In this document: piece by piece, positions 1 through 64,000 of the stretch
Numbering within the stretch: position 1 is the first letter of the stretch
How the letters are laid out: the number at the start of each line of letters is the position of its first letter
Virus record (IMG/VR): IMGVR_UViG_3300009068_000028
Span: 27,680-91,679 of that record
From: a virus
Strand: one strand, 5' to 3'
DNA length: 64,000 bases
Notes under the pieces: generated by a model
Told to the model about the DNA's origin: nothing
What the model saw: only the letters and a program-made list of their open reading frames with translations
The model's database searches: none
Position numbers and translations under genes: made by a program

Positions 1-1457
1 TAACAAGTACCCCACATAACTTTTTGCCTGGACAGGGTGTATTTGTTGATGGACTAGACAACGCAGTTGATGGTTCATATTCGATTGCTACAGTGCCAAA
101 TACATCAGCTTTTACTGTTAGTAAAGTTGCTGCTAATATTGCAACTACACCATCAACTCCTGGTACAGCAACACGAAATTTTATAAATAGGGATCAAATG
201 ACTTTTGAAATGTTTAGAGTGCCAATTGTTTCTCGTGGAATTATTACTGAAAACAATTTAACTAAAGTTGTATTTACTGCAGAACTTCCAAACCTTGAAC
301 AATACGGAATGACAGAAATTGGAATCTACCCTTCTGGAAGTAATCCAACAGCAAGCACTATTGACAGCAGGGTATTATTTAATTTTTCAGATACAGAAAA
401 CTGGGAGTACCACTCTGACGTTGTTGAAAAGCCAGTATCATACGTAGATGGTGCAGGATATGCAAATGCTGCAATAAAAATAAGCGGAAATGATAATTTT
501 GCTTTAATTAATTCCTATGATCCAATTTTTAGTACTTACTATAGAATGACATCAAAAGAACAACCAAGATTTGAATCAAAGACACTAATGCTTAGGGGAA
601 ATACTTCGGCAATAAACACCTCCCCTACAATATACTCAATCTATGAAAACAGTTCTTTTCCCGAAAATCAATCGCACATTCATCATACAAACGTTTCTTT
701 TTCCTTCGATAAAAACTCTGCAGACGATCTGTTAAAGTTAGCCTTCTCAGTAATTACAGAAGCTACAAGTGCTACACAATATTCAGAAATAGGTGGACTT
801 AATATAATTGTTCAGTTTGCAGACTCTGAGACACTTGGAAGTAGTGAGTATGCCAATATGCAATTTTCATTAAACTCAACAGATTTAAAAGCAAACAACG
901 CAAACACACAATATTATGTTGCCCAAAAATCATTGTCAGAACTTAAAACAACTTCAAACTTTCAATGGTCTTCTGTAAACACTGTCAAAGTTTTTGCATC
1001 AGCTTTTGCTAATGTTGGAACAAACGTTTCTGCATCAATTCTTACAAGCAATGTGGCTACAATAACAACTTCCACTGTTCATGATTTGCTTGTAGGAGAT
1101 AAAATTGCAATAAATAATAGACCTGGCTATAGCGGTGTATATGAAATTGCTACAGTACCAACTACAACAACATTTACATATTCAACAACAACGGCAAACA
1201 TAGCCTCTAATACAACAGATGGTGGCACAGTAACAAAACTTCTAGGAAATCACTGGATAGCACTAGACGGACTTCGTTTTGAAAACATATCTTCTGCTGC
1301 TGCAAATCCACTATACGGACTTACTGGATATTCTTTGCTTGCAGAAACAGCGGTATCGTCTAACGGTGCATCAATTACAAACTATCCAATAGTAAAACAA
1401 AGAAATACAAACAACCTTATAGAGTTTAAGTTTGCTGTAGATACTGGTGGTGTATAG
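1..1457 (+). CDS. minor tail/baseplate protein, 5' end outside window
   Basis: The gene is cut by the left edge. The frame is open from base 3, and the residues read before the first in-frame TTG (base 24) continue a repeated domain, so base 24 is not the true start. That domain (STPHNFLPGQGV...YSIATVP) recurs near codon 360 as STVHDLLVGDKI...YEIATVP. The middle is rich in Ser, Thr and Asn with beta-type sequence, as in phage fibre or baseplate parts. The stop overlaps the GTG of the next gene. It is probably a structural adhesin-like protein; no enzyme motif is visible. Confidence 0.75.
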   Translation, partial: TSTPHNFLPGQGVFVDGLDNAVDGSYSIATVPNTSAFTVSKVAANIATTPSTPGTATRNFINRDQMTFEMFRVPIVSRGIITENNLTKVVFTAELPNLEQYGMTEIGIYPSGSNPTASTIDSRVLFNFSDTENWEYHSDVVEKPVSYVDGAGYANAAIKISGNDNFALINSYDPIFSTYYRMTSKEQPRFESKTLMLRGNTSAINTSPTIYSIYENSSFPENQSHIHHTNVSFSFDKNSADDLLKLAFSVITEATSATQYSEIGGLNIIVQFADSETLGSSEYANMQFSLNSTDLKANNANTQYYVAQKSLSELKTTSNFQWSSVNTVKVFASAFANVGTNVSASILTSNVATITTSTVHDLLVGDKIAINNRPGYSGVYEIATVPTTTTFTYSTTTANIASNTTDGGTVTKLLGNHWIALDGLRFENISSAAANPLYGLTGYSLLAETAVSSNGASITNYPIVKQRNTNNLIEFKFAVDTGGV

Positions 1458-2227
1458 TGGCTGAACAAGAAATATTTGAAGCAAAAATATCTACGGCATC
1501 ATTTCCTCCTAGACTGCCAGGCAATAAGCTTGCACTTAGGTATAAAGTAAAATCTTCTGATCTTAATCAAACCACTCAATGGTCTCCAGTCTATTATATA
1601 AATGGACCAACTAGACTTCAGGCAACCACAAATTCAATCGATAATTTAACAGCCACAAAATTTGTAGTAGATTGGGTAGATGACAATGTATCTGGTTACG
1701 ATCTATTTGTTTCATATTCTATAGATCTTTCAACTTATACTGGAACAGTCAACTCTGTTGGAACTACTAAGACTATTTATTTTACTTCAACATTTATTCC
1801 CGAAGAACTTAAAAATTTTAAGGTTGGCGATTTAATAGATGTGGCTGGGGTAGCCAACGCACTTAATGGAACTGCTACTGAGGGTGGGGCAGATATGAAA
1901 ATTACTGAACTTAATTTAACAACAAGTCCATATTACATTAGATATATTGGTGACTCTAGTAATACAACAGCTAATACATCAATCTCAGCTGGTTATTTTG
2001 CAACAGCAAATCTTGCAAGTCCAGAACAAAGATATCGTCAATATAGATATTTAGCAACCTATCCATTAACTGGAGAGGGAGAAAAAACCTACACTTTTCA
2101 ATCAGCAATAACGCAGAATGGTGTTTTGCGTTATCAAACAGCAGCGGCAATAATTCAAATCGAAGGCACTAGTAAAGTTTTAGACTCATCTCTTCAAATT
2201 GCAAAGACTACCAGAGTGTCCCTCTAA
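1457..2227 (+). CDS. minor tail protein, FN3-like
   Basis: 256 aa starting at a GTG that shares its G with the upstream TAG stop, so it is translationally coupled to the preceding tail gene. The middle section (TATKFVVDWVDD...SGYDLFVSYSID) resembles a fibronectin-type-III or immunoglobulin-like sandwich. A later stretch (NFKVGDLIDVAGVANALNG) resembles the repeated domain of the upstream gene. A structural role in the tail tip is inferred from composition and neighbours. No catalytic motif is seen. Confidence 0.65.
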   Translation: MAEQEIFEAKISTASFPPRLPGNKLALRYKVKSSDLNQTTQWSPVYYINGPTRLQATTNSIDNLTATKFVVDWVDDNVSGYDLFVSYSIDLSTYTGTVNSVGTTKTIYFTSTFIPEELKNFKVGDLIDVAGVANALNGTATEGGADMKITELNLTTSPYYIRYIGDSSNTTANTSISAGYFATANLASPEQRYRQYRYLATYPLTGEGEKTYTFQSAITQNGVLRYQTAAAIIQIEGTSKVLDSSLQIAKTTRVSL

Positions 2228-2238
2228 TCTGATATAAT

Positions 2239-2244
2239 AATAGT
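2239..2244 (+). promoter_or_regulatory. leaderless promoter for the 2245 gene
   Basis: An extended -10 box (TGATATAAT, hexamer 2233-2238) is followed by exactly six bases and then the ATG at 2245. Transcription would start on or next to the A of the ATG, giving a leaderless mRNA. No Shine-Dalgarno sequence is present. Confidence 0.65.
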
Positions 2245-2691
2245 ATGAAACTTCCACTTCCAAATAGAGGTCAGCCATTTGACCTAGCCTTAGTATATAG
2301 AATAATTGAAGAGATCAATAATTTATGGAACGAGATTGGACTTCGTGTTTCTTCATACTCTTCAATACAAACCGCAAAAGAAGCTATTAGTAGTGTTCGA
2401 TCAAGCGACGTAAGAACTGTTGCTGGGTTTGTAAATGTTATTGATAATACTAGCGTAAAAACAAATGACGACAAGCCATTTACCTATACATTTGATAGAG
2501 CATTTAAGTATCCACCAATTGTATCCACATCGTTAGAAACTATTGGTGAAAGTAATACTGAAGCAACTAAAAGCTCTACTGTAATTCTTACAAAGGTTAG
2601 CACGAGCACAATTGAGGGAATTATTAAATTTGAAACAGCAGGAACGGCTGCTGTACGAGTTAATCTTATTGCCGTTGGCATTCCTGTATAA
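2245..2691 (+). CDS. hypothetical tail-associated protein
   Basis: 148 aa. The N-terminus (LPNRGQPFDLALVYRIIEEIN) is helical, followed by a beta-rich C-terminal half containing FKYPPIVSTSLE. This is reminiscent of small phage receptor-binding or collar-type modules, but I do not recognise a family. It has its own leaderless promoter, and its TAA overlaps the ATG of the next gene (TAATG). It is probably a structural or accessory tail protein. Confidence 0.55.
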   Translation: MKLPLPNRGQPFDLALVYRIIEEINNLWNEIGLRVSSYSSIQTAKEAISSVRSSDVRTVAGFVNVIDNTSVKTNDDKPFTYTFDRAFKYPPIVSTSLETIGESNTEATKSSTVILTKVSTSTIEGIIKFETAGTAAVRVNLIAVGIPV

Positions 2692-3212
2692 TGGACAGAG
2701 AGCAGTATAATTCTGCCCCAATAATTCCAGGTAGCAAAAAGGTTTGGTTTTTAAATGGTGACCTTGTTCGCATCTATCACTTTAATAGATCTAATGGAAT
2801 AATGTCCGTATATAACATTATTAAAGATCAAGTTGAAAGTTGTTTAGTTACAGATTTTAAACGGAATCGTGAAAGAGCATACACTGTAGGCGAGACAGCA
2901 ACAATGGTAAACAGACACAAGAAGTATATGCCTAGCCTTATGAAACGTGGAGTAATCCCCGAACCAATGGGTTCTCAGAAGGGCGGAGAGCGTGGCTGGC
3001 AAGTTCGATGTTACTACTCAGAATCACAGGTGCGTGACATTCGTGATATACTTGCTACCTATCACATTGGTAGACCAAGAAAAGACAATCTGGTTACTAA
3101 TGACATTACGCCTTCGCCACAGGAGTTGACAAGACGTATGGGAGATGGTATACTGACATATACGAGAACTGAAGACGGCAGGTTTGTTCCTGTTTGGTCT
3201 GAAAGTATTTAA
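2691..3212 (+). CDS. MerR-like winged-helix DNA-binding protein
   Basis: 173 aa. Residues about 63-115 form a MerR/excisionase-like helix-turn-helix with wing: YTVGETATMVNRHKKYMPSL, then KRGVIPEP, then a YYSESQVRDIRDIL helix. The N-terminal part (KKVWFLNGDLVRIYHFNRSN) is a possible SH3-like patch. It lies between the tail genes and the replication operon, so it may be the regulator of that operon. This is inference; it could equally be a small structural-gene regulator. The start is fixed by the TAATG overlap. Confidence 0.6.
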   Translation: MDREQYNSAPIIPGSKKVWFLNGDLVRIYHFNRSNGIMSVYNIIKDQVESCLVTDFKRNRERAYTVGETATMVNRHKKYMPSLMKRGVIPEPMGSQKGGERGWQVRCYYSESQVRDIRDILATYHIGRPRKDNLVTNDITPSPQELTRRMGDGILTYTRTEDGRFVPVWSESI

Positions 3213-3226
3213 CCGAAGGGTATGAG

Positions 3227-3436
3227 ATGGAAAACGAAAACACAAAAATTAACATTGCATTGGGCTATACGCTCAATCTTGGTAACTTTCAATCACTCCG
3301 CATTGATCTAGGCGTTGAGGATTCACGTCGTGAGGGTGAGACTGTACAACAGGCATTTGACCGTGTGTACGAGTTTGTGGAAGCACGACTTGTTGAAAAG
3401 ATTAACGAGTCAAAAGACGAGATCGATAGCAAGTAA
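3227..3436 (+). CDS. small conserved-type phage protein
   Basis: 69 aa, acidic, beginning at an ATG after GAAGG (3215-3219). It has a beta hairpin (IALGYTLNLGNFQSLRIDLGVED) followed by a helix (ETVQQAFDRVYEFVEARLVEK). Such short proteins are common beside phage replication genes but have no known activity. Its stop overlaps the next ATG, so it is the first gene of the replisome operon. Confidence 0.6.
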   Translation: MENENTKINIALGYTLNLGNFQSLRIDLGVEDSRREGETVQQAFDRVYEFVEARLVEKINESKDEIDSK

Positions 3437-3744
3437 TGGCTGAACGCAAAGACCGAATGGCTTTGCTCAGTAGATACTCTAAGCTTTATCTTATAAAGTA
3501 CGAGGAAAAGCCATTAGTAAATTTAAACGTAGAGCAGTGGGCTGCAGATGCACTCATTGAGTCATATGGCATATCTATGTGCTATGACCTATTAGAATAT
3601 TATTTTGATGTAGCACAGAACCCAACATGGAAGTATTTTGCAAACTATACAGATAATCTAATATCTGCACAACAACAACAAAAAAATGACATATCCGAAC
3701 GAGCAGTTCGCCGTGAACAAGCAAGGAAGTGGTTAAGTGAATGA
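3436..3744 (+). CDS. hypothetical protein next to helicase (possible loader)
   Basis: 102 aa, mostly alpha-helical, with a Gln-rich linker (AQQQQKND) and a charged C-terminus. It is coupled to the helicase: its last bases overlap the helicase GTG start. The position immediately upstream of DnaB and the helical character are what one expects of a helicase loader or primosome accessory factor. There is no AAA+ motif, so that role is only suggested by position. Confidence 0.55.
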   Translation: MAERKDRMALLSRYSKLYLIKYEEKPLVNLNVEQWAADALIESYGISMCYDLLEYYFDVAQNPTWKYFANYTDNLISAQQQQKNDISERAVRREQARKWLSE

Positions 3745-4957
3745 TTCAGAAGCAAAGCTTATCTCAGCAGTACTACAGGATAAGCAGGTACACGTATTAC
3801 TACAAGCTAACGTGGAAAACATTCTTCGTACTCACAATGACATATGGCAGTTTATTAGGAACTACTCTGAGCATAACGGTACTGTCCCACCTGTTACCCT
3901 TGTAGTAGACAAGTTCCGTGATTTTCATCCTGTTGATGGGGTTGGTGCAACTAAGCACCACCTAGAAGAACTACAGGCAGACTATCTTAATGACAGCCTA
4001 AAAGATATCTTACGCAACACTGCCGCAGATGTGCAGGGTGGCAAGGGTACAGAAGCCCTAGAGTCACTTATTCAAATGACTTCAGAGCTTAAGAAGAATA
4101 CTGCCTCAATCCGTGACATTGACGTTACAGACATTGACGATGCGATTGCGTATTATGAAAATGTGCAGAGGCAGAATGAGCTAGGACAGATTGGCATTAA
4201 GACTGGTCTTCCTGGATTTGATAACTATCTTCCTGCTGGCATTATGCCAGGACAACTTGGAGTCTTTCTTGCCTATCCAGGCATTGGCAAGTCGTGGCTA
4301 TCTCTTTACTTTGCTGTACAGGCTTGGAAGCAGGGCAAGTCACCAATGGTTGTAAGCCTTGAAATGAGCGAGACAGAGGTTCGTAACCGTGTCTACACAA
4401 TTATGGGCAATGGTCTTTGGTCGCACCGCAAGCTGTCTTCTGGCGAGGTAGAGCTAGATATGCTTAAGTCTTGGCACGAAAAGAATCTTCAGGGTAAGTC
4501 TGAGTTCCACATTATCTCTAATGATTCTGGTGGAGAGGTTACGCCATCAGTTATGCGAGGGAAGATCGACCAGTACAAGCCAGACTTTGTAATTGTAGAC
4601 TACCTACAACTAATGTCACCAAACCAGAAGTCAGACAATGAAACTGTTCGTATGAAGAACCTTTCTCGTGAACTTAAGCTAATGGCTATCTCTGAGGAAG
4701 TGCCTATCATTGCTATTTCATCTGCAACACCAGATGATGTTAATAAGCTAGACACTGTTCCTACACTGGGTCAAACCGCTTGGTCACGTCAAATTGCTTA
4801 CGATGCTGACTGGGTAATGGCTCTTGGTCGTGGTGCTAACTCAGATGTTATTGAGTGTGTATTCCGTAAGAACCGTAATGGATTTATGGGTGAGTTTATG
4901 GTTCAGGTTGACTTCGACAAGGGTCTATATAAATACAAAGATTTTGAAGATAACTAG
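3737..4957 (+). CDS. dnaB: replicative DnaB-like helicase
   Basis: 406 aa. The N-terminal helical DnaB_N-type domain spans about residues 1-100 (LISAVLQDKQVHVLL). The RecA-like C-terminal domain has Walker A AYPGIGKSW (about 181-189), the VSLEMSETEVRNRV motif, and Walker B FVIVDYLQLM, the usual hexameric helicase signature. It unwinds the fork for the downstream primase and polymerase. It is shorter than bacterial DnaB (about 450 aa), like many phage versions. The start is a GTG overlapping the previous stop. Confidence 0.93.
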   Translation: MNDSEAKLISAVLQDKQVHVLLQANVENILRTHNDIWQFIRNYSEHNGTVPPVTLVVDKFRDFHPVDGVGATKHHLEELQADYLNDSLKDILRNTAADVQGGKGTEALESLIQMTSELKKNTASIRDIDVTDIDDAIAYYENVQRQNELGQIGIKTGLPGFDNYLPAGIMPGQLGVFLAYPGIGKSWLSLYFAVQAWKQGKSPMVVSLEMSETEVRNRVYTIMGNGLWSHRKLSSGEVELDMLKSWHEKNLQGKSEFHIISNDSGGEVTPSVMRGKIDQYKPDFVIVDYLQLMSPNQKSDNETVRMKNLSRELKLMAISEEVPIIAISSATPDDVNKLDTVPTLGQTAWSRQIAYDADWVMALGRGANSDVIECVFRKNRNGFMGEFMVQVDFDKGLYKYKDFEDN

Positions 4958-4969
4958 TTATAATGGAGT

Positions 4970-5296
4970 ATGCAAAATCAGCATCATAAATCAATCAAGC
5001 GATTTGGTTTAGATGGCATTATTCACGACGAAGCTGCAATACCAAGGCTAAAGCAAGAATATGTTAGACTGTTAAAAACTGAAATGATTCTAACTGGGTA
5101 CGCACCCAGGCTAGATCTTGACCCAGATTTTACAATCTTTTACAACCACGAGAAAGAAATTTTTGAATTTCAATTATCACTATATGGAACATACCTAGGA
5201 AAGAATAAAACACAATGGATAACAGGAATAGACGGAACAAAAATAGTTCCTACACACAAGAACAAATCAAAAGAGTCCTTACAGGATCAGGCGTAG
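4970..5296 (+). CDS. hypothetical protein overlapping the primase gene
   Basis: 108 aa, unknown. An -10 box (TATAAT 4959-4964) lies five bases before the ATG, with GGAG overlapping, so the message may be almost leaderless. Its final 82 bases overlap the primase start in another frame. The primase has no later ATG, GTG or TTG before its zinc finger, so the overlap looks genuine. Sequence such as LDPDFTIFYNHEKEIFEFQL suggests a compact alpha/beta protein. Confidence 0.55.
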   Translation: MQNQHHKSIKRFGLDGIIHDEAAIPRLKQEYVRLLKTEMILTGYAPRLDLDPDFTIFYNHEKEIFEFQLSLYGTYLGKNKTQWITGIDGTKIVPTHKNKSKESLQDQA

Positions 5297-6159
5297 ATAT
5301 TGAATCAGAAGTAGATTCAGACTACATTATCTTCTGCCCATTTCATCCTAATCATCGCTCACCAGCAGGTGAAGTTGATAAGCACAACGGAACATTCTTT
5401 TGTTTTTCCTGTCACCACGTTGCTGACCTAGTAGAGTTAGTTGTCAAGACCTCTGGTCGTACATACTTTGAGGCAGTACGTTTTATTAAATCTAAAGCAA
5501 CTGAGTCCGACCTTACGTCAGAGATTAATCGTAAACTATATACTAAGCCAGACTATGTACAGTTTGACGAATTGTTAATTAAAAGATTAAATACGCAAGC
5601 ACTAGAAGGACCTCGTGCAATGCGTTACTTTGCAGGTCGATCAGTAACAGAACAGTCAGTTAAAAAGTTTGCTCTTGGATTTTCTGAGAGACAAGATATG
5701 GTGACAATTCCTGTACACGCTCCAGATGGAATGTGCATCGGGTTTGTTGGTCGATCAATTGAAGGCAAGGAGTTTAAGAATACTCCAGGAATGCCTAAAT
5801 CAAAACTTCTGTTTAACCTACATAGGGTCAAAACAGCAGACAAGGTATATGTAGTTGAATCATCTTTCGATGCCATACGCCTTGACCAAGTTGGATTTCC
5901 AGCGGTAGCAACTCTAGGTTCTAACGTATCCAACATACAGATTGAATTGCTAAAGAAGTATTTCAATAACATAATAGTTATTGCAGATAACGATGAAGCA
6001 GGAGGAAACATGAAGTCAAAGATTATTGATAAGCTTGGCTCTCGTGTATCCGTGATCACACTAGAAAAACAATACAAGGATATTGGAGATATGACGGATG
6101 AAGATATTGCAAATCTGGATGTTGCATTTGACAAAACCATCATGTCTATGCTAAACTGA
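5215..6159 (+). CDS. dnaG: DNA primase (CHC2 zinc finger + TOPRIM)
   Basis: 314 aa, about half the length of bacterial DnaG. It has an N-terminal CHC2-type zinc finger (CPFH...CFSCH, about residues 35-65), a linker, then a TOPRIM core with glutamate in VYVVESSFDAIRL and acidic DNDEAGG, the metal-binding motif of primases. It lacks the long C-terminal helicase-interaction region. It synthesises RNA primers at the fork for the DnaE-type polymerase downstream. The ATG is the only available start before the zinc finger. Confidence 0.9.
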   Translation: MDNRNRRNKNSSYTQEQIKRVLTGSGVDIESEVDSDYIIFCPFHPNHRSPAGEVDKHNGTFFCFSCHHVADLVELVVKTSGRTYFEAVRFIKSKATESDLTSEINRKLYTKPDYVQFDELLIKRLNTQALEGPRAMRYFAGRSVTEQSVKKFALGFSERQDMVTIPVHAPDGMCIGFVGRSIEGKEFKNTPGMPKSKLLFNLHRVKTADKVYVVESSFDAIRLDQVGFPAVATLGSNVSNIQIELLKKYFNNIIVIADNDEAGGNMKSKIIDKLGSRVSVITLEKQYKDIGDMTDEDIANLDVAFDKTIMSMLN

Positions 6160-6186
6160 TAACCTCAACAAAACAAGGAGAAAAAT

Positions 6187-6837
6187 ATGAGTGCAATTAA
6201 GGGACTTAAAAATCTAAACGCCCTACTCGAAAAACCAAAGTACGAAGGTACAAAGGTTCGTTGGCTTAAGCTTGCTGACGGACAGTCTGCTACGATTCGT
6301 TTCGTAGAAGAGCTAGATGCAGATTCACCCTACTACGATGAAAGTCGTGGAGAGGCTTGTGTATTTGCAGAGCACACCAACCCAAAGGACTACAAGCGTA
6401 AGGCTGCTTGTACAGTCGATTCGGAAGGTCGCTGCTACGGCTGTGAAATGGCTCGTAAAGAGCCTAAGTCTGGCTGGAGAGCACGTAACCGCTTCTACTG
6501 CAACGTCCTCGTTGAAGACGGTCTTGAAGACCCCTACGTGGCTGTATGGTCACAGGGTATCTCAAAGCAGTCTGCTGTACCCACATTGATGGAATACTTT
6601 GACGACACCAAGGGTATTTCAAATGTTGTTTGGAAGATCAAGCGTAACGGTCAGGGAACTGAAACAAGTTACACGCTTCTTCCCAAGGGACCTGACACAG
6701 AGCCTTTTGACTGGTCAACCCACGAGTTCCACAACTTGGAAAACGTTCTTCGTGAGATTCCTTACGCTGAACAGGAAGCATTCTATTTCGGTTTCGATGC
6801 TCCATCCATTACCTCTGCTACTAACGCAGACTGGTAA
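6187..6837 (+). CDS. single-stranded DNA-binding protein, gp32-like
   Basis: 216 aa with a strong RBS (AAGGAG). It has an OB-fold-like core (VRWLKLADGQSATIRFVEEL) and a zinc-binding insertion with H...C...CYGC, the arrangement of T4 gp32-type SSBs. Acidic and aromatic residues dominate the C-terminus. It lies between primase and polymerase, which fits an SSB. I am confident of the family type; sequence-level assignment would need a profile search. Confidence 0.75.
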   Translation: MSAIKGLKNLNALLEKPKYEGTKVRWLKLADGQSATIRFVEELDADSPYYDESRGEACVFAEHTNPKDYKRKAACTVDSEGRCYGCEMARKEPKSGWRARNRFYCNVLVEDGLEDPYVAVWSQGISKQSAVPTLMEYFDDTKGISNVVWKIKRNGQGTETSYTLLPKGPDTEPFDWSTHEFHNLENVLREIPYAEQEAFYFGFDAPSITSATNADW

Positions 6838-6905
6838 TAAAGACTGTGCTGGGCAAACACACTAAACTGCCCACCTAAACTTTTCATTTCTAACGTAAGG
6901 ACTCT

Positions 6906-9900
6906 ATGAGTTACGCTGGGCTTCATGTTCATACCCACTACTCGCTTTTCGATGGCATTGCTACCCCACAGGAATATGTAAATCGTGCAGTTGCACTGGG
7001 AATGCCAGCCATTGCTATCACAGACCACGGAAGTCTTTCAGGACACCGTGAGTTATACCGCTCTGCTAAAGAAGCTGGCATCAAGCCAATTCTTGGCATT
7101 GAAGGGTACATTACTAAAGACCGCCTAGACCACACAGATAAAAAAGACAAGAACGACCCACTTGATCTTAACTATAATCACCTTATTATTCTTGCAAAGA
7201 ATACCACAGGTCTAGAGAATTTAAATAAGCTTAACGAACTTGCCTGGACAGAAGGTTTCTACAAGAAGCCTCGTATTGACTGGCAGATTCTTGAAAAATA
7301 CAAGGAAGGTCTTATTGTTACCTCTGGCTGTTTGTCGGGGGTACTGGCTAAAGCAATTGAATCAGACAATCTAGCCTATGCTAAGGAACACATCAGGTGG
7401 TGTAAGGATATCTTTGGTGACGACTATTACATTGAGGTTATGCCACATAATCCTGCAGAAGTAAACAAGATGTTGCTTGAGCTTGCAGACGAGTTTGGCA
7501 TTACACCTGTAGTCACACCTGACTGCCATCACTCAGATAAGAGCCAGAAAGAAATTCAAGAACTTAAACTAATCCTTAACTCATACTCAAATAAAACTGT
7601 TGGAGATTCAACATACAACGGTACAAAGAAGTATGACAATCTCATGGACAAGCTCGACTACCTCTATGGTGAAGACCGTCAGATGTCATTTAATAAGTTT
7701 GACATTCATTTGTTGTCAGATGAAGAGATGCACGATGCCATGAAAGCTCAGGGTATTGACCGTGAGGATATGTATGAGGCAACTCTTGAGATTGTAAACA
7801 AGATTGAAGATTATGATATCCAAGACTACCGTGACCTACTGCCTGTTCAGTACCAGGACCCAGACGGAGAGCTCCTCAGCCTCGCTCTGGAGGGCTTAAA
7901 GGCTAAAGGCTTAGATCAGAACCAAGAATATATTGATCGTCTTAACGAGGAGCTGACGATCATTAAGGACAAGAACTTTGGTCCTTACTTTCTAGTTGTA
8001 CGCTCTATGATTGCTTGGGCTAAGAAGGAAGGCATTATGGTTGGACCAGGACGTGGTTCGTCTGCTGGTTCGCTACTCTGCTATTCTCTTGGCATTACAG
8101 ATATTGACCCTATCATACACGGTCTACTGTTCTTTCGATTTATTAATCCAGAACGTAATGACTTTCCAGATATTGATACAGATATTCAAGACACACGACG
8201 TGAAGAGGTAAAGGATTACCTTGTACGTCAGTATCGTCACGTTGCCTCTATTGCTACATTCTTGCAGTTTAAGGATAAAGGTGTCGTGCGAGACATTGCT
8301 CGTGTGCTAAAGGTTCCACTTCCTGACGTTAATAAAGTTATGAAGCTTGTGGATACTTGGGAAGACTACTGCTCTTCATCATCTACAGCAGAGTTTCGTG
8401 AGAAATATCCAGAGATTGAACTATATGGAGAGCAACTGCGTGGTCGTATCCGTGGTACTGGTATCCACGCTGCTGGTGTTGTTACATCCAAGGAGCCTAT
8501 CTTTAAGTTTGCTCCAATGGAGACTCGTACAGCACCAGGAACCAAGGAGCGTATTCCTGTTGTTGCAGTAGATATGACAGAAGCAGAGCGTATTGGTCTT
8601 ATTAAAATTGATGCTCTTGGTCTCAAGACACTATCGGTTTTGCAGGACACGCTTGCAATCATTAAAGACCGTGGTGGCAAAAACATCGATCTTCTTAAGA
8701 TTGATATGGATGATAAGAATGTCTACGCCATGCTCTCTGACGGATTCACTAAGGGTGTCTTTCAGTGTGAAGCCACACCATACACCAACTTGCTAGTTAA
8801 GATGGGTGTCAAGAACTTTGCAGAGCTTGCTGCCTCTAACGCTCTTGTCCGTCCAGGTGCTATGAACACTATTGGTAAAGACTACATTGCTCGTAAGCAC
8901 GGTAAGCAAAAAATTACCTATCTTCACAGTGTTATGAAAGAGTTTACAGACGACACCTATGGATGCGTTCTGTACCAAGAACAGGTCATGCTTGCTTGTA
9001 CAAATCTTGGCGGTATGACAATGGCAGAGGCTGACAAGGTTCGTAAGATTATTGGTAAAAAGAAAGATGCTCGTGAGTTTGATGCCTATAAGGATCAGTT
9101 TGTAAGAGGAGCCTCTAGATATGTAACTACATTCCAAGCAGAAGAACTCTGGCATGATTTTGAGGCACACGCTGGTTACTCCTTTAACAAGTCTCACGCC
9201 GTTGCATACTCAACACTTTCTTACTGGACTGCGTGGCTAAAGTATCACTACCCAATTGAGTTTATGTTTGCACTTCTCAAGAACGAGAAGGACAAGGATG
9301 CTCGTACAGAGTACCTTATTGAAGCAAAGCGTATGGGCATTCCAATTAAGTTGCCACACGTCAACGATTCAGATGCTGACTTTAAGATTGAGGGCAAGGG
9401 TATTCGATTTGGTCTTAGTGGTATCAAGTTTATTAGTGATAACATTGCAGAAAAGTATATTGCTGCTCGTCCCTTCAACTCTTACAAAGAGCTAGAGGAG
9501 TTCTCGTTTGGCAAGGGCAACGGAGTTAACTCTCGTGCATTGTCAGCACTTAGACTAATCGGTGCTGCCACCTTCCCTGACCAGCCTCGCAATGATGAAG
9601 AGATTCGGGAGAACCTTTACGAGTATTTGAACCTGCCAGAATTTAATACAGCAATTCCACAGCACTATCACGCATTTATTAATGATGTTGAAGAGTATGA
9701 GGAAAAGGGTTCATTTATTATCATGGGCATTGTCAAGGGGATTAAGCGAGGCAAGGGCTGGTCACGAGTAGAGGTGCTAGATAAGACAGGTGCTATCGGT
9801 ATCTTTGATGAAGAGCAGTCCAAGGTTGAGGCAGGACGTACCTACCTTATCCTTGCAAGTGATAATCGTATCGTTACTGCAATCCCTGCAGATGAAATTA

Positions 9901-10184
9901 AGGGTAACGATTCAGGTCTTGTAAAGATTCTTAACTACCGTATGCTACCATATACAGACGACCAGTTAATGGTTGTGTCATTTAGACCACGCATTACTAA
10001 GGCTGGTAAAAAGATGGCATCAATGGTAGTCGCAGACTCGTCACGAGAACTGCACTCAATCACAATCTTCCCAACTTCATTTCCTAAAGCATATATGAAG
10101 ATTAAGGAAGGTAATGTATATAAATTCTCTTTTGGTAAAACAAAAGACGGAACAACAATAATGGAGGATGTATTCGATGTTTGA
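6906..10184 (+). CDS. dnaE: DNA polymerase III alpha subunit (DnaE-type)
   Basis: 1092 aa, close to the size of bacterial DnaE1. The N-terminal PHP domain begins HVHTHYSLFDG and contains AIAITDHGS and CHHSD. The catalytic palm shows GPGRGSSAGS and the acidic FPDIDTDI pair. The finger region has YQEQVM, and KSHAVAYS follows. A helix-hairpin and OB-fold region closes the protein. It is a family-C polymerase, so this phage replicates with its own bacterial-type replicase. The C-terminus overlaps the MazG gene. Confidence 0.96.
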   Translation: MSYAGLHVHTHYSLFDGIATPQEYVNRAVALGMPAIAITDHGSLSGHRELYRSAKEAGIKPILGIEGYITKDRLDHTDKKDKNDPLDLNYNHLIILAKNTTGLENLNKLNELAWTEGFYKKPRIDWQILEKYKEGLIVTSGCLSGVLAKAIESDNLAYAKEHIRWCKDIFGDDYYIEVMPHNPAEVNKMLLELADEFGITPVVTPDCHHSDKSQKEIQELKLILNSYSNKTVGDSTYNGTKKYDNLMDKLDYLYGEDRQMSFNKFDIHLLSDEEMHDAMKAQGIDREDMYEATLEIVNKIEDYDIQDYRDLLPVQYQDPDGELLSLALEGLKAKGLDQNQEYIDRLNEELTIIKDKNFGPYFLVVRSMIAWAKKEGIMVGPGRGSSAGSLLCYSLGITDIDPIIHGLLFFRFINPERNDFPDIDTDIQDTRREEVKDYLVRQYRHVASIATFLQFKDKGVVRDIARVLKVPLPDVNKVMKLVDTWEDYCSSSSTAEFREKYPEIELYGEQLRGRIRGTGIHAAGVVTSKEPIFKFAPMETRTAPGTKERIPVVAVDMTEAERIGLIKIDALGLKTLSVLQDTLAIIKDRGGKNIDLLKIDMDDKNVYAMLSDGFTKGVFQCEATPYTNLLVKMGVKNFAELAASNALVRPGAMNTIGKDYIARKHGKQKITYLHSVMKEFTDDTYGCVLYQEQVMLACTNLGGMTMAEADKVRKIIGKKKDAREFDAYKDQFVRGASRYVTTFQAEELWHDFEAHAGYSFNKSHAVAYSTLSYWTAWLKYHYPIEFMFALLKNEKDKDARTEYLIEAKRMGIPIKLPHVNDSDADFKIEGKGIRFGLSGIKFISDNIAEKYIAARPFNSYKELEEFSFGKGNGVNSRALSALRLIGAATFPDQPRNDEEIRENLYEYLNLPEFNTAIPQHYHAFINDVEEYEEKGSFIIMGIVKGIKRGKGWSRVEVLDKTGAIGIFDEEQSKVEAGRTYLILASDNRIVTAIPADEIKGNDSGLVKILNYRMLPYTDDQLMVVSFRPRITKAGKKMASMVVADSSRELHSITIFPTSFPKAYMKIKEGNVYKFSFGKTKDGTTIMEDVFDV

Positions 10185-10515
10185 TGAAATAACAGAACAC
10201 TTGCACGAGATTGCAGTTGAAAAAGGATTTTGGGATCCAGTAGTAAGCAATGTATCTCAAGATCAAATTGATATCTTTATGACCAAGCAGTTGATGATGA
10301 TTGTATCAGAGGCTGTAGAGGTTATGGAAGCTATTCGTAAGTCAAAAGGTCCAGAGGAGATCGCTGACGAAATGGCAGACATTCTTATTCGCACACTTGA
10401 CCTATATGCAGGTCTACGTGAATTTGAATACACACACGTCTCTCTTGACGAGGCATTTGAAAAGAAGACAGCGTTTAATAAAACACGACCAGAAAAGCAC
10501 GGAGTAAAATTCTAA
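10177..10515 (+). CDS. MazG-like nucleotide pyrophosphohydrolase
   Basis: 112 aa from the ATG at 10177, chosen because GGAGG (10163-10167) is nine bases upstream; an ATG at 10168 has no room for an RBS. The all-helical MazG signature is visible: the EAVEVMEAIR pair, then EEIADEMADILIRTLDL with the ExxExxxD metal-binding pattern. The reaction is NTP to NMP plus pyrophosphate. Phage MazG proteins are thought to clean the dNTP pool or blunt the (p)ppGpp response. It overlaps the polymerase 3' end. Confidence 0.85.
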   Translation: MFDEITEHLHEIAVEKGFWDPVVSNVSQDQIDIFMTKQLMMIVSEAVEVMEAIRKSKGPEEIADEMADILIRTLDLYAGLREFEYTHVSLDEAFEKKTAFNKTRPEKHGVKF

Positions 10516-10739
10516 TGACAGTAACAGTATACACAAAAGACAATTGCGTACAGTGTGAAGCAACTAAGCGTCACCTAAACAAGATTGATGTTGCCTATGA
10601 GACAGTTAATATTACAAACAATATTGGTGCTCTTGACAAGTTGATTGCTTTGGGATATCGTTCTGCACCTGTAGTGGTCACAGACGACGACAGCTGGGCA
10701 GGGTACATTCCAGAGAAGCTAGATAAGTTGGCTATCTAG
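10515..10739 (+). CDS. nrdH: NrdH-like glutaredoxin
   Basis: 74 aa, a thioredoxin fold with the CVQC active-site pair at residues 11-14 (VYTKDNCVQCEATKR) and the usual C-terminal SAPVVV-type cis-proline loop. NrdH delivers electrons to class Ib ribonucleotide reductase, encoded 7 kb downstream. The TAATG overlap and the next gene's GTG overlapping its TAG indicate a tightly coupled operon. Confidence 0.9.
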   Translation: MTVTVYTKDNCVQCEATKRHLNKIDVAYETVNITNNIGALDKLIALGYRSAPVVVTDDDSWAGYIPEKLDKLAI

Positions 10740-11749
10740 TGACAACAATGGAAGAAGCACTAGCACAGCTAGATCCACGTATCCGTAAGCGTCTTAGCAA
10801 TGGTGCAGGGTTCAAGACTGACTTTCAGCCTACCCCTAGCTACGGTCTAAATCGTGCTTTGGGTGGTGGGTTGCCATATGGTCGCCAGGTTCTTATCTGG
10901 GGTTCTAAGTCTTCAGCCAAGTCTTCATTGTGTCTCCAGATGGTTGGTCTTGCACAGTCAGAAGGAAAGCTTTGTGCATGGATTGATGCAGAGATGTCAT
11001 ACGACGAGGCTTGGGCTAAGAAACTTGGGGTAGACACAGAGAACCTTATTGTCTCACAGGCTCGTACTATTAATGAGATGGTAGACGTAGGCACAGCACT
11101 AATCAATGCAGGTGTAGACCTAGTGGTAGTTGATTCAATTACCTCACTACTCCCTGCCATCTACTTTGAAAAAGACTCTGACGAACTCAAGCAACTTGAG
11201 AACACTAAGCAGATTGGTGCTGAGTCACGAGACTTTAGTAACGCTTGGAAGATGATCAACTATGCTAACAATAAGGTCAAGCCAACCCTGTTTGTTTTGA
11301 TCTCGCAGTCACGCAACAATATCTCTGCTATGTACACACAGCAACAGCCTACAGGTGGACAGGCTACAAAGTTTTACTCGTCTACAGTAATTAAACTGTT
11401 CTCTTCTGAGTCAGACAATCAAGCCATTAAGGGTAAGATTCGAATGGGAGACAAGTTAATTGAACAGAAGATTGGTCGTAAGGTCAAGTGGGAATTACAG
11501 TTCTCTAAGACCTCTCCAGGCTTCCAGAGCGGCGAATACGACTTTTACTTCCGTGGGGATAGGGTAGGAATTGACAGCGTTGGTGACCTTGTGGACACCG
11601 CTGAGATGGCAGGTATTGTATCTCGTACAGGTGCATGGTACATAGTGTCAGAAGACAAAAAGGTTCAGGGTAGAGAAGCATTCATTAACTATGTTAAAGA
11701 GAATGACGACTTCCGTAAAAGCATTGAGGACCAGCTAAATGTCAGCTAA
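10739..11749 (+). CDS. recA: RecA-like recombinase
   Basis: 336 aa, similar in length to bacterial RecA. The N-terminal region FQPTPSYGLNRALGGGLPYG leads into a P-loop GSKSSAKSS, where the second conserved Gly of GxxxxGK[ST] is Ala. Walker B is LVVVDSITSLLP, and an L2-like region ISQSRNNISAMY with GGQATKFYSS follows. It should promote strand exchange and recombination-dependent replication. The start is a GTG sharing a base with the NrdH stop; an ATG nine bases later is an alternative. Confidence 0.88.
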   Translation: MTTMEEALAQLDPRIRKRLSNGAGFKTDFQPTPSYGLNRALGGGLPYGRQVLIWGSKSSAKSSLCLQMVGLAQSEGKLCAWIDAEMSYDEAWAKKLGVDTENLIVSQARTINEMVDVGTALINAGVDLVVVDSITSLLPAIYFEKDSDELKQLENTKQIGAESRDFSNAWKMINYANNKVKPTLFVLISQSRNNISAMYTQQQPTGGQATKFYSSTVIKLFSSESDNQAIKGKIRMGDKLIEQKIGRKVKWELQFSKTSPGFQSGEYDFYFRGDRVGIDSVGDLVDTAEMAGIVSRTGAWYIVSEDKKVQGREAFINYVKENDDFRKSIEDQLNVS

Positions 11750-11927
11750 ATATGATGTTCATAAAGGTAGGTTTAACTGTCATACCTGTAAAGTAGAAGT
11801 ATCATCAGTTAGATGGTACTGGACATTAAAAGAATTAACTTGGCTATGTCCAGGTGGACATCTTAGTAAAGTTAGCCTCAACACTAAAAAAAGTAAGGGT
11901 AGTTATGAGCGAGAAGAACGAAAGTAA
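11739..11927 (+). CDS. small zinc-ribbon protein
   Basis: 62 aa with CHTC near residue 15 and CPGGH near residue 38, consistent with a single zinc ribbon, and a very basic C-terminus. It overlaps both the end of recA and the start of the nuclease gene, so it is translationally coupled. It probably binds DNA or the neighbouring nuclease, but no function is established. Confidence 0.6.
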   Translation: MSAKYDVHKGRFNCHTCKVEVSSVRWYWTLKELTWLCPGGHLSKVSLNTKKSKGSYEREERK

Positions 11928-12192
11928 GAGAATTGGTGCAAAACAACATAAAAATTCTGGACGTAATACGACCAAAGGTGATGCTACTTGGGGACAGTTT
12001 GTTGTTGATTTTAAAGAAGTGTCGAAATCGTTTACTATTAACAAGGAAGTTTGGGCTAAGGCTACAACTGATGCAATACGTGGTAAGAAAGACCCAGCAA
12101 TTATTATTGTTCTTGGCGAGGGTAATTCTAAAGTAAGACTAGCAGTCATTGAGCTGGGTATCCTAGAGCAATTGACTGAATCACAAGAGTAG
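11905..12192 (+). CDS. putative PD-(D/E)XK Holliday-junction-type nuclease
   Basis: 95 aa from the ATG at 11905, preceded by AAGGG; an upstream start at 11854 would overlap the zinc-ribbon gene much further. The sequence has GDATWGQFVVDFKEVSKSF, an arrangement resembling archaeal Hjc and phage resolvase PD-(D/E)XK cores (acidic, then D-F-K), followed by NKEVWAKATTDAI and a final strand. The neighbours are RecA and a RuvC-like protein. The nuclease call is a moderate-confidence motif reading. Confidence 0.55.
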   Translation: MSEKNESKRIGAKQHKNSGRNTTKGDATWGQFVVDFKEVSKSFTINKEVWAKATTDAIRGKKDPAIIIVLGEGNSKVRLAVIELGILEQLTESQE

Positions 12193-12216
12193 TGTATAAT
12201 AGAAGGATAGTAGAAA

Positions 12217-12531
12217 TTGGAAACAATGGAAGAAACAAAGACAACATTAGAACGAGTCAATGGTCTCAGTGAGATCGCTGACTTTATGAACGATGAAGAG
12301 CTTACCGAAGCCCTCACGTTTATTGCAAAGGTTATTTTCAAGCCAGAGATTCCTGCACAGGTAGCCTCTATTGAGATTGTTCGCTTGCAAGCCATTGCTG
12401 CTAAAATGTCGTTCAAGGCTACTTGGATGGCAAACGTAGATAAGGGAGATAGGGCGAAGAAGAATATTTATTTTACAGCTGCTAGTTCAATTAATGAACT
12501 TGTTGCTGCACTTAAATATATTACTCGTTAA
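12217..12531 (+). CDS. hypothetical protein in recombination operon
   Basis: About 104 aa, mostly helical and acidic at the N-terminus. The start is uncertain: TTG at 12217 has GAAGGA 11 bases upstream, while ATG at 12226 has GGAA only three bases away. A TATAAT (12196-12201) precedes the gene, so it may have its own promoter. I do not recognise it. Its place between two nucleases suggests a recombination accessory role. Confidence 0.5.
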   Translation: METMEETKTTLERVNGLSEIADFMNDEELTEALTFIAKVIFKPEIPAQVASIEIVRLQAIAAKMSFKATWMANVDKGDRAKKNIYFTAASSINELVAALKYITR

Positions 12532-12538
12532 AAACATT

Positions 12539-13342
12539 ATGGCTAAAAACTTACTAAATCAGGTTATGCTCAAAGGTGCATCAGATAAAAAGAAAACATT
12601 CTTAGATACGGACGAGCTTATCCAAAAGATTCAACATGGATATATAATTAACCGTGTTGATAAGCATCAGCAAAAGAAGACCTTTGCACCAAGCACGATT
12701 GCATTCTCTCACGGAGAGTGTCCTCGTTACTGGTACATCGCTTTTGAGGGTGCAACATTTACAGACAACGCAGATGCCTATGGTGCAGCAAACATGACTG
12801 CTGGTACAAAGTCACACGAACGTATCCAAGCAGCTATGGCAAGTGTTCCAGATCTTCTCGTTGACTCCGAGTTTAAAATCACAAGTCAGGACCCACCTAT
12901 TTTTGGTTACGGTGACGTAATCCTTAAGTGGGGTGGTGAAGATTTGCTTGGCGAAATTAAAACAATGCCAAACGAAGGATTTGAATATCGAAAAGCAGCA
13001 GGGAAGCCAAAGATTGGTCACCTAGTACAGTTGCTTATCTATATGAAAATTCTGGGGAGAGAACGTGCGGTACTAATCTATGAGAACAAGAATAACCACG
13101 AGTTGCTTGTACTTCCAGTAGTACTAAACGATTATCTTAAAGGGTGGGTAGACAACACGTTTGATTGGATGAGAGAAGTTCGTAGTGCTTGGGAGAATAA
13201 AACTCTTCCTACTAAGAACTACCGATCAAATTCAAAGATTTGCAAGACTTGTCCAGTAAGGGCAACTTGCAATATCGCTGGTCCAGGGACGCTACAAATA
13301 AAGTCTATGGAGCCAATCAATGAAGCATTGTCAATGGTGTGA
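12539..13342 (+). CDS. Cas4/RecB-family exonuclease with probable Fe-S cluster
   Basis: 267 aa from the ATG at 12539. The PD-(D/E)XK core is visible: H in TKSHERIQ, D in GYGDVIL, and E-x-K in LLGEIKTM, then a QLLIYM helix. One Cys near residue 60 (GECPRYWY) and three near the C-terminus (CKTCPVRATC) match the four-Cys iron-sulphur pattern of Cas4 and AddB nucleases. Phage Cas4-like proteins process DNA ends in recombination. No CRISPR array is in the window, so a CRISPR role is unlikely. Confidence 0.8.
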   Translation: MAKNLLNQVMLKGASDKKKTFLDTDELIQKIQHGYIINRVDKHQQKKTFAPSTIAFSHGECPRYWYIAFEGATFTDNADAYGAANMTAGTKSHERIQAAMASVPDLLVDSEFKITSQDPPIFGYGDVILKWGGEDLLGEIKTMPNEGFEYRKAAGKPKIGHLVQLLIYMKILGRERAVLIYENKNNHELLVLPVVLNDYLKGWVDNTFDWMREVRSAWENKTLPTKNYRSNSKICKTCPVRATCNIAGPGTLQIKSMEPINEALSMV

Positions 13343-13613
13343 CAGCCAGTTTAAACCAAATGTATCTTATCAAATATACTGCTCTGCTGAGTGTAGAGAA
13401 AAAGCAACAAGAGAAAAAATAGCTGAACGTTATGCTAAAAATCGTTTACAAAAGCCTTCTCGCAAAAATAGAAAATGTAAAAATTGTGGATCAACTCTTT
13501 CAATTTATAATGACGAGCCGATCTGCTCTGGATGTGACATCAATCCTTCAGAAGTAAATAAAGTATTAAAAGAGTTAAAGGGGATAGCTGATGGTAAAAT
13601 TGAGTTTGATTAA
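13320..13613 (+). CDS. double zinc-finger protein
   Basis: 97 aa with two Cys4 zinc motifs: CQWC...CSAEC at the N-terminus and CKNCGS...CSGCD after a basic linker (RLQKPSRKNRK). It overlaps the Cas4-like gene upstream and the RuvC-like gene downstream. It probably binds nucleic acid as part of the recombination module; no precise family is recognised. Confidence 0.65.
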   Translation: MKHCQWCDSQFKPNVSYQIYCSAECREKATREKIAERYAKNRLQKPSRKNRKCKNCGSTLSIYNDEPICSGCDINPSEVNKVLKELKGIADGKIEFD

Positions 13614-14166
13614 TCCAAAACCAAAAACAATTTGCTCAATTGATGCAAGTACAAATAGCCTAGCTTTTGCTATCTTTGAGGACAAGTCTTTAGTTAGATT
13701 TGGCAAAATTAATTTTACTGGTCGTAATACATATGAAAAAGTTGGAGATGCAGCAAAGAAGTGCTTGGCTTTTTTTAAACAATTTAATATTAATTCTATT
13801 ATTATTGAGCATACTGTATTTATTAATAGTCCTAAGACTGCTGCAGATCTTGCACTTGTTCAAGGGGCTATGCTTGGGTCAGCTCAAATTAATGGCATAA
13901 AGATTGCTGGATCAGTTAATCCAATTACCTGGCAATCATTTATTGGTAACACAAAACTCTCGGCGGTAGAAAAACAAGAACTTCGCAAAGAGAATCCTAA
14001 CAAATCCGAATCTTGGTATAAGGGGCAAGAACGTGAAATCAGAAAACAAAAAACAATACGCTATGTTGGCACGTATTATAATAAGTCTATTAGTGATAAC
14101 GATGTGGCAGACGCTATCGGAATTGGTCACTGGGCTATCCACAATTGGGAAAAGGTTGACAAATAA
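13591..14166 (+). CDS. RuvC-like Holliday junction resolvase
   Basis: 191 aa with an RNase-H-fold RuvC layout: first Asp in ICSIDASTNSLAFAIF, Glu in SIIIEHTVF, and the final acidic pair in ISDNDVADAIGIGHWA. A basic insertion (RKENPNKSESWYKG) may contact the junction. It would resolve or trim branched DNA before packaging. The start overlaps the zinc-finger gene by 23 bases. Confidence 0.8.
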   Translation: MVKLSLINPKPKTICSIDASTNSLAFAIFEDKSLVRFGKINFTGRNTYEKVGDAAKKCLAFFKQFNINSIIIEHTVFINSPKTAADLALVQGAMLGSAQINGIKIAGSVNPITWQSFIGNTKLSAVEKQELRKENPNKSESWYKGQEREIRKQKTIRYVGTYYNKSISDNDVADAIGIGHWAIHNWEKVDK

Positions 14167-14170
14167 AATT

Positions 14171-14326
14171 ATGGCTGCTAAACTGTATCAAAGCGAGGCA
14201 TGGCTTCGCAAACGCTACCACCTTGACCGCAAGACTCCAGAAGAGATTGCAAAAGAGTGTGGCACAAGTGTTGAAACAATTTATGTATACCTCGCAAAGT
14301 TTGGATTAAGAAAGAGTAAACGATGA
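14171..14326 (+). CDS. small helix-turn-helix protein
   Basis: 51 aa from the ATG at 14171. The sequence WLRKRYHLDRKTPEEIAKEC followed by GTSVETIYVYLAKFGL is a clear Trp-Lys-Arg type homeodomain-like HTH, as used by small phage regulators and terminase-like DNA-binding modules. The next gene starts inside its stop. Its target is unknown. Confidence 0.65.
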   Translation: MAAKLYQSEAWLRKRYHLDRKTPEEIAKECGTSVETIYVYLAKFGLRKSKR

Positions 14327-14559
14327 GCGAAAATCTTAAAATCACGGTAGACCAAGTTAATCACCCACCTCACTATACACAAGACCCAAGTGGCGTTGAG
14401 TGTATTCAAATAACACGCCATCGTAATTTTAATGTTGGCAATGCATTTAAGTACCTATGGAGAGCAGGACTTAAGGACCAGGCTAAGACAATCCAAGATC
14501 TTGAAAAAGCTATTTTTTATATTCAAGACGAAATTCAAAGACTTGAAGGAAAGTTCTAA
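14323..14559 (+). CDS. DUF3310 (SaV-like) protein
   Basis: 78 aa. The DUF3310 signature is nearly complete: VNHPPHYT, GVECIQITRH, FNVGNAFKYLWRAG, then DLEKAIFYI. This family is widespread in phages and sometimes labelled a nucleotide kinase, but its biochemical role is not settled. It sits between the HTH gene and the terminase genes with overlapping start and stop codons. Confidence 0.85.
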   Translation: MSENLKITVDQVNHPPHYTQDPSGVECIQITRHRNFNVGNAFKYLWRAGLKDQAKTIQDLEKAIFYIQDEIQRLEGKF

Positions 14560-14861
14560 TGGCTAGATTACGCAAAATCGATTTCTCTAGTGTTAAGATA
14601 AATGATCCATTTATTCGTGTAAACAAAATGAAGTATGAAAATTTTACAATTGAGCGTGGAGAGCTTATTAAAATTACTGGAGAATACGGAACACGCTTTA
14701 AGTTTGAGTCTATTACAACTAACCCAGTAAACGGTGCAATTTGGGTAGACTGTTTTGAAATGTGGCGAGGACGACAAGGTGCGTACCGATCATTTTCTAT
14801 TGACCGTGTAAAACGTATTCCAAAGCGTAGATCAAGAAAGGCTAAACCCAGTGTCGTTTGA
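14559..14861 (+). CDS. hypothetical basic protein
   Basis: 100 aa, beta-rich, with a strongly basic tail (RVKRIPKRRSRKAK). The tail suggests nucleic-acid binding. It overlaps the terminase small subunit start (GTG at 14851). No recognisable family. The start is fixed by TAATG coupling. Confidence 0.6.
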   Translation: MARLRKIDFSSVKINDPFIRVNKMKYENFTIERGELIKITGEYGTRFKFESITTNPVNGAIWVDCFEMWRGRQGAYRSFSIDRVKRIPKRRSRKAKPSVV

Positions 14862-15384
14862 AGACCTTACTGTAGAACACCTTGATGAAATAAACAAGGT
14901 TGTAGAAAAGTATCTTCAGGGTTCTGAGCCTACACAAATTTCTAAAGAGCTTGCTATGCCACGCACAAAGGTTGTTGCTCACATCAACCAGTGGAAGCTT
15001 ATGGCTGCAGACAATGCTGCAATCCGTGCTCGTGCAAAAGAAGCATTGGTCGTTGCAGATACACACTATAATAAACTAATTAGCAAGGCATATGAAGTCA
15101 TTGACGATGCCACTACCATAGCTAACCTTGGTGCAAAAACTGCAGGGATTAAGCTAGTTCTTGATATTGAGTCTAGGCGTATTGATATGCTACAAAAAGC
15201 AGGACTGCTAGAAAACAAAGAGTTAGCAGACGAAATGTTGGAGATTGAGCGTAGACAAGATATCTTAAAAGATATTCTAAAAGATATTGCTGCAGAGCAT
15301 CCAGAAGTTCGTGACAAGATTATGCGTAGACTATCGGAGATCTCTAAAAATCAAGAGGTGATTACCGTTGTCAGAGATGTTTGA
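14851..15384 (+). CDS. probable terminase small subunit
   Basis: 177 aa starting at GTG. The N-terminal HTH (EPTQISKELAMPRTKVVAHI) is followed by a long helical part and a C-terminal helix with LKDILKDIAAEHPEVRDKIM. A DNA-binding N-terminus plus an oligomerising helical body, immediately before the large terminase, is the usual form of TerS. The assignment is by context and fold. Confidence 0.7.
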   Translation: MSFEDLTVEHLDEINKVVEKYLQGSEPTQISKELAMPRTKVVAHINQWKLMAADNAAIRARAKEALVVADTHYNKLISKAYEVIDDATTIANLGAKTAGIKLVLDIESRRIDMLQKAGLLENKELADEMLEIERRQDILKDILKDIAAEHPEVRDKIMRRLSEISKNQEVITVVRDV

Positions 15385-17152
15385 CGATTTCTTTGAGGTT
15401 CTAAAAGATAGCAACTTTGATGAAACTCCTGTCAATGCTAGGACGTTTGTTGAGGGTGAGGCATATCTTGGACAACCACCGCTATCTCAAATTCAGTATG
15501 ACATTGTAGAAGCTATGAGCCAGGTCTACAAGCTTGAAGACTTAATTGATATTATGGGTACAGAAGAGGGTACACGTTATTACAAGAAGTATACTAAAAA
15601 TGAAATTATTCTTCAGCTTGGCAAGGGTAGCGGTAAAGATTTTGTATCTACCGTAGCCTGTGCCTATATTGTATATAAACTATTATGCCTTAAAGATCCA
15701 GCTCGTTATTTTGGGAAGCCATCTGGCGATGCTATTGATATTATTAACGTAGCTATTAACGCACAACAAGCTAAGAACGTTTTCTTCAAAGGATTTAAGA
15801 CCAAGATTGAACGCTCCCCTTGGTTTGCTGGTAAGTTCTACGCAAAAGTAGACAGCATTGAGTTTGATAGTGCTATCACTGTTTACTCTGGTCACTCAGA
15901 ACGAGAGTCCCACGAAGGTCTTAACCTTATCTTAGCCGTACTCGACGAGATCTCTGGGTTTGCACAAGAAACAAATACTGGCAATGACCAGGGAAAGACC
16001 GCAGACAACATTTATAAGGCGTTCCGTGCCTCTGTGGACTCTCGATTCCCAGACTTAGGCAAGGTTGCACTGCTTTCGTTCCCTCGTTATCCTGGAGACT
16101 TTATCTCACAACGATATGACGATGTAATTATGGATAAAGAAATTATTACAAAGACTCACAAGTTTATTATGAATCCAGATCTTCCAGAAGATGCAGATGG
16201 AAATACCCTAGAAATTTCGTGGGACGAAGATGTAATTATTAATTATAAGTATCCTGGTATGTTTGCAATCAAGAGACCTACGTGGGTAGTAAACCCAACT
16301 CGCAAGGTTGACGATTTTAAGTTAGCATTCTATACAGACCTTGGAGACGCTATGATGCGATTCGCCTGTGTACCTACCTATAGCTCAGATGCGTTTTTTA
16401 AGCAGATTGAGAAAGTTCAAGGTGCAATGACACTTCGTAACCCATTAGATGCCAACCGACGCTTTGACGAGACATTTGTTCCAGACCCAGATAAGATTTA
16501 TTACGTTCACGCTGACCTTGCACAACGCCATGACAAATGTGCTGTTGCAATTGCTCACGTAGACAAATGGGTAAATATTCAAGTAATTAAAGACTACCAG
16601 CAGGTTGCACCAGTAGTTGTGGTAGATGCTATAGCATGGTGGGAACCAAAGGTAGAGGGTCCTATAAACCTGTCAGAAGTAAAGCAGTGGATTCAGAACC
16701 TTCGTCGTCTAGGATTTAATTTAGGTATGGTAAGTTTTGACCGCTGGCAATCTTTTGATATTCAGAATGAACTTAAACAAGTTGGTATTAGAACAGAGAC
16801 TGTTTCTGTTGCCAAGAAACACTATGAAGATATGGCAATGCTTATTTATGAAGAGCGTCTTGCTATGCCATCAATTGACCTTTTGTTTGAGGAATTAACA
16901 GAGCTTAAGATTATGAGAAACAACAGAGTTGACCACCCTCGTAAAAAATCTAAAGACCTTGCAGATGCTGTGTGTGGTGCAGTCTTTGGAGCAATTTCTC
17001 ACACACCAAAAGACCTTAACCTTCAGGTAGAGATTCATACGTTTAAGCAAAAACCCAAAAATCAACTTGCGGAAAGTGCTAAAGGCGTGATAGAATATAA
17101 CTCTATACCAAATGATGTACGTGACTATCTTGATCAATTTAAAACAATTTAA
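15368..17152 (+). CDS. terL: terminase large subunit
   Basis: 594 aa. ATPase: P-loop-like GKGSGKD (about residues 83-89, with Asp where Ser/Thr is usual) and Walker B LILAVLDEISGFA. The RNase-H-like nuclease half has the acidic residues in VHADLAQRHDKCAVA, MVSFDRWQSF and KDLADAVCGAVFG. It packages DNA into proheads and cuts concatemers. The start is TTG at 15368 (ATG at 15377 possible). The portal and capsid genes are not in the window. Confidence 0.88.
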   Translation: MSEMFDDFFEVLKDSNFDETPVNARTFVEGEAYLGQPPLSQIQYDIVEAMSQVYKLEDLIDIMGTEEGTRYYKKYTKNEIILQLGKGSGKDFVSTVACAYIVYKLLCLKDPARYFGKPSGDAIDIINVAINAQQAKNVFFKGFKTKIERSPWFAGKFYAKVDSIEFDSAITVYSGHSERESHEGLNLILAVLDEISGFAQETNTGNDQGKTADNIYKAFRASVDSRFPDLGKVALLSFPRYPGDFISQRYDDVIMDKEIITKTHKFIMNPDLPEDADGNTLEISWDEDVIINYKYPGMFAIKRPTWVVNPTRKVDDFKLAFYTDLGDAMMRFACVPTYSSDAFFKQIEKVQGAMTLRNPLDANRRFDETFVPDPDKIYYVHADLAQRHDKCAVAIAHVDKWVNIQVIKDYQQVAPVVVVDAIAWWEPKVEGPINLSEVKQWIQNLRRLGFNLGMVSFDRWQSFDIQNELKQVGIRTETVSVAKKHYEDMAMLIYEERLAMPSIDLLFEELTELKIMRNNRVDHPRKKSKDLADAVCGAVFGAISHTPKDLNLQVEIHTFKQKPKNQLAESAKGVIEYNSIPNDVRDYLDQFKTI

Positions 17153-17161
17153 GGGCATAGG

Positions 17162-17557
17162 GTGAGTTTAGGCATTGTTTATTTTTCTAACTATTCTGGA
17201 AACACTAAAAGATTTGTAGAAAAGTTAGGGCTAGAATCAATTAGAATTCCAATTAAGGATTCTGATAATCCAATTATAGTACCAGATAGATACGTACTAT
17301 TTGTTCCTACATATGGTGGTGGGAGCGAGAATCACGCTATTCCAAAACAGGTTCGCTCATTCCTAAACGTAGAGTCGAACAGGCAGAAGATGATTGCTGT
17401 CGTAGGTCTAGGAAACACAAACTTTGGGGAAGACTACTGCAAGGCTGCAGACATGATTGCAGCTAAAACAGGTGTCCCCATATTAGGCAGGGTAGAGATA
17501 TTCGGCACAGAAGAAGACACAATAACAATTAAGGAAAGGTTGGCGATGTTAGTATGA
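17162..17557 (+). CDS. nrdI: NrdI flavodoxin-like protein
   Basis: 131 aa, GTG start. A flavodoxin-type phosphate loop opens the protein ([17 protein letters not shown]), with a YGGG loop ([13 protein letters not shown]) and [11 protein letters not shown], all typical of NrdI. NrdI supplies oxidant to build the Mn tyrosyl radical of NrdF. It is directly followed by NrdE (ATGA overlap) and NrdF. Confidence 0.9.
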
Positions 17558-19671
17558 CAAACGCATACAGTTACCACGAGCTAAACGCAATGCTGAATCT
17601 TTATGACGAGAACGGTCAAATTCAGTTTAACAAGGACAAGGAGGCTGCAAAGGCATACTTTCTTGACCACGTAAACCAAAATACTGTTTTCTTTCACAGC
17701 CTTGAAGAAAAGCTAGACTATCTAGTTGAACACGAATACTACGACAAAGATGTTTTAGACCTGTATGACTTTCCATTTATTAAGTCAGCATTTCAACACG
17801 CATACGCCAAGCGTTTCCGCTTCCCAACATTCCTTGGAGCATACAAGTTCTATACTTCATATGCCCTCAAGACGTTCGATGGCTCACGCTACCTAGAACG
17901 ATTTGAAGATCGTGTAGTTGTTACAGCTCTTATGCTTGCCAATGGAAACAAAAAACTTGCGATGGATATAGTCGATGAACTAATTTCTGGTCGCTTCCAA
18001 CCTGCTACACCAACATTTCTCAATGCTGCTAAGAAACAAAGGGGAGAGTTTGTTTCTTGCTTCCTACTCCGTATTGAGGATAACATGGAATCGATTGCTC
18101 GTGCAATTAATTCCTCACTCCAGCTTTCAAAACGTGGTGGTGGTGTAGCACTAAACCTTACAAACCTTCGTGAAGCAGGTGCTCCAATTAAAAAGATTGA
18201 AAACCAGTCTTCTGGGGTCATTCCAGTAATGAAGCTTCTCGAAGACTCATTCTCTTATGCTAACCAGCTAGGTGCTCGTCAGGGGGCTGGGGCAGTGTAT
18301 CTAAACGCACACCACCCAGATATCCTTAGCTTCCTAGACACTAAGCGTGAGAATGCAGACGAGAAGATACGTATCAAGACTCTTAGTATTGGTGTCGTTA
18401 TTCCAAACATTACATTAGAACTTGCTAAGACTAACGAAGATATGTATCTCTTCTCACCATATGACGTTGAACGTATCTACGGATTGCCTATGAGTGATAT
18501 TTCTGTTACTGAAAAGTATCAAGAGATGGTTGACAATCCTGAAATTCGCAAGAGCAAGATCAAGGCTCGTGTCTTGTTTGAACGTATCGCAGAACTTCAG
18601 TTTGAGTCAGGGTATCCTTACATTGTCTACGAAGACACGGTAAACGATGCTAACCCAATTGATGGTCGTATCAATATGTCCAACCTTTGCTCTGAGATTC
18701 TTCAGGTAAACACACCAACAACGTATAATGCAGACCTAAGCTACGATAGCATTGGTAAGGATATCTCTTGCAACCTTGGTTCACTAAACATTGCTGCAGT
18801 TATGGATGGTCAAAACTTTGAGAAGACTATCGAAACATCAATCCGTGCATTGACAGCAGTTGCAGATATGTCTTACATCGAATCTGTAATGTCAATTGCT
18901 GAAGGCAACAAGAAGTCTCGTGCTATTGGTCTAGGGCAGATGAACCTACACGGCTACCTTGGTCGTGAGCAGATCCACTACGGCTCTGAAGAGGGTATTG
19001 ACTTCACCAATATCTATTTCTACACTGTCCTGTACTACGCTCTAAAGGCATCTAACAAGCTTGCCAAAGAAACTGGTAGCCCATTCGACGGCTTTGAGCG
19101 TTCCAAGTATGCAACTGGTAAGTTCTTCACTAAGTACATTGAACAGGAGTGGAAGCCATCTACAAAGAAGGTTTCTAAGCTATTTACAGATTCAAAGATT
19201 GAGATTCCAACACAGCAGGATTGGGAATCACTTGCTAAGTCTGTCAAGAAGCACGGTATCTATAACCAGAACCTTCAGGCAGTACCACCAACAGGATCAA
19301 TCTCATATATCAATAACTCAACATCATCGATTCACCCTATCGCTTCTCAGATTGAGATTCGTAAGGAAGGAAAGCTTGGTCGTGTCTACTACCCTGCACC
19401 ATTCCTTACCAACGATAACCGTGAATACTTTGCGGATGCGTATGAGATCGGACCAGAGGCTATCATTGATACCTACGCTGCAGCAACACAGCACGTAGAC
19501 CAGGGGTTGTCACTGACCCTATTCTTCAAGGATACAGCTACAACACGTGACATTAACAAGGCACAGATTTATGCCTTCAGTAAGGGAATTAAAACAATTT
19601 ATTACATCAGAATTCGACAGATGGCTCTAGAAGGCACTGACGTATCAGAGTGTGTAAGTTGTATGCTTTAG
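17554..19671 (+). CDS. nrdE: ribonucleotide reductase alpha subunit (class Ib)
   Basis: 705 aa, normal length for NrdE. Recognisable parts: the [13 protein letters not shown] and [17 protein letters not shown] region, NLCSEI carrying an active-site Cys, and the C-terminal CVSCML redox pair that NrdH reduces. The reaction converts NDPs to dNDPs for phage DNA synthesis. The neighbours NrdI and NrdF support class Ib. Confidence 0.95.
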
Positions 19672-20631
<960 letters not shown>

Positions 20632-20646
20632 TAAAAACAAAAGATT

Positions 20647-20673
20647 GGGCTACTTTGGTAGCCCTTTTCTTTT
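20647..20673 (+). terminator. rho-independent terminator after nrdF
   Basis: The stem GGGCTAC (20647-20653) pairs with GTAGCCC (20658-20664) around a TTTG loop and is followed by TTTTCTTTT. It ends the replication/RNR transcription block. Confidence 0.85.
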
Positions 20674-20682
20674 GCAATAAAA

Positions 20683-20691
20683 TGGTATAAT
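20683..20691 (+). promoter_or_regulatory. extended -10 promoter for the secreted protein gene
   Basis: TGGTATAAT at 20683-20691 immediately follows the terminator and precedes a leader that contains AAGGAG at 20721-20726. Confidence 0.6.
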
Positions 20692-20756
20692 TAGATAGTT
20701 AAGCTTCCCCAGGTTTAACAAAGGAGTGAAGGGAAATCAAAAAATTAGTCTCGTAT

Positions 20757-22028
20757 TTGAGTCTTATATTTTTAATGGCAATCTACATTGTAGTTGCCTT
20801 TGCCGTACCTGCAAGAGCTGAAGGGTGCGTATACAATCACCAGATCTATACCCCTGCGTCTGGCGATGTAGCAATATTTAATACTTGTGGTGGAGATGAT
20901 TCAGCCTACAGAATTCCACTAGCAACACCAATCGTATTTGATGGAGTAGAATACTCAACGATTTATGCAACCACAAATTCAACAATAACATTCGGAACCC
21001 CCGACGGTACTTATTCTGATTACCCAATGACACCATCATTATCAATTATGTCAATGGACTGGGTTGTATACCCACAAACTAGAGCAGATGAACATTTAAT
21101 TATTACAGTTAGCGACGCAGGATTTCAAATAGCTATTTCAGCTAGACCAATTTGGAATCAGGGAACGCCAAATACAACAAATATTACAGTTACAGCAATT
21201 AAAAGAACAGATGGCTCATATGAATTAACATACACAATGAACGGAACAGACTGGAGCCAACAAACTCAACTAAGAACTGGTGCTCGTCTACACAATAGAA
21301 GTATTGTGACCCTAGAAGAAGCAGGATTTACTCAGGTAACAGAGCCTCCAGTCGTTCCCCCAACACCAGAACCCACACCAGAACCTACTACGGAACCAAC
21401 CCCTGAGCCAACTATAGAACCTACTCCAGAACCCACTGTAGAGCCCACACCAGAGCCTACGATAGATCCTACACCCGAACCAACCATAGAACCAACTCCA
21501 GAGCCTACACAGCCTACAGAGCCTCCCGTGGACCCTGAGCCACCAACAGATCCTTCAGTAAAACCAGAAGTTCCTGTTGAACCAGAAGTTCCTGTTGAGC
21601 CAGTAGACAAGGTAGACCCACAAACTGAAGAGGTAATCGAACAGCCAACAACAGAAGAACTTTTAGCAGAGTCTCCACAAGATCTAACAGCACAAGAAAT
21701 TGTACAAATTATGAGCGAAGCATACGAAACTTTAAACACATCTGAGCAAGGCTCTCCAGAATATGAAGAAGCACTAGATGCAATATTCTTTGTTGCACAA
21801 GCAGACGATATTGTTCTTGACGAAGAGTTGTTAGCAATTCCACTTGTTGGTAATATTGCTCAAGCATTAACAGATTTAATTAACTTTGCAGGAAACGTAG
21901 GATCAGACATAAGTCCAAAAGTACGTGAATCTGCAAAGAAAACAATTGTTGCGGCAGTAATTGTCGGGCAGATAGCACAAATTAGTACAATGTCAGCAAT
22001 GACCTCAGCATCACTAAGGAGGATATAA
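20757..22028 (+). CDS. secreted protein with Pro-Glu-Pro-Thr repeats
   Basis: 423 aa from the TTG at 20757. The true start may be an ATC at 20736, nine bases after GGAG, which gives a textbook signal peptide beginning IKKLVSYLSL and cleaved after ARA. The mature part has a beta-sandwich domain (about 20-190), a repeat tract of PEPTPEPTxE units (about 195-270), then helices and a C-terminal hydrophobic segment (about 365-410). It is exported, possibly envelope-anchored. It precedes holin-like genes, so a lysis or superinfection role is possible. Confidence 0.7.
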   Translation: MSLIFLMAIYIVVAFAVPARAEGCVYNHQIYTPASGDVAIFNTCGGDDSAYRIPLATPIVFDGVEYSTIYATTNSTITFGTPDGTYSDYPMTPSLSIMSMDWVVYPQTRADEHLIITVSDAGFQIAISARPIWNQGTPNTTNITVTAIKRTDGSYELTYTMNGTDWSQQTQLRTGARLHNRSIVTLEEAGFTQVTEPPVVPPTPEPTPEPTTEPTPEPTIEPTPEPTVEPTPEPTIDPTPEPTIEPTPEPTQPTEPPVDPEPPTDPSVKPEVPVEPEVPVEPVDKVDPQTEEVIEQPTTEELLAESPQDLTAQEIVQIMSEAYETLNTSEQGSPEYEEALDAIFFVAQADDIVLDEELLAIPLVGNIAQALTDLINFAGNVGSDISPKVRESAKKTIVAAVIVGQIAQISTMSAMTSASLRRI

Positions 22029-22220
22029 ATGAAGAAATTTTTTGCAGATTTACTCAAAGATATAATTGAGCAATCTTGGACACTTCTTGGTATGGCTATT
22101 GCTTGGCTAGTACTAGAAGGGTCTGCCAGAGAGTTAACAGGGTATCTAATCCTAATAACTATCTCAGTTTGGATAATAACATTCAGACTACGCAATCCAA
22201 AAGATAAAGGAAAGGAGTGA
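22029..22220 (+). CDS. small membrane protein, holin-like
   Basis: 63 aa with GGAGG upstream (22018-22022). It has two hydrophobic segments (about 16-32 and 38-52) and a charged tail (RNPKDKGKE), the size and topology of a small holin or antiholin. It lies between the secreted protein and a second holin-like gene. Confidence 0.55.
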   Translation: MKKFFADLLKDIIEQSWTLLGMAIAWLVLEGSARELTGYLILITISVWIITFRLRNPKDKGKE

Positions 22221-22225
22221 TATAT

Positions 22226-22471
22226 ATGGATAAAGAAACAACAATGAGCATTATTGGAAGAATGGTTGCATTATTCTTAGTCTCAGCATTAACAACAGTT
22301 GGTGCTGGTGCAATCATCGGAATTGACACATTACAGACTGCAATTCTTGCAGGTGTAATGGGAGTTGCAAATGTTGTTGAGGACCTTTCTCGTAGCTACC
22401 TAAATGATGGCAAGCTTTCAAAGAAAGAAATCAACGATGCATTTGCTGGAAACACACCAGACCCACGATAA
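22226..22471 (+). CDS. holin-like membrane protein
   Basis: 81 aa from the ATG at 22226, chosen because AAAGGAG lies eight bases upstream (GTG 22217 overlaps that RBS). The hydrophobic core (MVALFLVSALTTVGAGAIIG, then TLQTAILAGVMGVANVV) forms two helices with a glycine-rich turn, like r1t-type phage holins, and a polar tail. The neighbour at 28460 is similar in form. Lysis timing is the likely role. Confidence 0.6.
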   Translation: MDKETTMSIIGRMVALFLVSALTTVGAGAIIGIDTLQTAILAGVMGVANVVEDLSRSYLNDGKLSKKEINDAFAGNTPDPR

Positions 22472-22476
22472 GGTAC

Positions 22477-22505
22477 TTGACAGCCCTCTTAGGTTCCTGT
22501 ATAAT
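22477..22505 (+). promoter_or_regulatory. consensus promoter for tRNA-Asn, overlapped by an inverted repeat
   Basis: TTGACA (22477-22482), 17 bases, TATAAT (22500-22505). CCCTCTTA in the spacer is repeated inverted as TAAGAGGG near 22517-22525, so the promoter sits in a dyad that could be an operator or the terminator of the upstream gene. Confidence 0.7.
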
Positions 22506-22534
22506 AAATATACAACTTAAGAGGGTTTGTCTAT

Positions 22535-22606
22535 TCCTCCTTAGCTCAACGGCAGAGCGTTTCACTGTTAATGAATTGGTTCGTGGTTCGAATCCACGAG
22601 GGGGAG
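22535..22606 (+). tRNA. tRNA-Asn (anticodon GTT)
   Basis: Folds as a complete cloverleaf: acceptor TCCTCCT/AGGGGGA, D arm GCTC/GAGC, anticodon loop CTGTTAA, T arm CGTGG-TTCGAAT-CCACG, discriminator G. The terminal CCA is not encoded. Confidence 0.9.
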
Positions 22607-22623
22607 CAATGCTATAATTAATC

Positions 22624-23634
22624 ATGGGTAAAATTTTAATATTAACAGATGCATGGTCACCTCAAACAAATGGGGTAGTCACGACATTAAAAAATCTAGT
22701 AAAAGAGCTTGAAAAAAAGTATGATGTACATGTAATACATCCAGGACTATTTAAAAGCGTTACTCTTTCTTTTTACAAAGATATATCATTGGCTATACCA
22801 ATAAGTATATTTAAGATGATCGATGATTATGATCCTGATTATATTCACATTGTCACTGAAGGTCCAATCGGTCTGGCTGGCAAAAATTATTGTCAGATAA
22901 AAAATAAAAAATACAACACCAGCTTTCACACAAATTTCCCACACATGATGAAAGATATTTTTTATGTTCCAGAAGATATTACATGGGAAACAATGAGATG
23001 GTTCCATGAGTCAAGTGAAAAAATTTTAGTTACAAACAAAAATATGAAAGACATCCTGCAGCAAAAAGATTTTAAAAACAAGATTATTCTTTGGTCTAGA
23101 GGAATAGACACAAAGAAATTCTTTTTTACAGAAAAGAAAATTAAATCTGAAAAAACAATTGTTTTATGTGTAAGCAGAGTAAGCAAAGAAAAAAACTTAA
23201 AACAGTTTTGCAAACTTTCGCTAAATGAAAAATATGAATGTGTTTTAATTGGAGATGGTCCACATTTAGAAAAACTAAGATCTAAATATCCAAAGGTAAG
23301 GTTTGTTGGTAAGGTAGAAAATAGTAAACTAAGATCTTGGTATGCTTCAGCAGACGTATTCTTTTTCCCAAGTCTATTTGATACGTTTGGAATTGTAATG
23401 ATCGAAAGCATGGCTTGTGGAACACCTGTTGTTGCTTATGATGTTACTGGTCCAAAGACAATTGTTGAAAATAGTGTTAATGGATATTTAATAAAATCTG
23501 AAGATGATATACACAAGGCAATCGTAAAAGCTTCTAAACTAAATCGTGTAAAAGTGTCAAACTCTGTAAAAAAATACACTTGGGAAAACGTGGCAAAAAT
23601 ATTTATAGAAAACTTAACTAGGACAACAACCTGA
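22624..23634 (+). CDS. GT4-family glycosyltransferase
   Basis: 336 aa. The GT-B fold begins with ILTDAWSPQTNGV, then HTNFPHMM, and the nucleotide-sugar site LCVSRVSKEKNL...VLIGDGP and FGIVMIESMACGTPVVAYD (EX7E-like motif). It probably transfers a hexose from an NDP- or GDP-sugar to a lipid or cell-wall glycan. It is leaderless: TATAAT at 22613-22618 lies five bases before the ATG. The following gene is a sugar isomerase-like protein. Confidence 0.85.
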   Translation: MGKILILTDAWSPQTNGVVTTLKNLVKELEKKYDVHVIHPGLFKSVTLSFYKDISLAIPISIFKMIDDYDPDYIHIVTEGPIGLAGKNYCQIKNKKYNTSFHTNFPHMMKDIFYVPEDITWETMRWFHESSEKILVTNKNMKDILQQKDFKNKIILWSRGIDTKKFFFTEKKIKSEKTIVLCVSRVSKEKNLKQFCKLSLNEKYECVLIGDGPHLEKLRSKYPKVRFVGKVENSKLRSWYASADVFFFPSLFDTFGIVMIESMACGTPVVAYDVTGPKTIVENSVNGYLIKSEDDIHKAIVKASKLNRVKVSNSVKKYTWENVAKIFIENLTRTTT

Positions 23635-23649
23635 TATAATTGTATTAAT

Positions 23650-24432
23650 ATGAAGATTGGTCTAGGGTCAAGTAGCGTTTATCCCTTAAGTTTAGAATCG
23701 GCTTTTAGGTTAAGTTCTGAGCTTGGGTTTGATGGAATTGAAATTATGGTGACAGAAGATAGGGATACTCAAGATGTTGAAACAATAAAAAGATTAATTA
23801 AAAAATACAATCATCCAGTTTTGTCTATACATGCTCCAGTCTTAATTATGACCTCAAATGTATTTGGACGAACCCCGAAAGAAAAATTAATAAGAACAGC
23901 AGAGCTTGCTAATGATCTTGGGGCAAAAACAATTGTGGTTCATCCTCCATACAAATGGCAAGTGGTTTATAAAAACACCTTTAAAAAGCTTATGGAGTCC
24001 GTAGAAGACACCTATGGCATAACTGTTGCTGTTGAAAACATGTTTGGATGGAATCTTGGTGGCAAAGAGTTCGATGTCTTTTATCCATCTTGGGACCCAA
24101 ATGCTGCAGGAATAAGATCAATAACTTTAGACTTTTCACACTCAGCATCTCAAGGAGTTAATTCGTTAGATCTTGCAAGATCTTGGGGGAGCAAGATAAA
24201 GCATGTTCATCTTTGTGATGGTCATAGTCAAAAAGATAAGTTCCACATATTTGATGAACATTTAGCACCAGGAAAAGGAACACAGTTAGTAAAAGAAACT
24301 TTAGAATATCTTAGAGATATTGGGTTTGATGGATACATTGTTGCAGAAATTAATACAAGAACAAAAACAAAGAAAAAAAGAAATAAAATTCTAAAAAACA
24401 CACTTGACTTTGCTAGAGATTATACTCTATAG
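23650..24432 (+). CDS. TIM-barrel sugar isomerase/epimerase-like protein
   Basis: 260 aa of the xylose-isomerase-like (AP endonuclease 2) superfamily. Metal-site motifs are visible: IEIMVTED, SIHAP, HPPY, VENMFGW, LDFSHSA, HVHLCDG and a final VAEIN. The family includes sugar isomerases and endonuclease IV. The glycosyltransferase next door favours a sugar substrate. The gene is preceded by TATAAT nine bases from the ATG. Confidence 0.75.
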   Translation: MKIGLGSSSVYPLSLESAFRLSSELGFDGIEIMVTEDRDTQDVETIKRLIKKYNHPVLSIHAPVLIMTSNVFGRTPKEKLIRTAELANDLGAKTIVVHPPYKWQVVYKNTFKKLMESVEDTYGITVAVENMFGWNLGGKEFDVFYPSWDPNAAGIRSITLDFSHSASQGVNSLDLARSWGSKIKHVHLCDGHSQKDKFHIFDEHLAPGKGTQLVKETLEYLRDIGFDGYIVAEINTRTKTKKKRNKILKNTLDFARDYTL

Positions 24433-24475
24433 TTGATTATAGCAAAACCGCTTTGTTTAAAAGTAAAAATTGTAT

Positions 24476-24548
24476 GCCGCCTTAGCTCATTTGGTAGAGC
24501 AGGTCCTTTGTAACGATCAGGTGCTCGGTTCGATTCCGAGAGGTGGCT
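24476..24548 (+). tRNA. tRNA-Thr (anticodon TGT)
   Basis: Acceptor GCCGCCT/AGGTGGC, D arm GCTC/GAGC, anticodon loop TTTGTAA (one mismatch at the loop-closing stem base), T arm CTCGG-TTCGATT-CCGAG, discriminator T. It reads ACA and ACG codons. Confidence 0.88.
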
Positions 24549-24591
24549 CAAAGAATCCTGATATACTTGTATAGAAGGAGGTCATAAAACT

Positions 24592-25197
24592 ATGACTAAA
24601 GCACAATATGCAATTGATGGTCGTCCAGGAAATAAATGGAAGGTAACATCATACATGGGTTGGCGTATTCACCCAGTCCACAAGGACAAAAGACACCACA
24701 ACGGTACAGATATCTGGGCTTCACAGGAGCCTTGTTGGATTGAAGCACCATACGCAGGTAAGGTAGTAGCAATTGGTAACAACCCAGCTGGATTTGGAAA
24801 CTCTGTAACTCTTATGCACAAGATCAAGGGTGAATGGTACACAACACTCTACGCTCACATGGCTGATGGATCTATCAAGGTTAAAAAGGGTCAGAAGGTT
24901 GAAGCAGGACACCCTCTTGGTAAAATGGGTTCAACTGGTATGTCAACTGGTAAGCACCTTCACTGGGAGCTTCACAAAGGAAAGCAGCACATCTGGAGTG
25001 CTACTGGACAGGGATACATTGAGCCTGTCAAATTCTTTACACGTCTTATTGAGTGGGAAAAGTCTATTGCTACCGCTCCAGTAGAAGCAAAGCCAGAAGA
25101 CCCAGTACTTCCTACACCAACTCACGACGAAGCTGGAGCAACAACTGCAGAAGCAAGTTTAACTGCACCAGTTAAGCCAGTAGTTAAGAAACCATAA
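24592..25197 (+). CDS. endolysin, M23 metallopeptidase
   Basis: 201 aa, with GAAGGAGG upstream and a TATACT -10. The M23 (LytM) zinc site is intact: H and D in HHNGTDIW and the HLHWELH motif, with the GxxHpV and YAHM flanks. It should cut peptidoglycan cross-bridges. The C-terminus is a Pro/Ala-rich linker (KPEDPVLPTPTH). No signal peptide, so export would need the holins upstream. Confidence 0.88.
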   Translation: MTKAQYAIDGRPGNKWKVTSYMGWRIHPVHKDKRHHNGTDIWASQEPCWIEAPYAGKVVAIGNNPAGFGNSVTLMHKIKGEWYTTLYAHMADGSIKVKKGQKVEAGHPLGKMGSTGMSTGKHLHWELHKGKQHIWSATGQGYIEPVKFFTRLIEWEKSIATAPVEAKPEDPVLPTPTHDEAGATTAEASLTAPVKPVVKKP

Positions 25198-25218
25198 GCA
25201 AGCAAGTAAGTAAGTTAA

Positions 25219-25401
25219 ATGGCTTTATATGATTACACTTGTTCTAAGTGCGGTCTAGAAAAAGTTATCACGAGACCCATCAGTGAAAATGAACCCACTG
25301 GTGGGTATTCGTGTAGCACTTGCAATTCTGTACTAACTAGGGTATACTCTAATATAGGAGTTGCTTTTAAAGGTAGCGGATTTTATTCCACTGATAAATA
25401 G
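25219..25401 (+). CDS. FmdB-type zinc-ribbon protein
   Basis: 60 aa. Starts MALYDYTCSKCG and has a second CSTC pair, the short zinc-ribbon family sometimes called FmdB-like regulatory proteins. The C-terminus has the usual GSGFYSTD motif. The function is unknown. Confidence 0.75.
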   Translation: MALYDYTCSKCGLEKVITRPISENEPTGGYSCSTCNSVLTRVYSNIGVAFKGSGFYSTDK

Positions 25402-25409
25402 GAGACACA

Positions 25410-25631
25410 TTGATAGAATTAGAAACCAAACAGTGGACACTCACTGCAAATGACCGATGCGATGCTTGCCTATCACAGGCGTATGTACACGTCAAGGGCG
25501 TTGCAGGAGAGTTGTTCTTATGTGGACATCACTACAACAAAGCAGACAAAGTAAAGCTTGAAGACTTTGCCTTTGAAATTATTGACGAACGTGAACAACT
25601 TATTAAAAATCAATTGAAGGGCAATGGCTAA
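25410..25631 (+). CDS. DUF7455-like zinc protein
   Basis: 73 aa, TTG start with GGAG at 25401-25404. The core has DRCDAC...AYVHV...ELFLCGHHYNKA, a Cys2-CysHis2 zinc site typical of actinophage and actinobacterial DUF7455 proteins. It is coupled to the next gene by TAATG. Confidence 0.7.
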   Translation: MIELETKQWTLTANDRCDACLSQAYVHVKGVAGELFLCGHHYNKADKVKLEDFAFEIIDEREQLIKNQLKGNG

Positions 25632-25960
25632 TGGAAGAAAATATAACTAGGCTTGACGAGTTAATTCTTGAAGGCGGAATAGAGGTTGCAAGTCTTTCTG
25701 AGTCTGGTGAATTTTTGTATAAGTTTACAGACAAGCTAAAGGATATCGATCCACAAATTTATAACAATGTTATTCAGATGATGTATAAAGAGATTATTTT
25801 TCTTTGGGAAAACGGATTTATTTCTATGGATATTACTGCAGCTAATCCTCTGATAACCTTAACAGACAAGGCATCTGATTCCGAAGCAATTGATGGACTA
25901 TCTGAATCTGCACGAATAAATCTTTTTGCAGTAATTCGATCAATTGTAGAACAGTCGTAG
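25631..25960 (+). CDS. hypothetical acidic protein
   Basis: 109 aa, acidic and helical. No recognisable domain. It is coupled to the upstream zinc protein by an overlapping stop and start. Confidence 0.55.
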   Translation: MEENITRLDELILEGGIEVASLSESGEFLYKFTDKLKDIDPQIYNNVIQMMYKEIIFLWENGFISMDITAANPLITLTDKASDSEAIDGLSESARINLFAVIRSIVEQS

Positions 25961-25978
25961 TATAATTAATTAGGTGCT

Positions 25979-26371
25979 ATGTTAGAATATTCTCTAGGTT
26001 CAATAATTACTGCAGCCACTATGTTTTTTACATATAGATGGTTGCAAAAAAGCGGTATCTCAGTAAGGTCAGTAAAAATTATTAACACTCAAAGTCGTAC
26101 TAACGAACTAATTAAACAAACCTTTATGCCAAATCAATCATTTCCGCCAGCAAAAAGTCAATCAACAAAACACTTTGACAGCAGAAGTCTTCGCATACTT
26201 ATAGTAGATAGCCAGGCTTATTGGATTACTAACAATACTGTTTTTACAGCAGATGTTATAGACGGAGAAGTTGAAAAAGAAACAGCCAGACAGGTTGACA
26301 CAATGACTATGGATAAGGTACAATTAAAGAAGATGATATTTATTGTTGAAAAACTAAAAGAAGGATTGTAA
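25979..26371 (+). CDS. hypothetical membrane-anchored protein
   Basis: 130 aa with one N-terminal hydrophobic segment (about 7-22, IITAATMFFTYRWL) and a soluble domain with LRILIVDSQAYWITNNTVF. It resembles small inner-membrane phage proteins. TATAAT lies 12 bases before an AGG-containing leader. Confidence 0.5.
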   Translation: MLEYSLGSIITAATMFFTYRWLQKSGISVRSVKIINTQSRTNELIKQTFMPNQSFPPAKSQSTKHFDSRSLRILIVDSQAYWITNNTVFTADVIDGEVEKETARQVDTMTMDKVQLKKMIFIVEKLKEGL

Positions 26372-26372
26372 A

Positions 26373-26723
26373 ATGAAGGTCGGTATCCAAGGAACTAAAA
26401 CCTTTGATGATTACAACGTATTTCTACGTGCAATGCGTGTTGCTCTTTCAGAGATTAAGGAAGGCGATGAAGAATTTTTTATTTACACTTCTGGACCTAC
26501 AAGAGTTAATGCGTTTGCAATGGAATTTATCAATATAACAGAGCGTAGCCTAAAGGCTCAGGGTATTCGTACAAGAGTATTTAAGCTGCCACCAAAGGTA
26601 CTAAAGGATTCTATGCATACTCTAGACTACTTTGCATTTTTTAGTAAGCCAAAAGAATCAACCTCTGATCTTGTGCGTGAGGCAGAGGATAAAGATATTG
26701 AAGTTGGGATCTTTAGATACTAA
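26373..26723 (+). CDS. SLOG-like (cpYpsA-related) protein
   Basis: 116 aa. The N-terminus MKVGIQGTKTFDDYNVFLRA has the Rossmann-like beginning of SLOG/cpYpsA-type proteins, which bind nucleotides or nucleotide-derived signals. No catalytic assignment is possible. It is directly coupled to the dCMP deaminase gene. Confidence 0.5.
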   Translation: MKVGIQGTKTFDDYNVFLRAMRVALSEIKEGDEEFFIYTSGPTRVNAFAMEFINITERSLKAQGIRTRVFKLPPKVLKDSMHTLDYFAFFSKPKESTSDLVREAEDKDIEVGIFRY

Positions 26724-27103
26724 TGGAGTATGACCTGAGTAACAAAGAAAAAGCTTACCTATCTGTTGCACGATACTTTGCTTCGAAGTCGAAGTCTCGT
26801 AGAATGCACGGAGCGGTAGTAGTAAAGTCTGGACGAGTAATTGGTACAGGCTATAATAAGAATCGTAATAATCCTTATTATGTTTCACCTGAGCACATCA
26901 AAACGCACTGTTCTGTTCACGCAGAAGTTGATGCAATCAGAGATGCAAACTGGAATGTCAAAGGTGCAGTTATCTATGTAGCTAGAATAAATAGCAATGG
27001 TATAGATAGAGATAGCAAACCTTGCATTCGATGCCAATCAGTAATTGATGCGGCAGAAATCAAAAAAGTAATATACACAATAGGAGAAGATAATGAAGAT
27101 TAA
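26723..27103 (+). CDS. dCMP deaminase-like protein
   Basis: 126 aa of the cytidine/deoxycytidylate deaminase fold: zinc ligand H and catalytic Glu in SVHAEVDAI, and the PCIRC pair. It would supply dUMP from dCMP for dTTP synthesis, consistent with the phage RNR. No thymidylate synthase is in the window. Confidence 0.85.
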   Translation: MEYDLSNKEKAYLSVARYFASKSKSRRMHGAVVVKSGRVIGTGYNKNRNNPYYVSPEHIKTHCSVHAEVDAIRDANWNVKGAVIYVARINSNGIDRDSKPCIRCQSVIDAAEIKKVIYTIGEDNED

Positions 27104-27314
27104 CTCTCTAGAACAAATGGAGACCATTGTAGAAAACAATAAGTCTCTTCTCTGGGATGGTTGGAATGTAAAAGAAATTACGCCATCACCAACTGGATGG
27201 ACAAAGCCAAGCGGCATGTTCCGTAATAACGAGTGGTTCATTCAGAAACACTACAATCTTAGATATGATGGTTGGGATATCCCCAATAAGTTTGTGGGGA
27301 ATGATGCAAAGTGA
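27093..27314 (+). CDS. hypothetical protein
   Basis: 73 aa, Trp-rich (WDGWNVKEI, WTKPSGMF, WFIQKHY). Its last bases overlap the WhiB gene. Unknown function. Confidence 0.5.
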   Translation: MKINSLEQMETIVENNKSLLWDGWNVKEITPSPTGWTKPSGMFRNNEWFIQKHYNLRYDGWDIPNKFVGNDAK

Positions 27315-27588
27315 AGAATGGAAAAAACAAGCACGATGCGAAGGTTACGACACAAACCTATTCTTCGACAAATATGAAGAAGATCTTGACCTCAGAGTGG
27401 GGATAGACAATCTTTGTGCAGGGTGTCCTGTTGCAAGACTATGTTTTGCTACTGGAGTTTCTCAAAAAGCTTGGGGAGTCTGGGGTGGGGTATATCTTGA
27501 AAACGGAAAGATCTCACGAGAATTCAATAAACACAGGTCAAAGGCTGATTGGGCTGAGACCTGGCAATCTTTAGTAACGGATAGATAA
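27301..27588 (+). CDS. whiB: WhiB-family Fe-S transcription factor
   Basis: 95 aa from the ATG at 27301. The four Cys of the WhiB iron-sulphur site are in order: ARC, LCAGC, and RLC, followed by the G[IV]WGG-type loop (KAWGVWGGVYL). WhiB proteins bind RNA polymerase sigma factor A and are restricted to actinobacteria and their phages; this is one of the strongest host clues in the window. Confidence 0.92.
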   Translation: MMQSEEWKKQARCEGYDTNLFFDKYEEDLDLRVGIDNLCAGCPVARLCFATGVSQKAWGVWGGVYLENGKISREFNKHRSKADWAETWQSLVTDR

Positions 27589-27590
27589 TT

Positions 27591-27815
27591 ATGGAACTAT
27601 GGTCTTGGGTACTTGCGGCAATTGGCGTATCAGGAATTTATTTTGTTGGCAGAAAAACTGTTTGGGGTTGGCTAATCCTATTGTTTAATGAAATAATTTG
27701 GATTGCTTACGCAATAATTACTGAGCAATATGGCTTTATTGTTTCTGCTGTAGCATATGCAGTAGTATATATTAGATCATATTTGCACTGGAAGGAGGAT
27801 TCGAATGTACACTGA
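27591..27815 (+). CDS. small membrane protein
   Basis: 74 aa with two to three hydrophobic segments (about 5-20, 25-40, 44-60) and a short basic end. Some similarity of form to PnuC-like half-transporters, but too short to name. Envelope role only. Confidence 0.5.
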   Translation: MELWSWVLAAIGVSGIYFVGRKTVWGWLILLFNEIIWIAYAIITEQYGFIVSAVAYAVVYIRSYLHWKEDSNVH

Positions 27816-28050
27816 TGCAATGAAACGTGCTGTTCACTCAATTACTGCACCAAAAGGATTTGGTCTAGATATCGTTGAGCATAATACTGAAGGCATTACC
27901 TGGATTGAGCTGGTAGCAGATGAAATTAACTTTATGAAACTACTTGACAGAGACAAGCGTATTGCTGTAGAATATATGGTAAGGGTAAAAAAAGCACTAG
28001 AAGACAACGGTGCAATAGTACAACTAACACGAAAGGCAGTGCCACAGTGA
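27805..28050 (+). CDS. hypothetical protein
   Basis: 81 aa with an alpha/beta pattern (LDIVEHNTEGITWIELVADE). It overlaps its neighbours at both ends. No recognisable family. Confidence 0.5.
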   Translation: MYTDAMKRAVHSITAPKGFGLDIVEHNTEGITWIELVADEINFMKLLDRDKRIAVEYMVRVKKALEDNGAIVQLTRKAVPQ

Positions 28051-28460
28051 TTGAAGCAATTACAATTGGAATATTTTCAGTAGTAATCATAGTGCTAACT
28101 GGGATGCTTGTTAGAGAAAAACTTTTTACAAAAAACTTAGCAAATGAATTACTACAAGTAATGGTTGACAATAGAACATTATTAACAAAAATAGAACATA
28201 GATCTACTGAAAAAGATATTGAGCAAACTGAAGGGTTTGTAAGATTTCTATCGGAATCACGAAACTGGGCATTTGAGTATATTGAAACTGTTCAGAGTGG
28301 TTTAAATAGTTTTGTCGAACAAGCAGGTCCACGACTTGAATACTTCGACAAATATGGCAGGGTAACGGCAAGTCCACATACAGAAGGGCTAGAAGATATT
28401 CTGGCTGCATATCGTGAACTACAAAAACTGTTACCTGAAGAAAACAACAAGGAGAAATAA
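28047..28460 (+). CDS. membrane-anchored coiled-coil protein
   Basis: 137 aa, GTG start. A single N-terminal transmembrane helix (about 4-22, AITIGIFSVVIIVLTGMLV) is followed by a helical, probably coiled-coil, cytoplasmic or periplasmic part. Form resembles spanin-like or adaptor proteins; identity unknown. Confidence 0.5.
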   Translation: MIEAITIGIFSVVIIVLTGMLVREKLFTKNLANELLQVMVDNRTLLTKIEHRSTEKDIEQTEGFVRFLSESRNWAFEYIETVQSGLNSFVEQAGPRLEYFDKYGRVTASPHTEGLEDILAAYRELQKLLPEENNKEK

Positions 28461-28687
28461 TGAATAAGCAAATGATCGCAATGCTTGCATCGTATGGACG
28501 TAGCCTTTTGGCTGCTGGGCTTGCACTATATGCTGCAGGAGTAACAGAGCCAATGCAGCTTGCAAACGCACTATGGGCTGCACTACTTCCAGTAGTGATT
28601 CGCTACGTTAATCCAAATGATCCAGGTTTTGGTCGTGTACCAACACCAGAAGAAGTTGATGCTGCAGTTAAGACTGAACAGAACTAA
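28460..28687 (+). CDS. holin-like membrane protein
   Basis: 75 aa, start coupled to the upstream stop with AAGGAG before it. An amphipathic N-terminus and two hydrophobic stretches (about 12-30 and 33-48), then a Pro/Asp-rich tail. Similar in length and shape to the 22226 gene, so possibly a paralogous holin or antiholin. Confidence 0.55.
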   Translation: MNKQMIAMLASYGRSLLAAGLALYAAGVTEPMQLANALWAALLPVVIRYVNPNDPGFGRVPTPEEVDAAVKTEQN

Positions 28688-28701
28688 TCTAGCACTAGAA
28701 G

Positions 28702-28728
28702 GTGGGCTATTTCGGTAGCCCACTTTTT
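28702..28728 (+). terminator. terminator ending the 20.7-28.7 kb operon
   Basis: GTGGGCTA (28702-28709) pairs with TAGCCCAC (28716-28723), loop TTTCGG, followed by TTTTT. It abuts the end of the opposite-strand glycosyltransferase gene. Confidence 0.85.
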
Positions 28729-29761
28729 ATTGCCCTAAAATATTTAAGTATCTAGACTTTAATACACTTGGTGAAAAAGAGTTATAGCCAATATTAAATG
28801 CACGTTGCTTTTCAATATTTTTGTCAGACATTGCTACATAGTAGTCAATATTTTCTGCAAGCTTTTGTGCATTAACATCATAACAAATAACAGGAGTAGC
28901 CAGTCTGATTACTCCAAGTTCTTCAGAAACAGTCAGCCATTCTTTTGGAAGAATCAAGTTGTTTGGAGAAACGTCTGTCATAAAAACTGGTAAACCACTA
29001 AGCAAGGCTTCATTCATAGGCAAGCACAAGCCAGCATATCTTCTAGGTAGAATCATACCATCAAAGCCAGTGTACATATCTTGTCTATGTTTTACATTAT
29101 CAATCTCAACAGTGATGCGTGAGTCTAATCTTTTAGTGTTGATTGGTGTTTGACTCTTGACTACTAACTCAAAATCTGCCTTAGAGTGTCGCATCATTTC
29201 AAAAATACTCTCTGTTCCATTACGATCATTTGCAGCAGCCTTACCAGCAATGTGTAGCATACGCTTATGATCTTTAGACATATTTGTTTCTAGTGCTTTT
29301 TCAAATAACTCTGGTCTTGTTGGTGGAGGAATGTGATATACCTTGGCTTGGTTAAAAAATCTTTTATTAACTTTTTCAATCATCCAGGGACTTGGCGATA
29401 TAAGAACATCTGCAAGAGATCTTTTATCTGCTTTTAAATTTCCAAATAGCTCGTAATTATATTGAAGATATGTTCTGACACCTTTTGACCTTGCAAGTGT
29501 GGGAGTATTGTCATTATAAAATGTCTCACAACTTAACAAAGCATCAAGGTCTTTTAAAAAATTATTCATTTCTTCATCCGTTGGAAAACCTTTACAGATA
29601 ATATAGTCACGTTCTGCATACCACTCAAAGTGCTGTTGATTACCGTTATAAGATGTAAAATCAATAATCATAATCTTGTATGGATTTAACATTTGTGTTA
29701 GCTCATATGTCTGATTGCCAAGACCAGTATTGTCTGCTCTTACAATTATTCCTAATTTCAT
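28727..29761 (-). CDS. glycosyltransferase, GT-B type
   Basis: 344 aa from the ATG at 29761, overlapping the upstream TGA (ATGA) with AGAGG before it. The C-terminal donor-binding half has LPMNEALLSGLPVFMTDVSPN, a GT4-like acceptor of a nucleotide sugar. It is the last gene of a four-gene leftward glycan cassette. The donor sugar and acceptor are unknown. Confidence 0.75.
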   Translation of the reverse strand: MKLGIIVRADNTGLGNQTYELTQMLNPYKIMIIDFTSYNGNQQHFEWYAERDYIICKGFPTDEEMNNFLKDLDALLSCETFYNDNTPTLARSKGVRTYLQYNYELFGNLKADKRSLADVLISPSPWMIEKVNKRFFNQAKVYHIPPPTRPELFEKALETNMSKDHKRMLHIAGKAAANDRNGTESIFEMMRHSKADFELVVKSQTPINTKRLDSRITVEIDNVKHRQDMYTGFDGMILPRRYAGLCLPMNEALLSGLPVFMTDVSPNNLILPKEWLTVSEELGVIRLATPVICYDVNAQKLAENIDYYVAMSDKNIEKQRAFNIGYNSFSPSVLKSRYLNILGQ

Positions 29762-30519
29762 GCCTCTGTAAGTCCCCAAGCTTCATCATCATCAGTAAAC
29801 TTTTTTAAATGTCTGCGTCCATCTAAATTGTTTACAACTCTAATGTCATCTTTGTTTTGTGGATTGTACAACCACAGCCTGTGCTCCATCCAACCTGTAT
29901 CACTATCCTTGCAATCTGATAAAAGTTTTCCATAATACTTATCTTCAATAAAAAGTTTGGGGGTAGTATTAGGTAGCACCATATTTCGATAATACCAGAC
30001 GTGAGAGAAATGCGGTTGCTGACTCCACTGGTAGCATTTGAGAAAGTCTCCTTCTTGCTCTTTCATAAGATACATATGGTCTGGCTCAACTACTTTATTA
30101 AATGTATAAAATCTAACTGTGTATGCTTTTTCAGAATCAAGCATATCCATTATTTCTTGCCAGTTAATATTTAAGTTATCTTGTAAAGCAATATCACCTT
30201 CAATGTAAAACATTATTGATGTTTTAATAAGATCAATTGTTTTTTGCATCATTGTTGATTGATGGCTATGTTCATCAAAAATAATTGGTAAAACATTATG
30301 CCATTCATGTAGACACTTCCAAAGAATTCTATTTTTATATTCGTCATACATTTCTTTACGATGATTCTGTTCTCCCCTAAGACCATCAACTTGTAGAATA
30401 ATTTCATTGTCTGGAAAGTATTGTCTTACACTTCTAATTACTTCATCAATAATTTCGGTACTAGGGTGTAGTGGACTAACTGATGTTGGAATAACTATAG
30501 TTACGTCTTTAATATGCAT
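29758..30519 (-). CDS. glycosyltransferase, GT-A-like
   Basis: 253 aa. The start VTIVIPTSVSPLHPS is a GT-A nucleotide-binding beginning and IMFYIEGDIALQDN has the acidic (D-x-D-like) metal site. It lacks the length of full GT2 enzymes. It overlaps both neighbours in the leftward cassette, so co-expression is likely. Confidence 0.6.
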   Translation of the reverse strand: MHIKDVTIVIPTSVSPLHPSTEIIDEVIRSVRQYFPDNEIILQVDGLRGEQNHRKEMYDEYKNRILWKCLHEWHNVLPIIFDEHSHQSTMMQKTIDLIKTSIMFYIEGDIALQDNLNINWQEIMDMLDSEKAYTVRFYTFNKVVEPDHMYLMKEQEGDFLKCYQWSQQPHFSHVWYYRNMVLPNTTPKLFIEDKYYGKLLSDCKDSDTGWMEHRLWLYNPQNKDDIRVVNNLDGRRHLKKFTDDDEAWGLTEA

Positions 30520-31387
30520 TTATTTGCTCCATAATCTTATATGCAAAATCCCTCTTCTGCTTAATCCACCAAGAGACTGCCCTGTGCATATTTGCTGGAT
30601 AGTCTTCTAACAATTGTTGGACTAACACTCGAAGTTTATTCCAATCACTTATCTGACTTACTGGCATATCCGTAAACAATGTTTCCCAAAAACCGTAGGC
30701 TTCTCCAACACTACTTATCTTGTCAGCAATCGGTAGAGCCAACATTTCTAATCCTTCGTAAAATCTAAAAGAATCAATTGTAGCGTTGCCAGCAGGGGCA
30801 GGAGCAAACCTAGCAGAAGCCAATAGATTGTAGTAGTCTTTTGGTGTCTCACCCTGTGTAAAGCCTTCTGTAAACTTATAGACTGTGTTTGAAAGTTTCT
30901 TTAGGGCTTGTGCAAGCTCTTTCCTACGTGGGTGAGTTATCTGACCAGCAAAGTAAATATCTGTTGTTTTTGTTGGATAATCTGGAATAACATTGTTTTT
31001 GTGGTTTGGAGTTCCAAGCGGCAACTTGTTGTATGACGAATGACGAGGGTAGGGAGATTGAATCCAAATTTCAACATTAGGGTGAGAGATCTTTTCAACA
31101 CCAAACACACCAAGCTCGTCTGCTGTAACAAACAACACAAGCCTTCTAATGTTAGATAAACTTTTATTTAAAGTTTCTTCGAGACCAGTCCACTCAAAAC
31201 CAGGAATAACAACAAATGCTCTGTCTGTTTTTGGTAGTTTGTTTACTTTAACAACATCAACACGGTTTCTTGTAAAGGCTTCTTGCAAAAATCCAAAGTC
31301 CCACTTATCATCTGGAAATCCTTTTCCTTTTGGAGTAAAAGAATAAGCTATCAATTTATTCCAAGTTCCTTTAAGATTGTTGCCCAT
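30509..31387 (-). CDS. glycosyltransferase-like protein
   Basis: 292 aa, GT-B-like. The N-terminal half contains RRLVLFVTADELGVFGVEK, and the C-terminal half has FAPAPAGNATIDSFRFYEGL, a pattern seen in exostosin/GT47-type transferases. It overlaps the upstream gene by 37 bases. Confidence 0.6.
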   Translation of the reverse strand: MGNNLKGTWNKLIAYSFTPKGKGFPDDKWDFGFLQEAFTRNRVDVVKVNKLPKTDRAFVVIPGFEWTGLEETLNKSLSNIRRLVLFVTADELGVFGVEKISHPNVEIWIQSPYPRHSSYNKLPLGTPNHKNNVIPDYPTKTTDIYFAGQITHPRRKELAQALKKLSNTVYKFTEGFTQGETPKDYYNLLASARFAPAPAGNATIDSFRFYEGLEMLALPIADKISSVGEAYGFWETLFTDMPVSQISDWNKLRVLVQQLLEDYPANMHRAVSWWIKQKRDFAYKIMEQINAY

Positions 31388-32307
31388 CTATGCTTGTATG
31401 TGTGTTCATTCTTTGCACGTTCGTGTCCAGCAAACCTAATTGCTTCTCGTTCTTCGTTGTGTTCAATATAATAATCAATTTTTTCTTTTAAATCCCTAAT
31501 GTTTCCGTGTTCATAGAACACAATCTCTTTCTTGTTTTCAAAAAAAGTATCAAGCCCTAGAATGTTTGGGTAGATTGTAAATCCTGCACGACCAGTAGAC
31601 TCAAACAATCTGTCCGAAGAGTAGTAAGGATAGTTAAAGTTAATGTTGAGCGTATCTCCAATTGCAATTTTACTACGAGCATAGATACGATTTAAATCGT
31701 TACCCCTTACAACACCTGTATCTCCATCTCCACCAACGTGAAGAAATCTTTTGCCATAAAGTTCTCTTAAAGCAGTTACAAGTCTTGGGCGGTATGGGTA
31801 TTCAGGATGATAGTTCTTGCTACCAACAAAGATAACATCATAATCAAACGTGCCGTTATAGTCTGGGTGAACATAACACTCAGGACCGAAGACTCCAGCA
31901 GGAAGGAAGTGACCTTTAACCTTAGTATTCTCGTTAAACCAATCAGCCATTAATTTATCAGTGGCAAAGAAGTGACCGATGTTTTTATAGAAAGGATCAT
32001 TCTCAAGATCGTGCTGACGCTTAAGACCAAACCATAGGTCTAAGTGATAGGTCATAGTTGGTACATTAGAATCTTTAAGTTCCTGAAGAATATCTATTCT
32101 TTCTTGACCAGGCGTATTCCATCCGTGAGTATGAACCCAAACAAAAAGGTCTGAGGTAACCGCCTCACGAAGAACCTTCCCAATGGTTGTTCCTCGTCCT
32201 TCTTGAAACTTAACTACGGTATGACCTAATGCTTCTAAAGATTTTGCGTGATGATTCTCACTGCTAAAATCTACCTGGAAGTTTCCAAGAAATGTAATCT
32301 TTGCCAA
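31351..32307 (-). CDS. glycosyltransferase, CgeB-like
   Basis: 318 aa, TTG start. ITFLGNFQVDFSSENH is a GT-B N-terminus. The C-terminus with DRLFESTGRAGFTIYPNI and RAKNEHTYKHRWATIL matches the CgeB/Glycos_transf_1_2 type. It is the first gene of the leftward cassette, reading away from the Tudor-domain gene. The likely role is glycan addition to the host wall or to virion protein. Confidence 0.7.
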   Translation of the reverse strand: MAKITFLGNFQVDFSSENHHAKSLEALGHTVVKFQEGRGTTIGKVLREAVTSDLFVWVHTHGWNTPGQERIDILQELKDSNVPTMTYHLDLWFGLKRQHDLENDPFYKNIGHFFATDKLMADWFNENTKVKGHFLPAGVFGPECYVHPDYNGTFDYDVIFVGSKNYHPEYPYRPRLVTALRELYGKRFLHVGGDGDTGVVRGNDLNRIYARSKIAIGDTLNINFNYPYYSSDRLFESTGRAGFTIYPNILGLDTFFENKKEIVFYEHGNIRDLKEKIDYYIEHNEEREAIRFAGHERAKNEHTYKHRWATILKELGIN

Positions 32308-32362
32308 AATAACCTCTTCTGTTATGTTTCTATTTTATCATATTGTGTTGTATACTATAAGT

Positions 32363-32454
32363 GTCCCTCACACTATCTTAGGATGGATTAGTTACCCAAA
32401 TGATAAGACCGTGGCTAACTGCAGCGGATTTCGGTGTGAGGGACTCTATTTTTT
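32363..32454 (+). ncRNA. predicted 92-nt structured RNA with closing terminal stem
   Basis: A -10 box TATACT (32351-32356) is six bases before 32363, the same spacing as the leaderless promoters. From there GTCCCTCACAC (32363-32373) pairs perfectly with GTGTGAGGGAC (32434-32444), and TTAGTTAC (32388-32395) pairs with GTGGCTAA (32411-32418). TCTATTTTTT follows as a terminator tract. Both ends of the RNA are thus in one stem. No protein frame is apparent. Family unknown. Confidence 0.6.
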
Positions 32455-32458
32455 ATGG

Positions 32459-32464
32459 TATAAT
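32459..32464 (+). promoter_or_regulatory. leaderless promoter for the Tudor-domain gene
   Basis: TGGTATAAT (hexamer 32459-32464), six bases, then the ATG at 32471. It lies directly after the U-run of the structured RNA. Confidence 0.65.
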
Positions 32465-32470
32465 ATTTGT

Positions 32471-33598
32471 ATGCCATATAGCGTTGGAGAAAAAGGGTCT
32501 TACGGTTGCTCAGGTTACCCAGCCGTTAAAGACGACGGAACAGTAATGGGATGCCATAAGACAGCTGAAGAAGCTGCTAATCAAATTTATGCCATCAATG
32601 TCAGTGAGGGCAACATCGATCCAAAGTCTGGACATTCTGGAATGAGCGATGAAGAAGAACGTATGAAGCGTCGTGAAAGAATGTACAAAGCTGATATTAA
32701 AGAAGGCGACTACGTAATGGGAATGACTGTAGAAGGAATGGCTCACGGAAGAGTAGAACACATTATGCTAGAAGGTGGAACTCTTGGGGAGCCTGGAACA
32801 GCATACGCACTTGAGTCTATGCCACCAGAGAACCCAGCAATGTCCGTAAGAGTTTATGAAGAGGGTGAAGACGGAATGTGGGAAGCAACTGCCTATAGCA
32901 TTGGAATGATGTATCAAGATGCTACACGTCTTGACGATTTACAAGGACACCACATGGAAGACGAAGAAAATGATTATCAAATGGATATGATGGCTAAGGC
33001 TGAAACATATTCTCCAACAGAAGGAATGAAGTCTGCTGCTCGTCGTGCTCTTAAATGGAAAGCTGAAGGCAAGGCTACAGGTGCAGGAACTCCAGTCGGA
33101 TGGGGAAGAGCATCAGATATCGTAGCAGGAAGAGCTATGTCTCTTAGTGTAGTTAAGCGTATGTATTCTTTCTTCTCACGTCACGAAGTAGACAAGAAAG
33201 GCAAAGACTTTAATAACACTGCTAACCCTAGCAATGGTCGCATTATGTGGGATGCTTGGGGTGGAGATGCAGGATTTTCCTGGTCACGTGGCATTGCCGA
33301 GCGTATGAAGGATAAAGCTTTGTTTGCTAATTTTGGTAAAGACTATACAAAGTCTAAGCCAGTAGATCTATTTAAAGCAATTGGTGTTGGCTCTATGGTT
33401 AGTTGGAATTCTTCTGGCGGTAGAGCAACAGGTAAGATTACTAGAATTATTCGTAATGGATCTTACAATGTTCCAGGCACAGATGTTACAATCAATGGTA
33501 CTCCAGATAATCCTGCTGCAGTAATCACTCTATACCGTGACGGTAAGCCAACAGACACAATTGTTTCACACAGAATGAACACTCTTAGAGCCTCCTAG
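32471..33598 (+). CDS. Tudor-domain-containing phage protein
   Basis: 375 aa. The N-terminus (MPYSVGEKGSYGCSGYPAVKDDG, with GCHKTAEEA) is a motif seen in phage head-maturation proteins. The middle has an SH3-like stretch (KEGDYVMGMTVEGMAHGRVE). The helical region SAARRALKWKAEGK, then GWGRASDIVAGRAMS, then FSRHEVDKK, is common in phage prohead-protease-associated proteins. The C-terminus (MVSWNSSGGRATGKITRIIR) is a DUF2945-type Tudor domain. It is leaderless. Function uncertain. Confidence 0.6.
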   Translation: MPYSVGEKGSYGCSGYPAVKDDGTVMGCHKTAEEAANQIYAINVSEGNIDPKSGHSGMSDEEERMKRRERMYKADIKEGDYVMGMTVEGMAHGRVEHIMLEGGTLGEPGTAYALESMPPENPAMSVRVYEEGEDGMWEATAYSIGMMYQDATRLDDLQGHHMEDEENDYQMDMMAKAETYSPTEGMKSAARRALKWKAEGKATGAGTPVGWGRASDIVAGRAMSLSVVKRMYSFFSRHEVDKKGKDFNNTANPSNGRIMWDAWGGDAGFSWSRGIAERMKDKALFANFGKDYTKSKPVDLFKAIGVGSMVSWNSSGGRATGKITRIIRNGSYNVPGTDVTINGTPDNPAAVITLYRDGKPTDTIVSHRMNTLRAS

Positions 33599-33600
33599 AC

Positions 33601-33629
33601 TTGACAATCCTTGTCAGTTGCTGTAAAAT
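33601..33629 (+). promoter_or_regulatory. consensus promoter with overlapping TGACA dyad
   Basis: TTGACA (33601-33606), 17 bases, TAAAAT (33624-33629). TGACA-ATCCT-TGTCA across the -35 box is an inverted repeat and could be an operator. Confidence 0.7.
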
Positions 33630-33662
33630 ATAAGTATAACAACTAACGCATTAGGAGAGACA

Positions 33663-33839
33663 ATGCATACTGATGAATTGCTTGAGGTAATGTTTGGACT
33701 CGAACACGTTATTGCAGAAATGTTCTGGAATACTGTTTGGTTTGGCATTGCTTTTTTGCTTGGACAATTTATTGCATTCCGCAAGGTACACAAGTACATT
33801 GACGAGAAGCACGGAGTAACCCACGAGGAAGGCTATTGA
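33663..33839 (+). CDS. small single-pass membrane protein
   Basis: 58 aa with GGAGAG before the ATG. One hydrophobic helix (about 20-38, FWNTVWFGIAFLLGQFIAF) and a charged tail. It belongs to the consensus promoter just upstream. Identity unknown. Confidence 0.6.
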   Translation: MHTDELLEVMFGLEHVIAEMFWNTVWFGIAFLLGQFIAFRKVHKYIDEKHGVTHEEGY

Positions 33840-33856
33840 TGGGGTATAATTATCTT

Positions 33857-34537
33857 ATGGAACAAGAAGATGCAAACAGTTATCCTCGTGCATATTTTGG
33901 GAAAACTATTCCCATAGAAGAAAATACAAACGTAGTTGTTATTGGTGAAACACCAGTAGCACCACCAAAAGGAGAAGATAAAGTGGTAACAGTAAAACGT
34001 AAAAGAATTAGCCAACAGCAATCTGCATTAAAGAAAGCTGAAAGAGTTAAGAATGCATTGTATGCAAAGCAAGAAGCAAAACGTGCTCCAAAAGTACAGA
34101 TTGACCAAGGAATAGTTCTTTGGACCTGGATTATTGGTGTTGTAATTGCTTTCGGAACTTCGGCGGTAGTGTCCTTTAATGGAATCACTGCAGTAGCAGA
34201 GTATGTAGGACTAGCAGCACCCTGGATGGCAACATTATTCTTCTTCTTTGTTGAGTTGATGTATGTGCTATTCCTTATGGCTTACCTTGTTCTTAAATCT
34301 CGAATTGATGAACAGGGAAATCCTGAACGAACAGGTGGTGCATTCTGGGGCATGTTTATGTTTGGCTCTATTGCAGTTGCTGCTAATGGATTTCATACCC
34401 TTGACTTCTGGCAGTATGAGTGGACTAACCCACAAATGTGGGCAGGTATTGTTCTAAGTATTGCTGCTCCTATCGCTATTATTAGTGCCTCAAAGATGGC
34501 TTCTAGAGTAGTGTTTGCCAAGTCTATACAGCTCTAG
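33857..34537 (+). CDS. four-helix membrane protein, DUF2637-like
   Basis: 226 aa, leaderless (TATAAT 33845-33850, six bases to ATG). About 90 residues of basic, Lys-rich cytoplasmic sequence are followed by four hydrophobic helices (about 100-225). The arrangement resembles actinobacterial DUF2637/Spd-like proteins involved in transfer, but identity is uncertain. Confidence 0.55.
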   Translation: MEQEDANSYPRAYFGKTIPIEENTNVVVIGETPVAPPKGEDKVVTVKRKRISQQQSALKKAERVKNALYAKQEAKRAPKVQIDQGIVLWTWIIGVVIAFGTSAVVSFNGITAVAEYVGLAAPWMATLFFFFVELMYVLFLMAYLVLKSRIDEQGNPERTGGAFWGMFMFGSIAVAANGFHTLDFWQYEWTNPQMWAGIVLSIAAPIAIISASKMASRVVFAKSIQL

Positions 34538-34544
34538 GTTAACT

Positions 34545-34618
34545 GGGGCAGTAGCATAACAGGTAAATGCAATACTCTTATAAGGTATCGATAATGGGTT
34601 CAAGCCCCATCTGCCCTA
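34545..34618 (+). tRNA. tRNA-Ile (anticodon TAT)
   Basis: Acceptor GGGGCAG/CTGCCCT, D arm GCAT/ATGC, anticodon stem ATACT/GGTAT with loop CTTATAA, T arm ATGGG-TTCAAGC-CCCAT. The anticodon directly reads AUA, which is rare in GC-rich actinobacterial hosts. Confidence 0.9.
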
Positions 34619-34619
34619 C

Positions 34620-34691
34620 GCCCTTGTAGCTCAGAGGAAGAGCAGCAGGTTTCTACCCTGCGTGTCGCTGGTTCGATTCCAGTCAGGGGTT
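34620..34691 (+). tRNA. tRNA-Arg (anticodon TCT)
   Basis: Acceptor GCCCTTG/CAGGGGT, D arm GCTC/GAGC, anticodon stem GCAGG/CCTGC with loop TTTCTAC, T arm GCTGG-TTCGATT-CCAGT. One base separates it from tRNA-Ile. Its 3' end overlaps by nine bases the last codons of the opposite-strand Stealth-type gene. Confidence 0.9.
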
Positions 34692-35375
34692 CTCGTATTG
34701 CGAAGGATCTGGAAACATATCCTTTAAGATAAAATCAAGTATAAAGTCAAAGTTTGAGTCGTGACTAGATATGTAGTTTAGGTCTTCTTTAATGAGGTCG
34801 TGGAACTTACCCTTTAATTCTGTATTACTATATACTTTCACATCGTAAGTCTTTGTGCCACCTACATTATAAACATTTCCATATGTTGATCTATGCAGTG
34901 TTTTATGATTTAATACTTCAAGAAGCTTTGCCTTGTTCATAGGCATAGGAACATGTAGTTCGTAATCTAAAGTATTTGCAATACCCATTCTATTTAAATA
35001 GTTTTGTGTCTTGCTAAACAGTCTTTGATATCCATAATTGGTTTGTCCTGTGTCTGAATAAGATGCAAGAACTTCTTGGATTGTTCCAGAATAAAAGTAT
35101 TCAACCTTATCTAATTTTTTTACAGTAAAAAAGTCATCATTCATTAAAACAAAATCATCACTTATATCCTCTGTTGCACAGATAACATCTAATTGTTTCC
35201 AGACGTTAGGATGTCCTATACCAGTTTGTTGTACATAAATATAATCTCCTGTATACCAGTCTGGCTTGCCACCGACTACCCAGATACGACCTTCTGGTAA
35301 ATTTTTCACGGTAGATCTAATTGAGTATCTTAACTCTTCATTGTCTCCAGGACGGCAAACATAAACGTAATCCAT
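34683..35375 (-). CDS. Stealth-type sugar-phosphate transferase-like protein
   Basis: 230 aa. DYVYVCRPGDNEELRYSIRS, WKQLDVICATE, and ISDDFVLMNDDFF match the conserved regions of Stealth proteins, which transfer hexose-1-phosphate in capsule synthesis. It reads left from an AT-rich divergent promoter and adds another glycan enzyme to the phage. It ends inside tRNA-Arg. Confidence 0.75.
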   Translation of the reverse strand: MDYVYVCRPGDNEELRYSIRSTVKNLPEGRIWVVGGKPDWYTGDYIYVQQTGIGHPNVWKQLDVICATEDISDDFVLMNDDFFTVKKLDKVEYFYSGTIQEVLASYSDTGQTNYGYQRLFSKTQNYLNRMGIANTLDYELHVPMPMNKAKLLEVLNHKTLHRSTYGNVYNVGGTKTYDVKVYSNTELKGKFHDLIKEDLNYISSHDSNFDFILDFILKDMFPDPSQYENP

Positions 35376-35426
35376 TGTTAATCCAATCTTTATTTTATTA
35401 TATCATTAACTGGTATAATGGTTGTA

Positions 35427-35675
35427 ATGAGCGTGTCAGAACATCTGGCGGTCCTTAGAGCCTACAAAGAGGACAAGGGTTGCACTGACTGCGGTTATAA
35501 ATACCCTCATTTTATTCTTGAGTTTGACCACAAGCCAGGTTATCGTAAGCTTGATAACGTCTATAGAGTACTAAAGAAGTACGGAATAGAGATGGCTTGG
35601 AAAGAAATAAGAAAGTGTGAAGTTGTTTGTTCTAACTGCCACAAGATAAGAACAAACGATAGAGAAGAATCTTAA
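35427..35675 (+). CDS. HNH endonuclease-like protein
   Basis: 82 aa from the ATG at 35427; the -10 TATAAT (35414-35419) is seven bases upstream. Zinc Cys pairs CTDCG...CSNC and the histidines LEFDHKPG and SNCHKIR give an HNH-type layout. The catalytic Asn is not clear. It may be a homing or packaging nuclease. Confidence 0.65.
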   Translation: MSVSEHLAVLRAYKEDKGCTDCGYKYPHFILEFDHKPGYRKLDNVYRVLKKYGIEMAWKEIRKCEVVCSNCHKIRTNDREES

Positions 35676-35884
35676 ACCTTTTTGTTAAGACGATCAATGA
35701 CCCATTTGATTATAGAAATACTGTCGTGATCTCCACGCTCAGTTTTTTCTTTAACAAGTAATCTAAGCTCATTCATAATACGTGAACGCTCTTCCAGTAC
35801 AGCTGCTTGATAAAGCTCAATAATATGATTTTCAATAATAGATATTTGTATCTGTGACTTTTTGTCAATGTGTAAGTTGCTCAT
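35672..35884 (-). CDS. small helical protein
   Basis: 70 aa, start ATG at 35884 with TATACT (35891-35896) six bases upstream, so leaderless on the minus strand. Highly charged, helical (AAVLEERSRIMNELRLLVKE), coiled-coil-like. It overlaps the HNH gene end. Unknown. Confidence 0.5.
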   Translation of the reverse strand: MSNLHIDKKSQIQISIIENHIIELYQAAVLEERSRIMNELRLLVKEKTERGDHDSISIIKWVIDRLNKKV

Positions 35885-35940
35885 CTTATAAGTATACACC
35901 AATCAACACAAGATAGGTGTTGGCGTGGTATGATAGAGCT

Positions 35941-36063
35941 ATGACTTTTGAATATCCAATATACCCAGACCGCACCTATCGCATTGATGTAGATGGTGAA
36001 CAGCATTACATTACAGGCGACAACCTTATTGCCCTAGTACTTGACAAACTTAACGAGTCGTGA
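35941..36063 (+). CDS. small hypothetical protein, leaderless
   Basis: 40 aa. TATGAT at 35929-35934 is six bases from the ATG. A short beta-type protein (TYRIDVDGEQHYITGDNL). No family recognised. Confidence 0.5.
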   Translation: MTFEYPIYPDRTYRIDVDGEQHYITGDNLIALVLDKLNES

Positions 36064-36075
36064 GATAATGGGGGT

Positions 36076-36318
36076 ATGAGAAAAATATTCATACCCACAC
36101 CTAGTAACCTTAAGCGTAGAGACGAGCTAATGATGAAGCGTGGTGCTCAAAGAATGAAGAGCCGCCTTGTAGACCTTGTAGAAAGCCGTATGGAAAACGG
36201 TATCTTTGAGGCTCAGGCTGCTTATGACCAGGGTCATCCAGACACTGGAGCGTACCTTAGTGGTGCTGTTGCTGCTTGTACTGCAATTATTGGTTCTATC
36301 AGAAAGAGTGAATTCTAA
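36076..36318 (+). CDS. hypothetical basic protein, leaderless
   Basis: 80 aa. GATAAT at 36064-36069 lies six bases before ATG. Basic N-terminus (NLKRRDELMMKRGAQRMKSR), then a helix (LVESRMENGIFEAQAAYDQG). Coupled to the next gene by TAATG. Confidence 0.5.
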   Translation: MRKIFIPTPSNLKRRDELMMKRGAQRMKSRLVDLVESRMENGIFEAQAAYDQGHPDTGAYLSGAVAACTAIIGSIRKSEF

Positions 36319-36524
36319 TGACAAACTATAAGGAAATACCTATGAGTGAATTTGAAAATCGAGATCGTGAAATTGTTAATGCTGTCATTCACGAAGGAGA
36401 AATGCGACAGGGAGAAAAGGTTGTATCACTTCTTGAACGTAAGATTACAGAAGCATATGCTAACAACAACAAAGAGTTAGTCGGCTTCCTTGAAGATCTT
36501 ATCATAGAAATTGAGGGTATTTAA
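36318..36524 (+). CDS. hypothetical helical protein
   Basis: 68 aa, acidic and helical (MRQGEKVVSLLERKITEAY). Coupled at both ends. Unknown. Confidence 0.5.
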   Translation: MTNYKEIPMSEFENRDREIVNAVIHEGEMRQGEKVVSLLERKITEAYANNNKELVGFLEDLIIEIEGI

Positions 36525-36625
36525 TGGCTAAGACAATTGTACACTTTGGTTCCCCAGAAGGAACTACCTATGGAGAGGCTAAAAAGATTATCATTGTGAA
36601 GAAAACAGGTAGCTTGAATGATTAA
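36524..36625 (+). CDS. very small protein
   Basis: 33 aa between overlapping neighbours (TAATG at the start). Content is basic and beta-like (KKIIIVKKTG). Supported mainly by the unbroken chain of overlaps. Confidence 0.45.
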   Translation: MAKTIVHFGSPEGTTYGEAKKIIIVKKTGSLND

Positions 36626-36743
36626 ACTTAAGCACTATGAAACAAAAGAAGTAGTAGAGGTAGACCCAGTTGGTATTGCCAATGGCTGGATGCTTTGCAT
36701 GGGTGGCTACACCTACGACATGAGATACTGGAGCCAGGTTTAG
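36618..36743 (+). CDS. very small protein
   Basis: 41 aa, overlaps both neighbours (ATG inside the previous end, GTG inside its TAG). Contains YETKEVVEVDPVG. Unknown. Confidence 0.45.
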   Translation: MIKLKHYETKEVVEVDPVGIANGWMLCMGGYTYDMRYWSQV

Positions 36744-36922
36744 TGGATCGTAAAGAACGCAGGGATAATAAAAAAATGCTTGACATTGTTGTTCGTAAAG
36801 CAAAACAAGATATGGCAGAATGGATTTTAAAGATTGATCGTATGCCAAGTAAGTCAGAGATACTTGCATTTCAGGCAGGGTACATTTCTGGAATGAACCG
36901 TGGTGCTAACGATGAGAATTAA
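36743..36922 (+). CDS. hypothetical protein
   Basis: 59 aa, GTG overlapping the previous stop. Basic, helical (DRKERRDNKKMLDIVVRKAK). Unknown. Confidence 0.5.
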   Translation: MDRKERRDNKKMLDIVVRKAKQDMAEWILKIDRMPSKSEILAFQAGYISGMNRGANDEN

Positions 36923-36969
36923 TGATTCAGGTAAGTAGTCACTTAAGAAATATTTAGGAGAGAAACACA

Positions 36970-37119
36970 ATGACAGAATTTATTGATGGATTTAAGAACG
37001 GCATATTGGCAGAGCGTGAAAGAGTTGTTGAGCTACTCACAAAACTGCGTGACTCTGAATACGCTGAGGTAATGACACACGACGATGTAATTAGCATTAT
37101 CATGGAAGACAAAAAATGA
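36970..37119 (+). CDS. small hypothetical protein
   Basis: 49 aa with GGAGAG upstream. Helical (GILAERERVVELLTKLRD). Overlaps the next gene by ATGA. Unknown. Confidence 0.5.
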   Translation: MTEFIDGFKNGILAERERVVELLTKLRDSEYAEVMTHDDVISIIMEDKK

Positions 37120-37316
37120 TTAAGTTTGAACACAATATGCTTGTGCTTAACAATTTCTTTTCTGAAGAAGACGTTGACCAGATTGATGCCTACGCAGACT
37201 ATGTTCGTAAACAAGAGCGTGAACGAATTATTGCACTAATTCAATCTAGGGATGAATGGCATTATGAGTTCTCAGATGTCGCTGATGTTATTGCACTTAT
37301 TAAGGGAGAAAGTTAA
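37116..37316 (+). CDS. hypothetical protein
   Basis: 66 aa, alpha-helical (QIDAYADYVRKQERERIIAL), similar in composition to the preceding gene, perhaps a distant duplicate. Unknown. Confidence 0.5.
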   Translation: MIKFEHNMLVLNNFFSEEDVDQIDAYADYVRKQERERIIALIQSRDEWHYEFSDVADVIALIKGES

Positions 37317-37408
37317 TGATTCAATTTATTGTAGGCTTGGTACTTGGCTTTATGGCAGGACTCACCATAGTTACTTGGTGGTTTGCAGACGCTGCTAAAG
37401 ACAAATAA
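37316..37408 (+). CDS. single-pass membrane peptide
   Basis: 30 aa, almost all hydrophobic (QFIVGLVLGFMAGLTIVTWW). TAATG coupled. Its shape suggests a membrane-acting small protein. Confidence 0.45.
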   Translation: MIQFIVGLVLGFMAGLTIVTWWFADAAKDK

Positions 37409-37449
37409 AGTTCTCGGCGGAAAAATTCGGCGGCAAAGAGGACCCACGC

Positions 37450-37478
37450 TTGACAAACAAGCGAACATTTGATATAAT
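37450..37478 (+). promoter_or_regulatory. consensus sigma70-type promoter
   Basis: TTGACA (37450-37455), 17 bases, TATAAT (37473-37478). Leader has AAAGGAGA before the TTG at 37505. The gap before it (37409-37449) holds a direct repeat of CGGCGG around AAAAATT. Confidence 0.8.
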
Positions 37479-37504
37479 AGATGTAACACAACAAAGGAGA
37501 TACA

Positions 37505-37729
37505 TTGACAATTAAGAAAACATACGATGCATTCGATGCACGTGGATGGAAGACAAACGGAACACAGGATCGAATGATTACGCTTTATGTGCAAGGACAG
37601 CACGGAAACGTACAGCACGATCTCTCATTGTCTGAAGTTATCGAACTACAGGAACTCTTGGCACGAGCTGTTGCTCAGTCTGCCGAAGAACCTAAGAACC
37701 CTAGCTCGTGGGATGCGATGCCATTTTAA
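37505..37729 (+). CDS. hypothetical protein
   Basis: 74 aa, TTG start after AAAGGAG. Contains TYDAFDARGWKTNGTQDRM and a C-terminal helix (EVIELQELLARAVAQSAEE). Expressed from the consensus promoter directly upstream and closed by a strong terminator, so it may be abundant. Unknown. Confidence 0.6.
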   Translation: MTIKKTYDAFDARGWKTNGTQDRMITLYVQGQHGNVQHDLSLSEVIELQELLARAVAQSAEEPKNPSSWDAMPF

Positions 37730-37731
37730 TT

Positions 37732-37783
37732 CGGAGGTAGACGCAATAAGTGGGGGTGGGTAAAACTGCCCCCATTACCTCCG
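37732..37783 (+). terminator. long-stem terminator
   Basis: CGGAGGTA (37732-37739) pairs with TACCTCCG (37776-37783), with an inner GTGGGGG/CCCCCAT stem. The tail is TTTAAAAAAG, a weaker U-run. Confidence 0.6.
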
Positions 37784-37790
37784 TTTAAAA

Positions 37791-37811
37791 AAGCTACTAT
37801 AGTGTTAGTAG
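37791..37811 (+). promoter_or_regulatory. dyad before the secreted protein gene
   Basis: GCTACTA (37791 on) is repeated inverted as TAGTAGC around ATAGTG, and TACTAT within it is a possible -10. The dyad may be an operator. AAGAAAG precedes the ATG at 37834. Confidence 0.4.
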
Positions 37812-37833
37812 CCAAACAAGAGAAAGAAGCACA

Positions 37834-38589
37834 ATGAATAAATACAAAATTGCTACATTAGTGGGAGTCGCATCTGTTGCACTTACCGCTACTACAGCAC
37901 TTGCATGGAGCCACGATCTTTCGATTCGTGCTCCTTATACACATGCTGCTGGTGCAGCAACTGCCACTATTGTTGGAGCAAAGCCCAACTGTGATGTGCA
38001 GTCTAAGTTGTTTGATGAAACAGCAACTGCTGATAACGAAGCAGTAGCTGCTCCTGACGACAAGGCTGTTAAGACTCGTGTTGCTAACGCAATTACGAAG
38101 TTCCCTGGAGTTGAAACCGCAAGGGTTTCGTTTACTCCTTCACTCGCTGGTTTCTACCAGATCGAGAGTGCCATCGTAGAAGTTGGTGTTAACTGCAAGA
38201 AGCTTATTGGTGATGTAACTGCAACCAAGGATATTCTTGTCGGAGACAATGTCTACATTGATACTTTTACATGGGATGAATCAGCAGAAGTACACGCTGG
38301 TCAGAACGACTATGATGTTCAGTTTGTTGGTGACGTTCGTACCAATGCTACATCAGACCGTCTTCGTGCAGGTGTAACTGTTCAGCTCTGGGTTCCTAAC
38401 CTTGCTGGAACCAAGATGGTTCTTGTTGACAGTGACACCACTGATGCTGATGGAGAGTTTGAAATCGAATACCGTTGGGATGCAGATCGTCACGGTACTG
38501 AAGACTTCCAACTTCGTGTAGCTCGTACTGCTAAGTTCTTCCAGGACTACAGCAGTGACGTTGCCGATGGTGAAGTAGACGTTCTCTAA
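37834..38589 (+). CDS. secreted protein
   Basis: 251 aa. Signal peptide (NKYKIATLVGVASVALTATT, cut after ALA-W) then a mature beta-rich protein with two Cys (CDVQSKLF and NCKKLIG) that could form a disulphide. No catalytic motif. An exported phage protein suggests surface modification, superinfection exclusion or virion decoration. Confidence 0.65.
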   Translation: MNKYKIATLVGVASVALTATTALAWSHDLSIRAPYTHAAGAATATIVGAKPNCDVQSKLFDETATADNEAVAAPDDKAVKTRVANAITKFPGVETARVSFTPSLAGFYQIESAIVEVGVNCKKLIGDVTATKDILVGDNVYIDTFTWDESAEVHAGQNDYDVQFVGDVRTNATSDRLRAGVTVQLWVPNLAGTKMVLVDSDTTDADGEFEIEYRWDADRHGTEDFQLRVARTAKFFQDYSSDVADGEVDVL

Positions 38590-38608
38590 TTAGATAAATC
38601 AAAAAGTG

Positions 38609-38630
38609 GGGGGTAACGAAAGTTGCCCCT
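38609..38630 (+). terminator. hairpin with GAAA tetraloop after secreted gene
   Basis: GGGGTAAC (38610-38617) pairs with GTTGCCCC (38622-38629) around GAAA. The U-run is weak (CATTTGCT), so it may stop or only attenuate transcription. Confidence 0.55.
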
Positions 38631-38651
38631 CATTTGCTATATAATAATACT

Positions 38652-39272
38652 ATGGAAACTTCCCTAGTTAAACTAATCCCATTGAAGAAGAAACATGCTT
38701 TGGATCTTTACTTCAATGTTAAGTCAAATGATAATGTGTTTCGTAATCTTTTATGGGACACACCACAGTCAGTTCTTGACTATGTTGCAATCGTAAAGCA
38801 ACTCAAAAAGCATACATCCTTTGCGGTAATAGATAAGGACACCAACGCTATTGTTGGCACAACATCCTACGTTGACTATTCTACAGAAGACCGATCAGCA
38901 GAAATTGGCGGTACATTCTATTCTGAATCCGTATGGAGAACTCACGTTAATACCCATACAAAGTATCTAATGCTACAGAATGCATTTGAGATACTAGGAT
39001 GCGAGAGAGTAATGTTCAAGACAGATGTTCTCAATGAGCAATCAAAGAAAGCAATCCTAAGACTTGGTGCTACCTACGAAGGAACCAAGCGTCATAACAA
39101 ACTCAGAACTGATGGGACCTGGAGAGACACAGCATACTTCTCTATACTTGGTGATGAGTGGGATGAGATCAAGTCTACAATTTTCGGGGGAATCAAAAGT
39201 GATAACGAATATCCCCTATATAACAACATACCTATAGTACCTATAGAAGTATATAGACCTATGTGGTTTTGA
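38652..39272 (+). CDS. GNAT acetyltransferase (RimJ/RimL-like)
   Basis: 206 aa from the ATG at 38652, which has TATAAT (38640-38645) six bases upstream. Contains FAVIDKDTNAIVGTTSYVDY, the EIGGTFYSESVWRT acetyl-CoA binding region and LNEQSKKAILRLGATYEGTK, the RimJ/RimL pattern. It transfers an acetyl group, probably to a protein N-terminus or small amine. The 3' end is rich in CCTATAG words that continue into the next gap. Confidence 0.8.
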   Translation: METSLVKLIPLKKKHALDLYFNVKSNDNVFRNLLWDTPQSVLDYVAIVKQLKKHTSFAVIDKDTNAIVGTTSYVDYSTEDRSAEIGGTFYSESVWRTHVNTHTKYLMLQNAFEILGCERVMFKTDVLNEQSKKAILRLGATYEGTKRHNKLRTDGTWRDTAYFSILGDEWDEIKSTIFGGIKSDNEYPLYNNIPIVPIEVYRPMWF

Positions 39273-40003
39273 GCCTATAGACCTGTTTGACATCAGAGGA
39301 TACAGCTCGATACAGCCCATTTTAGAGCTTCTCAGAGCATAGTTATGCACAGTTTTATCCACAAAGATCTTACTGATATGGATATTATCTGACTGAAAGA
39401 AGATGTTTGAAAAGTTGTTTGATGTACTGAACTATATATAGTATGGATCGTAATGTCCAAACACTATATCTTGTGTCCCCAAACACCCAAATCCAGCCTT
39501 GTACCACATCTACCCCCATTTGTCAACCCCTATATGTAGTATATTTATGCCCAAAAAACCCTATATATTGTGTATAAATATATCAAAACATCCTATTTTA
39601 TATCAAAAATATCCACAAATCTGGGAAAAATAATCAAGGGTTCGTAATGTCTTTGTTTATAGTTATATAGGGGGAAATGCTTATACTTAGCTGCCCCAAA
39701 TATCTATACCAAACCATCCTATTAGACATGTCCACATTTCGGGGGTATCAAATAGAAGATCGTAATACCTTTAGTATATATATTACCTATAGGAGAAACA
39801 CTGTATCGTCTGATACCCTCCAAACTTTCTGGGATTTTTTGAGATGCCTCGTAATGTCTGTAGAATTTGGGAAAAATGTTTAGGGGTTCGTAATACATGT
39901 TCGTAAAGGGATGTTTGTTAGTATGTTATGACATGGCTCGGGCAAAAGTTATCCACAGAAAAATCCCCCACCTGTGAGTAGATGGGGGATTAGACTATTA
40001 CTG
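39273..40003. other. AT-rich non-coding gap, candidate replication origin
   Basis: 730 bases between convergent blocks with no credible gene. It has runs of CTATAT/TATAG words, TCGTAAT iterations (near 39449, 39640, 39752, 39847, 39885 and 39898) and TTATCCACA at 39355 and 39949, with a one-off copy at 39343 (TTATGCACA) and another near 39606. A GGCTCGGG box is at 39935. Confidence 0.5.
39962..39991 (-). terminator. terminator of the leftward small-gene array
   Basis: AATCCCCCA (39962-39970) pairs with TGGGGGATT (39983-39991); read leftward it is followed by TTTTTC. Confidence 0.85.
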
Positions 40004-40264
40004 TTAGACCGAAGACATCAAATCGTCTAAATGCTCGAAGCCTGTATCGTCAATGCCAAGACCAGCAAGCAATAAGTCGAATGTCTCGTTGATGAAATTA
40101 GTAGCAAGGTCAGTCGTGTCTACGATACCTTCGTTGATTGCGTAAGCAAGTGGCAAACCCAAATCGTTGTATTCGATAAAGTCTACAAACGCTGTGTCTG
40201 TTCGATAGTTGAGCCAAATGTCAGACAGAATAACTGTCTTGTTCTCAAAGGTAGTCGTAGTCAT
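40004..40264 (-). CDS. hypothetical acidic protein
   Basis: 86 aa, ATG at 40264 after GAGAAC; last gene of the leftward array. Contains DTAFVDFIEYNDLGLPLAYA and an acidic helical C-terminus (LLAGLGIDDTGFEHL). I do not recognise the family. It overlaps the upstream gene by 20 bases. Confidence 0.6.
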   Translation of the reverse strand: MTTTTFENKTVILSDIWLNYRTDTAFVDFIEYNDLGLPLAYAINEGIVDTTDLATNFINETFDLLLAGLGIDDTGFEHLDDLMSSV

Positions 40265-40445
40265 TGTGCTTGTTCTCTTTCTCATCTTTTAGTAAATCTG
40301 CCATTAGCAGAATACGGTTGATAGTTACATTGGGACTGATTTGGTGAATATACATTGCTACCGCTTCCAAATCCAGTCGTAGGTCTGAAACAAGATTGCC
40401 GATTGTTTTGGCAACTCGTTCATTGTCTGTTATTACTTTTCGCAT
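40245..40445 (-). CDS. hypothetical helical protein
   Basis: 66 aa, ATG at 40445 with GAGGAG four bases upstream and TATAAT near 40462-40467. Helical (ERVAKTIGNLVSDLRLDLEA). Unknown. Confidence 0.55.
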   Translation of the reverse strand: MRKVITDNERVAKTIGNLVSDLRLDLEAVAMYIHQISPNVTINRILLMADLLKDEKENKHNDYDYL

Positions 40446-40566
40446 TTCTCTCCTCAATCCATTATACCAAAAAAATGGTGGGAACGCAAGTCCGAAAGGA
40501 AATAAGAAACCTACGCCCCCACCAGTTTGTAGACGGAACCCCCATTCAACGTCTACCTATCTAGTA

Positions 40567-40914
40567 CTACATTGTACTAGAATCTGATATAACTATAGAT
40601 GGGTCCTTACGAATGTGATCGATTTCGATACCCCTCAGAATTTTGGTAATGCGTCGTGTAGGACTCTGGAGCTGGTCTGCAAACACCCACCAGTCACTGC
40701 CGTATTCATCCATCGGAAACTGGTCTGCAATCCAGGCAGTCTCATAGAAGTCACACTCAATGAGCACACCTGTCTCATACTTGCGTGTACCGTTGTCGTC
40801 AGACTCATAGATGTATGGTTCGATAGTTAGTTTGTCAGACCACGTAGTGCCAGCCTCTTTACTCCAATCCTCACGGTAGAAGATGTTGAGGTCAATCGTT
40901 CTATAGCCTTGCAT
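40567..40914 (-). CDS. hypothetical protein
   Basis: 115 aa, ATG overlapping the upstream TAA. Beta-rich with Trp and acidic residues (FYETAWIADQFPMDEYGSDW). A CTAGTAC dyad at its 3' end may terminate transcription. Unknown. Confidence 0.6.
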   Translation of the reverse strand: MQGYRTIDLNIFYREDWSKEAGTTWSDKLTIEPYIYESDDNGTRKYETGVLIECDFYETAWIADQFPMDEYGSDWWVFADQLQSPTRRITKILRGIEIDHIRKDPSIVISDSSTM

Positions 40915-41237
40915 TAGTACCACTCCGTTCGATATCCAGTTCCAGCACAGTTGCCACACGTTTCATCTTCCTCGCCATTAGCAGAGGCACACTGCTCACA
41001 CTCTACATCTCGTGAGACAGGAACTTCATAGTCTTCGCCATCTGGGACAGGGATTGTACCAACATAGTAACCCAAACGATTGACAGCGTGGTAACCACTA
41101 CAGATACTAATATAGTCGTCTCCAGCCAAGTAAGTCCAAACAAGTCCGTCTGCATTGTGTCGTACATCTTCCCAATCCTGAATCATCTCATAGCCAAGAC
41201 CAAACTTCTCTTCGGCTTCTTCCATTGTTATAATCAT
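40914..41237 (-). CDS. DnaJ-type zinc-finger protein
   Basis: 107 aa, ATG at 41237 after AAGGATTA. The C-terminus has CEQCASANG...CGNCAGTGY, a DnaJ-like zinc site (CxxC and CxxCxGxG). Contains WTYLAGDDYISICSGYHAVN; a similar motif occurs in the 42125-42364 gene (WTMVDGDG...GYRQFN), suggesting duplication. Confidence 0.6.
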   Translation of the reverse strand: MIITMEEAEEKFGLGYEMIQDWEDVRHNADGLVWTYLAGDDYISICSGYHAVNRLGYYVGTIPVPDGEDYEVPVSRDVECEQCASANGEEDETCGNCAGTGYRTEWY

Positions 41238-41250
41238 TACTAATCCTTTC

Positions 41251-41769
41251 TTAGAAGTGGAAGTCCACAGGGACGAGGAACCAAAGAGTATCATTCTCGA
41301 TACGGTCTTTGTTCATATGAACAGGGTTAGTTGACCAGTTGGCAAGGTCGTAGAAGTAAGAGTTGAAATCCCAATCACCTTGAATCATACCAAGCATTCT
41401 GCCAATACCATAGAGTCGCATACTATAATCCATAGCACCGTCAAACTCGTCAAAGACACCGTCAAGATTGATGTTGCTACGATTCCATTCATCACGGTAG
41501 CGATTGAATTCCGACATTCGTGCTTCGACACAATCCTTCAGTATCAATTCGAATGCTTCACTATCTTTAGAAGAAACAATCATGTTGATTGCTCCGTCAG
41601 TGTAGGGGTCGTTGTCAGTGTTGAATCGTCCACCACCAGTTACAAACCAGTCGTACCAAGCACCACCACCATATTCGTCACCAAGAATGTCTTGGAGTCT
41701 TTCTCGAACTTGGTCAATTGCTTCTTCAGGGCTGTCTGCTTTTACTGCGATGTATTGTAGAACGTGCAT
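41251..41769 (-). CDS. hypothetical protein
   Basis: 172 aa, among the longer proteins in the array. Contains EEAIDQVRERLQDILGDEYG and a GGAWYDWFVTGGGRFN glycine/aromatic stretch. Two promoters precede it: a copy of the 29-bp array promoter and a consensus TTGACA/TAAAAT pair (41799-41827, 17-base spacer). Confidence 0.6.
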   Translation of the reverse strand: MHVLQYIAVKADSPEEAIDQVRERLQDILGDEYGGGAWYDWFVTGGGRFNTDNDPYTDGAINMIVSSKDSEAFELILKDCVEARMSEFNRYRDEWNRSNINLDGVFDEFDGAMDYSMRLYGIGRMLGMIQGDWDFNSYFYDLANWSTNPVHMNKDRIENDTLWFLVPVDFHF

Positions 41770-41798
41770 GTGTTTCCTTTTCTTTAGGGGTAGTATCT

Positions 41799-41827
41799 AT
41801 TTTACAGCATGGAGCGGTATTTGTCAA
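41799..41827 (-). promoter_or_regulatory. consensus promoter inside the array
   Basis: TTGACA (41822-41827 on minus), 17 bases, TAAAAT (41799-41804). It lies downstream of the array promoter copy at 41844, so the gene has two stacked promoters. Confidence 0.75.
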
Positions 41828-41839
41828 GTATCACACTTC

Positions 41840-41965
41840 TCACAGTATACCCTTGACCACCGACACGAAATGATCCTCGCATAGATAGCCATAGTCCTCT
41901 ACGTCTCGTTTGGTAGCAGGTTCCTTACACCAAATCATTTCACACACATAGATATATGGTTGCAT
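41840..41965 (-). CDS. very small protein
   Basis: 41 aa, ATG overlapping the upstream TAA. Two Cys and a C-terminal end that lies on top of the next gene's array promoter (GTGTCGGTGGTC). Unknown. Confidence 0.5.
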   Translation of the reverse strand: MQPYIYVCEMIWCKEPATKRDVEDYGYLCEDHFVSVVKGIL

Positions 41966-42132
41966 TATTCGTTATCCTGAATGTCAAAGTCCCACTGTGC
42001 GTGGTTCTTGTATGGTTCGAAGTCGTCTATAATCCATTCGTCCAATGCTTGATAGGCTGCATCTTCACTCTCTGCTTCAACAGGAACGAGGTACTCAATC
42101 TGCACGGTTGCTGTGATTAGATATTTACGCAT
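41965..42132 (-). CDS. small hypothetical protein
   Basis: 55 aa, ATG at 42132 overlapping the upstream stop. Pattern YLITATVQIEYLVPVEAESE then a helix and an aromatic loop. Similar in shape to the 42364-42525 and 42884-43048 proteins: a beta-hairpin, an A-x-S/D-x-x-A-A helix, an acidic tail. Confidence 0.55.
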   Translation of the reverse strand: MRKYLITATVQIEYLVPVEAESEDAAYQALDEWIIDDFEPYKNHAQWDFDIQDNE

Positions 42133-42364
42133 ACATCCTCTTATCGTTAGTTACGAATACATCTTCCGACCACGGCTTCTCGGTAATGAAATAGCCAAGA
42201 CGATTGAATTGGCGGTAGCCATTCCAAAGATTAGCATACCGTCCGTCACCATCTACCATAGTCCATACATAGCAAGGAAGAGTAGTGTCAGGGATATCCT
42301 CAAGTTCTAAAGCCAATGGGGTAGTTGGCAGATAGGTGTCTTCCCATTCGTCCCAAGTAATCAT
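42125..42364 (-). CDS. hypothetical protein
   Basis: 79 aa. Contains CYVWTMVDGDGRYANLWNGY, like the 40914-41237 protein's internal motif. ATG overlaps the upstream TAA. Unknown. Confidence 0.55.
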   Translation of the reverse strand: MITWDEWEDTYLPTTPLALELEDIPDTTLPCYVWTMVDGDGRYANLWNGYRQFNRLGYFITEKPWSEDVFVTNDKRMYA

Positions 42365-42525
42365 TACTTATCTCCAAAGTTATTGCTGTCATAAGGGTCA
42401 ATGAATGCTTCCCAGTCACCGTCAGGCATATCCTCGTGAACAAGAATTGCTTTCTCGATTGCTTCTTCTTCGCTGTTTGCTTGAATCCAGTAAGTCGCCT
42501 GGTATTCTACTTGATATACTTTCAC
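42364..42525 (-). CDS. small hypothetical protein (GTG start)
   Basis: 53 aa from GTG at 42525 (an ATG two bases upstream is followed at once by TGA). Starts VKVYQVEYQATYWIQANSEE, then EAIEKA helix and acidic tail; resembles the neighbouring small proteins. GAGGAG is upstream. Confidence 0.5.
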   Translation of the reverse strand: MKVYQVEYQATYWIQANSEEEAIEKAILVHEDMPDGDWEAFIDPYDSNNFGDK

Positions 42526-42526
42526 A

Positions 42527-42667
42527 TTACTCCTCGTCCATAAATTTGATAAACACTTCTACTAACTGTAATGCTATTATACCAGTGAGGTACGACATAG
42601 AACTCATACTCTTGAATTCCTGAATCTTATCTAGAATCTGTTGCTTGGCTTCTTCTCGTTCACTCAT
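42527..42667 (-). CDS. small protein with a hydrophobic stretch
   Basis: 46 aa. Helical N-terminus (EEAKQQILDKIQEFKS) then MSYLTGIIALQLVEVFI, possibly membrane-associated. Ends in GDEE-like acidic tail. Unknown. Confidence 0.45.
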   Translation of the reverse strand: MSEREEAKQQILDKIQEFKSMSSMSYLTGIIALQLVEVFIKFMDEE

Positions 42668-42894
42668 AGGGACACCTCACCGTATTGGTCATAGTTCTCG
42701 GCAAGGCTTTCGTCTTCCCAATCTGAATTGAGATGCCACTTGGTTGCTTCGTTATTGAAAAGATTGACAAGCATATTCTCAGCCTCGTCGTCAAAGTGAC
42801 CAGTATCCCAATCACTGAATCCAACTACAGCAAACTTGATTTGGGCAGGGTATTTGATATGGTCATAGATATAAACCATTACCTTAGTTGTCAT
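42664..42894 (-). CDS. hypothetical protein
   Basis: 76 aa, ATG at 42894 with GAGGAGGA upstream. Alpha/beta (VMVYIYDHIKYPAQIKFAVVG) with an acidic C-terminus. Overlaps the neighbours. Unknown. Confidence 0.55.
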   Translation of the reverse strand: MTTKVMVYIYDHIKYPAQIKFAVVGFSDWDTGHFDDEAENMLVNLFNNEATKWHLNSDWEDESLAENYDQYGEVSL

Positions 42895-43048
42895 CTTCGT
42901 CCTCCTCAATCTCTTCTACCTCAACCTCGTACACACCGTCATAGTTTAGATTGTCGTAGTGATAACCAATCTCCTCTGCCTTTGCCTGACTGTCTGCTTC
43001 AATCGTGCCAGTAAAGGTGACTAGGGTTTTTACATAATACTGAGCCAT
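42884..43048 (-). CDS. small hypothetical protein
   Basis: 54 aa: AQYYVKTLVTFTGTIEADSQ, AKAEEI helix, then a very acidic tail (EVEVEEIEEDEDD). First gene of a seven-gene operon running from the array promoter at 43078-43106. Unknown. Confidence 0.55.
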   Translation of the reverse strand: MAQYYVKTLVTFTGTIEADSQAKAEEIGYHYDNLNYDGVYEVEVEEIEEDEDDN

Positions 43049-43256
43049 TGGGCTACCTTTCTTTTTGGGTTACCTCTATTATATCGTTGACCACCGACAT
43101 CAAACTGGGTAAATTCGGGAGAATTCGTAATGAGTTCGTAATGATTCGATAATTACTGTTTGTTTATTATGTCAGCAGCCCGAGCTGCCTGTGGATAAGT
43201 CTGTGGAGATCCCCCAAAGGGGGAGGCAGTTTATACTGTTGCCCAGCAGTTACGGA

Positions 43257-44279
43257 TTATACTCCCAGCATTACGGAAGCGACTACACGAGCCAAGCGGT
43301 TCTTCTCTGCGTTGAGAGCAGGGTCAAGTCCACTAGCACCAGCGAGAATGTTCTCGTTGTTTCCGCCACGAGCGGTGCGATACCAGTCAAGGCGTTCCGT
43401 CAAGGCGTTGAGAGTACCCCAAGCCGTTCCAGTAATTGTGTTGTTGTATTGCCCAACATAAATGTCGTTGATAAGGTCAATCTTGTCGTTGTGCTTCTTG
43501 AAAGAACCTTTGGCATCTTTTTCTGGGGCAGGGTAAGCAAGAGAAACAATCTTGTCAAACTCTGCTTTAGTAACTTCAGTTTCAATCATAGCGTTAGCCA
43601 TAACAGAAAACTCGTCAAGGTAAGTCTGTGCCAAGCCAAGTGCTTCACGAGCAACCTGAACACGACCCTCTGCCGTCTGCGTGTGACGGATTTTGAACGA
43701 CTGCTTTACCTTACGGTTAGAACCAATACCGCCACCCAAAGCAAGGTTGAGAGTGTTAGCACACACAACACGGACAGGCGTGATACTTGCCATAATGGAG
43801 ATAGAGCCATCGTGAGATGTGTTGATAAGCAGGTAGTTCTCTACCTTGTCAGCACGACCATTGGGGTCAAGCACAATGTCGTTGTCAAGAGCGAGAGAGC
43901 CAAAAACTACACGACCACCCTTGATTGAACCAGCAGTCTCCCAACGACCACCACCGTCAAGCAGGTTGTCACCAAAGGTGAACAGGTCTTCGTTTTGGAG
44001 AGTGTGGTAGCGTTCACCCACAACGCCAAGCACATCATTCTGTGACTTGTCGAATGGGTTGGTACGACAAACAAAATAGTTTGTCTTGTCAGATACATAA
44101 CCTTCTGGGAACGAGAGTTCCTCAAGACGAACATTCCAGTTGTCAAGGTGAGCCAACTTGAGCATTTCGTCTGTGGTAACTTCGTCTTCAAAGACAGTCC
44201 CAAGTTTGTGCCAAGCAGGTTCTCGCAATGAAGCAAAAGCCACTTCGCCGTTAGCACCGATTTCTAATTCGTGAGCCAA
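43257..44279 (-). CDS. DUF932 (LGT_TIGR03299-like) protein
   Basis: 340 aa, TTG at 44279 with AAAGGAA ten bases upstream. The DUF932 pattern includes EPAWHKLGT, NYFVCRTNPFD, LGVVGERYH, GGGRWETAGS, VVCANTLNLAL and KIRHTQ. This phage/plasmid family is of unknown function, sometimes near DNA-modification genes. It is by far the largest protein in the leftward array. Confidence 0.8.
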   Translation of the reverse strand: MAHELEIGANGEVAFASLREPAWHKLGTVFEDEVTTDEMLKLAHLDNWNVRLEELSFPEGYVSDKTNYFVCRTNPFDKSQNDVLGVVGERYHTLQNEDLFTFGDNLLDGGGRWETAGSIKGGRVVFGSLALDNDIVLDPNGRADKVENYLLINTSHDGSISIMASITPVRVVCANTLNLALGGGIGSNRKVKQSFKIRHTQTAEGRVQVAREALGLAQTYLDEFSVMANAMIETEVTKAEFDKIVSLAYPAPEKDAKGSFKKHNDKIDLINDIYVGQYNNTITGTAWGTLNALTERLDWYRTARGGNNENILAGASGLDPALNAEKNRLARVVASVMLGV

Positions 44280-44429
44280 TGTATTTCCTTTCGTTGTTGT
44301 TGATAATCTAATTATACACCTGACCACGGACATCTAACTATTCTGGGGAACATTCTGGGAGGTTCGTAACCTAAACGTAATAACTATGTTAGGACATGGC
44401 GGCTCGGGGATCCCAGCTGACAAAACAAA

Positions 44430-44587
44430 AATCCCCTGCTACCAGCAATCTATCCAGACGCTTCGCAGGGGACTTATGTATGGAAGTTTATTTCAATTAG
44501 ACGGCTTCTCATTCCACCGTAGCCCTAGTCTAACCTAGACGGTTATCATCTACACACCGACAAACTCACCCCATATTTCAGGGGAAG
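44430..44587 (-). ncRNA. non-coding RNA segment after tRNA-Asp
   Basis: About 160 bases with no reading frame follow tRNA-Asp. They contain hairpins CCCCTGAAATATGGGG, GTCTA-GGT-TAGAC and ACGG...CCGT enclosing GAATGAGAAG. They end in a terminator (CCCCTGC/GCAGGGG, 44431-44473, then TTTTTG). The AATGAGAAGCC motif recalls the guide-proximal part of TnpB-type omega RNAs, but no TnpB is present. Confidence 0.4.
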
Positions 44588-44659
44588 CGACCTCATAGGG
44601 ACTCGAACCCTAACCTCTACCTCGACAGGGTAGCGTGATAACCTTTTCACTATGAAGCC
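44588..44659 (-). tRNA. tRNA-Asp (anticodon GTC)
   Basis: Acceptor GGCTTCA/TGAGGTC, D arm GTGA/TCAC, anticodon stem CTACC/GGTAG with loop CTGTCGA, T arm TAGGG-TTCGAGT-CCCTA, discriminator G. The only tRNA on the minus strand, co-oriented with the leftward array. Confidence 0.9.
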
Positions 44660-44718
44660 AATGTTTCTCTGTGTAGTTATAGATTGGGCAGTTTAGACTG
44701 TTACCCAGCAGTTGCTCG

Positions 44719-45177
44719 TTAGAGGAGTTCCATCACCGTGTTGTAGGTGCTGGCATTGACTTCCTCTTGGTTGGTCATTTTGAGAACTTTGAGGTTCTTT
44801 TTGAGCAAGTCCAACTTGGTGGTGTATTCACGACCATAGTGCTGACGGTCATTAGGGTTGGTGGGCTGTTCTGGTGCTTGGGGCAGAGCAAGCAAGTCAG
44901 TATTGACCTGAATGTTTACGCCATAACCACCATAACGGTTTCCAGCACTAACACGAACAAGAGCGTTGGTGTCATACTCGCCACCAATGTTGTCAGGGTT
45001 CTTGATTGCCTCAACAACAGCATTGAGAACCAACTCTTGGTGTGCCTTGTATGCCTGACGGTATGCTTCCATATCGGCAGGGTATGTAGCCATCTCTGCC
45101 TCAATCTTGGCAATAGTAGCCTCAACATCAGCAATCAGAGTAGCGGTTGGGATTTTCACGGAGAGTGAACGAGCCAT
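44719..45177 (-). CDS. hypothetical helical protein
   Basis: 152 aa. Helical halves (ADVEATIAKIEAEMATY and TKLDLLKKNLKVLKM) around a Gly/Tyr-rich loop (GNRYGGYGVNI). AAAGGAC-type RBS, a degenerate array promoter at 45210-45239. Unknown; likely an oligomeric helical protein. Confidence 0.6.
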   Translation of the reverse strand: MARSLSVKIPTATLIADVEATIAKIEAEMATYPADMEAYRQAYKAHQELVLNAVVEAIKNPDNIGGEYDTNALVRVSAGNRYGGYGVNIQVNTDLLALPQAPEQPTNPNDRQHYGREYTTKLDLLKKNLKVLKMTNQEEVNASTYNTVMELL

Positions 45178-45294
45178 TGGTTTAGTCCTTTCGTTTGGCT
45201 TATATCTATATTATATCATTGGGGTATGACATATAACTATTGAGTTAGGTGGGCAGTTTGACTTGATACCCAGCAAGCAGACTAGGGTCTGACC

Positions 45295-45447
45295 TTAGTT
45301 GCTGGAAACCGTAGTCCAGCGAGGCTGTCCTGCGACATCAAGACGAACACGGAACGAACCGTTTGCGTTCTTGACAACTTCCTGAACGATACCAGAAACG
45401 CCAGACTTCTGCGTGGTGAACGACTGACCGATTTCGATTTGCGACAT
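45295..45447 (-). CDS. small SH3-like protein
   Basis: 50 aa from ATG at 45447 after AAGGA. Sequence IGQSFTTQKSGVSGIVQEVV, then SFRVRLDVAG, resembles a small beta-barrel (KOW/SH3-like). A consensus promoter (TTGACA 45526-45531, TATAAT 45503-45508, 17 spacer) drives it. Confidence 0.55.
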   Translation of the reverse strand: MSQIEIGQSFTTQKSGVSGIVQEVVKNANGSFRVRLDVAGQPRWTTVSSN

Positions 45448-45502
45448 TGTGTACCTTGCTTCCTTGTAGTGAGCCAACTGTTTTGTTTGCTTCGTTATTA
45501 CC

Positions 45503-45531
45503 ATTATACAGGAAAGGAAAGAGTTTGTCAA
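45503..45531 (-). promoter_or_regulatory. consensus promoter inside the array
   Basis: TTGACA (45526-45531), 17 bases, TATAAT (45503-45508). A copy of the array promoter also lies 70 bases upstream (45599-45627). Confidence 0.75.
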
Positions 45532-45788
45532 GTCTTTTTCTCAACTTTTTTATTTTTTTTGTGGGGACTTCCGACTTCGTTTCCCTGCCTGTAATACAAG
45601 TATACCAACGACCACCGACATATAACTAATCGTTTCGGGGGATTTTTGTAACAGTTCGTAACCTGTTTGTCATAACATAGGCGGCTCGGGGATCCGCAGG
45701 GCATAGAGAAAGGACAGTTTATAAAGGACATGTCCAGGTCCTCGTCCAGTGCAGGGGAAAGGACAAACAATACCCTGCAGCTGGGAGC

Positions 45789-46178
45789 CTAACTCTCTTC
45801 GATTTCTCCTACATCGAATGACTGGACACAGAAATCTTCTACGTCTGTGTTGTAGCAATCAAGGTTGAGTTCCCCAACTTCGAAATGTTCAATGTCAAAG
45901 TCAGCAGGGACTAACATTGTTGCTTCAACAGTCAACGGAATCGTGACGGTAATCTCACGAAGGAGCGAGATACCAAGTACGTCAGCAACAGAATTCGCTA
46001 CTGTCTGAACGTCAATGTCCTCAGCAATTGCTTCCAAGAGAATCAATCGGATGTTCTCGTTTTCCTCGTTACGACGGATAGACATACCAAGATTATCTTG
46101 ATTGAGACCTGTAGCCTGTGCTTCCAAGTCTTTGATGTACTCATTCATTTTGCTAAGTACTGGGTGATTGTTTTCCAT
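45789..46178 (-). CDS. hypothetical acidic protein
   Basis: 129 aa, acidic C-terminus with FDIEHFEVGELNLDCYNTD. Second gene after the 46178-46438 ORF, coupled by TAATG. Unknown. Confidence 0.6.
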   Translation of the reverse strand: MENNHPVLSKMNEYIKDLEAQATGLNQDNLGMSIRRNEENENIRLILLEAIAEDIDVQTVANSVADVLGISLLREITVTIPLTVEATMLVPADFDIEHFEVGELNLDCYNTDVEDFCVQSFDVGEIEES

Positions 46179-46438
46179 TAGTTGTCCTCTGCTTCTTGTG
46201 CGATACCGTTGAGTTCGTCAATTGTCTGTGTGAGTACCTGAAAGTCCTCTTCCGACAAAAGTAGTTGTGACATTGCGTGTGCCATAAGTCCTGTGATTGT
46301 CTGCCCGAAAATGTTGAGAGCAATCCGACGGTCTTCATCGGTTTCTGCGAACAGTACCATACCAGACGCAGTCTGTGTCATTACATCCTGCGAAACATCT
46401 TCGGCAACCTGCCGTAGTCCAAATGCTATGTCAATCAT
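46178..46438 (-). CDS. hypothetical protein
   Basis: 86 aa, helical (FGLRQVAEDVSQDVMTQTAS). Its array promoter copy lies at 46466-46494, overlapping the end of the upstream gene. Unknown. Confidence 0.6.
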   Translation of the reverse strand: MIDIAFGLRQVAEDVSQDVMTQTASGMVLFAETDEDRRIALNIFGQTITGLMAHAMSQLLLSEEDFQVLTQTIDELNGIAQEAEDN

Positions 46439-46487
46439 TCTTTGTCCTCTCGTTGTTGTATTACCATTATACCGTTCACCACGGACA

Positions 46488-46916
46488 TCAAACTATGTCC
46501 ATTAGTTTGCCATTGACTAATACCTGTGGTCGTTCAGGGTAGTGGCGTACCCAACCATAGTCCTCAAAGGTGAAACGGATACCATACACCTCATAAATAA
46601 ATGAACGTGCCTGTCCAGAGATATCTATGAATTTGTCAAGGGTAGACAAATCGAAATTCGGAATGTCACCCTGTTCAGAGTAGTCACCAATAACAACTAC
46701 CCTGTCACCAGTCCAACGACCAATGAAGTCTGCCATTACCTCTGCCCAGAAATCTCCACCACCACGCATAGGTGAGCAAGTGGTGAGGACATACATCATA
46801 TCCGAAAGTGATGCCTCGTGACCTGTGTGTTCACGTTGCTTCGCACCCAGACCAATGTCGTGAGGGTGAATGACTTCTTGCTTGTCAAGGTTGTAAATGC
46901 TGTGGTATTGTCCCAT
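46488..46916 (-). CDS. conserved-type hypothetical protein
   Basis: 142 aa, starts MGQYHSIYNLDKQEVIHPHD, a beginning that recurs in actinophage hypothetical proteins. Contains a GRWTGDRVVVIGDYSEQ strand-turn-strand and aromatic C-terminus. Array promoter at 46946-46974. Unknown activity. Confidence 0.65.
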   Translation of the reverse strand: MGQYHSIYNLDKQEVIHPHDIGLGAKQREHTGHEASLSDMMYVLTTCSPMRGGGDFWAEVMADFIGRWTGDRVVVIGDYSEQGDIPNFDLSTLDKFIDISGQARSFIYEVYGIRFTFEDYGWVRHYPERPQVLVNGKLMDIV

Positions 46917-47044
46917 TGTGTGTCCTTTTCTTTGTCTGTCTTATAAGTATACCCCAGACCACGGACATGAAACTCTGGGAATCTGGATAGTTAGTCGTAA
47001 TTCTTAATAACGTTTAGGTAACGAAGCGGCTCGGGATCCCCTAC

Positions 47045-47212
47045 CTACCTCACATATTTCTTATCGAGAACATCATAGATATATGCGTTAGGATAAGTAA
47101 CCTTGACAGAAAGTAGGAATCGCATAGCAGCTTCTTCATTACGGAATGTAGCGAGTTTACTCTCTTTACCCTCGCCAGCCCACACCTGATATTTGAGTAC
47201 ATAGTCAGTCAT
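47045..47212 (-). CDS. small hypothetical protein
   Basis: 55 aa, starts DYVLKYQVWAGEGKESKLAT; another of the small beta-helix proteins (with an A-A-M-R helix). Coupled by TAATG to the next gene. Unknown. Confidence 0.5.
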   Translation of the reverse strand: MTDYVLKYQVWAGEGKESKLATFRNEEAAMRFLLSVKVTYPNAYIYDVLDKKYVR

Positions 47213-47307
47213 TAGTAGTTCTCTCCGAATATATCAAGTATAGCGGATACCTGTTCATCTGTCAACCTGTCAACAACTTTCCAGTCGATTACGTTTTCCC
47301 AGTCCAT
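47212..47307 (-). CDS. very small protein
   Basis: 31 aa, one helix (DRLTDEQVSAILDIFG). It is supported by coupled stop/start codons on both sides. Confidence 0.45.
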   Translation of the reverse strand: MDWENVIDWKVVDRLTDEQVSAILDIFGENY

Positions 47308-47591
47308 TAGCAATCACCCTCTACGTCCTCAAAGATAAATGCGTCAAGACGGTGTTGGTCAACAAAAGTACCTGCGTCAACATACGGACTGTCCTTGTAA
47401 GTGACTCCGTGTGGCAATTCGATTACTTCATCATAGTCCCCTGCCGATACTGCCACAACGGCGGCAACGGCAGACTGTACCATAAACTGCGGAATTGGGG
47501 GGTAGCAATTCGATGAAAAGTGAATACTGATAGCGTCCTCTAAAGAGAGGTGAGCGTCAGTAGCGAGAGAGTAAGCGGTTGAGTATCCCAT
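47307..47591 (-). CDS. hypothetical protein
   Basis: 94 aa, Pro/Tyr-containing loop (NCYPPIPQFM), hydrophobic helix (VQSAVAAVVAVSAG) and acidic C-terminus (EDVEGDC). Array promoter variant at 47616-47644. Unknown. Confidence 0.55.
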   Translation of the reverse strand: MGYSTAYSLATDAHLSLEDAISIHFSSNCYPPIPQFMVQSAVAAVVAVSAGDYDEVIELPHGVTYKDSPYVDAGTFVDQHRLDAFIFEDVEGDC

Positions 47592-47637
47592 TAGTGTCCT
47601 TTGTTCGATAGTCTAATTATACAGGGTAGGTCTGACA

Positions 47638-47916
47638 TCAAACTAATGTGTAAGTCCAAATTTCTGTTTCGTTGGCACAGTCCCAGATAGCCTTTTGTAC
47701 GAATTGGATAGCCAATTTTCCAGCGGTATCCAAGTCAGCCACCCAAACACTACGGTCACAAAACACTTCATCAGTTTCAGGATTAGTCCACACTCCAACA
47801 TATTGTCCGTCAAGTGTATCGTCAAGGGTAGTTTCACCAATAGCCACCCAATAGCCAGTCTTGGCGTGAGAGAGAATGAAAGTGTCATTCAGTTTGAGGT
47901 AAGTACCGTCTTTCAT
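47638..47916 (-). CDS. hypothetical protein
   Basis: 92 aa, ATG at 47916 after AAAGGACA. Beta-rich (TYLKLNDTFILSHAKTGYWV, GQYVGVWTNPETD). Array promoter at 47944-47972. Unknown. Confidence 0.55.
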   Translation of the reverse strand: MKDGTYLKLNDTFILSHAKTGYWVAIGETTLDDTLDGQYVGVWTNPETDEVFCDRSVWVADLDTAGKLAIQFVQKAIWDCANETEIWTYTLV

Positions 47917-48043
47917 AGTGTGTCCTTTCGTTGTCATACTATCATTATACCAAGTACCACCGACATGAAACTCTGGGATTTCGGGAAACATATCGTAAGG
48001 TTAGTAATGAGTTTGTTATGACAAATGGGCTCGGGCGACCCTG

Positions 48044-48595
48044 CTAGATAGCAGAGCCTCTCACGACAATCCAAATCAGAGCCTGTGCGGTGCGAGGTGT
48101 CAAACCAAACTCACCAGCAACCTTGCGAACGGCGTTAGCGATAGCGTGATACTGTCCCTGCGTAGGGCTGTCCGTAGGCATTTCGGCTGCTCTCATCATC
48201 CATACATCGACAACCACAGCGTCAGTATCGCCAAAGATAGCACGAGCGAATGCGTTAGTTTTGAGACCTTTGAGACCGTCAATGCCTTCGTTCAGCACAT
48301 CATTAGCCATTTTAGTGTTGTTTTTGAGACCATTCACGTGGTATCCAAGCGAGAATGCGACTGCCTTAGTGATGTTGCTTGCCCAACGCTCACGTGGGGA
48401 GAATGCGGAGACAACGCCAGCACCAATCTCAAGCGAGGCATTGAGGTTATTGGCAACCTGCTGTGCGACTTCCTGTGCTTCGTGATACCAGACACTAGCC
48501 TGTTCGACCTGTCCAAGTGTCGCCTTGAGAATGAGGTTACGGAACAAATCCGTAGCAGTAGCGGTTACGATTTCGTTTGCGGTGAGAGTAGTCAT
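48044..48595 (-). CDS. conserved-type helical DNA-associated protein
   Basis: 183 aa, ATG at 48595. The conserved stretch GAGVVSAFSPRERWASNITK and TDAVVVDVWMMRAAEMPTD resembles a phage family with a helix-hairpin-helix glycosylase-like shape. DNA binding is suggested, not shown. Array promoter at 48626-48654 and a GGCTCGGG box upstream. Confidence 0.55.
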   Translation of the reverse strand: MTTLTANEIVTATATDLFRNLILKATLGQVEQASVWYHEAQEVAQQVANNLNASLEIGAGVVSAFSPRERWASNITKAVAFSLGYHVNGLKNNTKMANDVLNEGIDGLKGLKTNAFARAIFGDTDAVVVDVWMMRAAEMPTDSPTQGQYHAIANAVRKVAGEFGLTPRTAQALIWIVVRGSAI

Positions 48596-48735
48596 TACTT
48601 TGTCCTTTACTTTGTTGATAGTTCTATTATACATCTGACCACCGACATATAACTAGGAAAAAATCCAGGGGAATCTTAAAGTGTTTCGTAACTAAATTGC
48701 CCGATCCAGATCAGCTCGGGACCTGTGGATAACTT

Positions 48736-48804
48736 TTAGTCGTTAAACCACGCCAGGAATATGATTAGTATCCCCAGCGTGGCAACGATTACAAACTCAA
48801 TCAT
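48736..48804 (-). CDS. transmembrane peptide
   Basis: 22 aa, IEFVIVATLGILIIFLAW: a single hydrophobic helix. Its ATG overlaps the previous stop. Such short membrane peptides can be toxins or inhibitors, but that is speculation. Confidence 0.4.
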   Translation of the reverse strand: MIEFVIVATLGILIIFLAWFND

Positions 48805-48979
48805 TCTCTACGCCATTCCAACAAGCAGAGATAAAACGGTCAGCAATAAATCGTTTGTTGTCCTGTGCCATCAGTCCAGCAAAATCGTGAATGAGAATAT
48901 CGAATGTCTGCTCATCTATTTTGAGAGCGTAGGTGTTCAGCAATTCTGAAACGGCTACATAGTCTTTGCGTGTCATCAT
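48797..48979 (-). CDS. hypothetical protein
   Basis: 60 aa from ATG at 48979 (TAATG coupled). Helical (DYVAVSELLNTYALKIDEQT). Unknown. Confidence 0.5.
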   Translation of the reverse strand: MMTRKDYVAVSELLNTYALKIDEQTFDILIHDFAGLMAQDNKRFIADRFISACWNGVEND

Positions 48980-49176
48980 TAGGATACACTCACCCAAGCC
49001 ATAGCGGTACGCAAAAGGTGGTTGTAGTCACCAGACATACTCTCTTTGAGATATTCGTCAATTTCCTCTTTGGAAACTTCTGCGTTACGGAGAGCCTTCT
49101 GAACAGCACCCATAATTGCGTAGGCGTTGCCGTCTTGCCCAATGAGTTCGACTTCGATTTCTGGATACTTTGTCAT
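48979..49176 (-). CDS. hypothetical protein
   Basis: 65 aa. Strand-helix pattern IEVELIGQDGNAYAIMGAVQ, and a helical C-terminal. Coupled by TAATG. Unknown. Confidence 0.5.
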   Translation of the reverse strand: MTKYPEIEVELIGQDGNAYAIMGAVQKALRNAEVSKEEIDEYLKESMSGDYNHLLRTAMAWVSVS

Positions 49177-49358
49177 TAGTTTTCTTCCTTTTCGTTTGCT
49201 TTTTGTTCTGCCAATTCGAGCATACGGTTTCGTTCTTTTTCCGTGAGCATAGCCCAAGCGTATCCAAACGCATAGGCGTAAGCCATATCACTTTGTCCGT
49301 TGTTTGCCTTTTTGAGATTGGCGATTACTTCATTTGAGCGGTTGATGTTACTTGTCAT
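49176..49358 (-). CDS. hypothetical protein
   Basis: 60 aa, helical with a Tyr-rich turn (AYAYAFGYAWAML). First gene of the four-gene operon behind the array promoter at 49383-49411. Unknown. Confidence 0.5.
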   Translation of the reverse strand: MTSNINRSNEVIANLKKANNGQSDMAYAYAFGYAWAMLTEKERNRMLELAEQKANEKEEN

Positions 49359-49409
49359 TTCTTGTCCTTTGTTCGTATTACTATTATAACCTAGACCACC
49401 GACATCAAA

Positions 49410-49574
49410 CTATTCGTTTTCACGAATGGCTTGTGTCTTGATTGCCTTGCGAGTACGCAAACGATTTGGTCGATTGTCGTGAGTGCCAGCCGCCGATGAA
49501 CGACGGATTTCACGCATAGCCTCAATATAGGGCTTGTTCTCAATACCTTTGTGAGTTGGGTTCTTTTTCTTCAT
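49410..49574 (-). CDS. small basic protein (leaderless)
   Basis: 54 aa, Lys/Arg-rich (MKKKNPTHKGIENK; NRPNRLRTRKAIKTQ), probably nucleic-acid binding. The ATG lies six bases after the -10 of its array promoter (49581-49609), so it is leaderless, unlike most array genes. Confidence 0.5.
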   Translation of the reverse strand: MKKKNPTHKGIENKPYIEAMREIRRSSAAGTHDNRPNRLRTRKAIKTQAIRENE

Positions 49575-49702
49575 AGTCTTATTATACATCAGACCACGGA
49601 CACCAAACTGGGATTTTTGGGGAAAACGCAATAATGTTCTTAATTACGCAAGAAATCTGCGTGGCTCGGGGATCCTGTGGATAACCTCTGGGGATAACTC
49701 CC

Positions 49703-49849
49703 CTAGCAGGGAGCGATATCCTCATTTGGCACAATAGCAACGGTATCCGTTCCAAGCACCAGAATGTGCGACCATTCATCGCTCTGGAAAATCAACTCGG
49801 CACGACGGATATCCTCGTGGTCAGTACCAATGTAGTTTACGAATGTCAT
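49703..49849 (-). CDS. small acidic protein
   Basis: 48 aa, RRAELIFQSDEWSHILVLG. Array promoter at 49877-49905. Unknown. Confidence 0.45.
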   Translation of the reverse strand: MTFVNYIGTDHEDIRRAELIFQSDEWSHILVLGTDTVAIVPNEDIAPC

Positions 49850-49900
49850 TTTTTTGTCCTTTTCTTTGTTAGTCTAATTATACTGCCTAGCACCGACATA

Positions 49901-50074
49901 TTACTCTGCGTTGCTCCCATAAAACTGGACTCCGAATCCGCATACGGTACAGTCTGCCCAAATTATCTCAGAGTCACCAAGGCGTTTAGGCTGTTGGTCA
50001 AGGTCTTCAGTGAATAACGTTCCCCTGTCGCAGATATAGCATTCTGCCTCATAGGTTATGACTCGCTTGCTCAC
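49901..50074 (-). CDS. zinc-ribbon protein (GTG start)
   Basis: 57 aa with CYICD and CTVCGFG zinc pairs. GTG at 50074 overlaps the previous TGA. One of several tiny zinc-ribbon proteins of the array; a protein-binding role is likely, not shown. Confidence 0.55.
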   Translation of the reverse strand: MSKRVITYEAECYICDRGTLFTEDLDQQPKRLGDSEIIWADCTVCGFGVQFYGSNAE

Positions 50075-50241
50075 GCTACCTCCGACAATTCGTCTGCGGA
50101 TACAGAGACATTACCGATGATAACGCCTATCGCACCCATGTTCACTAATTCGTTTGCCACAAAGTATCGGCATTCGAACGGAACATTATAGGCGATAAAC
50201 TTACCGTCTCCGTAGTTTGCTGTAATCTTGACCATCTTCAT
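50071..50241 (-). CDS. small hypothetical protein
   Basis: 56 aa, beta-rich (KMVKITANYGDGKFIAYNV). ATG 50241 after AAAGGACAG. Array promoter at 50265-50293. It resembles the 51903-52034 protein (V-N-M-G-A/F-E-M-G-A pattern near the C-terminus), suggesting duplication. Confidence 0.5.
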   Translation of the reverse strand: MKMVKITANYGDGKFIAYNVPFECRYFVANELVNMGAIGVIIGNVSVSADELSEVA

Positions 50242-50291
50242 ATTTCTGTCCTTTTCTTTCTCTAAGTATAACATCAACCACCGACACATAA

Positions 50292-50441
50292 CTAGCCAGC
50301 GAAGTCCCAAGGGGAGACATCAAACTCCCAAACGCTCCAAGTGTCAGGCAATTGCCTAGCACAGCCTTCACAGGCTGCCTGAGAGATATTTCCCTGAGTA
50401 ACTCCAACGGTGGCGAGGTTGTCGCAGAATTCACATTCCAT
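50292..50441 (-). CDS. zinc-finger protein
   Basis: 49 aa with CEFC near the N-terminus and CEGC about 20 residues later. Array promoter at 50466-50494. Unknown partner. Confidence 0.55.
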   Translation of the reverse strand: MECEFCDNLATVGVTQGNISQAACEGCARQLPDTWSVWEFDVSPWDFAG

Positions 50442-50565
50442 ATTTTTTGTCCTTTCCTTTCTCTAATTATAACACTGACCACGGACACCAAACTATCTGG
50501 ATTCAGGAAAATTATCCACAGCCACGTAATTGCCCTGTGGATAAGTCGGCTCGGGCTCCGCAAAA

Positions 50566-50624
50566 ATCTTGCGTGGGGAGAGATTTATTTGCTCTTGCGA
50601 GGCTCACTCTCTCCCCTGCGAGAT
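50566..50624 (-). terminator. long hairpin with conserved TTATTTGCTC loop
   Basis: An 8 + 9 base-pair stem with a single bulge (50566-50583 with 50608-50624) encloses TTTATTTGCTC...GAGGCTCAC. Read leftward it is followed by TTTTTG, so it acts as a terminator for the gene at 50624-50851. The loop recurs elsewhere (see findings). Confidence 0.6.
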
Positions 50625-50851
50625 TAGACTACATAACGCTTGTGGATTTCCATAGCGTCACGAGCGATAAGCGTAGTCCAGCCTTTGGGAGACTCGTCGA
50701 TTGCGACAGCGTAGGCAACATAAGGCTCGTTAGCCTCAATGCCAAACTGCTTACGGTAAGGTGTGCCAACATAAATTGACTCCACCTGCTTGACTTCGCC
50801 AACATATTTGTTGTCGTGAGACTGAATTGTGTATCCGATTAGTTCTTTCAT
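50624..50851 (-). CDS. hypothetical protein
   Basis: 75 aa. Beta-rich (VGEVKQVESIYVGTPYRKQF, YVAYAVAIDESPKGW). Array promoter at 50879-50907; terminator just downstream. Unknown. Confidence 0.55.
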   Translation of the reverse strand: MKELIGYTIQSHDNKYVGEVKQVESIYVGTPYRKQFGIEANEPYVAYAVAIDESPKGWTTLIARDAMEIHKRYVV

Positions 50852-50905
50852 TTTTTTCCTTTTCTTTCTTGTATTACAATTATACTGCCGACCACCGACA
50901 TATAA

Positions 50906-51067
50906 CTATGCCCAAATATCTAAGAGGTTTTGGTAAGTGACCATTCGTGCGTAGTGAAAGGTTTCCATAACCTTATCGCCTCGCTCAATTGCGTCTGCCA
51001 TATCCTTTTCGTTGTCAGCGATAAATCCAACAATCATAGCGGTTGGGAGAGTGATTTCGTTTTTCAT
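50906..51067 (-). CDS. hypothetical protein
   Basis: 53 aa, helical (KDMADAIERGDKVMETFHYA). Its stop lies on the upstream promoter copy of the next gene. Array promoter at 51092-51119. Unknown. Confidence 0.5.
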   Translation of the reverse strand: MKNEITLPTAMIVGFIADNEKDMADAIERGDKVMETFHYARMVTYQNLLDIWA

Positions 51068-51209
51068 AGTTTGTCCTTTGTTCATACCTTCATTATACAG
51101 TCGAGCACCGACATGAAACCCATCAATTCAGGGGAAACGCAACTATCTTCATAAAGACGCAATAAACTTGTGCCGCCCGAGCCCAGGGTATGTCAGGACA
51201 AAATCCTCC

Positions 51210-51395
51210 CTAGAACCAATCTTCTTCAGTAGTAGACACACCAAGAATTCCGCCTGGCAAATAGAATGGGCGAGCATCCTGGTGACAGAAGAGGCAACGC
51301 TGAAAGCCATCAGCATATTGGAAAATCTGGGAAGTCTTTTCCCAGCAGTTGTGACAGGTGTGGACAGGGCGAGAGAATTCATCAAATGTGTTCAT
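51210..51395 (-). CDS. zinc-finger protein (leaderless)
   Basis: 61 aa, ATG at 51395 six bases from the TATAAT of its array promoter. CHNC and CLFCH give one zinc site. Unknown partner; the second leaderless array gene. Confidence 0.55.
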   Translation of the reverse strand: MNTFDEFSRPVHTCHNCWEKTSQIFQYADGFQRCLFCHQDARPFYLPGGILGVSTTEEDWF

Positions 51396-51512
51396 ACACA
51401 CATTATACCAAAGACCACGGACACGTAACTCTGTGGATTCAGGAAAAAGGATCTTAATTACGTAAAGAGTTTGCTTGATCCAAAATGCCCGAGCCAGCCT
51501 GTGGATAACTTT

Positions 51513-51560
51513 GGGGCTAGGTTTATTTGCTGTGGATAAGTACAGGCTCACCCTAGCCCC
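51513..51560 (-). repeat. hairpin with conserved TTATTTGCTG loop
   Basis: GGGGCTAGG (51513-51521) pairs with CCTAGCCCC (51552-51560). The enclosed loop carries the TTTATTTGCTG...AGGCTCAC variant of the array hairpin and a TTATCCACA site (51531-51539). No U-run follows, so its role as a terminator is uncertain. Confidence 0.5.
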
Positions 51561-51569
51561 TGTGGATAA

Positions 51570-51845
51570 CTATGCCTTGTTTTCTTTGCCACCGTTTTGG
51601 ATACGGACAAGCGTACGGTCTACGATTTTGGAAACCAAACGCTTGGGGCTACGGTAAATTTCACTAGCCTTTGGGTAGACAATGGTGTAGGAAGCCCAAC
51701 CGACAGCATAATCGGTACGAGCGATATCCTTTTCCACGTCTTCACGGAAAGCGAGAAATTCGCCAAGCGTATTGGCAACGTGGACAACGGTCTTACCGTC
51801 CCAACGGCGTACGAGGTGGAATTCGATTTCTGGAATGCTTTTCAT
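51570..51845 (-). CDS. hypothetical protein
   Basis: 91 aa, VVHVANTLGEFLAFREDVEK, Arg/Lys-rich C-terminus (RSPKRLVSKIVDRTLVRI). Array promoter at 51879-51907. Unknown. Confidence 0.55.
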   Translation of the reverse strand: MKSIPEIEFHLVRRWDGKTVVHVANTLGEFLAFREDVEKDIARTDYAVGWASYTIVYPKASEIYRSPKRLVSKIVDRTLVRIQNGGKENKA

Positions 51846-51902
51846 TTTTGTCCTTTTCTTGTTTTTGTTTATATCTAAATTATACCAGCGACCACGGACA
51901 CG

Positions 51903-52034
51903 TTACTCGTGGTGGACGGTGACAGCGAGTGCTCCCATTTCGAACATAGTTTCGACTGTGACATCTACCATCCAAGGGTCTACTAAAACGCTTACGTTTT
52001 TTGGGTTGGTGGCGAAGATTGCTTTGATTTCCAT
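51903..52034 (-). CDS. small hypothetical protein
   Basis: 43 aa. Its stop overlaps the array promoter below it. Similar ending to the 50071-50241 protein. Array promoter at 52060-52088. Unknown. Confidence 0.5.
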   Translation of the reverse strand: MEIKAIFATNPKNVSVLVDPWMVDVTVETMFEMGALAVTVHHE

Positions 52035-52212
52035 TTTTCTGTCCTTTGCTTATATTCATATTTTACCACGGAGCACGGACACGTAACCCTAGAATCCAGG
52101 AAAATTCAGGGGAATTTCGTAACAATTCGTAACTTAGTTGCTAACAGCCTGTGGATAACTTGCTCGGGCTGCCTGTGGATAACTTTTTGGGGGTGTGGAT
52201 AAGTCGATCTGG

Positions 52213-52308
52213 CTACTGTTCCAAATAACAGGCTAGACAAATCTCATAGGCAATAAATCCTAGAGTGTCTTCATCAATTTTTCGTCCACAGTCATTACAC
52301 TTAGTCAC
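52213..52308 (-). CDS. mini zinc-ribbon protein (GTG start)
   Basis: 31 aa with CNDC and CLAC, so just enough for one zinc site. It is translated right after the upstream gene (4 bases). Unknown. Confidence 0.45.
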   Translation of the reverse strand: MTKCNDCGRKIDEDTLGFIAYEICLACYLEQ

Positions 52309-52311
52309 AGT

Positions 52312-52494
52312 CTATCGCTTCATCAGTTGGCGAGTGAGTGAGAGTGCTTCCTCAAAATCGTGATTTGTGAACACATTACCCTGAGCCAATTTCACCAGAG
52401 CGTTTAGGCGTAGTGCTTTTTGCTTAGGTGTGAGAGCGTTGATGTTGATGTCCTCAACTTCGTTGATGTCAATTTCGATTTCTAATTCGTTCAC
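52312..52494 (-). CDS. hypothetical acidic protein
   Basis: 60 aa: acidic N-terminus (ELEIEIDINEVEDINI), then a basic helix (TPKQKALRLNALVKLAQG). Array promoter at 52522-52550. Unknown. Confidence 0.5.
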   Translation of the reverse strand: MNELEIEIDINEVEDININALTPKQKALRLNALVKLAQGNVFTNHDFEEALSLTRQLMKR

Positions 52495-52548
52495 TTGATT
52501 TTCCTTTTCTTGATTACTTACAGTATGACAGAGAGCACGGACATGAAA

Positions 52549-52725
52549 CTACATGCCCAGAGTCTGGCGAGCAACCAGAGTGATTTCCTCATCTGAGAAT
52601 TCTGTTTGGGTAGCCAACAGAGCGTTGTAGTTTTGGGTATCACGGTAGACAGCGTTTCCGTAGTCAGAGAATACCGATGTGATGGCTGAAATCTTAGCCT
52701 GTACCAATTCTTCTTTTGTAGTCAT
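52549..52725 (-). CDS. hypothetical protein
   Basis: 58 aa, helical (TKEELVQAKISAITSVFSDY). ATG at 52725. Array promoter at 52759-52787. Unknown. Confidence 0.5.
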   Translation of the reverse strand: MTTKEELVQAKISAITSVFSDYGNAVYRDTQNYNALLATQTEFSDEEITLVARQTLGM

Positions 52726-52931
52726 ATTTTCTATCCTTTTCTTTTTCTTTATATCCACATTCTAACATCGACCACGGACATGAAACTATCCAGATAGGCG
52801 AATATCTGCCTATTGTTACGTTTTGTTACCATTCTGTTATAAATCTGGGGAATCTATATATAGTACGTAAATGTCTATGCTGCCACTACATCTAGCCCGA
52901 GCCCTGTGGATAACTTGTACCCAACTACTCC

Positions 52932-53033
52932 CTACTGAAACGCAGGGAGATAGCCAACAGAGCCAGAGCAGTGGCACTCAGTCCAGATACCTTGGCAGTC
53001 TGAGCAGTGATACACATAGTCTTGATTTTTCAT
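52932..53033 (-). CDS. mini zinc-binding protein
   Basis: 33 aa, four Cys and two His (HCSDC and ECHCSG). First gene of the leftward array after the promoter at 53149-53177. A 120-base leader holds two copies of the TTATTTGCTC hairpin element. Confidence 0.5.
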   Translation of the reverse strand: MKNQDYVYHCSDCQGIWTECHCSGSVGYLPAFQ

Positions 53034-53047
53034 TTTTGTCCTTATCT

Positions 53048-53129
53048 GAAACCGTGAGATTTATTTGCTCTGAGAGGCTCATACCCTTTGGGTCTTATTT
53101 GCTCTGAGAGGCTCACTCTCTGCGGTTTC
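53048..53129 (-). repeat. tandem TTATTTGCTC hairpin element in a leader
   Basis: GAAACCG (53048-53054) pairs with CGGTTTC (53123-53129), with inner GAGA/TCTC. Two direct copies of TTATTTGCTCTGAGAGGCTC lie between (about 53060-53082 and 53094-53116). It sits between the promoter and the ATG of the first array gene, as an attenuator or protein-binding leader would. Confidence 0.5.
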
Positions 53130-53373
53130 TCTGTTTGTTTATATTATCAGTATAGCCGTGACCACCGACACCAAACTATCAAAAACAGGCTATTTGCAAT
53201 GTATTTGCGTGAAATCAGGGGAATGTTGCGTAAGGTCATAAAACACGCAAGATTATTGCGTTTGGCTCGGGCATTTTTGTTCATCTATTGTTTACCTAAA
53301 TAGGCACGGTATCAGTAGTTATATGTCTGTGCTCAATGTTAGTATGAATACATACAAAGAAAGAAGAAATCAA

Positions 53374-53523
53374 ATGGAAATTCAAATCATAACAGAAACA
53401 AAGGCAATCTATATGCCATTCGCTCCAGTAAACAAATTGTCTGCTGACGAATATAACGAAATGCGAAAAATGCTTGCTGAAGCAGAAGCATTAGGCGTTA
53501 TCCGTGATTGGTCAATCTACTAG
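53374..53523 (+). CDS. small protein from forward array promoter
   Basis: 49 aa, ATG at 53374. The promoter is the forward copy of the array motif at 53317-53345. Helical C-terminal half (DEYNEMRKMLAEAEALGVIR). It faces the leftward array and so marks its right boundary. Unknown. Confidence 0.5.
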   Translation: MEIQIITETKAIYMPFAPVNKLSADEYNEMRKMLAEAEALGVIRDWSIY

Positions 53524-53576
53524 TTAGATGTCAGACCTATCTGCCATACTGATTACATACAAACAAAGGACAAAGA

Positions 53577-53693
53577 ATGACTAACACACAACGTCTCCGT
53601 TACTTGGAACTCATCGCTATCGCTAAGAGTGATGTGATGACGGCTAGTGAGTTCGATGAACTGCTAGGTCTCCAGAAACTTATCAAGCGATAG
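53577..53693 (+). CDS. small helical protein from forward array promoter
   Basis: 38 aa, start AAAGGACAAAGAATG, the same RBS as the leftward array. Helical (TQRLRYLELIAIAKSDVMTA). Promoter copy at 53522-53550. Unknown. Confidence 0.5.
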   Translation: MTNTQRLRYLELIAIAKSDVMTASEFDELLGLQKLIKR

Positions 53694-53762
53694 GTGGCAC
53701 TAGTCACTAGTTATTAGGTGGCACTAGTGTGCTCACTAATTTAGTGTGCTATTTTATTTTAG
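53690..53762 (+). terminator. repeat-rich end of the forward pair, probable terminator
   Basis: GGTGGCACTAGT occurs twice (53694 and 53717 vicinity) and CACTAA-T-TTAGTG forms a hairpin followed by TATTTTATTTT. The direct repeats are not otherwise explained. Confidence 0.5.
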
Positions 53763-53887
53763 ATCATGTATCGTACATATTTAGAAAATATTCAGATTTT
53801 GTACAAATTGGAAAATATAAAAATTTTCAGATTTCTGTGCGAAGGTAACACTCTATGCAATCGCATTCAAGAATTTTTTCAGGGGTA
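53763..53887. other. AT-rich gap, no gene seen
   Basis: About 125 bases of AT-rich sequence with TGTAC words and no reading frame above 30 codons. Nothing else is recognised. Confidence 0.4.
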
Positions 53888-54022
53888 TTAGAATCCTTCA
53901 TCTAATTCATCCCTAAAGATAGCCTGATCAGAGTTAAATAACATTCCAATAATCAATAGACCTATTGCAATAGCTACAATTGGAGCACAAAGAATAATTA
54001 ACAGTATGTGTGAATCTGTCAC
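53888..54022 (-). CDS. small membrane protein (GTG start)
   Basis: 44 aa, one hydrophobic segment (LLIILCAPIVAIAIGLLIIG) and an acidic tail. GTG overlaps the preceding TGA. Unknown. Confidence 0.5.
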   Translation of the reverse strand: MTDSHILLIILCAPIVAIAIGLLIIGMLFNSDQAIFRDELDEGF

Positions 54023-54192
54023 GGTAGATCATTCTCTCCTAAATCATCTCTTGTAATAAGACCAAAGTTCAATAGACAAACGTTCACAATCTTTCTTGAT
54101 ACTTTAAACTCTTTTGAGATCTGACGAGATGTTTTCTCTAATTGTACAAAATGTTGATTGAGAAATTCTTTTGTTAAGTGTTTTGTTTCCAT
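54019..54192 (-). CDS. small helix-turn-helix protein (leaderless)
   Basis: 57 aa. SRQISKEFKVSRKIVNVCLL reads as a homeodomain-like HTH, similar in shape to the 14171 protein. TATACT (54199-54204) is six bases from the ATG. A GCTCTGAGAGGCTC dyad (54211-54224) lies just upstream of that -10 and may be an operator. It could be a regulator of the array. Confidence 0.55.
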   Translation of the reverse strand: METKHLTKEFLNQHFVQLEKTSRQISKEFKVSRKIVNVCLLNFGLITRDDLGENDLP

Positions 54193-54314
54193 ATGAACAG
54201 TATATCATAAGCTCTGAGAGGCTCTCTAAGGAGATAGAATTTATTTTGGTATTTGGATTCGAGATAGCTTATTTTTCGACGGTATACAGCAAGCAACGCT
54301 TGCCTGATGTGTAT

Positions 54315-54524
54315 TCACCATTTATGTATAGGACAATAAGCATGAGCTAACTTAGTCTTCATCCTCATAAAACATTTACATATTGTACACGTATGTGCAA
54401 ATGAATTATATAAAGGACATTCTCGGCATATGGCTAATCGTTCGGTTTGAAGTTCTTTGGTGGTACGAGGCTGTGCTGGGTTTAATAGGTCCCAGGGTCT
54501 AACAGGCTTTTGTTCGTCGGTCAT
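54315..54524 (-). CDS. cysteine-rich zinc protein (leaderless)
   Basis: 69 aa with CRECPLY...CTICKCFM...CPIH, six Cys and a His. TATACT (54531-54536) is six bases from ATG. Similar to small phage DUF6171-like proteins. Role unknown. Confidence 0.6.
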   Translation of the reverse strand: MTDEQKPVRPWDLLNPAQPRTTKELQTERLAICRECPLYNSFAHTCTICKCFMRMKTKLAHAYCPIHKW

Positions 54525-54711
54525 ATATCTAGTATATCAACACATTCAGTGTGTCAACACATACTTCCCCATGTGAGATGTTTTTATATCCTTGTTTGGG
54601 GATAGGGTGTTTGGGGTACTCTATCCGCCGCCGAATTTTCCGCTTCGCTAAAAACACACTATATCTAGTTATTGTCGAAGAACTTTATATCAAGATGTAG
54701 TAAATTGTATA
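54525..54711. other. divergent intergenic region
   Basis: Between divergent genes. Contains an ACACATTCAGTGTGT dyad and CCGCCGAATTTTCCGC, similar to the CGGCGG repeat before 37449 (inverted). TATAAT 54712-54717 serves the next gene. No gene seen. Confidence 0.4.
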
Positions 54712-54723
54712 TATAATATTGTT

Positions 54724-55017
54724 ATGGACCTTGCTTTGCTTCAAATGATATTTGGTATCTGTATCAGTGTTGCTACAGTTATTACTATTTCAGCAGCAGG
54801 AGTCAGATGGTTAGTCAGACACTACTTCGACGATATCAGAAAAGAACTTAAACCAAATAGTGGTAGTTCTATGAAAGATCAAATAACTAGACTTGAGGGA
54901 GATGTCTTAGACTTAAAAATTCAGAATCAGCAAGGTGAAAGATTTCACGAAAAGCTAGATGATAAAATTGATAAATTGACCGAACTTTTTGTTCAGTATG
55001 TTGCTAAAATTAAATAG
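54724..55017 (+). CDS. membrane-anchored coiled-coil protein (leaderless)
   Basis: 97 aa. N-terminal hydrophobic helix (about 5-30), then a charged coiled coil (ITRLEGDVLDLKIQNQQGER). TATAAT lies six bases before ATG. Similar in plan to the 28047 gene. Unknown. Confidence 0.55.
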   Translation: MDLALLQMIFGICISVATVITISAAGVRWLVRHYFDDIRKELKPNSGSSMKDQITRLEGDVLDLKIQNQQGERFHEKLDDKIDKLTELFVQYVAKIK

Positions 55018-55190
55018 CACGAATGTCCTTCGGACTTGACTTGTTTTCTTTAGGAAGACTATCTAGTAGGTTTGTAACTCTTGCCCCCCTACCCCCCATT
55101 TATATATAGTAGCAGCTGTCAAACACCTTGTCAACCCTTATGCCCAAATCTCTTATATTTATTGATGTAACATTTCGTAACAATTAAAAA
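55018..55190. other. intergenic region, no gene
   Basis: Starts with a GTCC-TTC-GGAC hairpin. Contains CCCCCATTT and GTCAACCCTTATGCCCA words and TTTCGTAAC, like the 39.5 kb gap. No coding frame. Confidence 0.4.
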
Positions 55191-55258
55191 TTGTAGTATT
55201 TCATAAACTGTGCTATAATTTTTTTTACAGCACTTTGACTTAGAGTGTTTTTCTCTTT
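55191..55258 (+). promoter_or_regulatory. promoter and attenuator-like hairpin before exported hydrolase
   Basis: TTGTAG (55191-55196), 17 bases, TATAAT (55214-55219). Right after the start site CACTTTG-ACT-TAGAGTG (55231-55247) forms a hairpin followed by TTTTTCTCTTT. It would stop transcription before the gene unless antiterminated. Confidence 0.6.
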
Positions 55259-55282
55259 ATGAGAAGGAGGAGGTATCTTAAA

Positions 55283-55978
55283 ATGAAAACAAATCCTAGA
55301 ATAAAGAGCTTTTTATTAAGTTCTATTGTTTTATTTATATTAGTTGGACTAAACGTAAGTTTTTCTCCAACTGCCAGTGCATCTGAACAAGGTGGCATTG
55401 AAATATCTAGGTCAGCAGTTAACACTGTTGAAATCCGAGAGACTATTGCTGCTGTTAAAGCAGAAAAGAAAATTGAATATATGCAGATATACGATCAGGT
55501 TGTTCAAGAAGAGGAAGAGCGAATTGCTAGTCCTAGTTCTAAACAATCTAAGTTTGTAAGATATGCATTAAAATTCCAAGGAACTCCATATTGGTATAGT
55601 GGATCAACTCCAGAGGCTTTTGATTGTAGTGGTTTTGTTGCTTATGTGATTAAGAAAGTTCTTGATAAAGATGTCCGTCATTCAGCAACATCACAAATGC
55701 AATTAGGTCCACGAGTTGATGATCCATTACCTGGAGATCTTGTGGGATTTGGTTATGGAAATGATTTTGGACATATTGGTATTTATGTCGGTAACGGAAA
55801 AGTTATTGACGCACTAAACCCAAATAGGGATACTGAAGTACGAGATTTATCCTGGCTAGAAGCAAATGTTGCTCCAGCAGTATTTGTAAGAATTATTGAA
55901 CCAAATAGAAATTTTAACCCACATAGAATTACACAAAAAATTATTGATGGTAAGATTGGATTCGATTTTACTCCATAG
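55283..55978 (+). CDS. exported NlpC/P60 peptidoglycan hydrolase
   Basis: 231 aa from ATG at 55283 with GGAGGAGG upstream. Signal peptide (about 1-33, LLSSIVLFILVGLNVSFSPT, cut near ASA). NlpC/P60 catalytic site: Cys in AFDCSGFVAYVI and His in DFGHIGIYVG. It cuts within the wall peptide. Unlike the M23 lysin it is exported by itself, so it may act in wall remodelling or virion entry. The attenuator-like leader may hold it for late expression. Confidence 0.85.
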   Translation: MKTNPRIKSFLLSSIVLFILVGLNVSFSPTASASEQGGIEISRSAVNTVEIRETIAAVKAEKKIEYMQIYDQVVQEEEERIASPSSKQSKFVRYALKFQGTPYWYSGSTPEAFDCSGFVAYVIKKVLDKDVRHSATSQMQLGPRVDDPLPGDLVGFGYGNDFGHIGIYVGNGKVIDALNPNRDTEVRDLSWLEANVAPAVFVRIIEPNRNFNPHRITQKIIDGKIGFDFTP

Positions 55979-55995
55979 TCTGATACAATTGAGTA

Positions 55996-56053
55996 ATGGC
56001 TGGCACTCAGGCTCGTCTCTCATACCCACCATCCTGAGTGTCAGTCTTTAATT
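55996..56053 (+). ncRNA. short hairpin RNA or mini-ORF
   Basis: TACAAT (55984-55989) is six bases from ATG 55996. CTGGCACTCAGG (56000-56011) pairs with CCTGAGTGTCAG (56033-56044), then TCTTTAATT. A 13-codon frame (MAGTQARLSYPPS) fills the loop. It may be a small RNA, or the terminator of the hydrolase gene. Confidence 0.5.
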
Positions 56054-56069
56054 ATGTTATAATAAATGT

Positions 56070-56441
56070 ATGGCACTTCAAGAATTCTTTGGCTCTGACC
56101 CTGCTCGTGTTACCTGGAAAATTGTCCGTGGTGATACGTCTGCAATTAAAGTTTCATTTTTACAAGATAATGAAACTACACCATACTCAACTACTGGTTG
56201 GGATTTTGTTTCTATTGCGTATGACCCTAAGACAGATTCAGAATTTGAGCTTGAAACTTCTATGGTATCCAATGTCTTAACTATTACTGCCCCCTCAGAT
56301 GTGACTGTTGAGTGGGGTAGTACATATGGATCAGTTGTAGCAGAGTTGCTATTTGATTTACAGGTTGATACTGGTACTCAAATTTGGACTCCTATTGTTG
56401 GAACTATCAGCGTAGTTGGAGATGTTGGGGGTAGCCTCTAA
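56070..56441 (+). CDS. phage baseplate/tail accessory protein (BppU-like N-terminal module)
   Basis: 123 aa, leaderless (TATAAT six bases before ATG). RVTWKIVRGDTSAIKVSFL is shared with the 58570 protein (VTWTVVRGDTAAFRVYV), the RGDT entry of baseplate upper protein modules. It probably joins fibre to baseplate. Confidence 0.65.
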   Translation: MALQEFFGSDPARVTWKIVRGDTSAIKVSFLQDNETTPYSTTGWDFVSIAYDPKTDSEFELETSMVSNVLTITAPSDVTVEWGSTYGSVVAELLFDLQVDTGTQIWTPIVGTISVVGDVGGSL

Positions 56442-56554
56442 TGGCAGTAATTAAAATTGTAGATTCTAAATCTACCCTACCGCCAGTAATTAAGGTAACT
56501 GAAGGCGGAGTTGTAACCGTATATAAAGTTTCAACACTTGTCAAAACTTTCTGA
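56441..56554 (+). CDS. small structural-like protein
   Basis: 37 aa, TAATG coupled; beta-rich (IKIVDSKSTLPPVIKVTEGG). Unknown. Confidence 0.5.
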   Translation: MAVIKIVDSKSTLPPVIKVTEGGVVTVYKVSTLVKTF

Positions 56555-56566
56555 TAGAATAGTGTT

Positions 56567-56986
56567 ATGACAGAAGCAAATACCGCAGGTGGGATTGTAG
56601 TTACAATTCCTACATCAACAGATGCTGCAGATATTAATAAAGCATTTAAGGACTACCACGCAAATGTTGGCAATGCTATTTCAATAAAAGCAAATACCGC
56701 TAGTCCAACTTTTACTGGAAATGTTACAGCACCTAATCTGCTTGCTACAACAGGGGTTACTGCACCGACTATTACATCAAATACCGCCCACACTGATGTT
56801 CACACAATTACTTTAGTCGGGCAAGCATCTTCTGCTGTTAAGTCTGCAAGGTATTATCCTGCAGCTGCTGTAGGATATAATCCAAACTCTGCAACAGTAA
56901 ATCAAACAAGAATTATTGTTTCACAAAATACCCCTGCAACAGCAAACCTTCAAGCAGGGGATGTTTGGATTTCCTGGGCGGTGTAG
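56567..56986 (+). CDS. tail-fibre-type protein
   Basis: 139 aa, six bases from TAGAAT to ATG. Ala/Thr/Asn-rich fibre composition (KANTASPTFTGNVTAPNLLA), Gln/Ser turns. Probably a fibre or its connector. Confidence 0.6.
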   Translation: MTEANTAGGIVVTIPTSTDAADINKAFKDYHANVGNAISIKANTASPTFTGNVTAPNLLATTGVTAPTITSNTAHTDVHTITLVGQASSAVKSARYYPAAAVGYNPNSATVNQTRIIVSQNTPATANLQAGDVWISWAV

Positions 56987-56989
56987 CTC

Positions 56990-58546
56990 ATGGCAAAAAC
57001 AACAATTTCTCTTGGTGGTGGACTAACAGATACAGCAAATCAGTCAACTTCTGTTACATCAGCATCTGGGACGGATATTGTATCTAATGTGCTACTTACC
57101 ACTACATCCACATACTTATCTGGAGGTTTTGACTCTCTTGGAAACTCGTACACTACCAGACCAGTAGCTGTTGTAGATGTTAGCGTTAGGGTCGCTGCCA
57201 CAACGCCAACTGGGACTCGTCTTGTTGCTGCTCAATTCAGTTCTTCTGCTACTGGATCTCCATCAACTTCATCAGGATCGGTTAACCTTGTTAGTTCTGT
57301 TTATTCTAGTACAATAACTTTATCAACCACCAGTACCTATGAATATGAAGCTTTTGCAGGACAAACATATTATTATGGATTTGAAACGAACTATAGTTCT
57401 ACAGGAACAATTTTATATGCAGATGGAGGAACATCTGGAACTATATATAAAGATGGAACTAGTTTAAGCTCAACAAGAAAACTAAGTGGAGAGATTAGCT
57501 ATAACAGTATCCCCAGTGCTCCAAGCAATGTAAATGCACTTAGTATAACCGATATCTCTGCAAACATTACTTGGTCAGCACCTACAGACGATGGTTTACA
57601 AAGTCCAGCTGCGTATAGTGCAGCAAATATTAAGGGCTATAGAATTAACTATAGAAACTCTAATTCAGAAAACTGGAAAGTGTTAGTTGCAAACACTGGA
57701 TCAAATGCCTTATCTAGAATAGTAACTGGGCTATCACCATCCACATATTATGAAATTCAAGTTGCAGCACTAAATTCTGTAACAGATGTACATAATGCAA
57801 CTTATACAAGCATGACTGCACACGTAGGATCAAGAAGTGTTACAAAAACATTTACGACAGCCGTTTCTACAAATGATGCTAGAATTTGGACTGGATCTGA
57901 ATTTAAAAAAAGTATTATTAAAATATGGAATGGTGCTGCTTGGATACAATACCCAAACGTAAGAGCAAAAGTTTGGAGCGGCATAACTACTCGAACCAAT
58001 CTTGTTGTAAATCCTAACTTTGAAACAAACACAACTAACTGGTCAGTTCCCTATGGTTCGTTGTCAAGAGTAACAACAACACCACAAACAGGAACATATT
58101 GTTTACAAATTGATTCCGATGGTGAAGGTTATCTTAGTGCTGCTTATGTTAAAAGTAATAGTTTTTCTATTGGAACATCTTATCGTGCAGGATTATGGGT
58201 TAGAGCAGCTTCTGCTGGATATACCCTACAATTAACTCTTAGTGATAATGGTAGTTCAACAGCAAACACAGTTTTTGTAGTAACAACATCGTGGCAGTTT
58301 GTACAGACACCAAGCATAACTGCAACAGGAACAACTGCAACTTTAAGTATTGATGGATATCCAGTTAACGACCCCATATTTGTTGATTCAGCAATTATTG
58401 AAACTGCATCAACCTACACAGGAACATTCTTTGACGGCAACACGCCAGATTCTAGTGATATAGATTATGCTTGGACAGGTACAGCAAATGCATCTACCTC
58501 AACTGCCACAAGCTCAGGGTTTAAAGAGCTGGCTCTTGATTCCTAA
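56990..58546 (+). CDS. tail fibre with FN3 and sugar-binding-like C-terminal module
   Basis: 518 aa. N-terminal beta part, an FN3 domain (about 177-300: PSAPSNVNALSITDISANIT, TGLSPSTYYEIQVAALN), then a jelly-roll-like C-terminal module (about 330-510) with RTNLVVNPNFETNTTNWSV and WVRAASAGYTLQL. The same module closes the last gene of the window. It probably recognises host glycans. Confidence 0.7.
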   Translation: MAKTTISLGGGLTDTANQSTSVTSASGTDIVSNVLLTTTSTYLSGGFDSLGNSYTTRPVAVVDVSVRVAATTPTGTRLVAAQFSSSATGSPSTSSGSVNLVSSVYSSTITLSTTSTYEYEAFAGQTYYYGFETNYSSTGTILYADGGTSGTIYKDGTSLSSTRKLSGEISYNSIPSAPSNVNALSITDISANITWSAPTDDGLQSPAAYSAANIKGYRINYRNSNSENWKVLVANTGSNALSRIVTGLSPSTYYEIQVAALNSVTDVHNATYTSMTAHVGSRSVTKTFTTAVSTNDARIWTGSEFKKSIIKIWNGAAWIQYPNVRAKVWSGITTRTNLVVNPNFETNTTNWSVPYGSLSRVTTTPQTGTYCLQIDSDGEGYLSAAYVKSNSFSIGTSYRAGLWVRAASAGYTLQLTLSDNGSSTANTVFVVTTSWQFVQTPSITATGTTATLSIDGYPVNDPIFVDSAIIETASTYTGTFFDGNTPDSSDIDYAWTGTANASTSTATSSGFKELALDS

Positions 58547-58569
58547 CACTGTGATATAATTTAATTACT

Positions 58570-58974
58570 ATGGCAACACGTAAAAATTATCCTGTTGGGA
58601 ATGTTCCACCACTTGTAACGTGGACAGTTGTTCGTGGAGATACCGCCGCATTTCGTGTCTACGTAACTGACGATACAAAAACTGCACTCAATGTTACATC
58701 TTGGACTAAATCAATGCAGATTAAGCGTCCAACTACACCACAGACTACACCCACAATGACAGATGCTGCTACCTTAATTACTACAGTAACTCCTGCTGCT
58801 GTTGCAGGAGACGGTACTGGAGAGTTTACAGTAAAGCTAACTTCTACAAAAACAAATCTTCTAGAAACAGGAGATCTTTTTGATATTGAAATTAAAGATG
58901 CAACAAGAGTTTGGACAGTCTGCCAGGGCAGCATAATTGTAATTGAGGATATTACTAATTCAGGAATGAGCTAA
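58570..58974 (+). CDS. phage baseplate protein (BppU-like module)
   Basis: 134 aa, TATAAT nine bases before ATG. VTWTVVRGDTAAFRVYVTDD repeats the motif of the 56070 protein. TAATG coupled to the next gene. Likely a fibre-baseplate connector. Confidence 0.65.
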   Translation: MATRKNYPVGNVPPLVTWTVVRGDTAAFRVYVTDDTKTALNVTSWTKSMQIKRPTTPQTTPTMTDAATLITTVTPAAVAGDGTGEFTVKLTSTKTNLLETGDLFDIEIKDATRVWTVCQGSIIVIEDITNSGMS

Positions 58975-59282
58975 TGGCTAAAGCAGTTATTAGTGACATT
59001 AAGCCTGGATACCTTAGTTCCGTAGTACAAACATCATATTCTAATACTTCTGTAACAGGTGAAGCACACTCTGCAAAAATAACAGACATTATTCACGATG
59101 CAAAAGTTACATCTATAAGTTATCCAATTACCACAGTTCAGGACATTGTTTATAATGCAAAACCTATTAGCGTTGTTCCATTTTATGTAAGATTTGTAAA
59201 TGTTGGAATTGCAGGGTATAGTGCAAGTAATCCAGCACCAATCGGTATAGCTGTTGTTGGTTTCAGTAATTACATTTTATAA
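58974..59282 (+). CDS. small structural-like protein
   Basis: 102 aa, beta-rich with repeated TSxSYxxT and DxxxxAKxxS units (KITDIIHDAKVTSISYPIT, DIVYNAKPISVVPFYV). Probably tail-associated. Confidence 0.55.
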   Translation: MAKAVISDIKPGYLSSVVQTSYSNTSVTGEAHSAKITDIIHDAKVTSISYPITTVQDIVYNAKPISVVPFYVRFVNVGIAGYSASNPAPIGIAVVGFSNYIL

Positions 59283-59309
59283 AAAGAATGATGATATAAT
59301 TAATGTATT

Positions 59310-59756
59310 ATGCCAAGAGCTACCCTTTCAGAAATTAAAGCTAAGTTTGAGACTGGAGATGTCCCCACAGGGGCTGACTACGCACAACTTATTGATACCC
59401 TTGCTGCTCAAGCAACTGAACTTGGTACGACTGGTAATAATGAAGAAACAATTTCTGGAATTGAGAATGCAACAACAGTAGATAGTTTTCCATCAGCTAG
59501 TTGGAGAATGATCAAATACTTAGTTTCTATTTCTAAAATTACAGGTGGTGCAAATAAATTTTTTGCAACCGAATTAACAATTCTTATTGACGGAACAAAT
59601 GTTAGCGTTAGTCAATATGGAACAATAGACAATGATGGGGATATTGGAACCGTTAGCGTCTCTCAGGTAGGAGCAAACGTAACTCTTGTAGTTACCCCAA
59701 ATCCTGCCGTAACGCCAATCACTGTGCGATACGCTCGTATGGGATTAAAGGCATAA
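59310..59756 (+). CDS. minor tail protein
   Basis: 148 aa, TATAAT nine bases before ATG. RATLSEIKAKFETGDVPTGA and DYAQLIDTLAAQ are a common N-terminal anchor of tail-fibre-associated proteins; the C-terminal half is a beta domain (ITVRYARMGLK). Leads into two fibre genes. Confidence 0.65.
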   Translation: MPRATLSEIKAKFETGDVPTGADYAQLIDTLAAQATELGTTGNNEETISGIENATTVDSFPSASWRMIKYLVSISKITGGANKFFATELTILIDGTNVSVSQYGTIDNDGDIGTVSVSQVGANVTLVVTPNPAVTPITVRYARMGLKA

Positions 59757-59771
59757 TAAGGAGATAATAAA

Positions 59772-61178
59772 ATGGCAACAGTCAACAAAAACTTTAGAGT
59801 CAAGAATGGCTTAACTGTTGAAGGCAACGTAACCATTACAGGTACAAACGGAACCATCAATAGCTCAAACATTCTTACCGAAGCTACCGTAGCATATCCT
59901 AATGTATTTGCAACAATTAGTGCTAACGGAACATCAGTAGTTGCAGATAGCAGTACTGATACACTTACACTCACACCAAGCACTGGAATTACAATTGTGG
60001 GTAACGCAACAAGCGATACAATCACGATTACTAACTCAGATCTTGGTTCAGCACAAGAAATTTTTAAGACAGTTAGTGCTAACGGTACGTCAATTGTTGC
60101 AGACAGCAACACCGACACGCTTACCCTAACTCCAAGCACTGGAATTACCATTGTTGGTAACGCAACAAGTGATACTATTACAATTACAAACTCTGGTGTA
60201 ACAGGTCTTACTGGAACTGCGAATGAGGTTGAAGTTTCCGCATCTACTGGTTCAGTAACAGTTGGTCTTCCAGATAACGTAACAATTGGTAATAACCTTA
60301 CCGTTACTGGAAACCTAACAGTCAGCGGTACAACTACAACCCTTAATACAGACACGCTTGCTGTTGAAGACAACATTGTTGTTCTTAATAGCAACATTAC
60401 TGGAACACCAACTCTTGACGCTGGTATTGAAGTTGAGCGTGGAGATTACACCAATGCAAAGATCTTCTGGAAAGAATCAGCAAACGCTTGGTATCTTGCT
60501 ACTCCTGGAGATTCTGGGGCTGCAGCTTCAGAAGCAGTCATTGCAACTGGTGGCTCTGTAAACGTATTCAACAATTTCTCTGATGGAACAAACATTGCTT
60601 CACCAGATAGTTCAGACGATACTTTTACATTCACAGCAGGTACTGGAGTCACAGCAGTAATTAGTGCAGCAGGAGACTCTCTTACAATCACAAACACTGG
60701 TGTAACAGGAATTACTGGTACTGCAAATCAAATTATTGCTAACGCTTCTTCAGGTAGCGTAGGTCTTTCACTACCGCAGAGCATTAATACAACTTCTGCA
60801 GTTACCTTTGCAAATGTCACAGCTGGAAATGTTATTGCAAATACTGTTGTTATGCAACAGGCTGCCATTGACACATTTTCAGTAGGGCTAACAGGTACAA
60901 GTGCAACTGGTGTTGACACTGCTTGGAGCTCTACAACATATGGAACTGCAAAGTACACAATTCAAGCTCGTAATGCTGGTGGAGATATCTATGCAATTGA
61001 AATTCTTGCGGTAGCCACAGGTTCAAACGTCTATGTAACAGAATATGCTGAGGTATACAGTTCAGCAGAACCAATTATTACAACAGACGTTACAAACGCT
61101 GCTGGCTCAGTACAACTTTCAGTTACTGGAACTAACGGAGTTACCGTTAAAACCACCAGAACATTGATTGAAGTCTAA
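59772..61178 (+). CDS. repeat-rich tail fibre protein
   Basis: 468 aa with AAGGAG upstream. Two near copies of a GTSxVADSxTDTLTLTPSTG unit (about 55-92 and 105-142), each followed by ITIVGNATSDTITITN. A GNLTVSGTTTTLNTDTL shaft and a globular C-terminal part follow. Beta-helix fibre architecture is likely; the repeat units recur in the next gene. Confidence 0.75.
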   Translation: MATVNKNFRVKNGLTVEGNVTITGTNGTINSSNILTEATVAYPNVFATISANGTSVVADSSTDTLTLTPSTGITIVGNATSDTITITNSDLGSAQEIFKTVSANGTSIVADSNTDTLTLTPSTGITIVGNATSDTITITNSGVTGLTGTANEVEVSASTGSVTVGLPDNVTIGNNLTVTGNLTVSGTTTTLNTDTLAVEDNIVVLNSNITGTPTLDAGIEVERGDYTNAKIFWKESANAWYLATPGDSGAAASEAVIATGGSVNVFNNFSDGTNIASPDSSDDTFTFTAGTGVTAVISAAGDSLTITNTGVTGITGTANQIIANASSGSVGLSLPQSINTTSAVTFANVTAGNVIANTVVMQQAAIDTFSVGLTGTSATGVDTAWSSTTYGTAKYTIQARNAGGDIYAIEILAVATGSNVYVTEYAEVYSSAEPIITTDVTNAAGSVQLSVTGTNGVTVKTTRTLIEV

Positions 61179-61218
61179 TTAGTTAGTTGTTGAGTATCAT
61201 TATCTGGTATAATTTACT

Positions 61219-61234
61219 AAGGTGATGATACTTG
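61219..61234 (+). promoter_or_regulatory. RBS and TTG start of last fibre gene
   Basis: AAGGTGATG (61219-61227) precedes TTG at 61232. TATAAT at 61208-61213 is the -10 box. Confidence 0.6.
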
Positions 61235-64000
61235 GCTACTAATAATAAAGACTTCAGGATCAAAAATGGTCTGATAGTTGATGGTGCTAATGCTACGGTA
61301 AATGGTAGTAGCGTTCTTACTACCGCTTCTTCTATAGACGCACTTGGTGATGTTACAATTTCTTCTCCCACTTCTGGACAAGCTCTTAAGTGGAATGGAA
61401 CTGCTTGGGTTAACGAAGCAAACTTCACAGGCTATGACTATGAAATTCACGTTAGTCAAGTAGATGGAAATGATACTACTGGTAATGGTGATTTGCTTAC
61501 TCCAGTTGCTTCTATTACTAAGGCATTGACTTTAGTAGATTCACAGCGTAAAACCATTATTGTTCACCCAGGAACGTACACTGAAAGCCCATCAATAACT
61601 GTCCAATACACGACCATAACTGGTCCAGGGCTTATTGGTGGAAACATCGTAATCTCTGGAACTGTAAGCACAAGTGTTGGCTGTACTATTTCAGGGCTAA
61701 AGATGACAAACCTTACTATCACTACGCCCACTGGTACAGGGAATGTAAACATCTTGAACTGTGAAGTTTCTGGAACTCTCACAAAGAGCAGTAATGCTGA
61801 CTACACCGTTCTTCGTTTGTGTGATTTTAATGCCGCAAGTATTACTGGGGCTGGACTAGTAGCCATCTTTGGTGGCAACCCGAACTTCATAACGGTCAAC
61901 AACGCTAGTGCGAATGTAATTGTAAAAAGTGCCGTCACCGTTGCTCCTGTTCTAACTGCTGGAACACTGAGCCTTGTAGATTCTGTGGTTGGTGCTGCTG
62001 TGACCAATGCCGTGACATCTGCTGCTTCAAGCGTCATTACCTTAGCAAACTGCCAATTACTGACCTCAGCACTAAACAATGTCGCACCAGTTGTTTTAAA
62101 CGGCTTCTACTCAATCCTGAACTGTGTATATGATAAGCCAAATTCAACCTTAGTTGCTTCGTCTGGTACTGGTGGCACAACAAACGCCATTGATTACTTC
62201 CAATACATCAACGCAGATAATGTTAATGCTGCTACAGTAAATGCAACCACTCTAATTGGAAACACAAACGCTTCAACAATTACTACTGGAACTATTTCAA
62301 ATGCACGTACATCGGCAAACTCTGCTAATGGTGCATCAACAATTGTTGCTCGTGATGCAAACGGTAGTTTTGCTGCAAACGTGATTAATGCAACAACTTT
62401 TAGCGGTAGCGGTGCAAGTCTTACATCAATTCCAAACTCTTCATTAGTAAACAACTCTATTACTATTAATGGAAATGCTGTTGCCCTTGGTGGTAACATT
62501 ACTATTGCTGGTAGTAGTGGGAATTCATTCGAGACTATTTCTGCAAACGGTACTTCAGTAGTTGCTGATTCTTCTACAGATACCCTCACAATTACTCCTG
62601 GAGATGGTATTTCTATTACTGGAAATGCTACCTCAGATACTATTACTTTTACCCCCAATGTTGCTGGTGCATCTGCCAACGGTATTGTAACAACAGGCAC
62701 ACAAACATTTGCAGGAGAAAAAACATTTACTGGCAATGTTGCTGGTACTAATATAAGCGTAACTGGTAATGTTAATGCAGCAACAGTTAATGCAACTACA
62801 TTTACTGGTACTGCTTCTTTTGCAACTACTGCCAATGCTGTGGCAGTTGGAAATGTAACTGGTCTTGGAACAAATGTTTCTACATTTCTTGCTACCCCCA
62901 ACTCTTTAAATTTATTAAATACTGTACCTGATGAAACAGGATCAGGATCTTTAGTTTTTGCAACAAGTCCAGCTTTAACTACCCCAAATATTGGATCAGC
63001 AATTGGAACATCGGTAAATGTTACTGGTCAATTAATTTCAACGGTAGCAACAGGAACAGCCCCACTAGCAGTAACATCTACAACAATGGTTACAAACCTT
63101 ACTGCACAAGTTGCTACACAAGTAAATACAATTTCACAAGGAGCAACAAACGCAAACAGATACCTAACATTTGTTGATTCAAATAATGGAACATCTGGGG
63201 CAGAGATAATATATACACACGGCAGTTTATATTATAATGCATCAGATTCTTCACTTAGTGCTAATTATTTTATTGGTACTGGTGCAAATGTTACAAATGT
63301 TAATGCTACTACAGTAAATGCCACCACCCTGATTGGAAATACAAATGCTTCTACAATAACAACTGGAACAATTGATAATGCACGTACAAGTGCAAATACG
63401 GCTAACGGTGCTTCAACTATCGTTGCTCGTGATGCAAACGGTAGTTTTACTGCAAACGTAGTTACTGCTACAACTTTTAATACTCCTTTTACTCGCACCA
63501 ACCTTGTCACTAACCCAAACCTTGAGCTCAATGCTTCTAACTGGACCGCGACCAATGGCGGTGGCAGAGTTACAACAAGCCCTTATATCGGCACATACTG
63601 TTTTCAAGGTGACAGCGACGGTGAAACTGGAGATTCGCTTATAATTTATAGCCAGTCGTCTACTCTAGCAATTGGCACTAGCTATCGTGTTGGGGTTTGG
63701 GTAAGAGCCAGCACTAACTTGAGTGCAGATGCAGGTCAGCTTATTGGCAACTTCGGCTCGGCTACGGTAACTAAATACTTTACACCAACCACATCCTGGC
63801 AATTTGTTGAACTACCTGCAATTGTTGCAAGTCAAACTGCCTTAAGTGTCAGTATATATATACCTTCTTCTGGTCAAACACTTTTTGCCGACTCGCTTGT
63901 TGCCGAACTGACATCAACCTACACAGGAACATTCTTTGACGGCAACACGCCAGACGCTGGAGGGATTGATTACGGATGGACTGGAACAGCAAACGCTTCA
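61232..64000 (+). CDS. large tail-fibre adhesin, 3' end outside window
   Basis: 923 codons, all complete, still open at the window edge. TTG start, MATNNKDFRIKNGLIVDGA. Beta-helix region (about 100-300), a repeat unit copied at 62218-62400 and 63297-63460 (NATTLIGNTNASTITTGT), a FETISANGTSVVAD unit like the previous gene, and a C-terminal module (RTNLVTNPNLELN) homologous to the one at 58 kb. It is probably the host-binding fibre. Confidence 0.8.
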   Translation, partial: MATNNKDFRIKNGLIVDGANATVNGSSVLTTASSIDALGDVTISSPTSGQALKWNGTAWVNEANFTGYDYEIHVSQVDGNDTTGNGDLLTPVASITKALTLVDSQRKTIIVHPGTYTESPSITVQYTTITGPGLIGGNIVISGTVSTSVGCTISGLKMTNLTITTPTGTGNVNILNCEVSGTLTKSSNADYTVLRLCDFNAASITGAGLVAIFGGNPNFITVNNASANVIVKSAVTVAPVLTAGTLSLVDSVVGAAVTNAVTSAASSVITLANCQLLTSALNNVAPVVLNGFYSILNCVYDKPNSTLVASSGTGGTTNAIDYFQYINADNVNAATVNATTLIGNTNASTITTGTISNARTSANSANGASTIVARDANGSFAANVINATTFSGSGASLTSIPNSSLVNNSITINGNAVALGGNITIAGSSGNSFETISANGTSVVADSSTDTLTITPGDGISITGNATSDTITFTPNVAGASANGIVTTGTQTFAGEKTFTGNVAGTNISVTGNVNAATVNATTFTGTASFATTANAVAVGNVTGLGTNVSTFLATPNSLNLLNTVPDETGSGSLVFATSPALTTPNIGSAIGTSVNVTGQLISTVATGTAPLAVTSTTMVTNLTAQVATQVNTISQGATNANRYLTFVDSNNGTSGAEIIYTHGSLYYNASDSSLSANYFIGTGANVTNVNATTVNATTLIGNTNASTITTGTIDNARTSANTANGASTIVARDANGSFTANVVTATTFNTPFTRTNLVTNPNLELNASNWTATNGGGRVTTSPYIGTYCFQGDSDGETGDSLIIYSQSSTLAIGTSYRVGVWVRASTNLSADAGQLIGNFGSATVTKYFTPTTSWQFVELPAIVASQTALSVSIYIPSSGQTLFADSLVAELTSTYTGTFFDGNTPDAGGIDYGWTGTANAS

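Follow-up and report, generated by a model that had tools for sequence, protein, structure and literature searches.

What is the function of a gene-free stretch, rich in short repeats, at which two blocks of phage genes converge? The stretch in question (39273-40003) lies in 64,000 nucleotides of viral DNA, in the following referred to as the window, which are part of a 91,679-base virus record (the contig) in IMG/VR; all coordinates given here are those of the window. It is flanked by a rightward gene for a GNAT acetyltransferase (38634-39272) and by a leftward gene (40004-40285). In a first-pass annotation, made from the letters of the DNA, this gap had been read as an iteron-type replication origin. 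That reading was right in pointing to a special site marked by iterated elements and DnaA-type boxes, but its core has to be reconsidered, as the homologous gap of isolated phages holds the left boundary of a direct terminal repeat (DTR).

Content and conservation of the convergent gap

The gap contains no gene, just as annotated; the sole listed open reading frame of at least 60 amino acids within it is a mechanical one of 68 (39677-39883). The element TCGTAAT occurs five times in it, always on the plus strand (39448, 39642, 39760, 39849 and 39888), whereas 0.10 copies are expected from the contig-wide plus-strand rate (Poisson P ~1e-7); when the gap was shuffled with its dinucleotides preserved, 0.05 copies arose on average and two at most. 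Two exact DnaA boxes (TTATCCACA), at 39355 and 39949, had likewise been counted correctly, and this number was reached in 0 of 1000 shuffles; the single GGCTCGGG box, at 39935, is also present. The words said to be common to this gap and a second one at 55.1 kb are real: CCCCCATTT has exactly two copies in the contig (39513 and 55093), and GTCAACCC is found at 39522, at 55130 and in two further places.

Other parts of the first description need correction. There is no copy of CTATATAG in the contig, where CTATATATAG is present instead. The AT content of the gap is indeed raised, but modestly so, with a GC content of 36.4% as compared to 39.7% in the contig and 22% of 731-base windows lower still. 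Furthermore, neither TTATCCACA nor GCTCGGG is specific to the gap, as all 14 contig copies of each are spread within 39273-55180.

The gap is 83-90% identical to its counterparts in six relatives. This conservation is about that of codon positions 1 and 2 in the flanking genes and exceeds that of fourfold sites in most comparisons. Judged by its sequence, the gap is therefore a real cis-acting region conserved by selection, and it was justified to suspect a special site of DNA transactions here; part of the conservation could also stem from recombination between terminal repeats. In a sigma-70 scan of the gap, promoter-like sites were not in excess over shuffles, and a search with Rfam returned tRNAs only.

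The left genome end of isolates and its probable counterpart in uncultivated relatives

By tblastn, blastn and comparison of open reading frames, the contig is nearest to Streptomyces phages of the Stanwilliamsviridae. It is syntenic with EGole throughout, from portal, capsid and tail genes over helicase, primase, DnaE polymerase, recombinase and terminase to the convergent gap and the leftward block. Right of the gap, this block includes a DUF932 gene (43257-44333, minus strand), which is ~54% identical to its EGole homologue and serves as a synteny anchor, the latter sitting within the DTR of EGole. Elsewhere in the window, the product of 14851-15384, directly upstream of the large terminase gene, has a sub-threshold HTH match and is a candidate small terminase subunit; 34683-35375 (minus strand), which adjoins two tRNA genes, shows partial similarity to Stealth CR2 (below the cut-off) and matches a PHROG of unknown function; and one gene encodes a ribonucleotide reductase, not a terminase.

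We compared nine isolates of the Boydwoodruffvirinae: EGole, Riptide, NootNoot, MulchMansion, Yaboi, MindFlayer, Karimac, Wipeout and Coruscant. The homology of their convergent gap to that of the window is established, and each of the nine has its recorded left DTR boundary within this gap. Their DTRs are 10.7-12.6 kb long; exact identity of the repeats was verified for some of the nine, and the computed lengths equal the published ones for NootNoot (10,787), MulchMansion (11,127) and MindFlayer (12,198). The ends of BE1 and Coruscant were set by read-start pile-ups and 2-fold coverage (PMC5764925, PMC7650747). At the left boundary, all nine isolates carry the motif GTGTGTAAT(G/A)^, with the caret marking the cut. 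To its left, eight of them have an inverted pair of DnaA boxes (TTATCCACA/TGTGGATAA) at -93 to -95 and -69 to -71; Coruscant has no such pair, EGole and MulchMansion have additional boxes, and the stretch between pair and cut is unlike in the isolates' two main groups. To the right of the cut, inside the DTR, TCGTAAW is present four to six times on the plus strand and never on the other in 9/9 isolates, starting at about +213. The first TCGTAAA of this array lies at +213 to +215 in EGole, Riptide, NootNoot and MulchMansion, and some isolates have a TCGTAAG at +22.

The window is organized in a similar manner. Its gap has a tandem DnaA-box pair at a pitch of 12 bp (39343-39363, plus strand), formed by TTATGCACA (39343-39351) and TTATCCACA (39355-39363), one of which has a mismatch; the first box is 105 bp left of the first TCGTAA. 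Right of the pair follows the block ATCTTACTGATATGGATATTATCTGACTGAAAG (39367-39399, plus strand), nearly invariant in comparison with relatives, and then the first TCGTAAT (39448-39454). At 39513-39529 (plus strand) lie the words that recur in the 55.1-kb gap. The other four TCGTAAT belong to plus-strand composite elements of the form CTGGGAAAAAT..TCGTAAT (39618-39648, 39737-39766, 39825-39855 and 39864-39894), and TTCGTAAA comes next at 39900. Finally, a GGCTCGGGC box with an exact TTATCCACA (39935-39957, plus strand), members of the two DTR-wide families of 14, is followed by a hairpin that resembles an intrinsic terminator and belongs to the leftward gene block (39962-39991, minus strand).

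To see how widely this arrangement is shared, we scanned IMG/VR for the composite element and obtained 73 stretches, among which 47 loci combine four or more TCGTAAW on one strand, close to a composite element, with none or one on the other. In about half of these 47, a DUF932 homologue lies a few kb right of the array. When the scan loci are taken together with the first relatives (57 array loci), 34 carry two DnaA boxes in tandem at a distance of 105-111 bp to the left of a TCGTAA (116 bp in one case), 23 of them distinct by the sequence key used, as compared to 54 of 20000 random anchors (0.27%). The loci were picked by the composite element and not by DnaA boxes; they are related and hence not independent trials, and trying several TCGTAA per locus as anchors makes hits somewhat more likely, though not to the extent of the difference observed. 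The near-fixed spacing is thus established, although the pair is missing in 23/57 loci (~40%).

The same relatives point to the place of the cut. In contigs that retain GTGTAATG left of the array, TCGTAA mostly follows 20-21 bp after it. Because of this spacing, applied to the alignment with the closest relatives, we infer with moderate confidence a left end at about 39428/39429, uncertain by a few bases. At the aligned place, the relative L012 has GTGTAATG^GAG. Relative to the predicted cut, the first TCGTAAT would lie at about +20 and that of the first composite element at +214, as in the isolates; the DnaA pair would lie at -86/-74, within the isolates' range of ~70-95 bp, tandem and not inverted. 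We had also considered the TCGTAAT at 39448 as the cut motif itself, but dropped this idea, as GTGTAATG^ sits 20-21 bp to the left in relatives.

Given these correspondences, it is very probable that the left DTR boundary, and with it the left physical end of the genome, lies inside the gap. Three observations speak against this reading: the region is single-copy in the contig, the exact motif GTGTGTAAT(G/A) is absent from the whole of it, and the clade of the window is far from the isolates, as the DUF932 identity illustrates, so that its DTR could end elsewhere. A collapsed terminal repeat, on the other hand, would result in just such a contig, running from late genes through the gap and the leftward block into further genes. 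Likewise, among 14 long related contigs in which DUF932 was matched, not one has two copies of this gene, which is expected for collapsed repeats but is not proof of them.

The predicted terminal repeat

In the isolates, the right DTR boundary is marked by GTCAAGCCYTATGGGCGCACTA..^..TAACATTTCG, with TAACATTTCG ~20 bp past the cut, and this motif is partly retained in relatives. The window has GTCAACCCTTATGCCC, the counterpart of the isolates' GTCAAGCCYTATGGGC, at 55130 and TAACATTTCG at 55168, and the two are found together in the contig only at 55.13-55.18 kb. Together with CCCCCATTT at 55093, they outline a putative right boundary region (55093-55177, plus strand), and the boundary itself probably falls near 55.13-55.18 kb. 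The predicted DTR (39429-55165) would thus measure ~15.7 kb and be represented by one collapsed copy, filled with leftward early-type genes. The gap would share words with the 55.1-kb gap because the latter is the other DTR boundary. Unique DNA would have its right end at ~39428, and the DTR would extend from 39429 to ~55.16 kb; on a concatemer, we infer that the left end results from terminase cutting in the gap and the right end from cutting near 55.15 kb, with the DTR being duplicated.

The interior of this interval has a character of its own. CCACSGACA has 17 of its 18 contig copies within 39273-55180, and 21 leftward promoter-like sites (41865-53170, minus strand) have the common core TGTC[CG]GTG..N..TATAAT. 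Since the motif families are all but confined to 39273-55180 and the promoter core is shared, the interval is a distinct regulatory unit. By our count by eye, ~13 of the 21 sites have a composite CTGGGAA..TCGTAA-type element just upstream and in the same orientation. The promoter-like family as such (TGTC[CG]GTG..TATAAT, n=21) is almost limited to the predicted DTR. Eleven exact TTATCCACA lie within 48724-52905, between short leftward genes and in many cases beside GCTCGGG boxes. Repeated hairpin-like elements of the form TTTATTTGCT..GAGGCTCA, some adjoining DnaA-type boxes, are found at 50580-50620, 51500-51575 and 53045-53125 and have no match in Rfam.

The closest known counterpart is the left DTR end of the Boydwoodruffvirinae (as in EGole, Riptide, NootNoot, Karimac and Coruscant), which shares with the window the convergent gap, the DnaA pair left of the cut (8/9), the TCGTAAW array, which lies on one strand and within a long DTR whose genes run leftward, and the DUF932 gene near the end. 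It differs in DTR length (10.7-12.6 kb versus the predicted ~15.7 kb), in the orientation of the DnaA boxes (inverted versus tandem) and in the repeat (TCGTAAA versus TCGTAAT); moreover, the window is missing the exact GTGTGTAAT cut motif, and its motif families are multiplied across the DTR. As GTGTGTAAT(G/A)^ is missing from the contig, we wish to emphasize that the gap may be said to 'work like' a Boydwoodruffvirinae end, which does not imply membership in this subfamily; the phage appears to be a divergent actinophage related to the Stanwilliamsviridae.

Another phage for comparison is TunaTartare of the Loccivirinae. It has a comparable right-cut motif, TATGGGCGCACTA..^CATACAT, and a DnaA pair in a large gap, but its DTR measures 777 bp, its cut is free of an array, and the DnaA gap is 5.6 kb off. 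In its record (L029), a DnaA pair and a third box lie in this 1-kb non-coding gap (124545-125535), 5.6 kb from the DTR.

Possible roles of the DnaA boxes and the array

The module at the proposed genome end would consist of a DnaA-box pair, about 75-90 bp, the cut, 20 bp up to a TCGTAA, about 190 bp and an array of composite CTGGGAAAAWT..TCGTAAW elements. Most likely, the pair and the first TCGTAA are part of the end-forming site, and the array further inside is the binding site of a phage protein with a second place of action at early leftward promoters. The latter is probable because some 13 promoters carry the composite element upstream, and the nearly fixed spacing to the cut suggests that the pair helps to form or copy the end. 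For the array and the pair, partly overlapping functions can be envisaged.

The array could serve to bind a phage regulator of early leftward transcription, being clustered at the DTR end and reused at DTR promoters; we put this forward tentatively. Other actinophages have stoperators and start-associated repeats, to which such an array may be likened. In addition to the promoters mentioned, an element-like site close to the gene furthest right in the DTRs of EGole and Yaboi agrees with this role, as does the co-occurrence of array and long early-gene DTR, neither of which is present in TunaTartare. Yet most intergenic regions in the DTRs of EGole and Yaboi do without the element while the end array is retained, and beside the array in the gap, no promoter core was found.

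The replication origin first proposed, at which host DnaA or a phage initiator would bind the box pair and TCGTAAW, melt the AT-rich DNA and load the phage helicase, may coincide with the genome end, but we consider it unlikely. A pitch of 11-12 bp is suited to DnaA oligomers, and tandem boxes at this pitch occupy a near-fixed place in 23 distinct contigs, matched by the inverted pair in 8/9 isolates. Since tandem or inverted pairs keep a near-fixed distance over a wide clade, a DnaA-dependent event at the end is possible. It also fits an origin that the iterated elements are all on one strand and that the boxes of TunaTartare remain in a large non-coding gap although the cut is 5.6 kb away. 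Iteron and DnaA-box origins resemble the gap in the pitch of the pair, the iterated short elements and the AT-rich DNA; they differ from it in that its elements are irregularly spaced, no adjoining initiator gene was identified, and TTATCCACA is scattered over the whole DTR in 14 copies. The pair is, as mentioned, missing in 23/57 array loci and in Coruscant. The GC-skew check suggested in the first-pass annotation gave a divided answer: the cumulative skew does peak and turn at 39-40 kb, yet this is also where the genes change direction, and the skew at third codon positions gives no replichore signal. Lastly, MiniFlayer and MulchRoom, two satellites that depend on a helper phage, have a terminase of their own and are missing replication genes. 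Neither has the array, the helper end motifs or DNA in common with the helper ends, which counts mildly against a shared helper origin.

Equally doubtful is a pac-type function, in which the TCGTAAW repeats would recruit the small terminase subunit to the left cut. Sites of the pac or cosB type typically carry repeats that all point the same way, and the array of 9/9 isolates, situated within the DTR and next to the cut, has such a uniform orientation. TunaTartare nevertheless makes it less likely that the array itself takes part in packaging: this phage cuts without any array, and the right-cut motif TATGGGCGCACTA recurs across subfamilies. Furthermore, the element is also found at promoters.

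The pair and the end might also be linked through replication: DnaA boxes at a near-fixed distance from the packaging cut would load a replisome at the genome end, and rightward synthesis would produce the 11-16-kb terminal repeat's second copy. We regard this as improbable; if true, it would represent a host-DnaA-directed origin coupled to terminus formation.

The DTR edge of coliphage T5 also invites comparison, with a ~10 kb DTR of early genes and a non-coding edge bearing iterated same-strand repeats, but the T5 repeat is TGTGCAAATCCGACA, its stop region is at the opposite repeat edge, its repeats come without a DnaA pair, and its DNA has single-strand nicks. The features named for the T5 stop signal are repeats, palindromes and DnaA boxes (PMC13250531). 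By analogy with its stop region (9140-10149) at the inner DTR edge, where nine same-strand 15-bp repeats span the boundary, the gap might be an injection stop signal of two-step DNA entry, but this is very improbable, as its position requires right-end-first entry (which the leftward DTR genes would suit) and the repeat-D stretch of T5 is without an exact DnaA box.

In the papers searched, no description of the module at the proposed genome end was found. How ends are formed and 10-16 kb duplicated with each packaging event is poorly understood in phages with very long terminal repeats, and a compact module that is conserved in isolates from Streptomyces as well as in uncultivated relatives, and that keeps its DnaA boxes at a near-fixed distance from the cut, offers a defined target for this question. 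It also calls for caution, as terminal modules can be misread as origins. Conversely, the module allows the genome ends and DTRs of uncultivated relatives to be predicted from contigs in which the repeat has collapsed.

Follow-up and report, generated by a model that had tools for sequence, protein, structure and literature searches.

Mycobacteria possess a DNA-damage promoter that is independent of LexA and RecA, with the published form tTGTCRgtg, then 8 nt, then TAnnnT (PMC5656591). Named RecA-NDp, this promoter is also present in other actinobacteria (PMC8223512). Its reader is PafBC, a heterodimer of WYL-domain proteins in which PafB sits on the -26 element and PafC on domain 4 of sigma A, and single-stranded DNA (ssDNA) is the switch that turns the complex on (PMC11804915). 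Repeated sites of one orientation are also known for the repressors of cluster A mycobacteriophages (PMC9283540). The SAS repeats of cluster K mycobacteriophages lie 3-7 bp from start codons and have a proposed role in translation initiation. Finally, in lytic phages such as SPO1 and T4, numerous small early operons are each served by a strong promoter; these promoters are close to the host consensus or depend on a phage activator, MotA being an example.

Here, we describe a promoter array in a phage whose sequence was analyzed over a window of 64,000 bases, which occupies positions 27680-91679 of a virus record 91,679 bases long; all coordinates of the phage refer to the window. Judged from sequence, the array is quite likely to be a phage regulon of host DNA-damage promoters, read by host PafBC with sigma A. 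Literature searches confined to open-licence papers found no reports of PafBC promoters in phages.

Copies, geometry, and associated genes

A pattern search with GTCSGTGGTC-N5-TATAMT, allowing up to three mismatches, gave 21 leftward matches between 41844 and 53169, against a chance expectation of 0.98 (sd 1.0), and none of 100 shuffles reached 21. The pattern had no match outside the array in the rest of the 91.7-kb record, and its reversed form, which served as a control, gave zero matches. A weight matrix made from the 21 matches was then used for a rescan, yielding a total of 26 copies: 21 strong copies on the minus strand, three weaker ones on the same strand (42576, 45210, and 47616), and two on the plus strand (53324 and 53529). 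The lowest-scoring true copy reached 12.1, while the single above-cut-off match in eight Markov-shuffled control genomes scored 10.0. A chance origin of the array is ruled out by the shuffles and the reversed patterns. An earlier note on this DNA had counted 25 promoters, with the two right-most copies reversed, and was essentially right on both points; its estimate of about 40 tiny genes comes down to approximately 33.

The 29-base geometry that the note had described is kept in every one of the 26 copies, as is the 8-nt distance from core to -10, and the -10 reads CATACT in two of them. The block extends to the consensus AGTTnnaTGTCSGTGGTCnnnnnTATAATnnnAnTA, in which the A located 7 nt past the -10 is invariant among the strong copies (21/21) and preceded by T in 17; this A looks like the transcription start site. 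At the R position of the core, C is found in 10 of the 21 strong copies and G in the others (TGTC[C/G]GTG). Conservation of the AGTT block, which lies 7 nt upstream of TGTC, is a feature of this array that host promoters and the majority of other viruses lack. In a sigma-70 scan, not one array copy passed and no canonical -35 was found at the PafBC-type copies, which supports the earlier reading that TTGACA is absent and that the GTCSGTGG block stands in its place. Three near-perfect canonical sigma-A promoters were nevertheless found on the minus strand within the array, consisting of TTGACA-N17 followed by TATAAT (45531-45503), TATACT (47265-47237), or TAAAAT (41827-41799), such that the phage should be able to use ordinary promoters as well.

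At 16 strong copies out of 21, a ribosome site and start codon lie 17-27 nt past the presumed start site; at another two strong copies, the start-site A is the A of an ATG. The earlier proposal that one repeated promoter drives the array is supported. From right to left on the minus strand, pattern and matrix together identify PafBC-type promoters at 53149-53170 (TGTCGGTGGTCACGGCTATACT), 52759-52780 (-10 TAGAAT; gene start 27 nt past the predicted start site), 52522-52543 (-10 CATACT; GTG start 21 nt downstream), 52060-52081 (-10 TAAAAT; start 19 nt downstream), 51879-51900 (27 nt), and 51092-51113 (18 nt). The two copies with a predicted +1 on the ATG, recognized by the pattern and from the sequence itself, are at 51402-51423 and 49581-49602, and would produce leaderless transcripts of the genes at 51210-51395 and 49410-49574, respectively. 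Copies at 50466-50487 (start 18 nt downstream) and 50265-50286 (17 nt) come from the pattern. For a further group, the pattern is joined by evidence from orthologues: 50879-50900 (start 21 nt downstream; orthologues in five relatives retain the motif), 49877-49898 (21 nt), 49383-49404 (18 nt), 48626-48647 (24 nt), 47944-47965 (21 nt), 46946-46967 (23 nt), 46466-46487 (21 nt), 44311-44332 (25 nt), and 43078-43099 (23 nt). The penultimate copy in this group is the promoter of the DUF932-family gene at 43257-44279 (minus strand; family search), and the motif is present at normal distance at the orthologues in seven of eight relatives. Finally, the pattern and the sigma-70 scan together describe two places where an ordinary promoter follows a PafBC-type one. 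The copy at 45599-45620 has the perfect TTGACA-N17-TATAAT of 45531-45503 downstream, and the left-most copy, 41844-41865, which is without the AGTT block, is followed by the TTGACA-N17-TAAAAT of 41827-41799. The two plus-strand copies, both found by the matrix, are TGTCTGTGCTCAATGTTAGTAT at 53324-53345, ahead of the gene at 53374-53523, and TGTCAGACCTATCTGCCATACT at 53529-53550, ahead of the gene at 53577-53693.

A second promoter class, TGTCAGACC (or TGTC[A/G]TACC) followed by 7 nt and TATAAT, was seen in the same arrays and in at least 120 IMG/VR stretches. Its copies in the window comprise the rightward one at 53529-53550 and the three weaker leftward copies returned by the matrix: 47616-47637, 18 nt ahead of the gene start at 47591; 45210-45231 (TGTCATACC), 26 nt ahead of the gene at 44719-45177; and 42576-42597 (TGTCGTACC), about 44 nt ahead of the gene start at 42525. 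The class is kept at orthologous genes of relatives, in five relatives for the 45210 copy. The published RecA-NDp consensus does not account for it.

The array covers approximately 33 tiny genes on the minus strand (41251-53033), mostly of 30-180 aa, nearly all of which lack a family of known function; family searches returned almost no known families, with DUF932 as the main exception. DUF932 is also found in early or terminal regions of Streptomyces phages, and both DUF932 and GP88 occur in the arrays of other viruses. DUF932 also lies in the left-end small-gene region of Streptomyces phage Jay2Jay, and GP88 in the right-end one of mycobacteriophage Trixie. This placement suggests that the tiny array genes may be early or host-takeover genes, and early timing of their expression is plausible. 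Segments of the forms CTGTGGATAA, GCTCGGGCT, and TTATTTGCTC recur at operon ends, at approximately 50500-50620, 51490-51570, 52140-52230, 52890-52960, and 53060-53120. A terminator scan did no better than shuffles.

The motif in host chromosomes and in other viruses

The phage layout, TGTCSGTG, GTCnnnnn, and TATAAT, has the published RecA-NDp geometry. RecA-NDp/P1 promoters of the PafBC regulon are alike in the TGTC[A/G]GTG core, the 8 nt, TAnnnT, the absent -35, and a start at an A about 7 nt past the -10 that is at times leaderless. The phage differs in having 26 copies in 12 kb, ahead of tiny genes without known function, and in its upstream AGTT block and its use of C or G for the R position.

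Searched against 84,980 species genomes, the strict phage-type motif was found in 20 stretches, six of them actinobacterial. All six lie about 30 nt ahead of a gene start, and the encoded proteins are DUF222/13E12-like or WYL-like by eye. A looser motif gave more than 100 sites in 54 of 247 Actinomycetia genomes, versus a single site for the reversed control, and the genes behind it include recA, uvrB, uvrA, dnaE, polA, and mfd as assigned with NCBIfam, together with a weaker, SbcD-like assignment. A set of 24 small Actinomycetia genomes (1.2-1.8 Mb; fetched loci of 38-63% G+C) represents the likely host type, chosen without a tie to the phage. In 18 of these 24 small, low-GC genomes the motif is present upstream of recA (control, 0), and GTCRGTG-N8-TACCTT, searched over whole small genomes, occurs at 17 places, 16 of them at recA. 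The motifs found in this set have a weaker -10 (TACCTT) and are nearly confined to recA. In two small low-GC actinobacteria (L377 and L381), the recA upstream region contains two PafBC-type motifs in tandem. WYL proteins are encoded by all 24 small genomes of this candidate host type, mostly as adjacent pairs. One such pair (L411) was matched to the PafB and PafC subunits in the solved RNA polymerase complex and is followed by tatC, the order known from the paf locus.

Strict matches are few per small candidate-host genome, as compared to 26 sites per phage genome, and this imbalance would suit a sink, whereby PafBC sites on replicating phage DNA pull PafBC-polymerase off host repair genes and tiny-gene expression is secondary. 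We regard a sink as improbable, given that the copies stand at a fixed, tight distance ahead of ribosome sites and starts, and possess the intact -10s and +1 A of real promoters.

In IMG/VR, TGTCAGTGG-N7-TATAAT and TGTCGGTGG-N7-TATAAT each gave at least 120 matches, and the reversed pattern gave 38, all of them single. Among the matches listed, loci with at least three same-strand sites numbered 24, 66, and 49 in three forward sets, which overlap in contigs, and the control had none. Most of the 105 loci with at least four sites have few and distant proteins in common with this phage, among the matches listed, and single linkage via shared genes joins 103 of the 105. Spacing after TGTCNGTGG in the fetched virus loci was N7 in 499 cases and N8 in one, with zero for all others from 3 to 12, a count that is biased because the loci had been fetched by the N7 (8-nt) pattern itself. 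A ribosome site and start follow 409 of 567 viral sites, nearly all at 20-34 nt past the -10, while 199 of 1701 control positions have them, in a flat spread. In close relatives, the motif is found ahead of 65 of 80 orthologous genes, and the letters of the spacer drift. The R position is A or G in most other viral arrays.

A TTGACA-like -35 (5-6 of 6 positions) stands at 17-18 nt in approximately 14% of viral copies, and at these copies an activator might be dispensable. TTGACA, or a near match, combined with TGTCRGTGG at a spacer of 17-18 was observed in virus contig L011 (55% G+C) and at about 77 virus sites. These -35-bearing copies, the TGTCAGACC class, the AGTT block, and the use of C at the R position indicate that the copies need not all work alike.

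Good -35s in some viral copies would also suit an operator, that is, a stoperator-like or dispersed site for a phage repressor over ordinary sigma-A promoters, and one-orientation repressor repeats are known from cluster A mycobacteriophages (PMC9283540). Against such an operator stand the fixed 8-nt distance to the -10, the missing -35 in most copies, and the role of the same element as an activator site in the host; moreover, none of the scanned proteins belongs to a family of repressors or integrases. We consider it improbable.

The probable reader and the proposed mechanism

The phage encodes a WhiB-like protein (27265-27588, plus strand; family search), a mark of actinobacterial phages, and its polymerase and terminase are nearest to those of Streptomyces phages, with 56% and 52% identity, respectively. 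On these grounds, the virus is classed as an actinobacterial phage. A RecA-like recombinase is also encoded (10739-11749, plus strand; family search). Searches with the WYL profile detected no PafB/C-type protein in the record of this phage or in 22 more records with arrays, and scans of most of the phage's other proteins turned up no family of sigma factors, repressors, or integrases. With no WYL protein found in these records, host PafBC is the simplest reader, and is probably the reader of the array promoters.

The earlier note had instead suggested a phage factor. Members of the WhiB family can bind region 4 of sigma A, WhiB is present in 11 of 23 array records, and this phage also encodes small HTH-like proteins; moreover, the host consensus includes neither the AGTT block nor the TGTCAGACC class. 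A WhiB-like or small HTH protein could accordingly be imagined to read the block, in which case the PafBC likeness would be mimicry or shared site ancestry only. We think this unlikely. The same block and 8-nt spacing occur at host recA and uvr promoters, which PafBC is known to read, and a phage activator would have no need to keep host geometry in more than 100 diverse loci. In addition, the small HTH proteins are similar to HNH/DNA-binding families of phages. The phage factor of the earlier note is therefore unsupported, as the promoter type is that of host PafBC and the array phages have no detectable PafB/C-type protein.

Under the preferred reading, each copy would be a promoter for sigma A that lacks a usable -35. 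PafB of the host PafB-PafC heterodimer would bind TGTCSGTG, the -26 element located 8 nt ahead of TATAAT, and PafC would then hold sigma A by its region 4, a step termed "sigma adaptation". Resident PafBC, constitutively present, would be switched on by ssDNA arising from phage DNA entry or replication, or from breakage of host DNA. As a result, some 25 operons would fire together, with small protein products that probably act in host takeover.

Taken more broadly, we lean somewhat towards the idea that a large group of actinophages has placed a small-gene, probably early, programme under the host ssDNA sensor PafBC, whereby damage or ssDNA made by infection times expression and the repair alarm becomes the trigger for takeover. 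PafBC is known as a mycobacterial DNA-repair switch; if phages drive whole gene arrays with it, phage and host also contend over this pathway. Hosts would then be unable to drop PafBC without loss of repair, and damage or ssDNA would serve a lytic phage as a timing signal. This idea offers a testable function for a conserved and unexplained tiny-gene region of actinophages, and would supply natural PafBC-type promoters for laboratory use.

Comparison with named phages

Megablast of the array against isolated phages gave no match. The motif is absent from BillNye, searched with the exact consensus over the whole record, and from the regions of Jay2Jay and Trixie that were read.

The SAS/ESAS of cluster K mycobacteriophages are alike in being short, non-palindromic, one-orientation repeats ahead of small non-structural genes. 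An identity with SAS was rejected, since SAS is a GGGATAGGAGCCC repeat at 3-7 bp from starts, whereas the phage repeat has a different sequence and stands at promoter distance. The early operon sets of SPO1 and T4 resemble the array in having many small operons with their own promoters, and differ by not using a host DNA-damage activator.

The left end of Jay2Jay, a Streptomyces phage (Stanwilliamsviridae), is comparable: its tiny genes run leftward, and a promoter of fixed geometry is repeated along the row. It has a DUF932 gene in common with the array, and its phage family has a related polymerase and terminase. Bases 1-13500 of Jay2Jay contain 12 leftward TTGNNN-N17-TAGAST promoters ahead of tiny genes, with spacing of 17 in 12 cases and 18 in two. 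The view of the earlier note that the layout is not a standard one thus fails for the arrangement, and holds for the promoters, as those of Jay2Jay are of the ordinary sigma-A type and the PafBC-type motif is absent in the region read. A matching region with ordinary promoters indicates an exchange of promoter class within a shared layout: the array has its layout in common with a known phage, and its promoter class is new.
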